Positions 1 through 64,000 of a DNA stretch of 64,000 bases are shown one piece after another. The position numbers and the translations under genes were made by a program. Every line of letters begins with the position of its first letter. Position 1 is the first letter of the stretch. This stretch comes from Botryococcus braunii (lineage: Eukaryota; Chlorophyta; Trebouxiophyceae), in assembly GCA_002005505.1 (NCBI GenBank), contig KV908374.1, forward strand, positions 608,533 to 672,532, written 5' to 3'. The notes beneath the pieces are model-generated. The model did no database searches. It was not told where the DNA came from and was given only the letters and a program-made list of their open reading frames with translations.

Positions 1-1
1 T

Positions 2-661
2 GAGATGTTGAAATTGGGATTGATCAGGCCAAGTTGCTCCCCTTTTGCTTCACCTGTTTTGTTCGTTAGGAAGAAGGATGGAAGTTTACGGATGGTTATA
101 GATTACCGTCCCCTCAACAAAATCACCATCTCTGATAGATACCCTCTACCCAGAATTGATGACCTGTTAGATAAACTTAAGGGAGCAAAAGTGTTTTCAA
201 GCTTGGACTTACTGTCTGGATACCATCAGGTCAGGCTTCGGAAGGAGGATGTGCCAAAGACTGCCTTTCGGACCCCTTTTGGTTTGTACGAATTTCTTGT
301 TCTCCCCTTTGGTCTGACAAATGCCCCCGCCACATTTCAGAGGTTGATGAATGAAGTCTTTCATGACTTTATAAGGGAAGGATTTGTGGTGGTGTATTTA
401 GATGATGTGCTCATTTACAGCAAAACGGAAGATGAACACTTGGGGCAGTTGGAGAGAGTTTTCACCCGTCTGCGTGAACATCAACTCTTGGCAAAACTTG
501 TTAAATGTTCTTTCTTTGAGAACCAATTGAAGTACTTGGGACACATTATTGGTGCAAATGGATTGGAAGTGGATATGGATAAAGTCAAGGTGGTGCAAGA
601 GTGGCCTTCACCCACAAACGTAACGGAAGTTAGAAGGTTTTTGGGGTTGTCTAACTATTTT
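2..661 (+). pseudogene. Element F: Ty3/gypsy RT fragment
   Basis: A partial RT domain runs open from the window edge to 661. Visible blocks are a VIDYRPLNK motif near 95-125, the [13 protein letters not shown] block near 303-340 and the catalytic YLDD motif near 397-408, followed by the thumb region GHIIG and RRFLGLSNYF. The frame then runs into an LTR at 662, so the RT is cut before the connection/RNase H region. RNase H, integrase and the 5' part lie outside the window. The sequence resembles element B's RT more than A, C or E, so F and B are related families. F is the outermost host layer of the nest seen here. Codons 3' of 661 in the long open frame belong to the inserted LTR and are not F protein. 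Confidence 0.88.
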
Positions 662-852
662 TGTAATATCTTGTGCCGATCTCAAGTTCGTGTGAGAATG
701 ACCTCACACAGGTGCGACCCGTCTGATAGCACCCCGCCAGCCAAGCTGGCCAGTTTACGTAATGAGGTCATCGTACCCCGCTCTCCGATCACGCGCTATC
801 GGCTCGATGCCGATCGGCTCCCTAACGGACCCTTCGCACTCGGAACGTTACA
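662..852 (-). repeat. Element E 3' LTR (191 bp)
   Basis: Read on the minus strand this LTR starts TGTAACGTTCC and ends GATATTACA, giving TG...CA ends. A purine-rich tract abuts its start (853-866, CTAGGTGGGGGAGGG on the minus strand), as expected for a 3' LTR. The five bases before it on the plus strand are ATTTT (657-661), the candidate TSD. The partner is beyond the right end, so the TSD is untested. It shares a GAATGACCTCACAC block with element A's LTR. Confidence 0.8.
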
Positions 853-1472
853 CCCTCCCCCACCTAGGCTCAAGCCGTCTCGGATTGAGGGGGATGCATC
901 TCCCACACAGGAAGCACTACAGTTAAGAGTGTATCACGTCCTGACCAGCCACCTTCGCAGGAAGCCCTACAGACAAGAGTCCCATACCTCTTGCCCAGCC
1001 ACCCGCCACCCTAGTCCCGGCAGACTAGTGGTAACGACAATCCACACCCATGCTCATTTGGACTGCCCACGGAGCACTCCCGGAAGTACAACCTCCGTCA
1101 CCAGAAATCCATCTGGCTAATCAAGCTATTGGGGGTTTCACTGACCATCACCATAGCGCTTAGAGTACATGGTTACTCTAGAGTCACAACCCACCATCAG
1201 CAGAGACTCTCAGACACCGAGTCCAGGACCCGGGGTGCACCATGCCCTTGAGACTATCTGAGGTGCTACTAAGTCCGCAGTGAACGGAATAGGGCCCTTC
1301 CATTGGCATAGCCAGGGACAGGGAGGAGTGATTGAGTAGGACGACATGTTGAACAATGCAACCACTTCGCCGCTAACGAGGGATGTCCCGTCGACTGGAC
1401 ATATGGATCGAATGCCACGACCCCCGAAGTGACAACAGCCCGACTCAAGGCCATTTGTGTGTCTCCTGGGTC
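853..1472 (-). other. Element E 3' untranslated region
   Basis: This 620-bp stretch lies between E's chromodomain stop codon and its 3' LTR. It ends at the LTR with a polypurine tract (853-866). No convincing coding frame, tandem repeat or RNA gene is visible in it. Confidence 0.7.
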
Positions 1473-1648
1473 CTAGCCCGTCTTGACCCGTGCCCAATAC
1501 TCCTTCAACGCCCCAGGGGCATTCCGCAAGTTCGCCTCTGATTCCCACGTGTCATGTTCAGGGGAGTATCCCACCCACCGAACCAGGAACTCATGCAAAC
1601 GGCGAGCCTTCCGGTGGTCGAGAATTTTCTCAACCTCGTACTCGTCCT
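1473..1648 (-). CDS. Element E pol, C-terminal chromodomain (3' piece)
   Basis: On the minus strand this encodes the end of a chromodomain: EYEVEKILDHR, then EFLVRWVGYSPEHDTW, then NAPGALKEYW and a TAG stop at 1473-1475. Chromodomains at the integrase C terminus are typical of chromoviruses and are thought to guide integration to chromatin marks. The piece is separated from the rest of E pol (62243-64000) by the 60.6-kb B insertion. With one copy of the 5-bp repeat GTCCT removed the two pieces join in frame, so E was uninterrupted here before B inserted. Confidence 0.9.
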
Positions 1649-1862
1649 TGTCGTAGAATGCACCCCTGAGCTTTCCAACGCTTCCAAAAATTCTCTTTCT
1701 TCCGAAGAAAGGTTTTTAAACTTCCCAGAAGAGGGCGGTGACATCTACGGCCCACATATGAGAGTTAGGACCTTCCATCGAACGATCTCCCTCCTACGAC
1801 TTTCCTCCTTCCACCACGCGAAAGACTTGCAGAGAACAATTCGGCATCTCGCCGATACCAGA
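1649..1862 (-). repeat. B leader/gag stub with 15-bp LTR remnant
   Basis: Bases 1649-1663 match the edge of the B LTR (TGTCGTAGAATGCAC) and abut the GTCCT TSD. From 1664 the sequence switches to the start of B gag and its leader, identical by eye to 61571-61766, including the PBS. B therefore ended as a tandem LTR-body-LTR-body-LTR structure whose second body was deleted from inside gag to 15 bp from the outer end of the terminal LTR. Confidence 0.8.
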
Positions 1863-2338
1863 TGTCGTAGAATGCACAAGTTAGAGAGAATTTCCAAGTT
1901 GTGAGAGAGAGAGAGACAAGGCCGGATGGCCGACAAGTTGGACGCTCTTTCCAATTACAAGTAACCCCCACCTCACGGAGCTTCCACTCCCTACTTGTGG
2001 TCTACTAAGCTTCCAAATTACCTGAGTGCGTGTCTTCCCGTGGCTTACGTCTCTATCCGTTCCTTCCCGTGGTTCGTGATCGTGTGTTCACGTTCCTCCA
2101 ATGGTAGCGCACTAGTCCACCAAACCTCTACAATAGTATCTAGAAAATATCCTAGAATCCTACTATGAGAGTAACGTCCATAACTATCCAATGGAATTCG
2201 ACGGCTAGGAAGCCAAGGCTAGACGCTAGGCACGTGCGTACTCGCGTTGCTCGTACGACATGTGCGCCACATGTGCGCCTAGGCTAGGGGGTAAGGGAAA
2301 TGTCCAGAAATGCCGGGAAATCCCTACATTCCATCACA
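1863..2338 (-). repeat. Element B LTR, left copy (476 bp)
   Basis: The minus strand starts TGTGATGGAATG and ends CATTCTACGACA. It matches 61767-62242 over the full length with no difference seen by eye. A purine-rich tract lies directly upstream on the minus strand (2339-2355), so this copy is B's 3' LTR. The leader/gag stub on its other side shows it was also the 5' LTR of a second, now deleted, body. Confidence 0.88.
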
Positions 2339-2531
2339 TCATCCCCCCCTTAATTCCTGCATGTCCTCATGCAGCCACATACACACATACAGAAGACCAC
2401 AATTATAAGGGAATGGTCGTCACCGAACGGCCCATCCACCAGCGCCGTTAGACCCTTGCCGAATGGGTTACATTAGGGTCCCCGCCTCCAAGTTATTCCC
2501 CTATCATCCCAAGCAATTGACTAAAGCGTCC

Positions 2532-2580
2532 ATTTTTTTTTTGTTTTTTTGTTTTTTTTTTTTTTTAAATTTATTTATTA
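2532..2580. repeat. T-rich homopolymer tract
   Basis: Runs of 8 to 14 T interrupted by single G residues, followed by an AAATTTATTTATT stretch. On B's sense strand this is an A-rich tract inside the 3' UTR. It may be a relic of poly(A) or simple slippage. Confidence 0.8.
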
Positions 2581-2937
2581 GGTGTGCTTTATTCCAGTCC
2601 TAAGTACAATACTGTACGATACGACACGGTACGATAAATTACGATAAATTACGGCGAACTACGACGAACGTTCGCCTTATTCCTTTCGAACTATCCAAGT
2701 CCGCCTTTATTGACACATCCCTATTTATTATTTATTAAAACAATACAATGCTTGTGACACAACCGATAAACAATCCGAACAAGATAAATATGACACAGGT
2801 GTAGCTCAGTTCACAATGCTTTCCTAAAGTGGCTATCCATACAACACAGTTTCTTTATGATACATTGTCCATACTGTACACATACTGTACACATAAGGTA
2901 CACATATAGTACATAGAAAGAAATCCATCCCAAGATG

Positions 2938-3009
2938 CCAAGTAGTCCATATCCAAGGGTTCCAAGTAGCCCATAGCCAAGGGTTCCAAGTAGCCCATAG
3001 CCAAGGGTT
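2938..3009. repeat. 24-bp tandem repeat, three copies
   Basis: Three head-to-tail copies of a 24-bp unit beginning CCAAGTAG and ending CCAAGGGTT (2938-2961, 2962-2985, 2986-3009). The first copy differs from the other two at two positions. Confidence 0.85.
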
Positions 3010-3302
3010 CCAAGTCACTTCTGTACTTCAAGCCCACGTCCCAAGTGCTAGTTAAGCAGACTGCGGTTGCGCGCCATGTGTACTTCAATTCCCATCCCTG
3101 AATGCAGAACCCCGAGTTCAATGCATCGAAGCGGTATGAGGCCTCATGCCACACATACCGAGGTAGGCAACCTACCCCGTCCCTTGTCCCAAAGTACACA
3201 AGATATACAGTCCCTACCATAGGTCCCGTCCCATGTATTCCCAGACACCAGGTGGGAACTCCACAAGTGGAATGAGGGGGACAACCGTCCGGAGGGGCCC
3301 GT

Positions 3303-3689
3303 TCAAGGGAAGGTGTCGCGCAGCGCCACCTGGTCCCAAATGGGCGGGGCGAGCCCCTGGAGTCTATGATAGGTATTAACCAGCCCGGGATGGGTCTCGA
3401 ATGCCTCCTGAGATTCCCATGAGTCCTCTGTGGCCCCATGGCCTGCCCACTTTACAAGGTACTCGAGAAAGGGTGTGCCATCCTCAAAATGGTAGGAGAA
3501 CCCATCCTTGTCGTACAACAGCCGGTGATCGACTAGTGCATCCACTACCCACTCCAGGTGAGTGGTGCCATCCGCTTTGGTGATGACTTTTGGGGGGCAG
3601 TATCCACGCGACTGCGCCTCCTCACGTGTCCAGTATGGCTTCAAATAGCAGACATTTATGCGGGGGTGGATGTCCAACCGGTCCGGAAG
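3303..3689 (-). pseudogene. Element B pol, chromodomain piece
   Basis: On the minus strand it opens with the last part of the integrase (IHPRINVCYLKPYW) and continues into a chromodomain: VVDALVDHRLLY, FLEYLVKWAGHG, EDSWESQEAF, THPGLVNTYHRLQG, with a stop at 3303. The chromodomain is longer than usual between the first and second strands (extra KDGFSYHFEDGTP). The 5' end at 3689 is the border of the 3690-4790 insertion. GGAAG at 3685-3689 is its TSD, and the frame continues into 4796-5232 once the insertion is removed. Codons upstream of 3690 in the open frame belong to the insertion. Confidence 0.85.
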
Positions 3690-4188
3690 TGTTGGAATTT
3701 GTGTACTCTCAGGACAATCCAAGGATGACAAATTTTGACCTGAATAAATTAGCTGTATAGTTGACAATGTGTTCAACTCAAAGGAAACTCTTTGATAAAC
3801 AGCCAGTGGCCTTATGGCCACAAGTAGGAATGGATAAAGTATCTCAGAACATGGTAGAGAAGGACTTTCCTGTTGTTTGTGGCTATTAAAATTGAGTGTA
3901 TCCTAATTGTTAATAACGTGATAAACTCAATTGGGATAAGGGCCAATTTCCAAGGCTCTGAACCTCAACTCTGATACGAATTCATGAAAAAGGGGCCAGA
4001 ACAGCGCAAGTCAACGCGCTGGTCTGATAATACTAGGAGCGACTGACCGAAGTCTCAAGCAGTCAATCCGTTGTGTTTGTGAAACGTCTTTGTTGTCTCA
4101 AACACTGACTCTCAGCCTGATCTCAATTAACTCTTATCTCTGTTGGCATCTTGTATGCATTGTGTTAGATCAAGAGGAGATCAGACTG

Positions 4189-4279
4189 GTGAGACGCACG
4201 TCTGTCGCTTACGTTATTCTAGCAGCCGTAAGTGCTGGCTTATTGAGTTAACTAAGAAAGTATTCTTGGTAATGTGCAG
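4189..4279 (+). other. Intron 1 (91 bp, GT-AG)
   Basis: Starts GTGAGACG and ends AATGTGCAG. The flanking exon blocks are fused without it at 4658/4659 in the second copy. The exact GT-AG boundary and its precise absence downstream support a spliced origin. Confidence 0.85.
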
Positions 4280-4338
4280 GCCTGTTAAACTGCTTCCATC
4301 ATACAATGTTATTGATGTTGAAAGTATTTACTTACTTG

Positions 4339-4424
4339 GTAAGCAGTTTACGCTGCACGTTGGTTTGCAGACAAGTAACCGTATTTGAGTTACCAGCAAG
4401 ATACTGATTGTGTAACATGCACAG
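4339..4424 (+). other. Intron 2 (86 bp, GT-AG)
   Basis: Starts GTAAGCAG and ends CATGCACAG. It is missing at the corresponding position of the second copy (after 4717), where TACTTG joins GATGACAC directly. Confidence 0.85.
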
Positions 4425-4530
4425 GATGACACATGCATATGTATCATCGTCTGTGATTTATAATATTAAATACAAACTGGATCTTGCAGGTAATCGTTAG
4501 ATAGACCAGTGTCGTATACTACCCGGTGTA

Positions 4531-4790
4531 AGTCAATCCGTTGTGTTTGTGAAACGTCTTTGTTGTCTCAAACACTGACTCTCAGCCTGATCTCAATTAA
4601 CTCTTATCTCTGTTGGCATCTTGTATGCATTGTGTTAGATCAAGAGGAGATCAGACTGGCCTGTTAAACTGCTTCCATCATACAATGTTATTGATGTTGA
4701 AAGTATTTACTTACTTGGATGACACATGCATATGTATCATCGTCTGTGATTTATAATATTAAATACAAACTGGATCTTGCAGGATCCACA
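4531..4790 (+). repeat. Spliced copy of the duplicated segment plus LTR end (candidate R-U5)
   Basis: The 252 bp at 4531-4782 match the three exon blocks of the upstream copy with no difference by eye and with both introns removed. The last 8 bp (GATCCACA) follow directly where the first copy has GTAATCG, consistent with a third splice joining exon 3 to the LTR end. The block would correspond to a minus-strand strong-stop product made from spliced RNA. Confidence 0.75.
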
Positions 4791-5232
4791 GGAAGATCCA
4801 GTGTGACGAAGTTAACGTTGTCGGGCGTGACCGCCATGACCCTGAAGGGTCCCACGTGCCTGGGCTGCAGCTTGCTGAATCTGTTTGAAGTTAGCGTGGG
4901 GGCCGCACGGGTTGAAAGGAGGACATAGTCCCCTTCCTGGTAGATGGCCTCCCTCCTATGCCGGTTGGCATAGGCCGTCTGACGGTCTTGAGCTGCACGC
5001 AAACACTTCCTTGCAAGGGTGATTTTGGCTTGCATTTTTCTCATGAAGAGATCAGCCCTATCCACCTTAGTGCCCTCCATGTGTCCCACCGCAAACGGTA
5101 TATTTGGATCTTGCCCATATGTTAACCTGAAGGGTGTGGAGTTTAGGGAAGTTTGCCAAGAGTTGTTGTAGGCAAATTCCGCCACTGAAAGGTAATCCTC
5201 CCACTCCTTTGGGTTATCCTTGACATAGTGTT
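4791..5232 (-). pseudogene. Element B pol, integrase C-terminal part
   Basis: The minus strand encodes the segment after the integrase catalytic core: DNPKEWEDYLSVAEFAYNNS, then NSTPFRLTYGQDP, a helical stretch (KITLARKCLRAAQDRQTAYANRHRR in parts) and the EGDYVLLST / HVGPFRVM modules typical of gypsy integrase C termini. It is bounded at 5232 by element A (TSD GTGTT, 5228-5232) and at 4791 by the solo LTR. The reading frame is open throughout. Confidence 0.88.
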
Positions 5233-5402
5233 TGTAACGTACTTCCGGATACGTCCACCCGTCGGATACGGGTCTCACGTGGTCTTCGACCACGAGGGTG
5301 CATACGACCCGGTATGCACCTGTGTGAGGTCATTCTCATACGAGCCTTTGTCTTAGATCTTGCATCTAGCCTTTGTCTTCGTGAATTTCCTAGATCATTA
5401 CA
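5233..5402 (+). repeat. Element A 5' LTR
   Basis: Starts TGTAACGTACTTCC and ends GATCATTACA. At 170 bp it is short for a gypsy LTR. It differs from the 3' LTR only at 5339 by eye. Confidence 0.93.
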
Positions 5403-5409
5403 TTTGTTT

Positions 5410-5424
5410 TTGGTATCGGCGAAA
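5410..5424 (+). promoter_or_regulatory. Element A primer-binding site (candidate)
   Basis: TGGTATCGGCGAAAA begins seven bases after the LTR. It resembles the initiator-tRNA-Met primer site TGGTATC and the stronger site of element B at 61747-61764. The primer tRNA itself is inferred. Confidence 0.6.
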
Positions 5425-5456
5425 ATCTATTCTCTGTACTTTGTCCGTGCTCCACT

Positions 5457-6935
5457 ATGGCCGAGCTCGTTTTGCCTCGCGAGTCTACAATTGAATTCAT
5501 CTTGACGAACGAGCCATCTTTCACGAAATCGGAATATGTGCCTACATCAACTCTCGCGACTGTACCAGATTTTCTTCTGAAAGAATTCCGTGTACCTGTG
5601 GTTGCGGGGACGAGTTCGTCTACGGCTTTTTGGTTGTGCGTGCAGGAATACGAAACCTATGATGATCTTTCTGTTGTCATATCTGATGTACAGGCAAAAC
5701 TCTCAGAGGCCACTGCCTCTCTCCGTCAGCGCCACGCCTCCTGGCTGGCTGCTCACGCGAGCTCCTACATGGTCGCACCCACGGCCTTTGGCGCAAACAC
5801 AGCGTTTGCCGCCCATCAAATTGCCATAAGGGACCTCCAGTCCGCAACGAACACTTATTGGGATTATAAGTTTCTGTTGCGTGACTTGGAGGGGCCAATT
5901 CCCCCCTACGCAGGGGACCTCACGGTGGCGCTTGAAACCCATCGTGAAGAAACCAATGCCCGGCTTACGGTAGTCGAGGGCGACGTCCGATCCATGAAGG
6001 ACACCCTCTCAGAGCTCCGCGACTTGTTGCTCAAGGGTACGCCTCCGCTTACCCCGAATACCGAGCTTCCTCTCAATCCGGAATTCCCTCTCGATTACGA
6101 CCAAATCAATCGGAGTTCCTTCCCTTCCAAGCCTATTCGTGTTCCACCACCCAAATTCGATGGGTCCAAGGAAGGTACCAAGGTCACCACCTGGTTTGAG
6201 CAATTTGACGACTATGCCTCTCTCATGCACATTGCACCGGGTGACTTAGTCGCAAATGCTTCACTTTGCTTGTCGGGACGTGCAGCCGAGCAATGGGCCT
6301 TAATGAAAAAGTCTCTCACTCAGCGGGGACGTGATCCTAGGGACTTTTCCACCTTCAAAACTGAAATGCTTGCTCAGTTTGTGGAGGGTAAGGTCGAACA
6401 CACTGTTCGAGTTCGTCTCGCACGCTTACGACACATTCACTCTGTTGCTTCCTATCATGCAGCTTTCAGAGCAATCATGGTAGAGGCAGTTCAACACCCC
6501 ATCTCGGGGCCAGAGGCTTGCTCAGCTTTTCGCAATGGTCTCAAGCCAGCTGTCTACCAGTTGGTCATGAGGGATGCCATGGCCAAGGATGAGTTCGAGC
6601 ACCTTGACGTGGTGGTCAAGGCTGCCAAGGAAGCTGAGGATCTTCTCACTGTCCTTGCAGGGGGCTCTCACACTGACCACCGCAAGGAGGGTGGTTCACG
6701 TGCGGACCAGCGTCGCGCGCCACCCTTGGCCACCAAGCCTGCCAAGAAGCCTGCCCTCAACCTGCCTCCCAAGGCACTCGCTGAGGAGGTGGCCAAGTGG
6801 GCCAAGAAGGGCCTCGCTGAAGCCCTCTTCCACAGGCGCAACTCTGACGGGCGCTGCATCAATTGCGGCGTCCACGAGCACGACACCGCGTCTTGCCCGC
6901 ATCCTAACGTTGTCTTGCCACCTGCTAAACGCTGA
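5457..6935 (+). CDS. gag: Element A Gag polyprotein
   Basis: The first ATG after the LTR opens a 492-residue frame. Residues about 245-400 carry a Retrotrans_gag-type capsid domain (WFEQFDDYASL, AAEQWALMK, DFSTFKTEMLAQF, SYHAAFRAIMVEA). A basic, Lys/Ala-rich stretch follows (about 415-455). A CCHC zinc knuckle lies near the C terminus: Cys467, Cys470, His475, Cys480, spacing CX2CX4HX4C, which binds the genomic RNA. The frame ends with UGA at 6933-6935 directly before pol in the same frame. Gag forms the cytoplasmic particle in which reverse transcription occurs. Confidence 0.93.
   Translation: MAELVLPRESTIEFILTNEPSFTKSEYVPTSTLATVPDFLLKEFRVPVVAGTSSSTAFWLCVQEYETYDDLSVVISDVQAKLSEATASLRQRHASWLAAHASSYMVAPTAFGANTAFAAHQIAIRDLQSATNTYWDYKFLLRDLEGPIPPYAGDLTVALETHREETNARLTVVEGDVRSMKDTLSELRDLLLKGTPPLTPNTELPLNPEFPLDYDQINRSSFPSKPIRVPPPKFDGSKEGTKVTTWFEQFDDYASLMHIAPGDLVANASLCLSGRAAEQWALMKKSLTQRGRDPRDFSTFKTEMLAQFVEGKVEHTVRVRLARLRHIHSVASYHAAFRAIMVEAVQHPISGPEACSAFRNGLKPAVYQLVMRDAMAKDEFEHLDVVVKAAKEAEDLLTVLAGGSHTDHRKEGGSRADQRRAPPLATKPAKKPALNLPPKALAEEVAKWAKKGLAEALFHRRNSDGRCINCGVHEHDTASCPHPNVVLPPAKR
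6933..6935 (+). promoter_or_regulatory. In-frame UGA between gag and pol (readthrough candidate)
   Basis: After this UGA (context CGC UGA AGG) the same frame stays open with no stop through the Pro-rich linker and into protease up to 10556. There is no ATG in this frame between the stop and the protease motif. Pol is therefore either made by stop-codon readthrough or the stop is a point mutation. Confidence 0.6.
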
Positions 6936-9900
6936 AGGTCTGGGCCTTCAGTCTCTCCTGCACCTCCTGCAGATGTAGCTGGAATAAGTCCGGTTCCTCC
7001 TACGCCCAATTCACACTCAGATGAATTGCCTGCACCACCACTTCTAGCTGCCCATGCTTTTCATCCAGACCCTGCTGTACAAGACCTCACCATGGTCTTT
7101 GCTGGGCAGGTGTTGGACCAGCATGGCCACATCCTCTTCGACTCCGGAGCGGCGTGTAACGTCATCAGCTCCGCCTTCGTGAAGAAGCATGCATTGGAAG
7201 TGTCCCCACGGGGAAACGTGCACCCACAGCTACAACTAGCCAATGGGACGCGCGTCAACCATATGGGCCAAGTCACAGTGTCCGTTACCGTCCAGGGTCA
7301 ACGTTTCACAAGGGTTCCTTGTGTTGTGTTAGACTTAGCTATGGATTGGACTCTCATCTTGGGCAACCCGTGGTTACGTCGTTGTCGTGCTCAGTTGGAC
7401 TTCGATGAGCTGACCATCAGAGGTTACACGAACAAAGCAAAGCCATTTGTTTTACGGTGTGCACCTTTGGACAAGCCTTGCCCTGGCAGCTGGTGTCAGG
7501 ATACTAAGGTGTTGGTCATCTCTGCAGTGAAGGCTAAACGCTTAGTCCGTTCAGGATGTAAGTCTTTCCTTTCCACTGTAACCAAAGTCGACGAGTCTGC
7601 CATGTCAAGACCATCCCTGGTCGATGATATACTCAAGGGGTATGCTGATGTCTTTCCGGACGAGGTACCTGGGTTACCCCCAAACCGTCCTGGAATCTCT
7701 CACACAATCCCCCTGACTGACCCACATGGCAAACCTCCTTCTCGACCACTCTACCGTCTCTCTCGCGCTGAATTCCTTGAAGCCGAGAGACAGACCAAAC
7801 TGCTTTTGGAAAAGGGCTCCATAGAGCCCTCCACGTCACCATATGGAGCACCTATCCTCTTTGTCCAAAAGAAAGACGGGAGCTTGCGCATGGTCATCGA
7901 CTATCGCGCCCTTAACAAACTCACTGTCAAGAACAAGTACCCTATGCCACGCATAGATGATACTCTTGACCAACTCCAAGGCTCCACTGTCTTCACCAGT
8001 CTGGATCTCACCTCTGGGTACCACCAGATCCGGATCACTGAGGAGGATGTTCCGAAAACTGCTTTCAGGACTCCTATGGGCTTGTATCAATGGAAAGTCT
8101 TACCCTTCGGTCTCACCAATGCACCAGCCACTTTCCAAACTGCTATGAATACAATCTTCCGCCCATACCTCCACAAGTTTGTCTTGGTTTACTTGGATGA
8201 CATCCTCATCTATAGTAAAACCCCTGAGGAGCATCGTGAACACCTGCAAAAGGTCCTGGACCTTTTGCAAGAGCATCAGCTCTATGCCAATCTCAAGAAA
8301 TGCTCCTTCGCCCAGCCCGAAGTCACGTACTTGGGTCATGTGGTGTCTGCGGATGGAATCAAAGTGGATCCCCGTAAGACAGCTGCCGTAGCTGATTTTC
8401 CTACTCCTAGGAATCTCAGTCACCTACGGTCCTTCCTGGGCTTAGCCACCTACTTCCGCAAGTTCATTCGTAACTTTGCGATGCTGGCTTCCCCTCTCCA
8501 CCGCCTTTCTCGTAAAGGTGTGGCTTGGGTCTGGTCTCCTGCTTGCGCTGCTGCTTTCCAAGCAATCAAGCAGGCCTTGACCACTGCTCCCTGCCTAGTT
8601 TTCCCTGATTTCTCTCAACCATTTGAAGTGCACACTGATGCCTCCCTTCATGGGCTCGGGGCCGTGCTCTATCAAAATGGTCGTCCAGTGGCCTTCGAAA
8701 GCCGAGGTCTGACACCTGCGGAAATCAACTATGCCACTGGGGAACAAGAGCTCCTGGCTGTGGTGCACGCCCTCACTGTCTGGCGCTGCTACCTTGAAGG
8801 TGCTCCTGAGTTCCGGGTCGTCACAGACCACAAAGCCATCACCTACTTGGACTCGCTTCCTACCCTTAGCCGACGTCAAACACGATGGGCTGAGTTCCTT
8901 TCCAGGTTCCACTTCCGTTGGGATCATGTTGCTGGCAAGTCCAATGTGGTAGCTGATGCCCTCAGTCGTCACCCTGCCCTCGGCAGTGATTACACTCCAC
9001 CGTGTGGCTTTGTCAATGCCATTGTGGCATCTGGGGTCTTAGCACCCCCTGACTCTCCCTGTCTACCGAGTCCATCCCTATCTGCCGTCCTCCGTTCCGG
9101 TGTGACTTCAGGGGGGGGAGAGCCCACGAGCCTGTCATGGAAAGACAAGTTCGTGCAAGGTTATTCTGTGGACCCATGGTTCCAGGATGCTGACAACTTG
9201 AAGGGTCTCCTACCACACGAGGGTCTCTTCTTACACGACGGCAAAGTTGCCGTACCCGATGCATTTGGGTTGCGAACCCTTCTCCTTAAGGAAATGCATG
9301 ACAGCCCATACGCTGGACACCAAGGTGTTCGGAAGACCCTGAAGCTCATAACCCGCCATTACTGGTGGCCTTCCATGACTCAGGAAGTGGAGAGGTATGT
9401 CACCACATGCCATCTGTGCCAAAAGAACAAAGCCAGGAACCTCAAACCAGCTGGTCTCCTGCAACCTCTGGGCTTACCCTTGGCTCCTTGGCATACAGTC
9501 ACGATGGACTTCATCACGCAACTACCGTCCACAGAGCGCGGCCACGATGCCATCTTCGTCATCGTGGACAAACTCTCCAAGATGGTCCATCTGGTGCCAA
9601 CCACGTCGCGAGCGACAGCGGAGCAAACGGCACGCCTGTACGTTGACAACGTATGGAAGTTGCATGGGGTCCCCCAAGTGATAGTGTCTGACAGAGATCC
9701 ACTCTTCACCAGCCACTTCACCAAGGCTTTGTGCGAGATACTCGGTACCAAACAGGCCATGTCCACTGCCTACCACCCTCAAACGGATGGTCAGACAGAA
9801 AGGACCAACCGGGTACTGGAAGACATGCTACGCATGTACGTGTCGTCCAGCCAAACTGACTGGGACACCAAGTTGTCCTGCGCCGAGTTTGCTATCAACA

Positions 9901-10556
9901 ACGCAGACCATGAAAGCACAGGAACTACTCCATTCATGCTCAACTACGGGCATCATCCATACCTCCCAGCCACGCTCCTACCCAACCTACGGGTTCCGAG
10001 CGCAGCCGGCTTCGTTCAGCGCATGCAGCGTTTGATCAATGAAGCTCGGATGGTACACCGAGTAGCCACCAACCGACAGGCACAGGCAGCCAACACAAAA
10101 CGTAGGGATCTCCAGTTCTCACCAGGGGATTGGGTCCTTCTGTCCTCCAAGGACCTACGTTTTAAGCAAGGCACTCCAAAACTCCTCCCTCGCTGGGTAG
10201 GTCCATTCCAAGTCCACAAGCGCATTGGCAAACAAGCTTATGAGCTAGTTCTGCCTGCACGCTGGAGAATACATGATGTCTTTCATGTATCCAAGTTGGA
10301 ACCCTACCGTAGGGATGGATCAGTTCAACCACCGCCTCCAGCGGAACTTCTCCTTGGAGAAGAGGAATACGAGGTGGACTCCATCGTAGCCCACCGTCGT
10401 GTCAATTCTCGAAATCCCGCCAAGTACGAGTACCTCGTCCAGTGGACAGGTCACTCTCCGGAACACAATACTTGGGAACCACAAGGGAATTTGACCAATG
10501 CTCCTGAAGTGCTCAAGAGGTACTGGGACACAGTCGGTCGCAACGCACCGACATAG
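6936..10556 (+). CDS. pol: Element A Pol polyprotein (PR-RT-RNase H-INT-chromodomain)
   Basis: The open frame follows gag's UGA. Counting residues from 7026: aspartic protease DSGA at 39-42; RT with [13 protein letters not shown] and catalytic YLDD at 389-392; RNase H with HTDAS at 536-540; integrase zinc module starting HDSPYAGH at 758 with CHLC downstream; integrase catalytic Asp828 (MDFITQLP), Asp889 (VSDRD) and Glu925 (GQTE), spacing D-35-E; the GPFQV module; chromodomain from about 1112 ([27 protein letters not shown]). No internal stop or frameshift is seen. The Pro-rich linker 6936-7030 has no ATG, so no separate start is evident. Close relatives here are E and C pol. Confidence 0.93.
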
Positions 10557-10948
10557 GAGGTTCACCAGCGGCCTTGAGCCCCCGCGCCTGCGGGAGGGTC
10601 GTGGTTATTTAGCCGCATACTCGAGTGCACCGAGTATCCTTCCGACTTGCAGGTCAAGTGCTAGCCTTCCTACGCCCACTCCCTCGGGTCCCAGCATAAG
10701 CTGTGCCTTACTGCTGTAGTGACTTAGCTCTTCGAATCAGTGGCGTTTGGCCTGTGGCCGGCGTTACCCCGTTCACTGCGGGCTTATTACTTAGTACACC
10801 CAAGGCAAGTTCGAACCCAAGTCCTCGGGCCTGGTGTCTTCGGGTCGTCGCTCATCAGCTCACCATCTTGTGGATGTGTTACAGTGAGCCTTCCACACTC
10901 ACCCTTTGTTAGCCTCCCAGGAGCTCGGCTAGCTAAGAGGGGGAGAAA
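10557..10948 (+). other. Element A 3' untranslated region and polypurine tract
   Basis: 392 bp without a convincing frame. It ends in AAGAGGGGGAGAAA (10935-10948) immediately before the 3' LTR, the plus-strand primer tract. Elements C and D carry a near-identical AGGAGGGGGAGAA tract. Confidence 0.85.
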
Positions 10949-11118
10949 TGTAACGTACTTCCGGATACGTCCACCCGTCGGATACGGGTCTCACGTGGTC
11001 TTCGACCACGAGGGTGCATACGACCCGGTATGCACCTGTGTGAGGTCATTCTCACACGAGCCTTTGTCTTAGATCTTGCATCTAGCCTTTGTCTTCGTGA
11101 ATTTCCTAGATCATTACA
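10949..11118 (+). repeat. Element A 3' LTR
   Basis: 170 bp, TG...CA, followed by the GTGTT TSD at 11119-11123. Same sequence as the 5' LTR except C at 11055. Confidence 0.93.
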
Positions 11119-13497
11119 GTGTTTCAGAAAATCTTCCAAGACCCTATTCACCCGTTCCGTTTGACCATCTGACTGAGGATGATATGCCGTAGTTCGAGCC
11201 GGCTTGCACCCCGTCAGACTTAGAAGTGTGTTCATGAAATTATTCACAAACCGAGGATCTCGGTCCGAAACAATTTCTTCAGGGAAACCGTGATACTTCC
11301 ATACTTTATCCCTCATCAGAACAGCAACTTCATAAGCATCTGCATTGGTAGTGGTAGGGGCAAAGTGGGCACATTTGCTCAACCTGTCAACCACTACCCA
11401 TATTGCGTTATGCCCGTGTTTGCTTTTAGGCAGTCCCGTGATGAAATCCATTGAGATGCTTTGCCATTTCCTTGTGGGGATTTGTAAAGGGTGTAAGAGT
11501 CCTGCGGGTAACTGGTTTGAGGCCTTCACCCGCTGGCATGAATCACAATACTTCACATACTCCCGCACATCCTCCGCCATTCCCGGCCACCACCAGTCCC
11601 GCTTCACTAGATCATACATCTTCGCAAAGCCTGGATGACCAACAGAAGGAGGTTCATGCAAAGCTTTCAATATGTCCTGCCGCAGATTCCTAGCAACTGG
11701 ACCTTCCTTATCCCGGACTTCATAAAATGCAGGCACATATTTTCTTCCCTCCCTTCCAAATTCCCAAACCCCGTCCGTAAAGTGAACTTTTCTCCTATTT
11801 GCCCTTGTTCCCAACCACGAATCATGTGCGTAAGCACCCTTCAACAATTCCAAGAAGGTGTCACACCCGTCAGACCCGAGGGTGATGGAGCCCGAGCGGG
11901 CCCTCCCGTCCCCATCCATCGAGGTTGCAATGGTCCCCTTCCCGGGGTTGGGCTCCGTGGAGACGTTGCGCTGCTGTTGTCCCTGGAGCTGTCCCTGGAG
12001 GACTGGGTTCCTGGACAACGCATCCGCAACGTTAGTCTTTCCAGGCTCCCAAACCCAAAGAATGTTGAACTCCTGCAACTTCTCAGCCCACCGTGCCCTC
12101 CGAGGGCTTAAACCAACCTGTTGCTGAAGAAAAGTGTTACACTTATGATCTGTGGTGACAGTGACTTGTTTCCCTAGGACATAACATCTCCATTCAGTCA
12201 AGGCATACACTACAGCAAGTAACTCCCTCTCAGTTGCAGAATAGTTCCTTTCTGCACTATTGAGCTTCTTACTGTAATAAGCAATGACTCGACCTTCCTG
12301 CAATAGTACAGCGCCAACCCCAAAATCACTCGCATCACAAATTACCTGGAAGGGTTCACGAAGGTCTGGCAGTGATAGTATGGGTGCCTGTATTAATGCA
12401 TCCTTGAGAGCCGCAAGGGCCTCATCTTGCTCCTTTCCCCAAGTCCAAGAACTTTTGCTACTGGACAGTTTAGTCAAAGGAGCAGCAAGTGAGTTGAACC
12501 CCTGAATAAATTTTCGAAAATAATTTGCAAGCCCCAAAAATCTACGCACGTCGGTGACGTTTTGGGGTGTGGGCCAATCCTTGACTACCTCCACTTTTTG
12601 GGGGTCCACTTTCAATCCATCCTTGCCAATGATATGCCCGAGGTATTTGAGTTCTGAGCATAAGAATTCACATTTGGCAAGTTTTGCAAACAATTCCTTT
12701 TCCCGAAGGCGTTGGAACACCTTCCGAAGATGAGCATAATGCTCCTCTTCATCCCGACTGAAAATTAGAACATCGTCAAGGTACACTACCACAAACCCTT
12801 CCCTTATGAAATCATGAAAGATTTCATTCATTAGGCGTTGAAAGGTAGCGGGGGCGTTGGTGAGTCCAAAAGGAAGCACTAAGAACTCATACAGCCCAAA
12901 GGGTGTTCGAAACGCTGTTTTAGGAATGTCTTCCTCCTTTAGCCTTACTTGATGATAACCACTGAGGAGGTCCAGACTAGAGAAAATCTTAGCACCTTTA
13001 AGTTTATCAAGCAAGTCGTCTATGCGAGGGAGAGGGTACCTATCATGAATGGTGATTTTATTTAATGCCCTGTAGTCTATAACCATTCGGTATGTGCCCT
13101 CCTTCTTCCTCACAAACAAGACCGGTGAAGCATATGGTGAACATGAGGGGCGTATGTGTCCCTTAGAAAGTAGTTCATCCACAGTTCGCTCACATTCCTC
13201 AGTTTCTTCCACGGACAAGCGGTAAGCAGGACGGTTTGGAGGAGTTATTCCTTCCTGCACATTAATAGTGTGATAGACTTGTCGGTGTGGGGGTAGTCCT
13301 GGTAGCCCAGTTGGAAAAATGTCCTTGTACTCCAGGAGCAAGTGTGCTAGCCGCTCAGGCTTTTTAGCACAAATTTCCTCTAGAGGGTCCGAAGGCTTAC
13401 CCGTGGTGACCTCGGATTCTCCCTCTTCCTCTTCCTTTTCCTCTTCCCTTTCCTCTTCCTCTTCCACTTCCTTCTCCACTTCTAGGCAACTCTCCAT
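11119..13497 (-). pseudogene. Element B pol: RT, RNase H and integrase core
   Basis: The minus-strand frame opens with an acidic Glu-rich stretch, then shows RT ([31 protein letters not shown]), RNase H (CDASDFGVGAVLLQ), the integrase HHCC zinc module (HEPPSVGHPG to CDSCQRVKA) and the catalytic core with MDFITGLP, VSDRDPRF and [13 protein letters not shown]. It ends at element A's TSD and resumes at 5232. The long frame's C-terminal residues after position 11119 are read from A's LTR. Upstream, protease lies in a different frame (13482-14376), overlapping by 16 bases. That could be a one-base indel in the repetitive acidic segment or a genuine frame change. Confidence 0.88.
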
Positions 13498-14376
13498 ATC
13501 CGGGACGTGCCCGAGGTATCCCCCGGCGCAGAGTTGTGTAAGGAAGTCCCGGATGACTCCGTCGAGGGGTCGTCCATGTCCACCAAAGGTGGCATCTCTT
13601 CCTGTTCATCCCAACCAACATGTTCATCCTTGGCCATGACATTGAACAAGCAGGTTTTCCAATGATCCCGTTTCCCTTTCCTGGTGTTTCCTAATTTGAT
13701 TCCCCATCCCAACTTCTTTCCCAAGCCTTTGCCATGTTTGTTTAACAAGACCCATTTGTTATTGTGTCTAATATGAGCCTTGCCAGCTCTCACATTAACA
13801 TTAGCATGTCGTGGTGCTAGCCAATCCTGTCCCAAAATAATGTCAATTCCTTCCATTATTGAGTCACACACAAGAAAGGAGTGTCTCGTAATGATAGATG
13901 GAGCAAACCGGACACTCAAATCCACTTTCCCATTTGTGTGTGTTACTGTCCCATCAGCAAGTGTGACGGGTGAAGTCCTCTTGTTATACCTCAAACCTTG
14001 CAAAACTTTTTCCCGGACAAAAGAGTGTGTGGCCCCGGTGTCCATTAAAGCTTTACATTGTTGTCCCCTTGCCATGACGGGAAATGTGAGGTTAAGAGGT
14101 GCAGCACTTGACGTTGAACCCAACTGACAAGATGCTTTGGGTGCTGCATAAGCTAAAACAAAGGAAAAAGGAAATGTACATTGCTGTCCTTGAAAAGAAA
14201 AGCATTCCCCTTTTGCGCCCCTAGCAAGAATTTTCAGGTTTGCGCGAGAGCGTAACCGCAAAAAGAAACTCCTACTTTTCCACACCTTCTGGCCTATCAC
14301 AAAGCATGCACTGACTTGTGAGTTTTCTTTTCGTTCAGCAAGAAAAGATTCAATACAAGTCTCAGCTTTGTGTTTG
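13482..14376 (-). pseudogene. Element B pol: protease region
   Basis: A minus-strand frame with the retropepsin-type active site MDTGATHSF and a flap-like ILGQDWL block. It continues from the short pol start at 60408-60321 once the C/D block is removed, in the -1 frame relative to gag. It ends at a TAG at 13482-13484, and RT continues in the next frame from ATG 13497. The first residues of the apparent ORF (14444-14377) are read from the inserted D LTR and are not B sequence. Confidence 0.8.
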
Positions 14377-15812
14377 TGTAATATTCTTGCAAAGGATGGC
14401 CGTGCACCGACGAAAGTGCTAGTATGGTCCGAACACCATACCATATACTGTGCGAGCCTACGAGGCTACACCCAGTACCAATGTACCGCCCGGCACGTGC
14501 AGGGACGAGCCCCGGCACCGTCTGCCTACCGGCGCGCTACATTCTCCCCCTCCTAGGTGACCAAGCTCCTGCGAGGTCCTAAGAGGAGATGTCTAGAGAG
14601 TTGCTTTTATGCCTTATGTGAGAAGACACCCTAGAGAATCGCTTCAACGCCTCGTGGAACTTGTAGCGCAACCATCAGCCAAAGGCCGTCATCATATGGT
14701 CACTCCCCTATGGGGTACACAGCTCTCACCTCCCAACGTAAGCCTCATCTCTCTTTCTCTTCTCACTATCCAGCGTAAGCTTCCTCTCTCCCTCTCTCCT
14801 CCCCCCAAAGACACGTTGCCCACCACGAGGCCCACGTGGTGAACGGGTCTATGGACCAATGCCAGGCAAGGAGCAGAGGCAACTGGGCCAGGCAGACAAA
14901 AGAAGTGTCTAATGTGCCGCAACACAAAAGAACAAATCCTTCATTAAGCAATGATGGAAGCAAAACCAGCATGCAAAGCTCAATCCACATTTATGGCATT
15001 TTCCAACGGCCCCATAAATGCAGTACTAAGCAAACCGAGCACTAAAAGAGACTGTGAAAATAGAAAGCATTTTCAGCTCCATGCTACTCGGCGCCAATCA
15101 ACAAAGCAAGACCTCGTCATATCCGTGTAAGATCGGCATCTGGAAAAGTTGACACTTTACCACAGAAATCCCAACGATATGCTCGAAACACCAAAGTTTC
15201 ATTAAGGCAATGCAAGTTGAAAAACAATTGCAAAGGATTAGCAACCCAAAGCAAACCAAACGAGGGGAAGCGCACACTCACCATCGTGAAGTGCCACCTT
15301 CCTCCCCCACCGTCCCCACGGAAACGGCGGAGCCAAACGCCATTAGAAAGATTACAGAAAAATCCGAACTTTCTTGCTTGGATCCACACACCAAGCTTGG
15401 CGTCGACCTTCGTAGGCCAGAACCATCCCCGTCATCCGAACTTATATGGGTGCGAAGAACGGATTCTCCCAACCAAAGTCCGTGAAGGTGATACCAAGGT
15501 GTTGTTGATCCGTCGATCTAGTGGGAAACAACCCAAATACGACGACAGGCAGGAACGAAGACACACTTAAGTATCGACACCATCCGCAAGACACACTAAA
15601 GCGTCAATCGGGATCAACAACCAACATCGCAAGTCCACCGACTTGGATATGGGCCACCAAAATGTAATATTCTTGCAAAGGATGGCCGTGCACCGACGAA
15701 AGTGCTAGTATGGTCCGAACACCATACCATATACTGTGCGAGCCTACGAGGCTACACCCAGTACCAATGTACCGCCCGGCACGTGCAGGGACGAGCCCCG
15801 GCACCGTCTGCC
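14377..15812 (-). mobile_element. D1: non-coding LTR element, 5' LTR truncated
   Basis: The 3' LTR (14377-14541, 165 bp) starts TGTAGCGCGCC on the minus strand and ends AATATTACA. The internal part (14542-15662, 1,121 bp) starts after the 5' LTR with TTTTGGTGGCCC and ends with the AGGAGGGGGAGAA polypurine tract. The 5' LTR copy (15663-15812) lacks its outer 15 bp, where the sequence switches at CTGCC into a C element tail. No frame in the internal part carries a retroelement motif. The LTR, PBS region, about 600 bp of leader and the polypurine tract match C, so D is probably mobilised by C-type proteins. Confidence 0.85.
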
Positions 15813-16220
15813 CTTTGGGCCCCGTCACTGCGGGATTTTGGTCTAGGCGTACCATAGAGATACCTCAGGCAAGTGTACACCCAGGCTGGCAGTTGCGGCT
15901 GCGGTTTGGTGTCTGGAGGAGACTCACCGGCTCAATGTATAAGATATAGAAGTGTAGCAGTGACCTTCTATATGCCTCTGCCTGTGACTGTGGCTTGCTT
16001 CGGCAGGCCTCCCGGGAGCTCGGTCACCTAGGAGGGGGAGAATGTAGCGCGCCGGTAGGCAGACGGTGCCGGGGATCGGCCCGCACGTGCCGGGCGGTAC
16101 ATTGGTACTGGGTGTAGCCTCATAGGCTCGCACTATATATGGTATGGTGCTCGGACCATACTAGCACTTTCGTCGGTGCAGGGCCATCCTTTCCAAGAAT
16201 ATTACATTTTGGTGGCCCAT
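15808..16220 (+). repeat. C element 3' tail, LTR (+) and primer-site stub
   Basis: C tail 15808-16042 ends in the polypurine tract. The LTR at 16043-16206 is 164 bp, with one C lost in the GATCGGCCCG run. The first 14 bp of leader (TTTTGGTGGCCCAT) follow, then an abrupt switch at 16221 to gag in the opposite orientation. This junction recurs exactly at 26347/26348. Confidence 0.85.
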
Positions 16221-19200
16221 GAAGGTCCCGTGCCCGGGCTTGTCTTCTTGCCAGAAGACCCCTTCTTGGCCTCTTGCCAGGGCAGTCGTCGGCGTGAACA
16301 GATGTACACTCCACGTGTACACATTCCCACGAAGAAGCAGTGAAGTCGCTAACTTCAGGGCGGATAGTAGGGGCAGGGGCTGGACGACACTTAGCCACCA
16401 AGTCAGGGGACGTTCTGTGATCACGCGAACGTATGGGTAAACCACGACCCCCCGGTGACGCAGCTTGACAGGCTCGTGCTGCTGTGTTTCCCCTAGTCAA
16501 CCTTCCCACGACGACGTGCCCCGCCTCTTGGTGCCCGTGCGTTGACTTTGTCCCAGTATCCCTTTACAACATTGGGAGCATTTGCCAAATTCCGTTCCTC
16601 TTCCCAGGTGTCATGCTCTGACGAGGAACCCGTCCAGCGGACAAGGTACTCATACTTGGGACGGCCACGTGAATTGACACGACGGTGGTCCATTAAGGCT
16701 TCCACCTCCTACTCATCCTCCCCCTCCAGCACCTCTGCCGGTGGTGGGGGTTGCATCGAACCATCCCGACGGTAGCGTTCCAGGTTGGAGACATAAAAGA
16801 CATCATGAATCCGCCATCGTGCTGGGAGGTCAAGCTCATAAGCTTGGGTACCCACACGTTTCACCACTTGGAACGGCCCTACCCAACGCGGGAGGAGCTT
16901 GGGCGTGCCCACCTTGAAACGAAGGTTCTTTGAGGAGAGGCGGACCCAGTCCCCCACACCAAATTGAACTTTCCTTCGTTTGGTGTTGGCATACTGCGCT
17001 TGTCTCGCAGTGGCCACCCGATGGGTCATCCTGGCCTCATTGATGAGGCGTTGCATGCCCTGAACAAAGTCAGACGCACCAGGTACCCGTCTGTTGGGGA
17101 GAATCGTGACTGGCAGGTGGGGTTGAAACCCGTAGTTCAGCAAGAACGGGCGAGGACCCCATGGATTCGTGATCGCAATTATTGATCGCGAATTCTGCAC
17201 AGACCAACTTCTCATCCTAATCATCCTGGGACTTGGCCACATACATGCGTAGCATGTCCTCGAGCACTCGATTCACTCGCTCAGTCTGCCCATCCGTTTG
17301 CGGATGGTAGGCTGTCGACATGGCTTGTCGAGTCCCAATGGATTGACACAAGGCTCTAGAAAAGTGGCTGGTGAAGAGCTTATCTCTATCAGATACCACC
17401 ACTTGGGGAACACCATGCAACTTCCACACATTGTCAACGTACAGCTTAGCCGTATACTAAGCCGTAGCTTTGGTGGTTGTTGGCATAAGATGCACCATCT
17501 TGGTCAGCTTATCCACTACGACGAAAATGGCATCATGACCCTTGCCTGTTCTAGGCAGTTGGGTAATGAGATCCATAGTCACCGTGTGCCAAGGATTCAG
17601 CGGCAACTCTATAGGTTGCAGCAACCCCGCAGGCAAAGTGTTCCGAGCCTTGTTCTTCTGACACAAGTGGCACGTTAGCACGTAACGTTCGATGTCAGCA
17701 AGCATGGTAGGCCACCAATAATGGCGCCTTACCAAGGCCAAGGTTTTCTTCACTCCTTGATGGCCAGCATACGGGCTATCATGCAGTTCCTTAAGGATGT
17801 GAGCTCGCAGCCCAAAAGCATCCGGAACCACGGCCTTCCCTTCCCTCAGAAGGAAGCCGTTAAAGTCTAGCAGACCTTCAACATTCTGCTTATCTTGGAA
17901 CCATGGGTCTTGAGAAGACCCTGGACAAATTTGTCCTTCCAAGATAGAGCAACCCCGGCGGCGGCACTCCCCTCCCCCGCAGAGCGGATAGTACCAACCA
18001 AGGCACAAAGAGAGAGCGTTGGCAGACAACGGTGCGCCGGGTGCGAACACCCACCAATCACCACGCCATTGATGATTGGACAAGGAGCCTCGTAGTCGGA
18101 CGGATGCCGACTCAAAGCGTCAGCCACCACATTGGACGTCCCTGGGGCATAGTCCATGCGAAAATTGAACCGCGAAAGGAACTCAGCCCACCTGGTTTGC
18201 CGTCTACTTAAAGTAGGCAAAGTGTCCAAGTAAGGGATAGCCTTGTGGTCCGTGACCACACGAAACTCAGGGGCCCCCTCCAGGTAGCACCTCCAGACTG
18301 TCAATGCATGCACCACAGCGAGAAGTTCTTGCTCCCTAGTAGGATAGTTAACCTCAGCGGGAGTCAAACGACGACTCTCGTAGGCAACTGGGCGACCCTC
18401 CTGGTACAACACGGCCCCCAACCCTGCCAAAGACGCATCGCAATGGACCTCAAACGGCTTTGAGAAGTCAGGATACGCTAAGCAAGGTGCATGTGTCAAG
18501 GCATGTTTAATCTCGGTAAACGCCCGAACACACCCAGCACTCCATACCCAGGTCACACCTTGGCGTAGGAGTCTGTACAGTGGCGATGCAAGTGCTGCAA
18601 AATTGCGAACAAACTTGCGAAAGTAAGTTGCCAGCCCCAGGAAAGACCGCAACTCGCCAACATTCTTCGGTGTGCTCCAATTAGCAACTGAAGCCACCTT
18701 ACGTGGGTCCACTTTAATCCCATCTGCTGAGACTAAATGGCCCAAGTACTCCAGCTCATCCTTGGCGAAAGAGCACTTCTTTAGGTTAGCATACAACTTA
18801 TGCTGCCGCAACAGTTCAAGGACTTTGCGGAGATGCTCCCTATGCTCTTCAATGGACTTGCTGTAGATGAGGATGTCATCAAGGTACACGAGCACAAACT
18901 TGTGCAGGTAAGGAGCAAAGATAGCAATCATGGCAGTTTGAAACGTGGCCGGGGCATTAGTCAGCCCAAATGGCAAAACCCGCCACTCGAACAACCCCGC
19001 GGGTGTTCTGAAAGCTGTCTTTGGCATATCCTCATCTGTGATCCGGATCTGGTGATAGCCAGACGTGAGGTCAAGACTAGAGAACACTGTAGAACCCTGC
19101 AGTTGATCAAGAGTTTCATCGATACGAGGCATCGGATACCTGTTCTTGACCGTCTGTCGATTCAAAGCTCGGTAATCAATGACCATCCGGAGGATTCCAT

Positions 19201-21503
19201 CCTTCTTTTGCACAAAAAGAATGGGCGCACCATAGGGTGATGTAGACGGCTGTATATACCCTTTGTCCAACAATAGCTTTGTCTGGCGTAACGCCTCATC
19301 ATACTCTCAGCGTGAAAGCCGGTACAACGGACGAGACGGTGGACGAGCATGTGGATCGCTCAAGGGTATAGTGTGTCTAACCCCTTGCCTCTCAGGCGGA
19401 AGGTGCGGGACATCTTCAGGGAAAACATCTTGGAATTCACTGAGTATGTCAACAACAGGAGAGTTGGGAGAAGGAATGGAGACATTCGGATCGGTAGATA
19501 GATCGGTTACAATTGCCAGAAAGGACTGGCAGCCCTTCCTGCTTAACCTTCTAGCCTGCACTGCAGACAAAACCAATCTAGGCACATCCTCCACTTCTGA
19601 ACCCTTCAAAGGCCTCTCCTCCTTAGGCGGGCAACGCAAAACGAACGGCTTGTTCTTTCTTGTATACCCCCTAACGGTGTCCTCTTCAAACATGAGATTT
19701 GCACGGAATGTCTTTAACCAGGGAGTCCCCAACAGCACATTCCAATCCATGGCAAAGTCTAGCACAAGACACGACACCTTAGCAAACTGTACCCCCTGGA
19801 TGACATTGTCTAAGACAGCACATCCGATGTGGTTTACAGTTCTCCCGTCAGCCAACTTAATGCTTAAAGAATCCCCCTTCGGCGGCACAATCTCCAAGTG
19901 AAGGGCTTTAGCAAAGTCTGCACTGACCACATTGCAAGAAGCTCCCGAGTCCAGCATCGCCGTGGCCTTGCTCCCCTGCACCTCGGCAGGAAACACCAAG
20001 CTGTGACACGGCTTCTTGACAAGCAAATGCATGAATAGACGTCAAACATGCAAGGCTTACATCGCCAAGCGAAGGCCCACACCTTCAAGCATAAGAAGGT
20101 CCCGTGCCCGGGCTTGTCTTCTTGCCAGAAGACCCCTTCTTGGCCTCTTGCCGGGGCAGTCGAATACAAAGTGGTCTGGGTTGCATCTGAAGCAAACTCC
20201 CCGAGCCAGCTTGCATGTTGCCTCCCGCATGTCCAGGCTTAGGCCATGCTTCTTTTGAAGCTTGGCCAAGTGCCGTATGCCTCCTGTAGGAGGTGGTTGC
20301 TGGCAGGATGCTTTGTCCCCCGGTCCCGAGGAATTTCCCCTTCCTCGCGTTCAGCCACCTTCTCCTTTTCCTTGGAGACACCTGAGCACATCGCCTACAA
20401 AGATTCAGCATATGTGGTAGCTTCACCACCCCCGCCACATCGCTCATTGCACGCCACACCGGCAACTTGCATAGTGAGGTGAAGCAGAGCGGGTTTCAGA
20501 CTAGCCCAAGAGGACAAATCTTTCATGAGGCAATGATGGAAGCCAAACCCCCACGTAAAGCTCAACCACATTTATGGCAGCTCCCAAAGCCCCATAAATG
20601 CACAAAATCTTAATTGAAGAACCCGATTGCCGTGGAACCCCGAACCAAATCGACCATCCACGCAAAGTTTGTGTTCAATCAACAAGATGCCACAAATCCA
20701 GCCGAGCACTAAACAGCCTTTCAAAAGAGAAAGCTTTTCAGTTCCATGCTACTCGGTGTCAATCAACAAAGCAAGACCGCGTCATATCCGTGTAATATCC
20801 GTGTAGGATCGGCATCCGGAAAAGTTGACACTTTACCACCGAAATCCCAACGATATGCTCGAAACACCAAAGTTTCATCAAGGCAATGCAAGTTGATAAC
20901 ATTTGCAAAGGGTTAGCAACCCAAAGTACACCAAATGAGGGGAAGCGTACACTCACTATCGTGAAGTGCCATCTTCCTCCCCCACCGTCCCCACGGAGAC
21001 GACGGAGCCAAACGCCATTAGAAAGATTACAGAAAAAATCCGTACTTTCTGGCTTGGATCCACACACCAAGCGCGGCGTCGACCCTCGCAGGCCACAACC
21101 ATCCCCGTCATCGGAACTTATATGGGTGCGAAGAATGGATTCTCCCAACCAAAGTCCATGAACTAGATACCAAGATGTTGTTGATCCTTCGATCTAGTGG
21201 GAAACAACCCAAATAGAACGACAGGCAACAACGAAGACACACTGAAGCATCGACACCATCCGCAAGACACACTTAAGCGTCAAACAGGATCAACAACCAA
21301 CATCGCAAATCCACCGACTTGGATATGGGCCACCAAAATGTAATATTCTTGCAAAGGATGGCCGTGCACCGACGAAAGTGCTAGTATGGTCCGTACACCA
21401 TACCATATACTGTGCGAGCCTACGAGGCTACACCCAGTACCAATGTACCGCCCGGCACGTGCAGGGACGAGCACCGGCACCGTCTGCCTACCGGCGCGCT
21501 ACA
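16221..21503 (-). pseudogene. C1: chromovirus pol element, alpha type, disabled
   Basis: A gag scrap (16221-16288) meets the C tail at GGGCAGTCG; the copy then runs on the minus strand from tail to 5' LTR (21503-21339). Domains in sense order: leader, gag zinc knuckle (20269-20057, CFRCNPDHFVFDC), protease DSGAS (20032-19307), RT/RNase H (19273-17867, YLDDILIYS), integrase HHCC and core, chromodomain (16705-16493). Lesions: TGA after RLSR near 19310, frameshift near 17920, TAG after TKATA (17457), TAG after AKSQDD (17217), frameshift after HESMGSS, TAG in the chromodomain start (16706). Gag has no recognisable capsid domain. Most lesions recur in the other C copies. Confidence 0.88.
21339..21503 (-). 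repeat. C/D LTR shared between C1 and D2
   Basis: 165 bp, TG...CA. It serves as 5' LTR of C1 on its left and as 3' LTR of the D fragment on its right, the arrangement expected from recombination between LTRs of adjacent elements. Confidence 0.85.
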
Positions 21504-22045
21504 TTCTCCCCCTCCTAGGTGACCAAGCTCCTGCGAGGTCCTAAGAGGAGATGTCTAGAGAGTTGCTTTTATGCCTTATGTGAGAAGACACCCTAGAGAA
21601 TCGCTTCAACGCCTCGTGGAACTTGTAGCGCAACCATCAGCCAAAGGCCGTCATCATATGGTCACTCCCCTATGGGGTACACAGCTCTCACCTCCCAACG
21701 TAAGCCTCATCTCTCTTTCTCTTCTCACTATCCAGCGTAAGCTTCCTCTCTCCCTCTCTCCTCCCCCCAGAGACACGTTGCCCACCACGAGGCCCACGTG
21801 GTGAACGGGTCTATGGACCAATGCCAGGCAAGGAGCAGAGGCAACTGGGCCAGGCAGACAAAAGAAGTGTCTAATGTGCCGCAACACAAAAGAACAAATC
21901 CTTCATTATGCAATGATGGAAGCAAAACCAGCATGCAAAGCTCAATCCACATTTATGGCATTTTCCAACGGCCCCATAAATGCAGTACTAAGCAAACCGA
22001 GCACTAAAAGAGACTGTGAAAATAGAAAGTATTTTCAGCTCCATG
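21504..22045 (-). repeat. D2: 3' half of a D element
   Basis: It runs from the polypurine tract through the D-specific region and stops within the leader at CAGCTCCATG. There the sequence switches to C gag on the plus strand. It forms the spacer between the inverted copies C1 (-) and C2 (+). Confidence 0.82.
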
Positions 22046-25000
22046 AAGGCCACTTTGTATTCGACTGCCCCGGCAAGAGGCCAAGAAGGGGTCTTCTGGC
22101 AAGAAGACAAGCCCGGGCACGGGACCTTCTTATGCTTGAAGGTGTGGGCCTTCGCTTGGCGATGTAAGCCTTGCATGTTTGACGTCTATTCATGCATTTG
22201 CTTGTCAAGAAGCCGTGTCACAGCTTGGTGTTTCCTGCCGAGGTGCAGGGGAGCAAGGCCACGGCGATGCTGGACTCGGGAGCTTCTTGCAATGTGGTCA
22301 GTGCAGACTTTGCTAAAGCCCTTCACTTGGAGATTGTGCCGCCGAAGGGGGATTCTTTAAGCATTAAGTTGGCTGACGGGAGAACTGTAAACCACATCGG
22401 ATGTGCTGTCTTAGACATTGTCATCCAGGGGGTACAGTTTGCTAAGGTGTCGTGTCTTGTGCTAGACTTTGCCATGGATTGGAATGTGCTGTTGGGGACT
22501 CCCTGGTTAAAGACATTCCGTGCAAATCTCATGTTTGAAGAGGACACCGTTAGGGGGTATACAAGAAAGAACAAGCCGTTCGTTTTGCGTTGCCCGCCTA
22601 AGGAGGAGAGGCCTTTGAAGGGTTCAGAAGTGGAGGATGTGCCTAGATTGGTTTTGTCTGCAGTGCAGGCTAGAAGGTTAAGCAGGAAGGGCTGCCAGTC
22701 CTTTCTGGCAATTGTAACCGATCTATCTACCGATCCGAATGTCTCCATTCCTTCTCCCAACTCTCCTGTTGTTGACATACTCAGTGAATTCCAAGATGTT
22801 TTCCCTGAAGATGTCCCGCACCTTCCGCCTGAGAGGCAAGGGGTTAGACACACTATACCCTTGAGCGATCCACATGCTCGTCCACCGTCTCGTCCGTTGT
22901 ACCGGCTTTCACGCTGAGAGTATGATGAGGCGTTACGCCAGACAAAGCTATTGTTGGACAAAGGGTATATACAGCCGTCTACATCACCCTATGGTGCGCC
23001 CATTCTTTTTGTGCAAAAGAAGGATGGAATCCTCCGGATGGTCATTGATTACCGAGCTTTGAATCGACAGACGGTCAAGAACAGGTATCCGATGCCTCGT
23101 ATCGATGAAACTCTTGATCAACTGCAGGGTTCTACAGTGTTCTCTAGTCTTGACCTCACGTCTGGCTATCACCAGATCCGGATCACAGATGAGGATATGC
23201 CAAAGACAGCTTTCAGAACACCCGCGGGGTTGTTCGAGTGGCGGGTTTTGCCATTTGGGCTGACTAATGCCCCGGCCACGTTTCAAACTGCCATGATTGC
23301 TATCTTTGCTCCTTACCTGCACAAGTTTGTGCTCGTGTATCTTGATGACATCCTCATCTACAGCAAGTCCATTGAAGAGCATAGGGAGCATCTCCGCAAA
23401 GTCCTTGAACTGTTGCGGCAGCATAAGTTGTATGCTAACCTAAAGAAGTGCTCTTTCGCCAAGGATGAGCTGGAGTACTTGGGCCATTTAGTCTCAGCAG
23501 ATGGGATTAAAGTGGACCCACGTAAGGTGGCTTCAGTTGCTAATTGGAGCACACCGAAGAATGTTGGCGAGTTGCGGTCTTTCCTGGGGCTGGCAACTTA
23601 CTTTCGCAAGTTTGTTCGCAATTTTGCAGCACTTGCATCGCCACTGTACAGACTCCTACGCCAAGGTGTGACCTGGGTATGGAGTGCTGGGTGTGTTCGG
23701 GCGTTTACCGAGATTAAACATGCCTTGACACATGCACCTTGCTTAGCGTATCCTGACTTCTCAAAGCCGTTTGAGGTCCATTGCGATGCGTCTTTGGCAG
23801 GGTTGGGGGCCGTGTTGTACCAGGAGGGTCGCCCAGTTGCCTACGAGAGTCGTCGCTTGACTCCCGCTGAGGTTAACTATCCTACTGGGGAGCAAGAACT
23901 TCTAGCTGTGGTGCATGCATTGACAGTCTGGAGGTGCTACCTAGAGGGGGCCCCTGAGTTTCGTGTAGTCACGGACCACAAGGCATCACTTATTTGGACA
24001 CTTTGCCTACTTTAAGTAGACGGCAAACCAGGTGGGCAGAGTTCCTTTCAGGTTCAATTTTCGCATGGACTATGCCCCCGGAACGTCCAATGTGGTGGCT
24101 GACGCTCTGAGTCGGCATCCGTCCGACTATGAGGCTCCTTGTCCAATCATCAATGGCGTGGTGATTGGTGGGTGTTCGCACCCGGCGCACCGTTGTCTGC
24201 CAACGCTCTCTCTTTGTGCCTTGGTTGGCACTATCCGCTCTGCGGGGGAGGGGAGTGCTGCGGCCGGGGTTGCTCTGTCTTGGAAGGACAAATTTGTCCA
24301 GGGTTATCTCAAGACCCATGGTTCCAAGATAAGCAGAATGTTGAAGGTCTGCTAGACTTTGACGGCTTCCTTCTGAGGGAGGGGAAGGCCGTGGTTCCGG
24401 ATGCTTTCGGGCTGCGAGCTCACATCCTCAAGGAACTGCATGATAGCCCGTATGCTGGCCATCAAGGAGTGAAGAAAACCTTGGCCTGGTAAGGCGCCAT
24501 TATTGGTGGCCTACCATGCTTGCTGACATCGAACGTTACGTGCTAACGTGCCACTTGTGTCAGAAGAACAAGGCTCGGAACACTTTGCCTGCGGGGTTGC
24601 TGCAACCTTTACAGTTGCCGCTGAATCCTTGGCACACGGTGACTATGGATTTCATTACCCAATTGCCTAGGACAGGCAAGGGTCATGATGCCATTTTCGT
24701 CGTAGTGGATAAGCTGACCAAGATGGTGCATCTTATGCCCACAACCACCAAGGCTACGGCTGAGCAGACGGCTAAGCTGTACGTTGACAATGTGTGGAAG
24801 TTGCATGGTGTTCCCCAAGTGGTGGTATCTGATAGAGATAAGCTCTTCACCAGCCACTTTTCTAGAGCCTTGTGTCAATCCATTGGGACTCGACAAGCCA
24901 TGTCGACAGCCTACCATCCGCAAACGGATGGGCAGACTGAGCGAGTGAATCGAGTGCTCGAGGACATGCTACGCATGTATGTGGCCAAGTCCCAGGATGA

Positions 25001-26333
25001 TTAGGATGAGAAGTTGGTCTGTGCAGAATTCGCGATCAATAATTGCGATCACGAATCCATGGGGTCCTCGCCCGTTCTTGCTGAACTACGGGTTTCAACC
25101 CCACCTGCCAGTCACGATTCTCCCCAACAGACGGGTACCTGGTGCGTCTGACTTTGTCCAGGGCATGCAACGCCTCATCAATGAGGCCAGGATGACCCAT
25201 CGGGTGGCCACTGCGAGACAAGCGCAGTATGCCAACACCAAACGAAGGAAAGTTCAATTTGGTGTGGGGGACTGGGTCCGCCTCTCCTCAAAGAACCTTC
25301 GTTTCAAGGTGGGCACGCCCAAGCTCCTCCCGCGTTGGGTAGGGCCGTTCCAAGTGGTGAAACGTGTGGGTACCCAAGCTTATGAGCTTGACCTCCCAGC
25401 ACGATGGCGGATTCATGATGTCTTTCATGTCTCCAACCTGGAACGCTACCGTCGGGATGGTTCGATGCAACCCCCACCACCGGCAGAGGTGCTGGAGGGG
25501 GAGGATGAGTAGGAGGTGGAAGCCTTAATGGACCACCGTCGTGTCAATTCACGTGGCCGTCCCAAGTATGAGTACCTTGTCCGCTGGACGGGTTCCTCGT
25601 CAGAGCATGACACCTGGGAAGAGGAACGGAATTTGGCAAATGCTCCCAATGTTGTAAAGGGATACTGGGACAAAGTCAACGCACGGGCACCAAGAGGCGG
25701 GGCACGTCGTCGTGGGAAGGTTGACTAGGGGAAACACAGCAGCACGAGCCTGTCAAGCTGCGTCACCGGGGGTCGTGGTTTACCCATACGTTCGCGTGAT
25801 CACAGAACGTCCCCTGACTTGGTGGCTAAGTGTCGTCCAGCCCCTGCCCCTACTATCCGCCCTGAAGTTAGCACTTCACTGCTTCTTCGTGGGAATGTGT
25901 ACACGTGGAGTGTACATCTGTTCACGCCGACGACTGCCCTTTGGGCCCCGTCACTGCGGGATTTTGGTCTAGGCGTACCATAGAGATACCTCAGGCAAGT
26001 GTACACCCAGGCTGGCAGTTGCGGCTGCGGTTTGGTGTCTGGAGGAGACTCACCGGCTCAATGTATAAGATATAGAAGTGTAGCAGTGACCTTCTATATG
26101 CCTCTGCCTGTGACTGTGGCTTGCTTCGGCAGGCCTCCCGGGAGCTCGGTCACCTAGGAGGGGGAGAATGTAGCGCGCCGGTAGGCAGACGGTGCCGGGG
26201 ATCGGCCCCGCACGTGCCGGGCGGTACATTGGTACTGGGTGTAGCCTCATAGGCTCGCACTATATATGGTATGGTGCTCGGACCATACTAGCACTTTCGT
26301 CGGTGCAGGGCCATCCTTTCCAAGAATATTACA
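22046..26333 (+). pseudogene. C2: chromovirus pol element, beta type, disabled
   Basis: Starts inside gag (zinc knuckle cut after the second Cys), then protease (22192-22917, DSGAS), TGA, RT/RNase H (22951-24015), integrase (24516-25004), C-terminal integrase (24979-25512), chromodomain (25516-25728), tail and LTR (26169-26333). It differs from C1 by retaining CAG where C1 has TAG after the TKATAE segment, and by QPLQLPL and MDFITQLP. Four one-base losses relative to its duplicate C2' break RNase H and integrase near 23985, 24049, 24306 and 24486. It shares the TGA after RLSR and the later TAGs with C1. Confidence 0.87.
26169..26333 (+). repeat. C LTR (+)
   Basis: 165 bp, directly after the polypurine tract. 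It is followed by the same 14-bp leader stub and gag switch seen after the LTR at 16043-16206. Confidence 0.87.
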
Positions 26334-26347
26334 TTTTGGTGGCCCAT

Positions 26348-29300
26348 GAAGGTCCGTGCCCGGGCTTGTCTTCTTGCCAGAAGACCCTTCTTGGCTCTTG
26401 CCAGGGCAGTCGTCGGCGTGAACAGATGTACACTCCACGTGTACACATTCCCACGAAGAAGCAGTGAAGTCGCTAACTTCAGGGCGGATAGTAGGGGCAG
26501 GGGCTGGACGACACTTAGCCACCAAGTCAGGGGACGTTCTGTGATCACGCGAACGTATGGGTAAACCACGACCCCCGGTGACGCAGCTTGACAGGCTCGT
26601 GCTGCTGTGTTTCCCCTAGTCAACCTTCCCACGACGACGTGCCCCGCCTCTTGGTGCCGTGCGTTGACTTTGTCCCAGTATCCCTTTACAACATTGGGAG
26701 CATTTGCCAAATTCCGTTCCTCTTCCCAGGTGTCATGCTCTGACGAGGAACCCGTCCAGCGGACAAGGTACTCATACTTGGGACGGCCACGTGAATTGAC
26801 ACGACGGTGGTCCATTAAGGCTTCCACCTCCTACTCATCCTCCCCTCCAGCACCTCTGCCGGTGGTGGGGGTTGCATCGAACCATCCCGACGGTAGCGTT
26901 CCAGGTTGGAGACATAAAAGACATCATGAATCCGCCATCGTGCTGGGAGGTCAAGCTCATAAGCTTGGGTACCCACACGTTTCACCACTTGGAACGGCCC
27001 TACCCAACGCGGGAGGAGCTTGGGCGTGCCCACCTTGAAACGAAGGTTCTTTGAGGAGAGGCGGACCCAGTCCCCCACACCAAATTGAACTTTCCTTCGT
27101 TTGGTGTTGGCATACTGCGCTTGTCTCGCAGTGGCCACCCGATGGGTCATCCTGGCCTCATTGATGAGGCGTTGCATGCCCTGAACAAAGTCAGACGCAC
27201 CAGGTACCCGTCTGTTGGGGAGAATCGTGACTGGCAGGTGGGGTTGAAACCCGTAGTTCAGCAAGAACGGGCGAGGACCCCATGGATTCGTGATCGCAAT
27301 TATTGATCGCGAATTCTGCACAGACCAACTTCTCATCCTAATCATCCTGGGACTTGGCCACATACATGCGTAGCATGTCCTCGAGCACTCGATTCACTCG
27401 CTCAGTCTGCCCATCCGTTTGCGGATGGTAGGCTGTCGACATGGCTTGTCGAGTCCCAATGGATTGACACAAGGCTCTAGAAAAGTGGCTGGTGAAGAGC
27501 TTATCTCTATCAGATACCACCACTTGGGGAACACCATGCAACTTCCACACATTGTCAACGTACAGCTTAGCCGTATACTAAGCCGTAGCTTTGGTGGTTG
27601 TTGGCATAAGATGCACCATCTTGGTCAGCTTATCCACTACGACGAAAATGGCATCATGACCCTTGCCTGTTCTAGGCAGTTGGGTAATGAGATCCATAGT
27701 CACCGTGTGCCAAGGATTCAGCGGCAACTCTATAGGTTGCAGCAACCCCGCAGGCAAAGTGTTCCGAGCCTTGTTCTTCTGACACAAGTGGCACGTTAGC
27801 ACGTAACGTTCGATGTCAGCAAGCATGGTAGGCCACCAATAATGGCGCCTTACCAAGGCCAAGGTTTTCTTCACTCCTTGATGGCCAGCATACGGGCTAT
27901 CATGCAGTTCCTTAAGGATGTGAGCTCGCAGCCCAAAAGCATCCGGAACCACGGCCTTCCCTTCCCTCAGAAGGAAGCCGTTAAAGTCTAGCAGACCTTC
28001 AACATTCTGCTTATCTTGGAACCATGGGTCTTGAGAAGACCCTGGACAAATTTGTCCTTCCAAGATAGAGCAACCCCGGCGGCGGCACTCCCCTCCCCCG
28101 CAGAGCGGATAGTACCAACCAAGGCACAAAGAGAGAGCGTTGGCAGACAACGGTGCGCCGGGTGCGAACACCCACCAATCACCACGCCATTGATGATTGG
28201 ACAAGGAGCCTCGTAGTCGGACGGATGCCGACTCAAAGCGTCAGCCACCACATTGGACGTCCCTGGGGCATAGTCCATGCGAAAATTGAACCGCGAAAGG
28301 AACTCAGCCCACCTGGTTTGCCGTCTACTTAAAGTAGGCAAAGTGTCCAAGTAAGGGATAGCCTTGTGGTCCGTGACCACACGAAACTCAGGGGCCCCCT
28401 CCAGGTAGCACCTCCAGACTGTCAATGCATGCACCACAGCGAGAAGTTCTTGCTCCCTAGTAGGATAGTTAACCTCAGCGGGAGTCAAACGACGACTCTC
28501 GTAGGCAACTGGGCGACCCTCCTGGTACAACACGGCCCCCAACCCTGCCAAAGACGCATCGCAATGGACCTCAAACGGCTTTGAGAAGTCAGGATACGCT
28601 AAGCAAGGTGCATGTGTCAAGGCATGTTTAATCTCGGTAAACGCCCGAACACACCCAGCACTCCATACCCAGGTCACACCTTGGCGTAGGAGTCTGTACA
28701 GTGGCGATGCAAGTGCTGCAAAATTGCGAACAAACTTGCGAAAGTAAGTTGCCAGCCCCAGGAAAGACCGCAACTCGCCAACATTCTTCGGTGTGCTCCA
28801 ATTAGCAACTGAAGCCACCTTACGTGGGTCCACTTTAATCCCATCTGCTGAGACTAAATGGCCCAAGTACTCCAGCTCATCCTTGGCGAAAGAGCACTTC
28901 TTTAGGTTAGCATACAACTTATGCTGCCGCAACAGTTCAAGGACTTTGCGGAGATGCTCCCTATGCTCTTCAATGGACTTGCTGTAGATGAGGATGTCAT
29001 CAAGGTACACGAGCACAAACTTGTGCAGGTAAGGAGCAAAGATAGCAATCATGGCAGTTTGAAACGTGGCCGGGGCATTAGTCAGCCCAAATGGCAAAAC
29101 CCGCCACTCGAACAACCCCGCGGGTGTTCTGAAAGCTGTCTTTGGCATATCCTCATCTGTGATCCGGATCTGGTGATAGCCAGACGTGAGGTCAAGACTA
29201 GAGAACACTGTAGAACCCTGCAGTTGATCAAGAGTTTCATCGATACGAGGCATCGGATACCTGTTCTTGACCGTCTGTCGATTCAAAGCTCGGTAATCAA

Positions 29301-31623
29301 TGACCATCCGGAGGATTCCATCCTTCTTTTGCACAAAAAGAATGGGCGCACCATAGGGTGATGTAGACGGCTGTATATACCCTTTGTCCAACAATAGCTT
29401 TGTCTGGCGTAACGCCTCATCATACTCTCAGCGTGAAAGCCGGTACAACGGACGAGACGGTGGACGAGCATGTGGATCGCTCAAGGGTATAGTGTGTCTA
29501 ACCCCTTGCCTCTCAGGCGGAAGGTGCGGGACATCTTCAGGGAAAACATCTTGGAATTCACTGAGTATGTCAACAACAGGAGAGTTGGGAGAAGGAATGG
29601 AGACATTCGGATCGGTAGATAGATCGGTTACAATTGCCAGAAAGGACTGGCAGCCCTTCCTGCTTAACCTTCTAGCCTGCACTGCAGACAAAACCAATCT
29701 AGGCACATCCTCCACTTCTGAACCCTTCAAAGGCCTCTCCTCCTTAGGCGGGCAACGCAAAACGAACGGCTTGTTCTTTCTTGTATACCCCCTAACGGTG
29801 TCCTCTTCAAACATGAGATTTGCACGGAATGTCTTTAACCAGGGAGTCCCCAACAGCACATTCCAATCCATGGCAAAGTCTAGCACAAGACACGACACCT
29901 TAGCAAACTGTACCCCCTGGATGACATTGTCTAAGACAGCACATCCGATGTGGTTTACAGTTCTCCCGTCAGCCAACTTAATGCTTAAAGAATCCCCCTT
30001 CGGCGGCACAATCTCCAAGTGAAGGGCTTTAGCAAAGTCTGCACTGACCACATTGCAAGAAGCTCCCGAGTCCAGCATCGCCGTGGCCTTGCTCCCCTGC
30101 ACCTCGGCAGGAAACACCAAGCTGTGACACGGCTTCTTGACAAGCAAATGCATGAATAGACGTCAAACATGCAAGGCTTACATCGCCAAGCGAAGGCCCA
30201 CACCTTCAAGCATAAGAAGGTCCCGTGCCCGGGCTTGTCTTCTTGCCAGAAGACCCCTTCTTGGCCTCTTGCCGGGGCAGTCGAATACAAAGTGGTCTGG
30301 GTTGCATCTGAAGCAAACTCCCCGAGCCAGCTTGCATGTTGCCTCCCGCATGTCCAGGCTTAGGCCATGCTTCTTTTGAAGCTTGGCCAAGTGCCGTATG
30401 CCTCCTGTAGGAGGTGGTTGCTGGCAGGATGCTTTGTCCCCCGGTCCCGAGGAATTTCCCCTTCCTCGCGTTCAGCCACCTTCTCCTTTTCCTTGGAGAC
30501 ACCTGAGCACATCGCCTACAAAGATTCAGCATATGTGGTAGCTTCACCACCCCCGCCACATCGCTCATTGCACGCCACACCGGCAACTTGCATAGTGAGG
30601 TGAAGCAGAGCGGGTTTCAGACTAGCCCAAGAGGACAAATCTTTCATGAGGCAATGATGGAAGCCAAACCCCCACGTAAAGCTCAACCACATTTATGGCA
30701 GCTCCCAAAGCCCCATAAATGCACAAAATCTTAATTGAAGAACCCGATTGCCGTGGAACCCCGAACCAAATCGACCATCCACGCAAAGTTTGTGTTCAAT
30801 CAACAAGATGCCACAAATCCAGCCGAGCACTAAACAGCCTTTCAAAAGAGAAAGCTTTTCAGTTCCATGCTACTCGGTGTCAATCAACAAAGCAAGACCG
30901 CGTCATATCCGTGTAATATCCGTGTAGGATCGGCATCCGGAAAAGTTGACACTTTACCACCGAAATCCCAACGATATGCTCGAAACACCAAAGTTTCATC
31001 AAGGCAATGCAAGTTGATAACATTTGCAAAGGGTTAGCAACCCAAAGTACACCAAATGAGGGGAAGCGTACACTCACTATCGTGAAGTGCCATCTTCCTC
31101 CCCCACCGTCCCCACGGAGACGACGGAGCCAAACGCCATTAGAAAGATTACAGAAAAAATCCGTACTTTCTGGCTTGGATCCACACACCAAGCGCGGCGT
31201 CGACCCTCGCAGGCCACAACCATCCCCGTCATCGGAACTTATATGGGTGCGAAGAATGGATTCTCCCAACCAAAGTCCATGAACTAGATACCAAGATGTT
31301 GTTGATCCTTCGATCTAGTGGGAAACAACCCAAATAGAACGACAGGCAACAACGAAGACACACTGAAGCATCGACACCATCCGCAAGACACACTTAAGCG
31401 TCAAACAGGATCAACAACCAACATCGCAAATCCACCGACTTGGATATGGGCCACCAAAATGTAATATTCTTGCAAAGGATGGCCGTGCACCGACGAAAGT
31501 GCTAGTATGGTCCGTACACCATACCATATACTGTGCGAGCCTACGAGGCTACACCCAGTACCAATGTACCGCCCGGCACGTGCGGGACGAGCACCGGCAC
31601 CGTCTGCCTACCGGCGCGCTACA
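26348..31623 (-). pseudogene. C1': second copy of the alpha C element
   Basis: Duplicate of 16221-21503. Protease 30153-29428, RT/RNase H 29394-27988, integrase 28204-27578, C-terminal parts 27550-26609, gag knuckle 30390-30178, LTR 31623-31460. It carries every nonsense and frameshift lesion of C1. The first 500 bp add single-base losses (for example GGTCCGTG for GGTCCCGTG near 26350 and CACGACCCCCGGT for CACGACCCCCCGGT near 26567). Confidence 0.87.
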
Positions 31624-32160
31624 TTCTCCCCCTCCTAGGTGACCAAGCTCCTGCGAGGTCCTAAGAGGAGATGTCTAGAGAGTTGCTTTTATGCCTTATG
31701 TGAGAAGACACCCTAGAGAATCGCTTCAACGCCTCGTGAACTTGTAGCGCAACCATCAGCCAAAGGCCGTCATCATATGGTCACTCCCCTATGGGTACAC
31801 AGCTCTCACCTCCCAACGTAAGCCTCATCTCTCTTTCTCTTCTCACTATCCAGCGTAAGCTTCCTCTCTCCCTCTCTCCTCCCCCAGAGACACGTTGCCC
31901 ACCACGAGGCCCACGTGGTGAACGGGTCTATGGACCAATGCCAGGCAAGGAGCAGAGGCAACTGGGCCAGGCAGACAAAAGAAGTGTCTAATGTGCCGCA
32001 ACACAAAAGAACAAATCCTTCATTATGCAATGATGGAAGCAAAACCAGCATGCAAAGCTCAATCCACATTTATGGCATTTTCCAACGGCCCCATAAATGC
32101 AGTACTAAGCAAACCGAGCACTAAAAGAGACTGTGAAAATAGAAAGTATTTTCAGCTCCA
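31624..32160 (-). repeat. D2': second copy of the D fragment
   Basis: Duplicate of 21504-22045 with the same switch into gag at CAGCTCCATG. It has several one-base losses in homopolymers (CTCGTGAAC, TATGGGTAC, CTCCCCCAG). Confidence 0.82.
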
Positions 32161-35100
32161 TGAAGGCCACTTTGTATTCGACTGCCCCGGCAAGAGGCCA
32201 AGAAGGGGTCTTCTGGCAAGAAGACAAGCCCGGGCACGGGACCTTCTTATGCTTGAAGGTGTGGGCCTTCGCTTGGCGATGTAAGCCTTGCATGTTTGAC
32301 GTCTATTCATGCATTTGCTTGTCAAGAAGCCGTGTCACAGCTTGGTGTTTCCTGCCGAGGTGCAGGGGAGCAAGGCCACGGCGATGCTGGACTCGGGAGC
32401 TTCTTGCAATGTGGTCAGTGCAGACTTTGCTAAAGCCCTTCACTTGGAGATTGTGCCGCCGAAGGGGATTCTTTAAGCATTAAGTTGGCTGACGGGAGAA
32501 CTGTAAACCACATCGGATGTGCTGTCTTAGACATTGTCATCCAGGGGTACAGTTTGCTAAGGTGTCGTGTCTTGTGCTAGACTTTGCCATGGATTGGAAT
32601 GTGCTGTTGGGACTCCCTGGTTAAAGACATTCCGTGCAAATCTCATGTTTGAAGAGGACACCGTTAGGGGTATACAAGAAAGAACAAGCCGTTCGTTTTG
32701 CGTTGCCCGCCTAAGGAGGAGAGGCCTTTGAAGGGTTCAGAAGTGGAGGATGTGCCTAGATTGGTTTTGTCTGCAGTGCAGGCTAGAAGGTTAAGCAGGA
32801 AGGCTGCCAGTCCTTTCTGGCAATTGTAACCGATCTATCTACCGATCCGAATGTCTCCATTCCTTCTCCCAACTCTCCTGTTGTTGACATACTCAGTGAA
32901 TTCCAAGATGTTTTCCCTGAAGATGTCCCGCACCTTCCGCCTGAGAGGCAAGGGGTTAGACACACTATACCCTTGAGCGATCCACATGCTCGTCCACCGT
33001 CTCGTCCGTTGTACCGGCTTTCACGCTGAGAGTATGATGAGGCGTTACGCCAGACAAAGCTATTGTTGGACAAAGGGTATATACAGCCGTCTACATCACC
33101 CTATGGTGCGCCCATTCTTTTTGTGCAAAAGAAGGATGGAATCCTCCGGATGGTCATTGATTACCGAGCTTTGAATCGACAGACGGTCAAGAACAGGTAT
33201 CCGATGCCTCGTATCGATGAAACTCTTGATCAACTGCAGGGTTCTACAGTGTTCTCTAGTCTTGACCTCACGTCTGGCTATCACCAGATCCGGATCACAG
33301 ATGAGGATATGCCAAAGACAGCTTTCAGAACACCCGCGGGGTTGTTCGAGTGGCGGGTTTTGCCATTTGGGCTGACTAATGCCCCGGCCACGTTTCAAAC
33401 TGCCATGATTGCTATCTTTGCTCCTTACCTGCACAAGTTTGTGCTCGTGTATCTTGATGACATCCTCATCTACAGCAAGTCCATTGAAGAGCATAGGGAG
33501 CATCTCCGCAAAGTCCTTGAACTGTTGCGGCAGCATAAGTTGTATGCTAACCTAAAGAAGTGCTCTTTCGCCAAGGATGAGCTGGAGTACTTGGGCCATT
33601 TAGTCTCAGCAGATGGGATTAAAGTGGACCCACGTAAGGTGGCTTCAGTTGCTAATTGGAGCACACCGAAGAATGTTGGCGAGTTGCGGTCTTTCCTGGG
33701 GCTGGCAACTTACTTTCGCAAGTTTGTTCGCAATTTTGCAGCACTTGCATCGCCACTGTACAGACTCCTACGCCAAGGTGTGACCTGGGTATGGAGTGCT
33801 GGGTGTGTTCGGGCGTTTACCGAGATTAAACATGCCTTGACACATGCACCTTGCTTAGCGTATCCTGACTTCTCAAAGCCGTTTGAGGTCCATTGCGATG
33901 CGTCTTTGGCAGGGTTGGGGGCCGTGTTGTACCAGGAGGGTCGCCCAGTTGCCTACGAGAGTCGTCGCTTGACTCCCGCTGAGGTTAACTATCCTACTGG
34001 GGAGCAAGAACTTCTAGCTGTGGTGCATGCATTGACAGTCTGGAGGTGCTACCTAGAGGGGGCCCCTGAGTTTCGTGTAGTCACGGACCACAAGGCCATC
34101 ACTTATTTGGACACTTTGCCTACTTTAAGTAGACGGCAAACCAGGTGGGCAGAGTTCCTTTCAAGGTTCAATTTTCGCATGGACTATGCCCCCGGAACGT
34201 CCAATGTGGTGGCTGACGCTCTGAGTCGGCATCCGTCCGACTATGAGGCTCCTTGTCCAATCATCAATGGCGTGGTGATTGGTGGGTGTTCGCACCCGGC
34301 GCACCGTTGTCTGCCAACGCTCTCTCTTTGTGCCTTGGTTGGCACTATCCGCTCTGCGGGGGAGGGGAGTGCTGCGGCCGGGGTTGCTCTGTCTTGGAAG
34401 GACAAATTTGTCCAGGGTTATACTCAAGACCCATGGTTCCAAGATAAGCAGAATGTTGAAGGTCTGCTAGACTTTGACGGCTTCCTTCTGAGGGAGGGGA
34501 AGGCCGTGGTTCCGGATGCTTTCGGGCTGCGAGCTCACATCCTCAAGGAACTGCATGATAGCCCGTATGCTGGCCATCAAGGAGTGAAGAAAACCTTGGC
34601 CCTGGTAAGGCGCCATTATTGGTGGCCTACCATGCTTGCTGACATCGAACGTTACGTGCTAACGTGCCACTTGTGTCAGAAGAACAAGGCTCGGAACACT
34701 TTGCCTGCGGGGTTGCTGCAACCTTTACAGTTGCCGCTGAATCCTTGGCACACGGTGACTATGGATTTCATTACCCAATTGCCTAGGACAGGCAAGGGTC
34801 ATGATGCCATTTTCGTCGTAGTGGATAAGCTGACCAAGATGGTGCATCTTATGCCCACAACCACCAAGGCTACGGCTGAGCAGACGGCTAAGCTGTACGT
34901 TGACAATGTGTGGAAGTTGCATGGTGTTCCCCAAGTGGTGGTATCTGATAGAGATAAGCTCTTCACCAGCCACTTTTCTAGAGCCTTGTGTCAATCCATT
35001 GGGACTCGACAAGCCATGTCGACAGCCTACCATCCGCAAACGGATGGGCAGACTGAGCGAGTGAATCGAGTGCTCGAGGACATGCTACGCATGTATGTGG

Positions 35101-36451
35101 CCAAGTCCCAGGATGATTAGGATGAGAAGTTGGTCTGTGCAGAATTCGCGATCAATAATTGCGATCACGAATCCATGGGGTCCTCGCCCGTTCTTGCTGA
35201 ACTACGGGTTTCAACCCCACCTGCCAGTCACGATTCTCCCCAACAGACGGGTACCTGGTGCGTCTGACTTTGTCCAGGGCATGCAACGCCTCATCAATGA
35301 GGCCAGGATGACCCATCGGGTGGCCACTGCGAGACAAGCGCAGTATGCCAACACCAAACGAAGGAAAGTTCAATTTGGTGTGGGGGACTGGGTCCGCCTC
35401 TCCTCAAAGAACCTTCGTTTCAAGGTGGGCACGCCCAAGCTCCTCCCGCGTTGGGTAGGGCCGTTCCAAGTGGTGAAACGTGTGGGTACCCAAGCTTATG
35501 AGCTTGACCTCCCAGCACGATGGCGGATTCATGATGTCTTTCATGTCTCCAACCTGGAACGCTACCGTCGGGATGGTTCGATGCAACCCCCACCACCGGC
35601 AGAGGTGCTGGAGGGGGAGGATGAGTAGGAGGTGGAAGCCTTAATGGACCACCGTCGTGTCAATTCACGTGGCCGTCCCAAGTATGAGTACCTTGTCCGC
35701 TGGACGGGTTCCTCGTCAGAGCATGACACCTGGGAAGAGGAACGGAATTTGGCAAATGCTCCCAATGTTGTAAAGGGATACTGGGACAAAGTCAACGCAC
35801 GGGCACCAAGAGGCGGGGCACGTCGTCGTGGGAAGGTTGACTAGGGGAAACACAGCAGCACGAGCCTGTCAAGCTGCGTCACCGGGGGGTCGTGGTTTAC
35901 CCATACGTTCGCGTGATCACAGAACGTCCCCTGACTTGGTGGCTAAGTGTCGTCCAGCCCCTGCCCCTACTATCCGCCCTGAAGTTAGCAACTTCACTGC
36001 TTCTTCGTGGGAATGTGTACACGTGGAGTGTACATCTGTTCACGCCGACGACTGCCCTTTGGGCCCCGTCACTGCGGGATTTTGGTCTAGGCGTACCATA
36101 GAGATACCTCAGGCAAGTGTACACCCAGGCTGGCAGTTGCGGCTGCGGTTTGGTGTCTGGAGGAGACTCACCGGCTCAATGTATAAGATATAGAAGTGTA
36201 GCAGTGACCTTCTATATGCCTCTGCCTGTGACTGTGGCTTGCTTCGGCAGGCCTCCCGGGAGCTCGGTCACCTAGGAGGGGGAGAATGTAGCGCGCCGGT
36301 AGGCAGACGGTGCCGGGGATCGGCCCCGCACGTGCCGGGCGGTACATTGGTACTGGGTGTAGCCTCATAGGCTCGCACTATATATGGTATGGTGCTCGGA
36401 CCATACTAGCACTTTCGTCGGTGCAGGGCCATCCTTTCCAAGAATATTACA
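32161..36451 (+). pseudogene. C2': second copy of the beta C element
   Basis: Gag end, protease, TGA after RLSR (near 33028), then a long open frame 33063-35120 covering RT (YLDDILIYS), RNase H (HCDAS) and integrase up to the shared TAG after AKSQDD. C-terminal integrase is 35095-35628, chromodomain 35632-35844, and tail and LTR follow (36287-36451). This is the longest uninterrupted pol frame of the beta type. Its protease region is shredded by single-base losses that are absent from C2, so those are probably sequencing errors. Confidence 0.87.
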
Positions 36452-37733
36452 TTTTGGTGGCCCATATCCAAGTCGGTGGATTTGCGATGTTGGTTGTTGA
36501 TCCTGTTTGACGCTTAAGTGTGTCTTGCGGATGGTGTCGATGCTTCAGTGTGTCTTCGTTGTTGCCTGTCGTTCTATTTGGGTTGTTTCCCACTAGATCG
36601 AAGGATCAACAACATCTTGGTATCTAGTTCATGGACTTTGGTTGGGAGAATCCATTCTTCGCACCCATATAAGTTCCGATGACGGGGATGGTTGTGGCCT
36701 GCGAGGGTCGACGCCGCGCTTGGTGTGTGGATCCAAGCCAGAAAGTACGGATTTTTTCTGTAATCTTTCTAATGGCGTTTGGCTCCGTCGTCTCCGTGGG
36801 GACGGTGGGGGAGGAAGATGGCACTTCACGATAGTGAGTGTACGCTTCCCCTCATTTGGTGTACTTTGGGTTGCTAACCCTTTGCAAATGTTATCAACTT
36901 GCATTGCCTTGATGAAACTTTGGTGTTTCGAGCATATCGTTGGGATTTCGGTGGTAAAGTGTCAACTTTTCCGGATGCCGATCCTACACGGATATTACAC
37001 GGATATGACGCGGTCTTGCTTTGTTGATTGACACCGAGTAGCATGGAACTGAAAAGCTTTCTCTTTTGAAAGGCTGTTTAGTGCTCGGCTGGATTTGTGG
37101 CATCTTGTTGATTGAACACAAACTTTGCGTGGATGGTCGATTTGGTTCGGGGTTCCACGGCAATCGGGTTCTTCAATTAAGATTTTGTGCATTTATGGGG
37201 CTTTGGGAGCTGCCATAAATGTGGTTGAGCTTTACGTGGGGGTTTGGCTTCCATCATTGCCTCATGAAAGATTTGTCCTCTTGGGCTAGTCTGAAACCCG
37301 CTCTGCTTCACCTCACTATGCAAGTTGCCGGTGTGGCGTGCAATGAGCGATGTGGCGGGGGTGGTGAAGCTACCACATATGCTGAATCTTTGTAGGCGAT
37401 GTGCTCAGGTGTCTCCAAGGAAAAGGAGAAGGTGGCTGAACGCGAGGAAGGGGAAATTCCTCGGGACCGGGGGACAAAGCATCCTGCCAGCAACCACCTC
37501 CTACAGGAGGCATACGGCACTTGGCCAAGCTTCAAAAGAAGCATGGCCTAAGCCTGGACATGCGGGAGGCAACATGCAAGCTGGCTCGGGGAGTTTGCTT
37601 CAGATGCAACCCAGACCACTTTGTATTCGACTGCCCCGGCAAGAGGCCAAGAAGGGGTCTTCTGGCAAGAAGACAAGCCCGGGCACGGGACCTTCTTATG
37701 CTTGAAGGTGTGGGCCTTCGCTTGGCGATGTAA
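36452..37733 (+). pseudogene. C leader and remnant gag
   Basis: Leader begins TTTTGGTGGCCCATATCC, a possible PBS whose tRNA I cannot assign. About 640 bp of it match the D leader. The remnant gag shows only a short basic region and the zinc knuckle CFRCNPDHFVFDC (frame 37521-37733), with one residue fewer than the usual CX4H spacing. No capsid domain is visible in about 580 bp upstream. Protease would follow in the same frame after TAA and TGA stops, but here the sequence switches at 37734. Confidence 0.78.
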
Positions 37734-37783
37734 GCCTTGCATGAATAGACGTCAAACATGCAGTGCTCGGTGGTGCAAGAAAA
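37734..37783. other. Strand-switch junction
   Basis: After CCTTGCATG the sequence continues as the opposite strand of the same locus (AATAGACGTCAAACATGCA), using the shared hexamer TGCATG. It then changes to about 22 bp of unassigned filler before the D3 LTR at 37784. Confidence 0.75.
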
Positions 37784-39235
37784 TGTAATATTCTTGCAAA
37801 GGATGGCCCTGCACCGACGAAAAGTGCTAGTATGGTCCGAGCACCATACCATATATAGTGCGAGCCTATGAGGCTACACCCAGTACCAATGTACCGCCCG
37901 GCACGTGCGGGGACGAGCCCCGGCACCGTCTGCCTACCGGCGCGCTACATTCTCCCCCTCCTAGGTGACCAAGCTCCTGCGAGGTCCTAAGAGGAGATGT
38001 CTAGAGAGTCGCTTTTATGCCTTATGTGAGAAGACACCCTAGAGAATCGCTTCAACGCCTCGTGGAACTTGTAGCGCAACCATCAGCCAAAGGCCGTCAT
38101 CATATGGTCACTCCCCTATGGGGTACACAGCTCTCACCTCCCAACGTAAGCCTCATCTCTCTTTCTCTTCTCACTATCCAGCGTAAGCTTCCTCTCTCCC
38201 TCTCTCCTCCCCCCAAAGACACGTTGCCCACCACGAGGCCCACGTGGTGAACGGGTCTATGGACCAATGCCAGGCAAGGAGCAGAGGCAACTGGGCCAGG
38301 CAGACAAAAGAAGTGTCTAATGTGCCGCAACACAAAAGAACAAATCCTTCATTATGCAATGATGGAAGCAAAACCAGCATGCAAAGCTCAATCCACATTT
38401 ATGGCATTTTCCAACGGCCCCATAAATGCAGTACTAAGCAAACCGAGCACTAAAAGAGACTGTGAAAATAGAAAGTATTTTCAGCTCCATGCTTCTCGGC
38501 GCCAATCAACAAAGCAAGACCTCGTCATATCCGTGTAAGATCGGCATCCGGAAAAGTTGACACTTTACCACCGAAACCCCAACGATATGCTCGAAACACC
38601 AAAGTTTCATTAAGGCAATGCAAGTTGAAAAACAATTGCAAAGGATTAGCAACCCAAAGCAAACCAAACGAGGGGAAGCGCACACTCACCATCGTGAAGT
38701 GCCACCTTCCTCCCCCACCGTCCCCACGGAAACGGCGGAGCCAAACGCCATTAGAAAGATTACAGAAAAATCCGAACTTTCTTGCTTGGATCCACACACC
38801 AAGCTTGGCGTCGACCTTCGTAGGCCAGAACCATCCCCGTCATCGGATCTTATATGGGTGCGAAGAATAGATTCTCCCAACCAAAGTCCATGAACTAGAT
38901 ACCAAGGTGTTGTTGATCCTTCGATCTAGTGGGAAACAACCCAAATAGAACGACAGGCAGCAACGAAGACACACTTAAGCATCTACACCATCCGTAAGAC
39001 ACACTTAAGCGTCAAGCAGGATCAACAACCAACATCGCAAGTCCACCGACTTGGATATGGGCCACCAAAATGTAATATTCTTGGAAAGGATGGCCCTGCA
39101 CCGACGAAAGTGCTAGTATGGTCCGAGCACCATACCATATACTGTGCGAGCCTACGAGGCTACACCCAGTACCAATGTACCGCCCGGCACGTGCGGGGAC
39201 GAGCCCCGGCACCGTCTGCCTACCGGCGCGCTACA
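37784..39235 (-). mobile_element. D3: complete non-coding D element
   Basis: 3' LTR 37784-37949 (166 bp, one extra A), internal 37950-39070, 5' LTR 39071-39235. It has the polypurine tract, leader and primer-site region. This is the best full-length D copy (1,452 bp). No TSD is seen, because both sides join other C/D sequence. Confidence 0.88.
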
Positions 39236-40352
39236 TTCTCCCCCTCCTAGGTGACCAAGCTCCTGCGAGGTCCTAAGAGGAGATGTCTAGAGAGTCGCTT
39301 TTATGCCTTATGTGAGAAGACACCCTAGAGAATCGCTTCAACGCCTCGTGGAACTTGTAGCGCAACCATCAGCCAAAGGCCGTCATCATATGGTCACTCC
39401 CCTATGGGGTACACAGCTCTCACCTCCCAACGTAAGCCTCATCTCTCTTTCTCTTCTCACTATCCAGCGTAAGCTTCCTCTCTCCCTCTCTCCTCCCCCC
39501 AAAGACACGTTGCCCACCACGAGGCCCACGTGGTGAACGGGTCTATGGACCAATGCCAGGCAAGGAGCAGAGGCAACTGGGCCAGGCAGACAAAAGAAGT
39601 GTCTAATGTGCCGCAACACAAAAGAACAAATCCTTCATTAAGCAATGATGGAAGCAAAACCAGCATGCAAAGCTCAATCCACATTTATGGCATTTTCCAA
39701 CGGCCCCATAAATGCAGTACTAAGCAAACCGAGCACTAAAAGAGACTGTGAAAATAGAAAGCATTTTCAGCTCCATGCTACTCGGCGCCAATCAGCAAAG
39801 CAAGACCTCGTCATACCCGTGTAGGATCTGCATCCGGAAAAGTTGACACTTTACCATCGAAACCCCAACGATATGCTTGAAACACCAAAGTTTCATTAAG
39901 GCAATGCAAGTTGAAAAACAATTGCAAAGGATTAGCAACCCAAAGCAAACCAAACGAGGGGAAGCGCACACTCACCATCGTGAAGTGCCACCTTCCTCCC
40001 CCACCGTCCCCACGGAAACGGCGGAGCCAAACGCCATTAGAAAGATTACAGAAAAATCCGAACTTTCTTGCTTGGATCCACACACCAAGCTTGGCGTCGA
40101 CCTTCGCAGGCCAGAACCATCCCCGTCATCCGAACTTATATGGGTGCGAAGAACGGATTCTCCCAACCAAAGTCCGTGAAGGTGATACCAAGGTGTTGTT
40201 GATCCGTCGATCTAGTGGAAACAACCCAAATAGGACGACAGGCAGCAACGAAGACACACTTAAGCATCGACACCATCCGCAAGACACACTTAAGCGCCAA
40301 GAGGATCAACAACCAACATCGCAAGTCCACCGACTTGGATATGGGCCACCAG
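39071..40352 (-). mobile_element. D4: D element in tandem with D3
   Basis: It shares the LTR 39071-39235 with D3, giving LTR-D-LTR-D. The internal part 39236-40352 is complete up to GGGCCACCA, but its 5' LTR is replaced by unrelated sequence from 40353. Confidence 0.85.
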
Positions 40353-40612
40353 TCCGAACATGTGAGCCATGGTGCCGACCAACATGGTGCTGAACGCGAA
40401 AGGATCTCGGACCACAAAGATTGCAAAATCTACAGGAAACGGCATGGCCAGCTCAAAGCATGCCTACCGGACCGGAAACATGGCTGGCTTCAGGACACTT
40501 TTACTGGCGGCTCCGGAAGCAGCCCACCCATTAAGCCGCATGTAGTTATATCATTGCTTGCGAAGCCGTGTAATTCTGGAGGCCTGCACCACACTAGTAG
40601 CCGCACCTACAC
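40353..40612. other. Unassigned 260-bp segment
   Basis: This sequence matches neither C, D, A, B nor E anywhere else in the window. It lies where D4's 5' LTR should start and ends at CACCCAGT inside an LTR. A minus-strand frame stays open for about 40 codons (about 40475-40355) but gives no recognisable motif. It could be filler copied from elsewhere or a captured host fragment. Confidence 0.5.
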
Positions 40613-43600
40613 CACCCAGTACCAATGTACCGCCCGGCACGTGCGGGGCGAGCCCCGGCACCGTCTGCCTACCGGCGCGCTACATTCTCCCCCTCCTAGG
40701 TGACCGAGCTCCCGGGAGGCCTGCCGAAGCAAGCCACAGTCACAGGCAGAGGCATATAGAAGGTCACTGCTACACTTCTATATCTTATACATTGAGCCGG
40801 TGAGTCTCCTCCAGACACCAAACCGCAGCCGCAACTGCCAGCCTGGGTGTACACTTGCCTGAGGTATCTCTATGGTACGCCTAGACCAAAATCCCGCAGT
40901 GACGGGGCCCAAAGGGCAGTCGTCGGCGTGAACAGATGTACACTCCACGTGTACACATTCCCACGAAGAAGCAGTGAAGTTGCTAACTTCAGGGCGGATA
41001 GTAGGGGCAGGGGCTGGACGACACTTAGCCACCAAGTCAGGGGACGTTCTGTGATCACGCGAACGTATGGGTAAACCACGACCCCCCGGTGACGCAGCTT
41101 GACAGGCTCGTGCTGCTGTGTTTCCCCTAGTCAACCTTCCCACGACGACGTGCCCCGCCTCTTGGTGCCCGTGCGTTGACTTTGTCCCAGTATCCCTTTA
41201 CAACATTGGGAGCATTTGCCAAATTCCGTTCCTCTTCCCAGGTGTCATGCTCTGACGAGGAACCCGTCCAGCGGACAAGGTACTCATACTTGGGACGGCC
41301 ACGTGAATTGACACGACGGTGGTCCATTAAGGCTTCCACCTCGTACTCATCCTCCCCCTCCAGCACCTCTGCCGGTGGTGGGGGTTGCATCGAACCATCC
41401 CGACGGTAGCGTTCCAGGTTGGAGACATGAAAGACATCATGAATCCGCCATCGTGCTGGGAGGTCAAGCTCATAAGCTTGGGTACCCACACGTTTCACCA
41501 CTTGGAACGGCCCTACCCAACGCGGGAGGAGCTTGGGCGTGCCCACCTTGAAACGAAGGTTCTTTGAGGAGAGGCGGACCCAGTCCCCCACACCAAATTG
41601 AACTTTCCTTCGTTTGGTGTTGGCATACTGCGCTTGTCTCGCAGTGGCCACCCGATGGGTCATCCTGGCCTCATTGATGAGGCGTTGCATGCCCTGAACA
41701 AAGTCAGACGCACCAGGTACCCGTCTGTTGGGAGAATCGTGACTGGCAGGTGGGGTTGAAACCCGTAGTTCAGCAAGAACGGGCGAGGACCCCATGGATT
41801 CGTGATCGCAATTATTGATCGCGAATTCTGCACAGACCAACTTCTCATCCCAATCATCCTGGGACTTGGCCACATACATGCGTAGCATGTCCTCGAGCAC
41901 TCGATTCACTCGCTCAGTCTGCCCATCCGTTTGCGGATGGTAGGCTGTCGACATGGCTTGTCGAGTCCCAATGGATTGACACAAGGCTCTAGAAAAGTGG
42001 CTGGTGAAGAGCTTATCTCTATCAGATACCACCACTTGGGGAACACCATGCAACTTCCACACATTGTCAACGTACAGCTTAGCCGTCTACTCAGCCGTAG
42101 CTTTGGTGGTTGTTGGCATAAGATGCACCATCTTGGTCAGCTTATCCACTACGACGAAAATGGCATCATGACCCTTGCCTGTTCTAGGCAGTTGGGTAAT
42201 GAGATCCATAGTCACCGTGTGCCAAGGATTCAGCGGCAACTCTAAAGGTTGCAGCAACCCCGCAGGCAAAGTGTTCCGAGCCTTGTTCTTCTGACACAAG
42301 TGGCACGTTAGCACGTAACGTTCGATGTCAGCAAGCATGGTAGGCCACCAATAATGGCGCCTTACCAAGGCCAAGGTTTTCTTCACTCCTTGATGGCCAG
42401 CATACGGGCTATCATGCAGTTCCTTAAGGATGTGAGCTCGCAGCCCAAAAGCATCCGGAACCACGGCCTTCCCTCCCTCAGAAGGAAGCCGTCAAAGTCT
42501 AGCAGACCTTCAACATTCTGCTTATCTTGGAACCATGGGTCTTGAGAAACCCTGGACAAATTTGTCCTTCCAAGACAGAGCAACCCCGGCCGCGGCACTC
42601 CCCTCCCCCGCAGAGCGGATAGTGCCAACCAAGGCACAAAGAGAGAGCGTTGGCAGACAACGGTGCGCCGGGTGCGAACACCCACCAATCACCACGCCAT
42701 TGATGATTGGACAAGGAGCCTCGTAGTCGGACGGATGCCGACTCAAAGCGTCAGCCACCACATTGGACGTCCCGGGGCATAGTCCATGCGAAAATTGAAC
42801 CCGAAAGGAACTCGGCCCACCTGGTTTGCCGTCTACTTAAAGTAGGCAAAGTGTCCAAGTAAGTGATAGCCTTGTGGTCCGTGACACACGAAACTCAGGG
42901 GCCCCCTCAGGTAGCACCTCCAGACTGTCAATGCATGCACCACAGCAGAAGTTCTTGCTCCCTAGTAGGATAGTTAACCTCAGCGGGAGTCAAGCGACGA
43001 CTCTCGTAGGCAACTGGGCGACCCTCCTGGTACAACACGGCCCCCAACCCTGCCAAAGACGCATCGCAATGGACCTCAAACGGCTTTGAGAAGTCAGGAT
43101 ACGCTAAGCAAGGTGCATGTGTCAAGGCATGTTTAATCTCGGTAAACGCCCGAACACACCCAGCACTCCATACCCAGGTCACACCTTGGCGTAGGAGTCT
43201 GTACAGTGGCGATGCAAGTGCTGCAAAATTGCGAACAAACTTGCGAAAGTAAGTTGCCAGCCCCAGGAAAGACCGCAACTCGCCAACATTCTTCGGTGTG
43301 CTCCAATTAGCAACTGAAGCCACCTTGCGTGGGTCCACTTTAATCCCATCTGCTGAGACTAAATGGCCCAAGTACTCCAGCTCATCCTTGGCGAAAGAGC
43401 ACTTCTTTAGGTTAGCATACAACTTATGCTGCCGCAACAGTTCAAGGACTTTGCGGAGATGCTCCCTATGCTCTTCAATGGACTTGCTGTAGATGAGGAT
43501 GTCATCAAGGTACACGAGCACAAACTTGTGCAGGTAAGGAGCAAAGATAGCAATCATGGCAGTTTGAAACGTGGCCGGGGCATTAGTCAGCCCAAATGGC

Positions 43601-46138
43601 AAAACCCGCCACTCGAACAACCCCGCGGGTGTTCTGAAAGCTGTCTTTGGCATATCCTCATCTGTGATCCGGATCTGGTGATAGCCAGACGTGAGGTCAA
43701 GACTAGAGAACACTGTAGAACCCTGCAGTTGATCAAGAGTTTCATCGATACGAGGCATCGGATACCTGTTCTTGACCGTCTGTCGATTCAAAGCTCGGTA
43801 ATCAATGACCATCCGGAGGATTCCATCCTTCTTTTGCACAAAAAGAATGGGCGCACCATAGGGTGATGTAGACGGCTGTATATACCCTTTGTCCAACAAT
43901 AGCTTTGTCTGGCGTAACGCCTCATCATACTCTCAGCGTGAAAGCCGGTACAACGGACGAGACGGTGGACGAGCATGTGGATCGCTCAAGGGTATAGTGT
44001 GTCTAACCCCTTGCCTCTCAGGCGGAAGGTGCGGGACATCTTCAGGGAAAACATCTTGGAATTCACTGAGTATGTCAACAACAGGAGAGTTGGGAGAAGG
44101 AATGGAGACATTCGGATCGGTAGATAGATCGGTTACAATTGCCAGAAAGGACTGGCAGCCCTTCCTGCTTAACCTTCTAGCCTGCACTGCAGACAAAACC
44201 AATCTAGGCACATCCTCCACTTCTGAACCCTTCAAAGGCCTCTCCTCCTTAGGCGGGCAACGCAAAACGAACGGCTTGTTCTTTCTTGTATACCCCCTAA
44301 CGGTGTCCTCTTCAAACATGAGATTTGCACGGAATGTCTTTAACCAGGGAGTCCCCAACAGCACATTCCAATCCATGGCAAAGTCTAGCACAAGACACGA
44401 CACCTTAGCAAACTGTACCCCCTGGATGACATTGTCTAAGACAGCACATCCGATGTGGTTTACAGTTCTCCCGTCAGCCAACTTAATGCTTAAAGAATCC
44501 CCCTTCGGCGGCACAATCTCCAAGTGAAGGGCTTTAGCAAAGTCTGCACTGACCACATTGCAAGAAGCTCCCGAGTCCAGCATCGCCGTGGCCTTGCTCC
44601 CCTGCACCTCGGCAGGAAACACCAAGCTGTGACACGGCTTCTTGACAAGCAAATGCATGAATAGACGTCAAACATGCAAGGCTTACATCGCCAAGCGAAG
44701 GCCCACACCTTCAAGCATAAGAAGGTCCCGTGCCCGGGCTTGTCTTCTTGCCAGAAGACCCCTTCTTGGCCTCTTGCCGGGGCAGTCGAATACAAAGTGG
44801 TCTGGGTTGCATCTGAAGCAAACTCCCCGAGCCAGCTTGCATGTTGCCTCCCGCATGTCCAGGCTTAGGCCATGCTTCTTTTGAAGCTTGGCCAAGTGCC
44901 GTATGCCTCCTGTAGGAGGTGGTTGCTGGCAGGATGCTTTGTCCCCCGGTCCCGAGGAATTTCCCCTTCCTCGCGTTCAGCCACCTTCTCCTTTTCCTTG
45001 GAGACACCTGAGCACATCGCCTACAAAGATTCAGCATATGTGGTAGCTTCACCACCCCCGCCACATCGCTCATTGCACGCCACACCGGCAACTTGCATAG
45101 TGAGGTGAAGCAGAGCGGGTTTCAGACTAGCCCAAGAGGACAAATCTTTCATGAGGCAATGATGGAAGCCAAACCCCCACGTAAAGCTCAACCACATTTA
45201 TGGCAGCTCCCAAAGCCCCATAAATGCACAAAATCTTAATTGAAGAACCCGATTGCCGTGGAACCCCGAACCAAATCGACGATCCACGCAAAGTTTGTGT
45301 TCAATCAACAAGATGCCACAAATCCAGCCGAGCACTAAACAGCCTTTCAAAAGAGAAAGCTTTTCAGTTCCATGCTACTCGGTGTCAATCAACAAAGCAA
45401 GACCGCGTCATATCCGTGTAATATCCGTGTAGGATCGGCATCCGGAAAAGTTGACACTTTACCACCGAAATCCCAACGATATGCTCGAAACACCAAAGTT
45501 TCATCAAGGCAATGCAAGTTGATAACATTTGCAAAGGGTTAGCAACCCAAAGTACACCAAATGAGGGGAAGCGTACACTCACTATCGTGAAGTGCCATCT
45601 TCCTCCCCCACCGTCCCCACGGAACGACGGAGCCAAACGCCATTAGAAAGATTACAGAAAAATCCGAACTTTCTGCTTGGATCCACACACCAAGCTTGGC
45701 GTCGACCTCGTAGGCCAAACCATCCCCGTCATCGGATCTTATATGGGTGCGAAGAATAGATTCTCCCAACCAAAGTCCATGAACTAGATACCAAGTGTTG
45801 TTGATCCTTCGATCTAGTGGGAAACAACCCAAATAGAACGACAGGCACAACGAAGACACACTTAAGCATCACACCATCCGTAAGACACACTTAAGCGTCA
45901 AGCAGGATCAACAACCAACATCGCAAGTCCACCGACTTGGATATGGGCCACCAAATCCACCGATATGGCCAAAATGTAATATTCTTGGAAAGGATGGCCC
46001 TGCACCGACGAAAGTGCTAGTATGGTCCGACACCATACCATATACTGTGCGAGCCTACGAGGCTACACCCAGTACCAATGTACCGCCCGGCACGTGCGGG
46101 GACGAGCCCCGGCACCGTCTGCCTACCGGCGCGCTACA
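40613..46138 (-). pseudogene. C3: most complete C element
   Basis: 3' LTR fragment (40613-40684), tail, chromodomain and integrase C terminus (42062-41127), integrase (42464-42087), RT/RNase H (43899-42928), protease (44658-43933), gag knuckle (44895-44683), leader and 5' LTR (46138-45975). It alone keeps TAC in the chromodomain start (EDEYEVEAL) and TGG after AKSQDD, where the other copies have TAG. It still has the TGA after RLSR, a TAG after TKATAE and frameshifts near 41730-41790, 42475, 42550 and 42900. It may be closest to the functional ancestor. Confidence 0.87.
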
Positions 46139-46956
46139 CCGTGTCACAGCTTGTGTTTCCTGCCGAGGTGCAGGGAGCAAGGCCACGGCGATGCTGGACT
46201 CGGGAGCTTCTTGCAATGTGGTCAGTGCAGACTTTGCTAAGCCCTTCACTTGGAGATGTGCCCGAAGGGGATTCTTTAAGCATTAAGTTGGCTGACGGAG
46301 AACTGTAAACCACATCGATGTGCTGTCTTAGACAATGTCATCCAGGGGTACAGTTTGCTAAGTGTCGTGTCTTGTGCTAGACTTGCCATGGATTGGAATG
46401 TGCTGTTGGGACTCCTGGTTAAAGACATTCCGTGCAAATCTCATGTTGAAGAGGACACCGTAGGGGTATACAAAAGAACAAGCCGTTCGTTTTGCGTTGC
46501 CCGCCTAAGGAGGAGAGGCCTTTGAAGGGTTCAGAAGTGAGGATGTGCCTAGATTGGTTTTGTCTGCAGTGCAGGCTAGAAGGTTAAGCAGGAAGGGCTG
46601 CCAGTCCTTCTGGCAATTGTAACCGATCTATCTACCGATCCGAATGTCTCCATTCCTTCTCCCAACTCTCCTGTTGTTGACATACTCAGTGAATTCCAAG
46701 ATGTTTCCCTGAAGATGTCCGCACCTTCCGCCTGAGAGGCAAGGGGTTAGACACACTATACCTTGAGCGATCCACATGCTCGTCCACCGTCTCGTCCGTT
46801 GTACCGCTTTCACGCTGAGAGTATGATGAGGCGTTACGCCAGACAAAGCTATTGTTGGACAAAGGGTATATACAGCCGTCTACATCACCTATGGTGCGCC
46901 ATTCTTTTTGTGCAAAGAAGGATGGAATCCTCCGGATGGTCATTGATTACCGAGCA
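46139..46956 (+). pseudogene. C4: protease-RT fragment
   Basis: Begins at CCGTGTCACAG within the protease start, directly after the LTR end at 46138, and runs to the first RT block (VIDYRA). It then switches at ACCGAGC to D leader on the minus strand. Some 20 single-base losses in homopolymers break the frame. The same stretch elsewhere is intact, so consensus errors are likely. Confidence 0.82.
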
Positions 46957-47742
46957 CTAAAAGAGACTGTGAAAATAGAAAGCATTTTCAGCTCCATGCT
47001 ACTCGGCGCCAATCAACAAAGCAAGACCTCGTCATATCCGTGTAAGATCGGCATCTGGAAAAGTTGACACTTTACCACAGAAATCCCAACGATATGCTCG
47101 AAACACCAAAGTTTCATTAAGGCAATGCAAGTTGAAAAACAATTGCAAAGGATTAGCAACCCAAAGCAAACCAAACGAGGGGAAGCGCACACTCACCATC
47201 GTGAAGTGCCACCTTCCTCCCCCACCGTCCCCACGGAAACGGCGGAGCCAAACGCCATTAGAAAGATTACAGAAAAATCCGAACTTTCTTGCTTGGATCC
47301 ACACACCAAGCTTGGCGTCGACCTTCGTAGGCCAGAACCATCCCCGTCATCCGAACTTATATGGGTGCGAAGAACGGATTCTCCCAACCAAAGTCCGTGA
47401 AGGTGATACCAAGGTGTTGTTGATCCGTCGATCTAGTGGGAAACAACCCAAATACGACGACAGGCAGGAACGAAGACACACTTAAGTATCGACACCATCC
47501 GCAAGACACACTAAAGCGTCAATCGGGATCAACAACCAACATCGCAAGTCCACCGACTTGGATATGGGCCACCAAAATGTAATATTCTTGGAAAGGATGG
47601 CCCTGCACCGACGAAAGTGCTAGTATGGTCCGAGCACCATACCATATATAGTGCGAGCCTATGAGGCTACACCCAGTACCAATGTACCGCCCGGCACGTG
47701 CGGGGCCGATCCCCGGCACCGTCTGCCTACCGGCGCGCTACA
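46951..47742 (-). repeat. D5: 5' half of a D element with LTR
   Basis: Leader from GCACTAAAAGAGACTG to the primer-site region, then the LTR 47578-47742. Nearly identical to the matching part of D1. The LTR also serves as 3' LTR of the C5 copy on its right. Confidence 0.85.
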
Positions 47743-50700
47743 TTCTCCCCCTCCTAGGTGACCGAGCTCCCGGGAGGCCTGCCGAAGCAAGCCACAGTCA
47801 CAGGCAGAGGCATATAGAAGGTCACTGCTACACTTCTATATCTTATACATTGAGCCGGTGAGTCTCCTCCAGACACCAAACCGCAGCCGCAACTGCCAGC
47901 CTGGGTGTACACTTGCCTGAGGTATCTCTATGGTACGCCTAGACCAAAATCCCGCAGTGACGGGGCCCAAAGGGCAGTCGTCGGCGTGAACAGATGTACA
48001 CTCCACGTGTACACATTCCCACGAAGAAGCAGTGAAGTTGCTAACTTCAGGGCGGATAGTAGGGGCAGGGGCTGGACGACACTTAGCCACCAAGTCAGGG
48101 GACGTTCTGTGATCACGCGAACGTATGGGTAAACCACGACCCCCCGGTGACGCAGCTTGACAGGCTCGTGCTGCTGTGTTTCCCCTAGTCAACCTTCCCA
48201 CGACGACGTGCCCCGCCTCTTGGTGCCCGTGCGTTGACTTTGTCCCAGTATCCCTTTACAACATTGGGAGCATTTGCCAAATTCCGTTCCTCTTCCCAGG
48301 TGTCATGCTCTGACGAGGAACCCGTCCAGCGGACAAGGTACTCATACTTGGGACGGCCACGTGAATTGACACGACGGTGGTCCATTAAGGCTTCCACCTC
48401 CTACTCATCCTCCCCCTCCAGCACCTCTGCCGGTGGTGGGGGTTGCATCGAACCATCCCGACGGTAGCGTTCCAGGTTGGAGACATGAAAGACATCATGA
48501 ATCCGCCATCGTGCTGGGAGGTCAAGCTCATAAGCTTGGGTACCCACACGTTTCACCACTTGGAACGGCCCTACCCAACGCGGGAGGAGCTTGGGCGTGC
48601 CCACCTTGAAACGAAGGTTCTTTGAGGAGAGGCGGACCCAGTCCCCCACACCAAATTGAACTTTCCTTCGTTTGGTGTTGGCATACTGCGCTTGTCTCGC
48701 AGTGGCCACCCGATGGGTCATCCTGGCCTCATTGATGAGGCGTTGCATGCCCTGAACAAAGTCAGACGCACCAGGTACCCGTCTGTTGGGGAGAATCGTG
48801 ACTGGCAGGTGGGGTTGAAACCCGTAGTTCAGCAAGAACGGGCGAGGACCCCATGGATTCGTGATCGCAATTATTGATCGCGAATTCTGCACAGACCAAC
48901 TTCTCATCCTAATCATCCTGGGACTTGGCCACATACATGCGTAGCATGTCCTCGAGCACTCGATTCACTCGCTCAGTCTGCCCATCCGTTTGCGGATGGT
49001 AGGCTGTCGACATGGCTTGTCGAGTCCCAATGGATTGACACAAGGCTCTAGAAAAGTGGCTGGTGAAGAGCTTATCTCTATCAGATACCACCACTTGGGG
49101 AACACCATGCAACTTCCACACATTGTCAACGTACAGCTTAGCCGTATACTAAGCCGTAGCTTTGGTGGTTGTTGGCATAAGATGCACCATCTTGGTCAGC
49201 TTATCCACTACGACGAAAATGGCATCATGACCCTTGCCTGTTCTAGGCAGTTGGGTAATGAGATCCATAGTCACCGTGTGCCAAGGATTCAGCGGCAACT
49301 CTATAGGTTGCAGCAACCCCGCAGGCAAAGTGTTCCGAGCCTTGTTCTTCTGACACAAGTGGCACGTTAGCACGTAACGTTCGATGTCAGCAAGCATGGT
49401 AGGCCACCAATAATGGCGCCTTACCAAGGCCAAGGTTTTCTTCACTCCTTGATGGCCAGCATACGGGCTATCATGCAGTTCCTTAAGGATGTGAGCTCGC
49501 AGCCCAAAAGCATCCGGAACCACGGCCTTCCCTTCCCTCAGAAGGAAGCCGTTAAAGTCTAGCAGACCTTCAACATTCTGCTTATCTTGGAACCATGGGT
49601 CTTGAGAAGACCCTGGACAAATTTGTCCTTCCAAGATAGAGCAACCCCGGCGGCGGCACTCCCCTCCCCCGCAGAGCGGATAGTACCAACCAAGGCACAA
49701 AGAGAGAGCGTTGGCAGACAACGGTGCGCCGGGTGCGAACACCCACCAATCACCACGCCATTGATGATTGGACAAGGAGCCTCGTAGTCGGACGGATGCC
49801 GACTCAAAGCGTCAGCCACCACATTGGACGTCCCTGGGGCATAGTCCATGCGAAAATTGAACCGCGAAAGGAACTCGGCCCACCTGGTTTGCCGTCTACT
49901 TAAAGTAGGCAAAGTGTCCAAGTAAGGGATAGCCTTGTGGTCCGTGACCACACGAAACTCAGGGGCCCCCTCCAGGTAGCACCTCCAGACTGTCAATGCA
50001 TGCACCACAGCGAGAAGTTCTTGCTCCCTAGTAGGATAGTTAACCTCAGCGGGAGTCAAACGACGACTCTCGTAGGCAACTGGGCGACCCTCCTGGTACA
50101 ACACGGCCCCCAACCCTGCCAAAGACGCATCGCAATGGACCTCAAACGGCTTTGAGAAGTCAGGATACGCTAAGCAAGGTGCATGTGTCAAGGCATGTTT
50201 AATCTCGGTAAACGCCCGAACACACCCAGCACTCCATACCCAGGTCACACCTTGGCGTAGGAGTCTGTACAGTGGCGATGCAAGTGCTGCAAAATTGCGA
50301 ACAAACTTGCGAAAGTAAGTTGCCAGCCCCAGGAAAGACCGCAACTCGCCAACATTCTTCGGTGTGCTCCAATTAGCAACTGAAGCCACCTTACGTGGGT
50401 CCACTTTAATCCCATCTGCTGAGACTAAATGGCCCAAGTACTCCAGCTCATCCTTGGCGAAAGAGCACTTCTTTAGGTTAGCATACAACTTATGCTGCCG
50501 CAACAGTTCAAGGACTTTGCGGAGATGCTCCCTATGCTCTTCAATGGACTTGCTGTAGATGAGGATGTCATCAAGGTACACGAGCACAAACTTGTGCAGG
50601 TAAGGAGCAAAGATAGCAATCATGGCAGTTTGAAACGTGGCCGGGGCATTAGTCAGCCCAAATGGCAAAACCCGCCACTCGAACAACCCCGCGGGTGTTC

Positions 50701-51888
50701 TGAAAGCTGTCTTTGGCATATCCTCATCTGTGATCCGGATCTGGTGATAGCCAGACGTGAGGTCAAGACTAGAGAACACTGTAGAACCCTGCAGTTGATC
50801 AAGAGTTTCATCGATACGAGGCATCGGATACCTGTTCTTGACCGTCTGTCGATTCAAAGCTCGGTAATCAATGACCATCCGGAGGATTCCATCCTTCTTT
50901 TGCACAAAAAGAATGGGCGCACCATAGGGTGATGTAGACGGCTGTATATACCCTTTGTCCAACAATAGCTTTGTCTGGCGTAACGCCTCATCATACTCTC
51001 AGCGTGAAAGCCGGTACAACGGACGAGACGGTGGACGAGCATGTGGATCGCTCAAGGGTATAGTGTGTCTAACCCCTTGCCTCTCAGGCGGAAGGTGCGG
51101 GACATCTTCAGGGAAAACATCTTGGAATTCACTGAGTATGTCAACAACAGGAGAGTTGGGAGAAGGAATGGAGACATTCGGATCGGTAGATAGATCGGTT
51201 ACAATTGCCAGAAAGGACTGGCAGCCCTTCCTGCTTAACCTTCTAGCCTGCACTGCAGACAAAACCAATCTAGGCACATCCTCCACTTCTGAACCCTTCA
51301 AAGGCCTCTCCTCCTTAGGCGGGCAACGCAAAACGAACGGCTTGTTCTTTCTTGTATACCCCCTAACGGTGTCCTCTTCAAACATGAGATTTGCACGGAA
51401 TGTCTTTAACCAGGGAGTCCCCAACAGCACATTCCAATCCATGGCAAAGTCTAGCACAAGACACGACACCTTAGCAAACTGTACCCCCTGGATGACAATG
51501 TCTAAGACAGCACATCCGATGTGGTTTACAGTTCTCCCGTCAGCCAACTTAATGCTTAAAGAATCCCCCTTCGGCGGCACAATCTCCAAGTGAAGGGCTT
51601 TAGCAAAGTCTGCACTGACCACATTGCAAGAAGCTCCCGAGTCCAGCATCGCCGTGGCCTTGCTCCCCTGCACCTCGGCAGGAAACACCAAGCTGTGACA
51701 CGGCTTCTTGACAAGCAAATGCATGAATAGACGTCAAACATGCAAGGCTTACATCGCCAAGCGAAGGCCCACACCTTCAAGCATAAGAAGGTCCCGTGCC
51801 CGGGCTTGTCTTCTTGCCAGAAGACCCCTTCTTGGCCTCTTGCCGGGGCAGTCGAATACAAAGTGGTCTGGGTTGCATCTGAAGCAAG
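47743..51888 (-). pseudogene. C5: third alpha C copy
   Basis: Tail, chromodomain (48397-48185), integrase (49775-48401 in pieces), RT/RNase H (50965-49559), protease (51724-50999) and gag up to the second knuckle Cys, where it is cut at 51888. It carries the same lesions as C1 and C1'. It differs from them by few bases, for example the protease residue DIVIQG where C1 has DNVIQG. Confidence 0.87.
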
Positions 51889-52549
51889 GGCCACCAAAAT
51901 GTAATATTCCCATGGGGTCCTCGCCCGTTCTTGCTGAACTACGGGTTTCAACCCCACCTGCCAGTCACGATTCTCCCCAACAGACGGGTACCTGGTGCGT
52001 CTGACTTTGTTCAGGGCATGCAACGCCTCATCAATGAGGCCAGGATGACCCATCGGGTGGCCACTGCGAGACAAGCGCAGTATGCCAACACCAAACGAAG
52101 GAAAGTTCAATTTGGTGTGGGGGACTGGGTCCGCCTCTCCTCAAAGAACCTTCGTTTCAAGGTGGGCACGCCCAAGCTCCTCCCGCGTTGGGTAGGGCCG
52201 TTCCAAGTGGTGAAACGTGTGGGTACCCAAGCTTATGAGCTTGACCTCCCAGCACGATGGCGGATTCATGATGTCTTTTATGTCTCCAACCTGGAACGCT
52301 ACCGTCGGGATGGTTCGATGCAACCCCCACCACCGGCAGAGGTGCTGGAGGGGGAGGATGAGTAGGAGGTGGAAGCCTTAATGGACCACCGTCGTGTCAA
52401 TTCACGTGGCCGTCCCAAGTATGAGTACCTTGTCCGCTGGACGGGTTCCTCGTCAGAGCATGACACCTGGGAAGAGGAACGGAATTTGGCAAATGCTCCC
52501 AATGTTGTAAAGGGATACTGGGACAAAGTCAACGCACGGGCACCAAGAG
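51889..52549 (+). pseudogene. C6: integrase C-terminus and chromodomain fragment
   Basis: A 21-bp scrap of leader/LTR edge (GGGCCACCAAAATGTAATATT) precedes a plus-strand C fragment: FLLNYGFQP (from about 51929), the integrase C-terminal module and chromodomain (52369-52549) with the shared TAG at its start. It ends at GCACCAAGAG, where hairpin-rich filler begins. Confidence 0.82.
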
Positions 52550-52630
52550 CGTGCCCGTGCACCATGGGCGTGTCGTTGTCACGGGCATGAGGGCCCTGGT
52601 GACAAGCAAATGGTGTCCCATTTGCTTGTC
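52534..52630. repeat. Two fold-back hairpins at a junction
   Basis: GCACGGGCA (52534-52542) pairs with TGCCCGTGC (52552-52560) across 9 bases. GACAAGCAAATGG (52601-52613) pairs with CCATTTGCTTGTC (52618-52630) across a TGTC loop. The second right arm is the start of C7's protease, so the left arm is an inverted copy of it. Confidence 0.85.
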
Positions 52631-55187
52631 AAGAAGCCGTGTCACAGCTTGGTGTTTCCTGCCGAGGTGCAGGGGAGCAAGGCCACGGCGATGCTGGACT
52701 CGGGAGCTTCTTGCAATGTGGTCAGTGCAGACTTTGCTAAAGCCCTTCACTTGGAGATTGTGCCGCCGAAGGGGGATTCTTTAAGCATTAAGTTGGCTGA
52801 CGGGAGAACTGTAAACCACATCGGATGTGCTGTCTTAGACATTGTCATCCAGGGGGTACAGTTTGCTAAGGTGTCGTGTCTTGTGCTAGACTTTGCCATG
52901 GATTGGAATGTGCTGTTGGGGACTCCCTGGTTAAAGACATTCCGTGCAAATCTCATGTTTGAAGAGGACACCGTTAGGGGGTATACAAGAAAGAACAAGC
53001 CGTTCGTTTTGCGTTGCCCGCCTAAGGAGGAGAGGCCTTTGAAGGGTTCAGAAGTGGAGGATGTGCCTAGATTGGTTTTGTCTGTAGTGCAGGCTAGAAG
53101 GTTAAGCAGAAAGGGCTGTCAGTCCTTTCTGGCAATTGTAACCGATCTATCTACCGATCCGAATGTCTCCATTCCTTCTCCCAACTCTCCTGTTGTTGAC
53201 ATACTCAGTGAATTCCAAGATGTTTTCCCTGAAGATGTCCCGCACCTTCCGCCTGAGAGGCAAGGGGTTAGACACACTATACCCTTGAGCGATCCACATG
53301 CTCGTCCACCGTCTCGTCCGTTGTACCGGCTTTCACGCTTAGAGTATGATGAGGCGTTACGCCAGACAAAGCTATTGTTGGACAAAGGGTATATACAGCC
53401 GTCTACATCACCCTATGGTGCGCCCATTCTTTTTGTGCAAAAGAAGGATGGAATCCTCCGGATGGTCATTGATTACCGAGCTTTGAATCGACAGACGGTC
53501 AAGAACAGGTATCCGATGCCTCGTATCGATGATACTCTTGATCAACTGCAGGGTTCTACAGTGTTCTCTAGTCTTGAACTCACGTCTGGCTATCACCAGA
53601 TCCGGATCACAGATGAGGATATGCCAAAGATAGCTTTCAGAACACCCGCGGGGTTGTTCGAGTGGCGGGTTTTGCCATTTGGGCTGACTAATGCCCCGGC
53701 CACGTTTCAAACTGCCATGAATGCTATCTTTGCTCCTTACCTGCACCAGTTTGTGCTCGTGTACCTTGATGACATCCTCATCTACAGCAAGTCCATTGAA
53801 GAGCATAGGGAGCATCTCCGCAAAGTCCTTGAACTGTTGCGGCAGCATAAGTTGTATGCTAACCTAAAGAAGTGCTCTTTCGCCAAGGATGAGCTGGAGT
53901 ACTTGGGCCATTTAGTCTCAGCAGATGGGATTAAAGTGGACCCACGCAAGGTGGCTTCAGTTGCTAATTGGAGCACACCGAAGAATGTTGGCGAGTTGCG
54001 GTCTTTCCTGGGGCTGGCAACTTACTTTCGCAAGTTTGTTCGCAATTTTGCAGCACTTGCATCGCCACTGTACAGACTCCTACGCCAAGGTGTGACCTGG
54101 GTATGGAGTGCTGGGTGTGTTCGGGCGTTTACCGAGATTAAACATGCCTTGACACATGCACCTTGCTTAGCGTATCCTGACTTCTCAAAGCCGTTTGAGG
54201 TCCATTGCGATGCGTCTTTGGCAGGGTTGGGGGCCGTGTTGTACCAGGAGGGTCGCCCAGTTGCCTACGAGAGTCGTCGCTTGACTCCCGCTGAGGTTAA
54301 CTATCCTACTGGGGAGCAAGAACTTCTAGCTGTGGTGCATGCATTGACAGTCTGGAGGTGCTACCTAGAGGGGGCCCCTGAGTTTCGTGTAGTCACGGAC
54401 CACAAGGCTATCACTTATTTGGACACTTTGCCTACTTTAAGTAGACGGCAAACCAGGTGGGCAGAGTTCCTTTCAAGGTTCAATTTTCGCATGGACTATG
54501 CCCCCGGAACGTCCAATGTGGTGGCTGACGCTCTGAGTAGGCATCCGTCCGACTATGAGGCTCCTTGTCCAATCATCAATGGCGTGGTGATTGGTGGGTG
54601 TTCGCACCCGGCGCACCGTTGTCTGCCAACGCTCTCTCTTTGTGCCTTGGTTGGCACTATCCGCTCTGCGGGGGAGGGGAGTGCTGCGGCCGGGGTTGCT
54701 CTGTCTTGGAAGGACAAATTTGTCCAGGGTTATACTCAAGACCCATGGTTCCAAGATAAGCAGAATGTTGAAGGTCTGCTAGACTTTGACGGCTTCCTTC
54801 TGAGGGAGGGGAAGGCCGTGGTTCCGGATGCTTTTGGGCTGCGAGCTCACATCCTCAAGGAACTGCATGATAGCCCGTATGCTGGCCATCAAGGAGTGAA
54901 GAAAACCTTGGCCTTGGTAAGGCGCCATTATTGGTGGCCTACCATGCTTGCTGACATCGAACGTTACGTGCTAACGTGCCACTTGTGTCAGAAGAACAAG
55001 GCTCGGAACACTTTGCCTGCGGGGTTGCTGCAACCTTTAGAGTTGCCGCTGAATCCTTGGCACACGGTGACTATGGATCTCATTACCCAACTGCCTAGAA
55101 CAGGCAAGGGTCATGATGCCATTTTCGTCGTAGTGGATAAGCTGACCAAGATGGTGCATCTTATGCCAACAACCACCACGAAAAGAT
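52618..55187 (+). pseudogene. C7: gamma C copy, protease to integrase core
   Basis: An open frame from 52610 covers protease (DSGA, Asp30 counted from 52610), RT (YLDD 385-388), RNase H (HCDAS from 532), the integrase zinc module (HDSPYAGH from 753) and the first catalytic Asp (MDLITQLP). It keeps a sense codon (TTA) where the other types have the TGA after RLSR, so protease and RT are joined in frame. At 55187 it switches to the C tail, losing the second Asp, the Glu and the chromodomain. The last residues of the open frame are read from tail DNA. Confidence 0.87.
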
Positions 55188-55235
55188 CACGGTTTGGTGT
55201 CTGGAGGAGACTCACCGGCTCAATGTATAAGATAT

Positions 55236-55622
55236 AGAAGTGTAGCAGTGACCTTCTATATGCCTCTGCCTGTGACTGTGGCTTGCTTCGGCAGGCCTCC
55301 CGGGAGCTCGGTCACCTAGGAGGGGGAGAATGTAGCGCGCCGGTAGGCAGACGGTGCCGGGGATCGGCCCCGCACGTGCCGGGCGGTACATTGGTACTGG
55401 GTGTAGCCTCATAGGCTCGCACTATATATGGTATGGTGCGAGCCTATGAGGCTACACCCAGTACCAATGTACCGCCCGGCACGTGCGGGGCCGATCCCCG
55501 GCACCGTCTGCCTACCGGCGCGCTACATTCTCCCCCTCCTAGGTGACCGAGCTCCCGGGAGGCCTGCCGAAGCAAGCCACAGTCACAGGCAGAGGCATAT
55601 AGAAGGTCACTGCTACACTTCT
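55236..55622. repeat. Perfect palindrome, 187-bp arms, 13-bp loop
   Basis: Left arm 55236-55422 (C tail, polypurine tract and LTR on the plus strand) and right arm 55436-55622 (the same on the minus strand) are reverse complements by eye. The loop TATATATGGTATG (55423-55435) is native LTR sequence. The turn occurs at a GCAC/GTGC inverted repeat that normal LTR copies contain, so the arm pair looks like snap-back synthesis at that site. Confidence 0.9.
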
Positions 55623-56252
55623 GGGAGCTGGGGCTGGGGTCAACCCAGACCACTTTGTATTCGACTGCCCCGGCAAGAGGCCAAGAAGGGGTCTTCTGGC
55701 AAGAAGACAAGCCCGGGCACGGGACCTTCTTATGCTTGAAGGTGTGGGCCTTCGCTTGGCGATGTAGCCTCGCCCAAGCTCCTCCCGCGTTGGGTAGGGC
55801 CGTTCCAAGTGGTGAAACGTGTGGGTACCCAAGCTTATGAGCTTGACCTCCCAGCACGATGGCGGATTCATGATGTCTTTCATGTCTCCAACCTGGAACG
55901 CTACCGTCGGGATGGTTCGATGCAACCCCCACCACCGGCAGAGGTGCTGGAGGGGGAGGATGAGTAGGAGGTGGAAGCCTTAATGGACCACCGTCGTGTC
56001 AATTCACGTGGCCGTCCCAAGTATGAGTACCTTGTCCGCTGGACGGGTTCCTCGTCAGAGCATGACACCTGGGAAGAGGAACGGAATTTGGCAAATGCTC
56101 CCAATGTTGTAAAGGGATACTGGGACAAAGTCAACGCACGGGCACCAAGAGGCGGGGCACGTCGTCGTGGGAAGGTTGACTAGGGGAAACACAGCAGCAC
56201 GAGCCTGTCAAGCTGCGTCACCGGGGGGTCGTGGTTTACCCATACGTTCGCG
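55623..56252 (+). pseudogene. Scrambled C gag and chromodomain pieces
   Basis: An 18-bp GC-rich filler (55623-55640) leads to a gag zinc-knuckle fragment (55641-55766). This joins at GCCC to integrase C terminus and chromodomain (55770-56183, shared TAG at the start) and tail up to 56252. It is followed by a second jump back into integrase. Confidence 0.8.
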
Positions 56253-57711
56253 TGGCGAGGATTCTAGAGCCTTGTGTCAATCCATTGGGACTCGACAAGC
56301 CATGTCGACAGCCTACCATCCGCAAACGGATGGGCAGACTGAGCGAGTGAATCGAGTGCTCGAGGACATGCTACGCATGTATGTGGCCAAGTCCCAGGAT
56401 GATTAGGATGAGAAGTTGGTCTGTGCAGAATTCGCGATCAATAATTGCGATCACGAATCCATGGGGTCCTCGCCCGTTCTTGCTGAACTACGGGTTTCAA
56501 CCCCACCTGCCAGTCACGATTCTCCCCAACAGACGGGTACCTGGTGCGTCTGACTTTGTCCAGGGCATGCAACGCCTCATCAATGAGGCCAGGATGACCC
56601 ATCGGGTGGCCACTGCGAGACAAGCGCAGTATGCCAACACCAAACGAAGGAAAGTTCAATTTGGTGTGGGGGACTGGGTCCGCCTCTCCTCAAAGAACCT
56701 TCGTTTCAAGGTGGGCACGCCCAAGCTCCTCCCGCGTTGGGTAGGGCCGTTCCAAGTGGTGAAACGTGTGGGTACCCAAGCTTATGAGCTTGACCTCCCA
56801 GCACGATGGCGGATTCATGATGTCTTTCATGTCTCCAACCTGGAACGCTACCGTCGGGATGGTTCGATGCAACCCCCACCACCGGCAGAGGTGCTGGAGG
56901 GGGAGGATGAGTAGGAGGTGGAAGCCTTAATGGACCACCGTCGTGTCAATTCACGTGGCCGTCCCAAGTATGAGTACCTTGTCCGCTGGACGGGTTCCTC
57001 GTCAGAGCATGACACCTGGGAAGAGGAACGGAATTTGGCAAATGCTCCCAATGTTGTAAAGGGATACTGGGACAAAGTCAACGCACGGGCACCAAGAGGC
57101 GGGGCACGTCGTCGTGGGAAGGTTGACTAGGGGAAACACAGCAGCACGAGCCTGTCAAGCTGCGTCACCGGGGGGTCGTGGTTTACCCATACGTTCGCGT
57201 GATCACAGAACGTCCCCTGACTTGGTGGCTAAGTGTCGTCCAGCCCCTGCCCCTACTATCCGCCCTGAAGTTAGCAACTTCACTGCTTCTTCGTGGGAAT
57301 GTGTACACGTGGAGTGTACATCTGTTCACGCCGACGACTGCCCTTTGGGCCCCGTCACTGCGGGATTTTGGTCTAGGCGTACCATAGAGATACCTCAGGC
57401 AAGTGTACACCCAGGCTGGCAGTTGCGGCTGCGGTTTGGTGTCTGGAGGAGACTCACCGGCTCAATGTATAAGATATAGAAGTGTAGCAGTGACCTTCTA
57501 TATGCCTCTGCCTGTGACTGTGGCTTGCTTCGGCAGGCCTCCCGGGAGCTCGGTCACCTAGGAGGGGGAGAATGTAGCGCGCCGGTAGGCAGACGGTGCC
57601 GGGGATCGGCCCCGCACGTGCCGGGCGGTACATTGGTACTGGGTGTAGCCTCATAGGCTCGCACTATATATGGTATGGTGCTCGGACCATACTAGCACTT
57701 TCATCGGTGCA
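56253..57711 (+). pseudogene. C integrase core to 3' LTR fragment
   Basis: Starts in the integrase core ([12 protein letters not shown], from about 56262), then [13 protein letters not shown], the TAG after AKSQDD, the C-terminal module (56381-56914), chromodomain (56918-57130), tail and a truncated plus LTR (57573-57711). Its chromodomain duplicates 55771-56183 about 950 bp downstream. Confidence 0.85.
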
Positions 57712-57921
57712 AACAATTCGGATCCCCTCCGGTGACGCAGCTTGACAGGCTCGTGCTGCTTTGTTGATTGGCGCCGAGAAGCATGGAGCTGAAAATACTT
57801 TCTATTTTCACAGTCTCTTTTAGTGCTCGGTCACCTAGGAGGGGATAGTGAGTGTACGCTTCCCCTCATTTGGTGTACTTTGGGTTGCTAACCCTTTGCA
57901 AATGTTATCAACTTGCATTGC
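57712..57921. other. Mosaic of five short C/D pieces
   Basis: Filler, C tail on the minus strand (about 57730-57760), D leader on the plus strand (57761-57830), the TCACCTAGGAGGGG polypurine end (about 57830-57844), then C leader (57845-57921). A 340-bp leader deletion at ATTGCC follows. Each piece is 15-80 bp. Confidence 0.78.
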
Positions 57922-60170
57922 CTCATGAAAGATTTGTCCTCTTGGGCTAGTCTGAAACCCGCTCTGCTTCACCTCACTATGCAAGTTGCCGGTGTGGCGT
58001 GCAATGAGCGATGTGGCGGGGGTGGTGAAGCTACCACATATGCTGAATCTTTGTAAGCGATGTGCTCAGGTGTCTCCAAGGAAAAGGAGAAGGTGGCTGA
58101 ACGCGAGGAAGGGGAAATTCCTCGGGACCGGGGGACAAAGCATCCTGCCAGCAACCACCTCCTACAGGAGGCATACGGCACTTGGCCAAGCTTCAAAAGA
58201 AGCATGGCCTAAGCCTGGACATGCGGGAGGCAACATGCAAGCTGGCTCGGGGAGTTTGCTTCAGATGCAACCCAGACCACTTTGTATTCGACTGCCCCGG
58301 CAAGAGGCCAAGAAGGGGTCTTCTGGCAAGAAGACAAGCCCCGGCGCGGGACCTTCTAATGCTTGAAGGTGTGGGCCTTCGCTTGGCGATGTAGGCCCTG
58401 CATGTTTGACGTCTATTCATGCATTTGCTTGTCAAGAAGCCGTGTCACAGCTTGGTGTTTCCTGCCGAGGTGCAGGGGAGCAAGGCCACGGCGATGCTGG
58501 ACTCGGGAGCTTCTTGCAATGTGGTCAGTGCAGACTTTGCTAAAGCCCTTCACTTGGAGATTGTGCCGCCGAAGGGGGATTCTTTAAGCATTAAGTTGGC
58601 TGACGGGAGAACTGTAAACCACATCGGATGTGCTGTCTTAGACATTGTCATCCAGGGGGTACAGTTTGCTAAGGTGTCGTGTCTTGTGCTAGACTTTGCC
58701 ATGGATTGGAATGTGCTGTTGGGGACTCCCTGGTTAAAGACATTCCGTGCAAATCTCATGTTTGAAGAGGACACCGTTAGGGGGTATACAAGAAAGAACA
58801 AGCCGTTCGTTTTGCGTTGCCCGCCTAAGGAGGAGAGGCCTTTGAAGGGTTCAGAAGTGGAGGATGTGCCTAGATTGGTTTTGTCTGTAGTGCAGGCTAG
58901 AAGGTTAAGCAGAAAGGGCTGTCAGTCCTTTCTGGCAATTGTAACCGATCTATCTACCGATCCGAATGTCTCCATTCCTTCTCCCAACTCTCCTGTTGTT
59001 GACATACTCAGTGAATTCCAAGATGTTTTCCCTGAAGATGTCCCGCACCTTCCGCCTGAGAGGCAAGGGGTTAGACACACTATACCCTTGAGCGATCCAC
59101 ATGCTCGTCCACCGTCTCGTCCGTTGTACCGGCTTTCACGCTTAGAGTATGATGAGGCGTTACGCCAGACAAAGCTATTGTTGGACAAAGGGTATATACA
59201 GCCGTCTACATCACCCTATGGTGCGCCCATTCTTTTTGTGCAAAAGAAGGATGGAATCCTCCGGATGGTCATTGATTACCGAGCTTTGAATCGACAGACG
59301 GTCAAGAACAGGTATCCGATGCCTCGTATCGATGATACTCTTGATCAACTGCAGGGTTCTACAGTGTTCTCTAGTCTTGAACTCACGTCTGGCTATCACC
59401 AGATCCGGATCACAGATGAGGATATGCCAAAGATAGCTTTCAGAACACCCGCGGGGTTGTTCGAGTGGCGGGTTTTGCCATTTGGGCTGACTAATGCCCC
59501 GGCCACGTTTCAAACTGCCATGAATGCTATCTTTGCTCCTTACCTGCACCAGTTTGTGCTCGTGTACCTTGATGACATCCTCATCTACAGCAAGTCCATT
59601 GAAGAGCATAGGGAGCATCTCCGCAAAGTCCTTGAACTGTTGCGGCAGCATAAGTTGTATGCTAACCTAAAGAAGTGCTCTTTCGCCAAGGATGAGCTGG
59701 AGTACTTGGGCCATTTAGTCTCAGCAGATGGGATTAAAGTGGACCCACGCAAGGTGGCTTCAGTTGCTAATTGGAGCACACCGAAGAATGTTGGCGAGTT
59801 GCGGTCTTTCCTGGGGCTGGCAACTTACTTTCGCAAGTTTGTTCGCAATTTTGCAGCACTTGCATCGCCACTGTACAGACTCCTACGCCAAGGTGTGACC
59901 TGGGTATGGAGTGCTGGGTGTGTTCGGGCGTTTACCGAGATTAAACATGCCTTGACACATGCACCTTGCTTAGCGTATCCTGACTTCTCAAAGCCGTTTG
60001 AGGTCCATTGCGATGCGTCTTTGGCAGGGTTGGGGGCCGTGTTGTACCAGGAGGGTCGCCCAGTTGCCTACGAGAGTCGTCGCTTGACTCCCGCTGAGGT
60101 TAACTATCCTACTGGGGAGCAAGAACTTCTAGCTGTGGTGCATGCATTGACAGTCTGGAGGTGCTACCTA
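57922..60170 (+). pseudogene. C8: gamma C copy, gag to RNase H
   Basis: Leader end, remnant gag (knuckle in frame 58182-58394), a TAG and a TGA, then an open frame from 58419 with protease DSGAS, RT YLDD and RNase H HCDAS. It matches C7 closely, including the TTA after RLSR and the shared variants SSLELTSGYHQ and MPKIAFRT. At 60170 it switches within WRCYL to a minus LTR at AAGGATGG. The remaining open residues are LTR and B sequence, not a fusion protein. Confidence 0.86.
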
Positions 60171-60320
60171 AAGGATGGCCCTGCACCGACGAAAGTGCTA
60201 GTATGGTCCGAACACCATACCATATACTGTGCGAGCCTACGAGGCTACACCCAGTACCAATGTACCGCCCGGCACGTGCGGGGACGAGCCCCGGCACCGT
60301 CTGCCTACCGGCGCGCTACA
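60171..60320 (-). repeat. Right boundary LTR of the C/D block
   Basis: A minus-oriented D-type LTR lacking the terminal 15-18 bp on its left. Its intact outer end (GCGCGCTACA) abuts GTTTG at 60321-60325, matching the TSD at the left boundary. Confidence 0.87.
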
Positions 60321-60408
60321 GTTTGCCAGGAACAATCAGAGGTGTATTCCAACTTCCCAAGGACTTCTGAACAAGAAAAGTTAAATATGAAAAACAAATT
60401 TCATTCAT
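60321..60408 (-). pseudogene. Element B pol start
   Basis: On the minus strand an ATG at 60408-60406 lies two bases after the gag stop (60413-60411) in the -1 frame. It stays open to the C/D block border and continues at 14371 in the same frame as protease. This suggests B pol starts by reinitiation or coupled termination rather than by fusion to gag. The -1 frame is closed by a TAA a few codons upstream, leaving only about 10 bases for any frameshift. Confidence 0.65.
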
Positions 60409-60410
60409 GA

Positions 60411-61648
60411 CTAATCTTGTTTAGGGCCCTTGCTCTTCCCTTTCCCTTTCCAATGTTTTCCCTTGTTAAATCCCTTAGGCCCAATGTGTGAGGGAGGTGG
60501 AACACCTTGCAGTGGTGCTGCCACTGGTTGATTGTTTCCTTGCCTCGGATAGAATCCAGGCTGAAAATTTGATGGGGTGTGCCCACTAGCTTGAGCTTTG
60601 GCAGCTAGATATTGCTTTTTAGCAACACACTGCCATGACTCGTGGCCTAGTTTATGACAAAAATAGCATTCCCTATCCTTTGGAATAGAGGTTCTAGAAT
60701 CAATTTTTCTCCCGGACCCAAAAGGGGGTGCTCCCACCAAACCCAAGGAAGGTGGTGCAGGGGGCTGTTGTTCCACCACTCCTGCTGCCACTTGAGGTGT
60801 CTGGGTGTAGACCCTCTTCCTCTTGGGTCCCTGTGCATCCACATATGTGCTTTTGAGACTTGCCTCATATTTAACAACATAAGTGCAAATGTCTTCCAGA
60901 TCAGTGAAAGGACTGCCTGTTGCAGGGTTCACAGTGCATGCAAGTTTGAGAGCAGTATTAAGACCCTTGGTAAAAAGATGTAACTGGTCTTGCATGGCTA
61001 TTTGATAGTCAACCTCTACATCTGCTAAGAGAGACATAAATCTTTCAATATATCTCTCGACAGTCTCATTTCCTTGAAAGACTTTGTCTAATTTTGCCCT
61101 GGCAATGGCCACTGTGTCTGTGGAATCATATCTTTTAACCATAAAAGTTTTAAAATCCTTCCATTCCAATGTATGCTCATGTATCCCTTCCTTTTCTAGT
61201 TTCCTTACATGTGTGTCCCAAACTTTTGTAGGTCTTTCTTCCATCAATTGCACTCCCAAGGCCACCCACTTTCCTGCAGGCACATTGGTTAGTTTTGCAT
61301 AGCCTTCCAACTTCCTTGCAAAATAGCAAAAAGATCCCCTCTTTCCCGAAAACAAAGAAGGAGGAGTTGCTCTTACTTGTCCACTAGGGCGAGGAGTCTC
61401 CTCCACCCCGTCCCCTCCAACTGCCTTTCGGCAAAAAGCTTTTCCTTAAATTCCAAAAATAACTGCTCCTTTATTTTATTGGTTAACTTGATCTTCTTTG
61501 TCTTTGGTGTGGACGGAGCCGGCGACGGATCGCGAGATGCCCCCTCCATCAAGTCCTCTACCAGCTCCCCTGAGCTTTCCAACGCTTCCAAAAATTCTCT
61601 TTCTTCCGAAGAAAGGTTTTTAAACTTCCCAGAAGAGGGCGGTGACAT
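60411..61648 (-). pseudogene. gag: Element B gag, frameshifted
   Basis: ATG at 61648 opens a frame (MSPPSSGKFKNLSSEE) that runs to a stop at 61373. The main gag continues in another frame (61406-60411), so a one-base indel near the G-runs at about 61405-61415 is likely. The second frame contains a capsid-type domain (GYAKLTNVPAGKWVALGVQL, WKDFKTFMVKRY, ETVERYIERFMSLL), basic and Pro-rich linkers and a CCHC knuckle, CYFCHKLGHESWQC (CX2CX4HX4C). It ends in a Lys/Gly-rich tail and TAG. The first part, to 61571, is duplicated at 1664-1744. Confidence 0.85.
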
Positions 61649-61746
61649 CTACGGCCCACATATGAGAGTTAGGACCTTCCATCGAACGATCTCCCTCCTA
61701 CGACTTTCCTCCTTCCACCACGCGAAAGACTTGCAGAGAACAATTC

Positions 61747-61764
61747 GGCATCTCGCCGATACCA
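61747..61764 (-). promoter_or_regulatory. Element B primer-binding site
   Basis: The minus strand reads TGGTATCGGCGAGATGCC starting two bases after the LTR end. It shares TGGTATCGGCGA with element A's site, so the two families probably use the same tRNA primer, plausibly an initiator Met tRNA variant. Confidence 0.65.
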
Positions 61765-61766
61765 GA

Positions 61767-62242
61767 TGTCGTAGAATGCACAAGTTAGAGAGAATTTCCA
61801 AGTTGTGAGAGAGAGAGAGACAAGGCCGGATGGCCGACAAGTTGGACGCTCTTTCCAATTACAAGTAACCCCCACCTCACGGAGCTTCCACTCCCTACTT
61901 GTGGTCTACTAAGCTTCCAAATTACCTGAGTGCGTGTCTTCCCGTGGCTTACGTCTCTATCCGTTCCTTCCCGTGGTTCGTGATCGTGTGTTCACGTTCC
62001 TCCAATGGTAGCGCACTAGTCCACCAAACCTCTACAATAGTATCTAGAAAATATCCTAGAATCCTACTATGAGAGTAACGTCCATAACTATCCAATGGAA
62101 TTCGACGGCTAGGAAGCCAAGGCTAGACGCTAGGCACGTGCGTACTCGCGTTGCTCGTACGACATGTGCGCCACATGTGCGCCTAGGCTAGGGGGTAAGG
62201 GAAATGTCCAGAAATGCCGGGAAATCCCTACATTCCATCACA
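61767..62242 (-). repeat. Element B 5' LTR (476 bp)
   Basis: Identical by eye to 1863-2338. Its outer end (TGTGATGG on the minus strand) abuts the GTCCT TSD at 62243-62247. Confidence 0.9.
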
Positions 62243-64000
62243 GTCCTCCCCCTTCAGCACCTCTGCAGGTGGTGGTGGTTGGACTGTGCCATCTCGGCGG
62301 TATCGTTCCAGCCGTGATACATGGAACACGTCATGTATCCTCCAGCGTGCCGGGAGGATCAACTCATAGGAGTTGCCCCCTACAGACTTGGCAACCTGGA
62401 ACGGCCCGACCCACCTAGGCAACAGCTTCGGTGTGCCCTCTTTGAACCGCAGGTTCTTAGCCGACAACAGGACCCAATCTCCTGGAGCGAACGTGACATC
62501 CTTACGCTTCGTGTTAGCGTAACGTGCCTGGCGTTCCGTCGCAATGCGATGTGTGCGCCGAGCTTCTGCCACTAGTCGCTGAATGCGTTGGACAAAGCTC
62601 GAGGCAGCCGGGACCCTGAACTCTGGCAGCACCGATACTGGTAGGTACGGGTGATGACCATAGTTCAACATGAACGGCGTGAAGCCTGTGCTGGAGTGCT
62701 CTGCATTGTTGATAGCAAACTCAGCACACGACAGCTTCTCGTCCCAGTCAGTCTGTGACTTAGACACATACATGCGAAGCATGTCCTCAAGAACACGGTT
62801 CACACGCTCTGTCTGCCCATCCGTCTGAGGATGATACGCCGTGGACATGGCCTGCTTGGTCCCAAGCATCCGACACAAGGCTCGAGTGAAGTGGCTCGTG
62901 AACAGGGGATCCCTGTCAGACACCACTTTTCTAGGCACTCCGTGGAGCTTCCAGATATGATCCACAAACAGCTTCGCTGTCTGCTCAGCAGTCGCCGTGG
63001 TCTGCGTAGCCACCAAGTGAACCATCTTCGACAGCTTGTCCACCACAACCAGTATGGCATCATGCCCATCCCTGGTGCGAGGCAACTGGGTGATGAAGTC
63101 CATGGTCACCGTGTCCCACGGTTTATGCGGAAGCTCAAGGGGATGCAACAGCCCCGAAGGCTTTGCATGTCTTGCCTTGTTCTTCTGGCAGAGGTGACAG
63201 TGAGTCACATACTGCGTCACATCCTGTGTCATCGTCGGCCACCAATAATGGCGGGCAACCAACTTCAGGGTTTTGTTCACACCTTGGTGTCCAGCATACG
63301 GGCTATCATGCATTTCTTCCATAAGGTGGGATCTAAGCCCAAATGCATGCGGCACAACAATCTTTCCTTCGTGTAACAGGAAGCCGTCGTGTGCGACCAG
63401 AGGCGCCACATTGCTAGGTTCCTTGAACCAAAGGTCTTCCTGATAACCACGCACAAACTTGTCCTTCCACGTCATGCCCTCTCCCCCACCTGAAGGAGGC
63501 CTAGACTCGTGTCCCATACCACGAGCCTCTGCAGCCAAGGGAGTACCCTGTGCCCGGGTAACGGCGCAAATGACATCCCGAAGGGAGCGATTTGGAAGAC
63601 AAGGGGGACCCTCCGAAACGTATGAACGAGTGGAACGAACCACCACAGTGTTCACCAATGAGTTTGGAGGTGAATATCCCACCGGCGTGCGGCTCAGCGC
63701 ATCGGCAACCACATTTGAGGCACCCGCCATATGTTCCCATGTGAAATGGAACCGGGAGAGAAACTCTGCCCAACGTGTCTGGCGGCGGCTCAACTGTGCC
63801 ACAGTATCAAGGTAGGTAATAGCCTTGTGGTCAGTGACCACGCGGAACTCCGGCCCACCTTCAAGATAACAGCGCCACACCGTTAAGGCGTGAACCACTG
63901 CTAGCAGCTCTTGCTCCCCAGTTGGATAATTGATTTCTGCCGGTGTGAGGCGACGACTCTCAAAGGCAATGGGGCGGCCCTCTTGATATAAGACGGCCCC
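62243..64000 (-). CDS. pol: Element E pol: RNase H (part), integrase and start of chromodomain
   Basis: The frame is open from the window end. It shows the RNase H C-terminal part ([42 protein letters not shown]), the integrase zinc module ([19 protein letters not shown]), the catalytic core ([29 protein letters not shown]), the GPFQV module and HDVFHVSRLERY. At 62243 B interrupts it in the linker AEVLKGED just before the chromodomain, which lies at 1473-1648. No stop or frameshift is seen in the part present. RT, protease, gag and the 5' LTR are beyond the window. Close in sequence to A and C pol. Confidence 0.92.

Follow-up and report, generated by a model that had tools for sequence, protein, structure and literature searches.

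Intron-bearing and spliced leader copies within one Copia LTR of Botryococcus braunii: a terminal repeat probably rebuilt through RNA splicing in every replication cycle

Why would a long terminal repeat (LTR) hold the same leader twice, once with introns and once without them? The question is raised by an insertion in the window, by which we mean the whole 64,000-nt stretch of Botryococcus braunii DNA analyzed here (Table 1). A 252-bp leader is present twice in the second half of this LTR, as copy 1 (4061–4489) and copy 2 (4531–4782). Its three blocks are 100% identical between the copies, and the two GT-AG segments that interrupt copy 1 are exactly absent from copy 2. In these respects, and in its TG...CA ends and perfect 5-bp target site duplication (TSD), the locus is as an earlier note on this DNA had described it. 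The reading we favor, drawn from genome sequence and given a probability of about 0.86, is that each replication cycle of a Ty1/copia element rebuilds the LTR by way of RNA splicing.

Table 1. Parts of the LTR and its borders, in window coordinates.
Feature	Position	Strand	Status
Left TSD, GGAAG	3685..3689	.	observed
Solo LTR (TG..CA) of a Ty1/copia element, 1101 bp	3690..4790	+	observed
U3 proper with presumed core promoter	3690..4060	+	promoter role putative
Putative transcription start, A of GC/AGTC	4061..4061	+	predicted
Exon 1, copy 1 (128 bp)	4061..4188	+	observed
GT-AG segment read as intron 1, GTGAGA..GTGCAG, 91 bp	4189..4279	+	observed
Exon 2, copy 1 (59 bp)	4280..4338	+	observed
GT-AG segment read as intron 2, GTAAGC..GCACAG, 86 bp	4339..4424	+	observed
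Exon 3, copy 1 (65 bp); ends TTGCAG, then donor GTAATCG	4425..4489	+	observed
Putative intron 3, GTAATCG..TTGCAG, enclosing the whole of copy 2	4490..4782	+	predicted
Segment S: intron 3 start, with most of the putative poly(A) signal	4490..4530	+	
TGTAA across the S/e1 junction, candidate poly(A) signal	4527..4531	+	
Predicted R, from the start of exon 1 copy 2 to cleavage ~17 nt past the TGTAA start	4531..4544	+	predicted
Exon 1, copy 2 (proposed spliced cDNA copy)	4531..4658	+	observed
Exon 2, copy 2	4659..4717	+	observed
Exon 3, copy 2; terminal TTGCAG is the would-be intron 3 acceptor	4718..4782	+	observed
GATCCACA, LTR 3' end; primer binding site (PBS) next in full-length relatives	4783..4790	+	
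Right TSD, GGAAG	4791..4795	.	observed

The window copy of the element is a solo LTR without genes. The window itself is a nest of elements: 19 ORFs, drawn from 41 listed of at least 170 aa, were scanned, and 17 of them have retroelement Pfam matches (mostly Gypsy-type with a chromodomain, one match falling below the curated cut-off) and two have none. A set of ORF lengths (241, 212, 468, 208, and 177 aa) recurs at 16709–20032, 22192–25512, 27578–30153, 43889–44658, and 48401–51724, and looks like several copies of one family. The minus-strand ORF adjoining the LTR (4751–5293) has a partial Tf2-1-like integrase SH3 match (25.2 bits, below the curated cut-off of 30) whose end lies close to the LTR, as would be expected had the LTR interrupted the end of a Gypsy integrase. 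Given this weak match, the LTR probably lies within a Gypsy-type element.

A search of the genome (176 Mb, 989 contigs) with the window LTR listed 46 matches, 40 of the 161 first-look candidates having been scored. At least 1087 of the 1101 LTR bases are covered by 38 of them, the window's own included, so that near-full-length relatives lie at no fewer than 37 other places. Further loci were sought with copy 2 and with two junction patterns, which found 134 LTR ends and 107 U3/E1 starts (up to three mismatches; about 100 of each among the matches listed). Of the 121 loci fetched, two had no module match and the other 119 gave 127 locus-strand entries, which include overlapping fetches and probable allelic pairs.

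The full order U3-E1-I1-E2-I2-E3-S-e1-e2-e3 (capitals for copy 1, lower case for copy 2) is found in 64 of the 127 entries, and another 35 keep the same order as far as they run, being truncated, cut by the fetch, or too diverged in a module. Chance as the source of the layout is ruled out by these 64 entries and the 38 near-full-length matches, and an assembly artefact, which the earlier note had named as a possible refutation, by dozens of loci with differing flanks and TSDs. The note had also predicted relatives with a single, intron-bearing R; the complete entries instead hold two leader copies, one with introns, and no one-R relative occurs among the 127. The nearest is L062 (U3-E1-I1-E2-I2-E3-end, without the third intron), for which a deletion between E3 and e3 is a possible reading. 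Nine entries, representing seven insertions, are simple LTRs in which U3 is joined to the intronless copy (L046, L053, L054, L055, L063, L064, L086, L087, and L100), two are triple LTRs (L035 and L075), and 15 are fragments. A spliced copy 1 followed by S was found in none of the 127. Both triple LTRs are preceded by the polypurine tract (PPT), as 3' LTRs, and have a normal 5' LTR upstream; the TSD matches for the L009/L035 pair and not for L074/L075. In one further entry, L067, exon 2 and intron 2 are rearranged in tandem within the LTR.

What kind of element carries these LTRs can be read from their surroundings. A frame preceding a 3' LTR (L008:2-1462) encodes an RVT_2 reverse transcriptase (RT; PF07727, 3.9e-63). 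After the LTR, ATGGTTATGGGCC follows in 45 of 127 entries, with variants in four more, and the PPT AAGGGGAAGAT precedes it in 38 of 127, near variants also occurring. Eleven solo LTRs are flanked by a 5-bp TSD; compact LTR pairs lie about 6.1 kb apart (e.g., C454, C16, and C842), and other TSD-matched pairs lie 12–52 kb apart, presumably holding nested insertions. TG..CA LTRs, a short TSD, a PBS, and a PPT, as expected of Ty1/copia, are thus present. A first tRNA pattern search gave no match; when the PBS was compared with a tRNA-Met gene of the same genome, 14 contiguous nt matched in the anticodon arm, and 16 of 22 aligned positions agreed. Among the best 120 of 7928 protein matches, the RT is closest to a metagenome protein (75%), and named matches include Volvox africanus (45%) and flowering plants (33–39%). 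In keeping with a green host, the genome has RbcS matches, and one exon matches RbcS chains of solved structure, the top ones being from green algae; rbcL gave no match in the assembly. Open frames of up to 1480 aa were listed in the RT search of the genome, and a scan of viral contigs gave no match. In L006 a 206-aa ORF (2623–3243) without a Pfam match lies shortly past the PBS and before the next long frame.

Splice sites are conserved across the family. In 85 rows (84 LTRs and a window row that repeats L001), GT stands at all three donors in 85 of 85, and AG at acceptors 1, 2, and 3 in 85, 84, and 82, respectively; the exceptions are L078 at acceptor 2, and L004 and the cut-off rows L034 and L114 at acceptor 3. 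Mean pairwise divergence is 16.4% in intron 1, 13.0% in intron 2, 8.2–12.1% in the exons, and 6.0% in S. Intron 1 was unmatched in L056, L057, L070, L080, and L089, where 90–91 nt stand in its place. The third donor, at 4490, opens the GTAATCG intron that the earlier note had anticipated, and the acceptor that fits it is formed by the last bases of copy 2 (AG at 4781–4782, before GATCCACA). Splicing of this third intron would join exon 3 to the LTR end and the PBS, which gives exactly the sequence of copy 2.

Where the RNA would begin and end can be proposed from the junctions. The last 60 bp of U3 are mostly conserved across 65 LTRs, and copy 1 begins GC/AGTC in one representative of each of four families (the other three are described below), which fits a start site at that A and speaks for the start at 4061 proposed earlier. 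An AGCGC..GCGCT inverted repeat lies about 40–60 bp upstream of the putative start in the window (4001–4025), L123, and L125, that is, in three of the four families. For the RNA end we used a set of 78 LTRs, which leaves out L034, L037, L043, L048, L058, and L114 (truncation or large indels) and the duplicate window row. The motif TGTAA spans the S/e1 junction in 75 of these 78 and the U3/E1 junction in none; it is not unique to that junction, since intron 2 of the window family holds it too (44 times across 65 LTRs). The principal poly(A) motif described for chlorophytes is UGUAA, with a peak near -17 from the cleavage site (PMC1868727). With that spacing, the TGTAA at 4527–4531 predicts an RNA end near 4544 and an R of about 13 nt, rather than an end exactly at 4530 as the earlier note had it. 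A short R would thus exist, so that strand transfer could be homologous. In the 5' LTR the same TGTAA would fall inside intron 3. An ATTAAA in exon 3, considered by eye as the poly(A) signal, was dropped once TGTAA was found at the junction.

These elements suggest a cycle. In the 5' LTR, transcription would start at the first base of copy 1, and three introns would be spliced from the leader, the last carrying both the poly(A) signal and all of copy 2; its removal would join exon 3 to the LTR end and the PBS. Minus-strand strong-stop cDNA primed there would copy exons 1, 2, and 3 together with the LTR end. The RNA would terminate, in the 3' LTR, a few bases into copy 2, and the strong-stop cDNA could anneal to the short R at 4531 and then be extended across S, copy 1, and U3. 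In the LTR so made, the intron-bearing copy 1 would stem from the RNA 3' end and the intronless copy 2 from the spliced 5' end. What weighs against such regeneration is that copy 1 at the RNA 3' end must escape splicing of the very introns removed at the 5' end; possible reasons for the asymmetry are cap-proximal splicing or transfer from a spliced to an unspliced RNA.

The latter possibility amounts to a trans version of the same explanation, with the spliced strong-stop donor and the unspliced acceptor being different RNA molecules. It would account for copy 1 keeping its introns beside a fully spliced copy 2, and we regard it as conceivable though rather doubtful. A fully unspliced RNA would also be primed and would yield triple LTRs, of which there are only two among the 127 entries, and both of these are 3' LTRs accompanied at their locus by a normal 5' LTR. 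In each of two elements, C35 and C322, both LTRs are simple, with no 5'-to-3' difference over 633 bp and with matching TSDs, which indicates that simple LTRs were made during transposition. The two share an extra A that is absent from 16 close normal LTRs, so one simple element may have moved. TGTAA occurs in none of the eight complete simple LTRs, nor in the part of L053 that was read, so that such LTRs might be dead ends, against which the possible movement of one simple element speaks. We considered simple and triple LTRs as proof of alternative strand transfer or of an unspliced template and rejected them as such, because E1 x e1 exchange predicts the same products.

Renewal of copy 2 by splicing, in cis or in trans, would leave a trace in how the two copies evolve. 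Within an LTR they differ by 1.4% on average, compared to 9.8% between LTRs for copy 1 (n = 78), and they are exactly equal in 24 of 78. Across the 78 LTRs no column shows a fixed difference between the copies; 63 columns are polymorphic in both, with 98.5% concordance against 65% expected if the copies were independent, and none of 10000 permutations gave a copy difference as low as that observed. No branch of a tree parts copy 1 from copy 2, the best split classifying 52%. In 50 of 78 LTRs the copy 2s nearest to copy 1 include the LTR's own, which is expected for close relatives and is weaker than one might wish. The largest differences between copies are in L084, L088, L118, and L077, three of which (L077, L084, and L088) are truncated in exon 1; with six such rows removed, the 72 clean LTRs show 0.7% within and 8.7% between. 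Two subfamilies (51 and 21 LTRs) are distinguished in each copy by 40 exon columns (gaps included), with no majority difference between the copies within either. Length variants, too, are common to both copies in most rows (exon 1 127/127, 128/128, and 129/129; exon 2 60/60), L026, L028, L033, L059, and L118 being among the exceptions.

Elements with both LTRs allow a sharper comparison. We took 15 hand-picked elements whose LTRs lie on the same contig and strand, have an identical 5-bp TSD, and both belong to the set of 78; excluded were pairs in which an LTR is simple, triple, or rearranged (L055/L054, L086/L087, L009/L035, and L067/L068) or the TSDs are unequal (L059/L058 and L074/L075). 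Copy 1 differs from copy 2 at 30 of 7549 sites, and a given copy differs between the 5' and the 3' LTR likewise at 30 of 7549. Over 3770 sites in the 15 elements, 30 are private to one of the four copies and none is split by copy, by LTR, or crosswise; the four exon copies were therefore identical at insertion. An intronless copy can be spliced from an intron-bearing one and not the reverse, so copy 2 is the derived one. These patterns indicate that copy 2 is regenerated from copy 1 in each replication cycle, most simply, as the earlier note had suggested for its origin, via strong-stop cDNA made on spliced RNA.

An old duplication whose copies are kept alike by gene conversion or recombination at the DNA level could be thought to give similar identity, and exchange between E1 and e1, or template switching, does occur, as is shown by the simple LTRs (nine entries, seven insertions) and the two triple LTRs among the 127 entries. 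Conversion inside inserted LTRs would leave LTR-split sites, however, and there are none among the 3770 despite 30 private mutations; its tracts would also need to stay within exons of 59–128 bp without moving the introns. We therefore consider this explanation very improbable. Still less credit is due to a one-off accident, the form in which the earlier note had cast its model: spliced-RNA strong-stop cDNA joined non-homologously, once, to an RNA 3' end at 4530, with ordinary inheritance thereafter. Such an event accounts for the layout of one LTR and may have been the origin of the first one, but it predicts copy-specific differences, none of which is fixed in the 78 LTRs; moreover, the 40 subfamily differences are mirrored in both copies and no site is copy-split in the 15 elements. 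Of that note's interpretation, the origin of copy 2 in spliced RNA, the start at 4061, and the GTAATCG intron are supported; the one-R relatives, the RNA end at 4530, and the single accident are not, the last in view of a layout common to the relatives and renewed at every insertion.

The same design recurs in other Copia families, which bears on the accident as well. The RT search of the genome gave groups at 78, 75, and 58% identity, and we read the region after the RT in seven loci (3' LTRs only; two per family for the three families, plus L128). None of the seven has a blastn match (E 0.01) to any of the eight modules of the window LTR, and six of them hold an intron-bearing copy 1 and a spliced copy 2, a layout shared without detectable LTR similarity that a single accident in one family does not predict. 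The families have two, two, and three introns, respectively, the last with four exons: exons of about 125, 62, and 65 and introns of 92 and 83 in L122/L123; about 114, 64, and 64 with introns of 92 and 85 in L125; and about 110, 82, 74, and 69 with introns of 123, 86, and 104 in L126/L127. Each internal intron of L122, L123, L125, L126, and L127 can be placed as GT-AG at the copy 2 junction; in L124, a relative of L125, indels kept the script from placing introns. L128 matches L124 over copy 1, and copy 2 is absent from the stretch read. TGTAA lies at or 3–7 nt before the S/e1-type junction in six of six loci (spanning it in L122–L125, 7 nt before it in L126 and L127), and in L122, L126, and L127 this is the sole TGTAA in the stretch read. 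In L129, from a more distant Copia lineage, the GT-AG spliced pattern is absent after the RT; a 139-bp exact direct repeat lies there (269–407 and 590–728, reverse complement of the locus).

Introns can arise by insertion in green algae, which lends some plausibility to introner-like or MITE-like segments having been inserted into copy 1 of a tandem duplication, yet insertion leaves the renewal of copy 2 unaccounted for and all internal introns of the five resolved loci from other families are GT-AG at the copy 2 junction, and we give it hardly any weight.

Reconstruction of the LTR through splicing differs from the replication of known elements in several ways. In textbook LTR replication the same R stands at both RNA ends, and introns are not expected to survive passage through spliced RNA. 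Spumaviruses, HTLV, and HIV have a splice donor in R or the leader; their genomic RNA is unspliced in the LTR, and splicing yields subgenomic mRNA. The B. braunii elements would resemble them in splicing of the 5' leader and in having the 5' poly(A) site close to a 5' splice site, and would differ in that the reverse-transcribed RNA itself must be spliced within the LTR. By their RVT_2 RT, TG..CA LTRs, 5-bp TSD, PPT AAGGGGAAGAT, and PBS matching the anticodon arm of tRNA-Met, they are like other Ty1/copia elements (Pseudoviridae), and the PBS match resembles the half-tRNA primer of Drosophila copia. Unlike those elements, the window family has an LTR with introns in its leader and a second, spliced version of that leader, by our proposal renewed each cycle.

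A very short R, here predicted at about 13 nt, is shared with the plant Copia LTRs of Sire and Retrofit; that of Sire is 10 bp, and the passages describing these elements mention neither LTR introns nor a doubled R-U5 (PMC3601003). Penelope-like elements are also retroelements that retain introns through retrotransposition, a retention ascribed to antisense or unspliced templates (PMC3846280). They belong to another RT class and have pseudo-LTRs; the elements described here have an RVT_2 RT and LTRs flanked by PBS and PPT, and store an intron-bearing copy beside a spliced one. Among the matches listed for open-licence PMC literature on introns in LTRs, nothing of this kind appeared; two of them concern the ltrB gene and a vector named LTR1.

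Together, these features lead us to favor, with less assurance than the renewal itself, a class of Copia elements in which splicing is obligate in reverse transcription. Its LTR would store a gene-like leader together with that leader's own processed cDNA, in the 5' LTR the last intron would conceal the poly(A) signal, and the roles of RNA start and RNA end would be split between two copies renewed by splicing, across families down to 58% RT identity. Software built on the assumption of a single R per LTR may misinterpret these elements. If the reading is true, the RNA 3' end would supply the copy with introns and the spliced 5' end the copy without them, which would let introns persist through repeated rounds, and reverse transcription would be tied to the spliceosome. 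Placing the signal inside an intron would be a solution to the 5' poly(A) problem, and the start site, the introns, and the RNA end of these retrotransposons would be readable from genome sequence.
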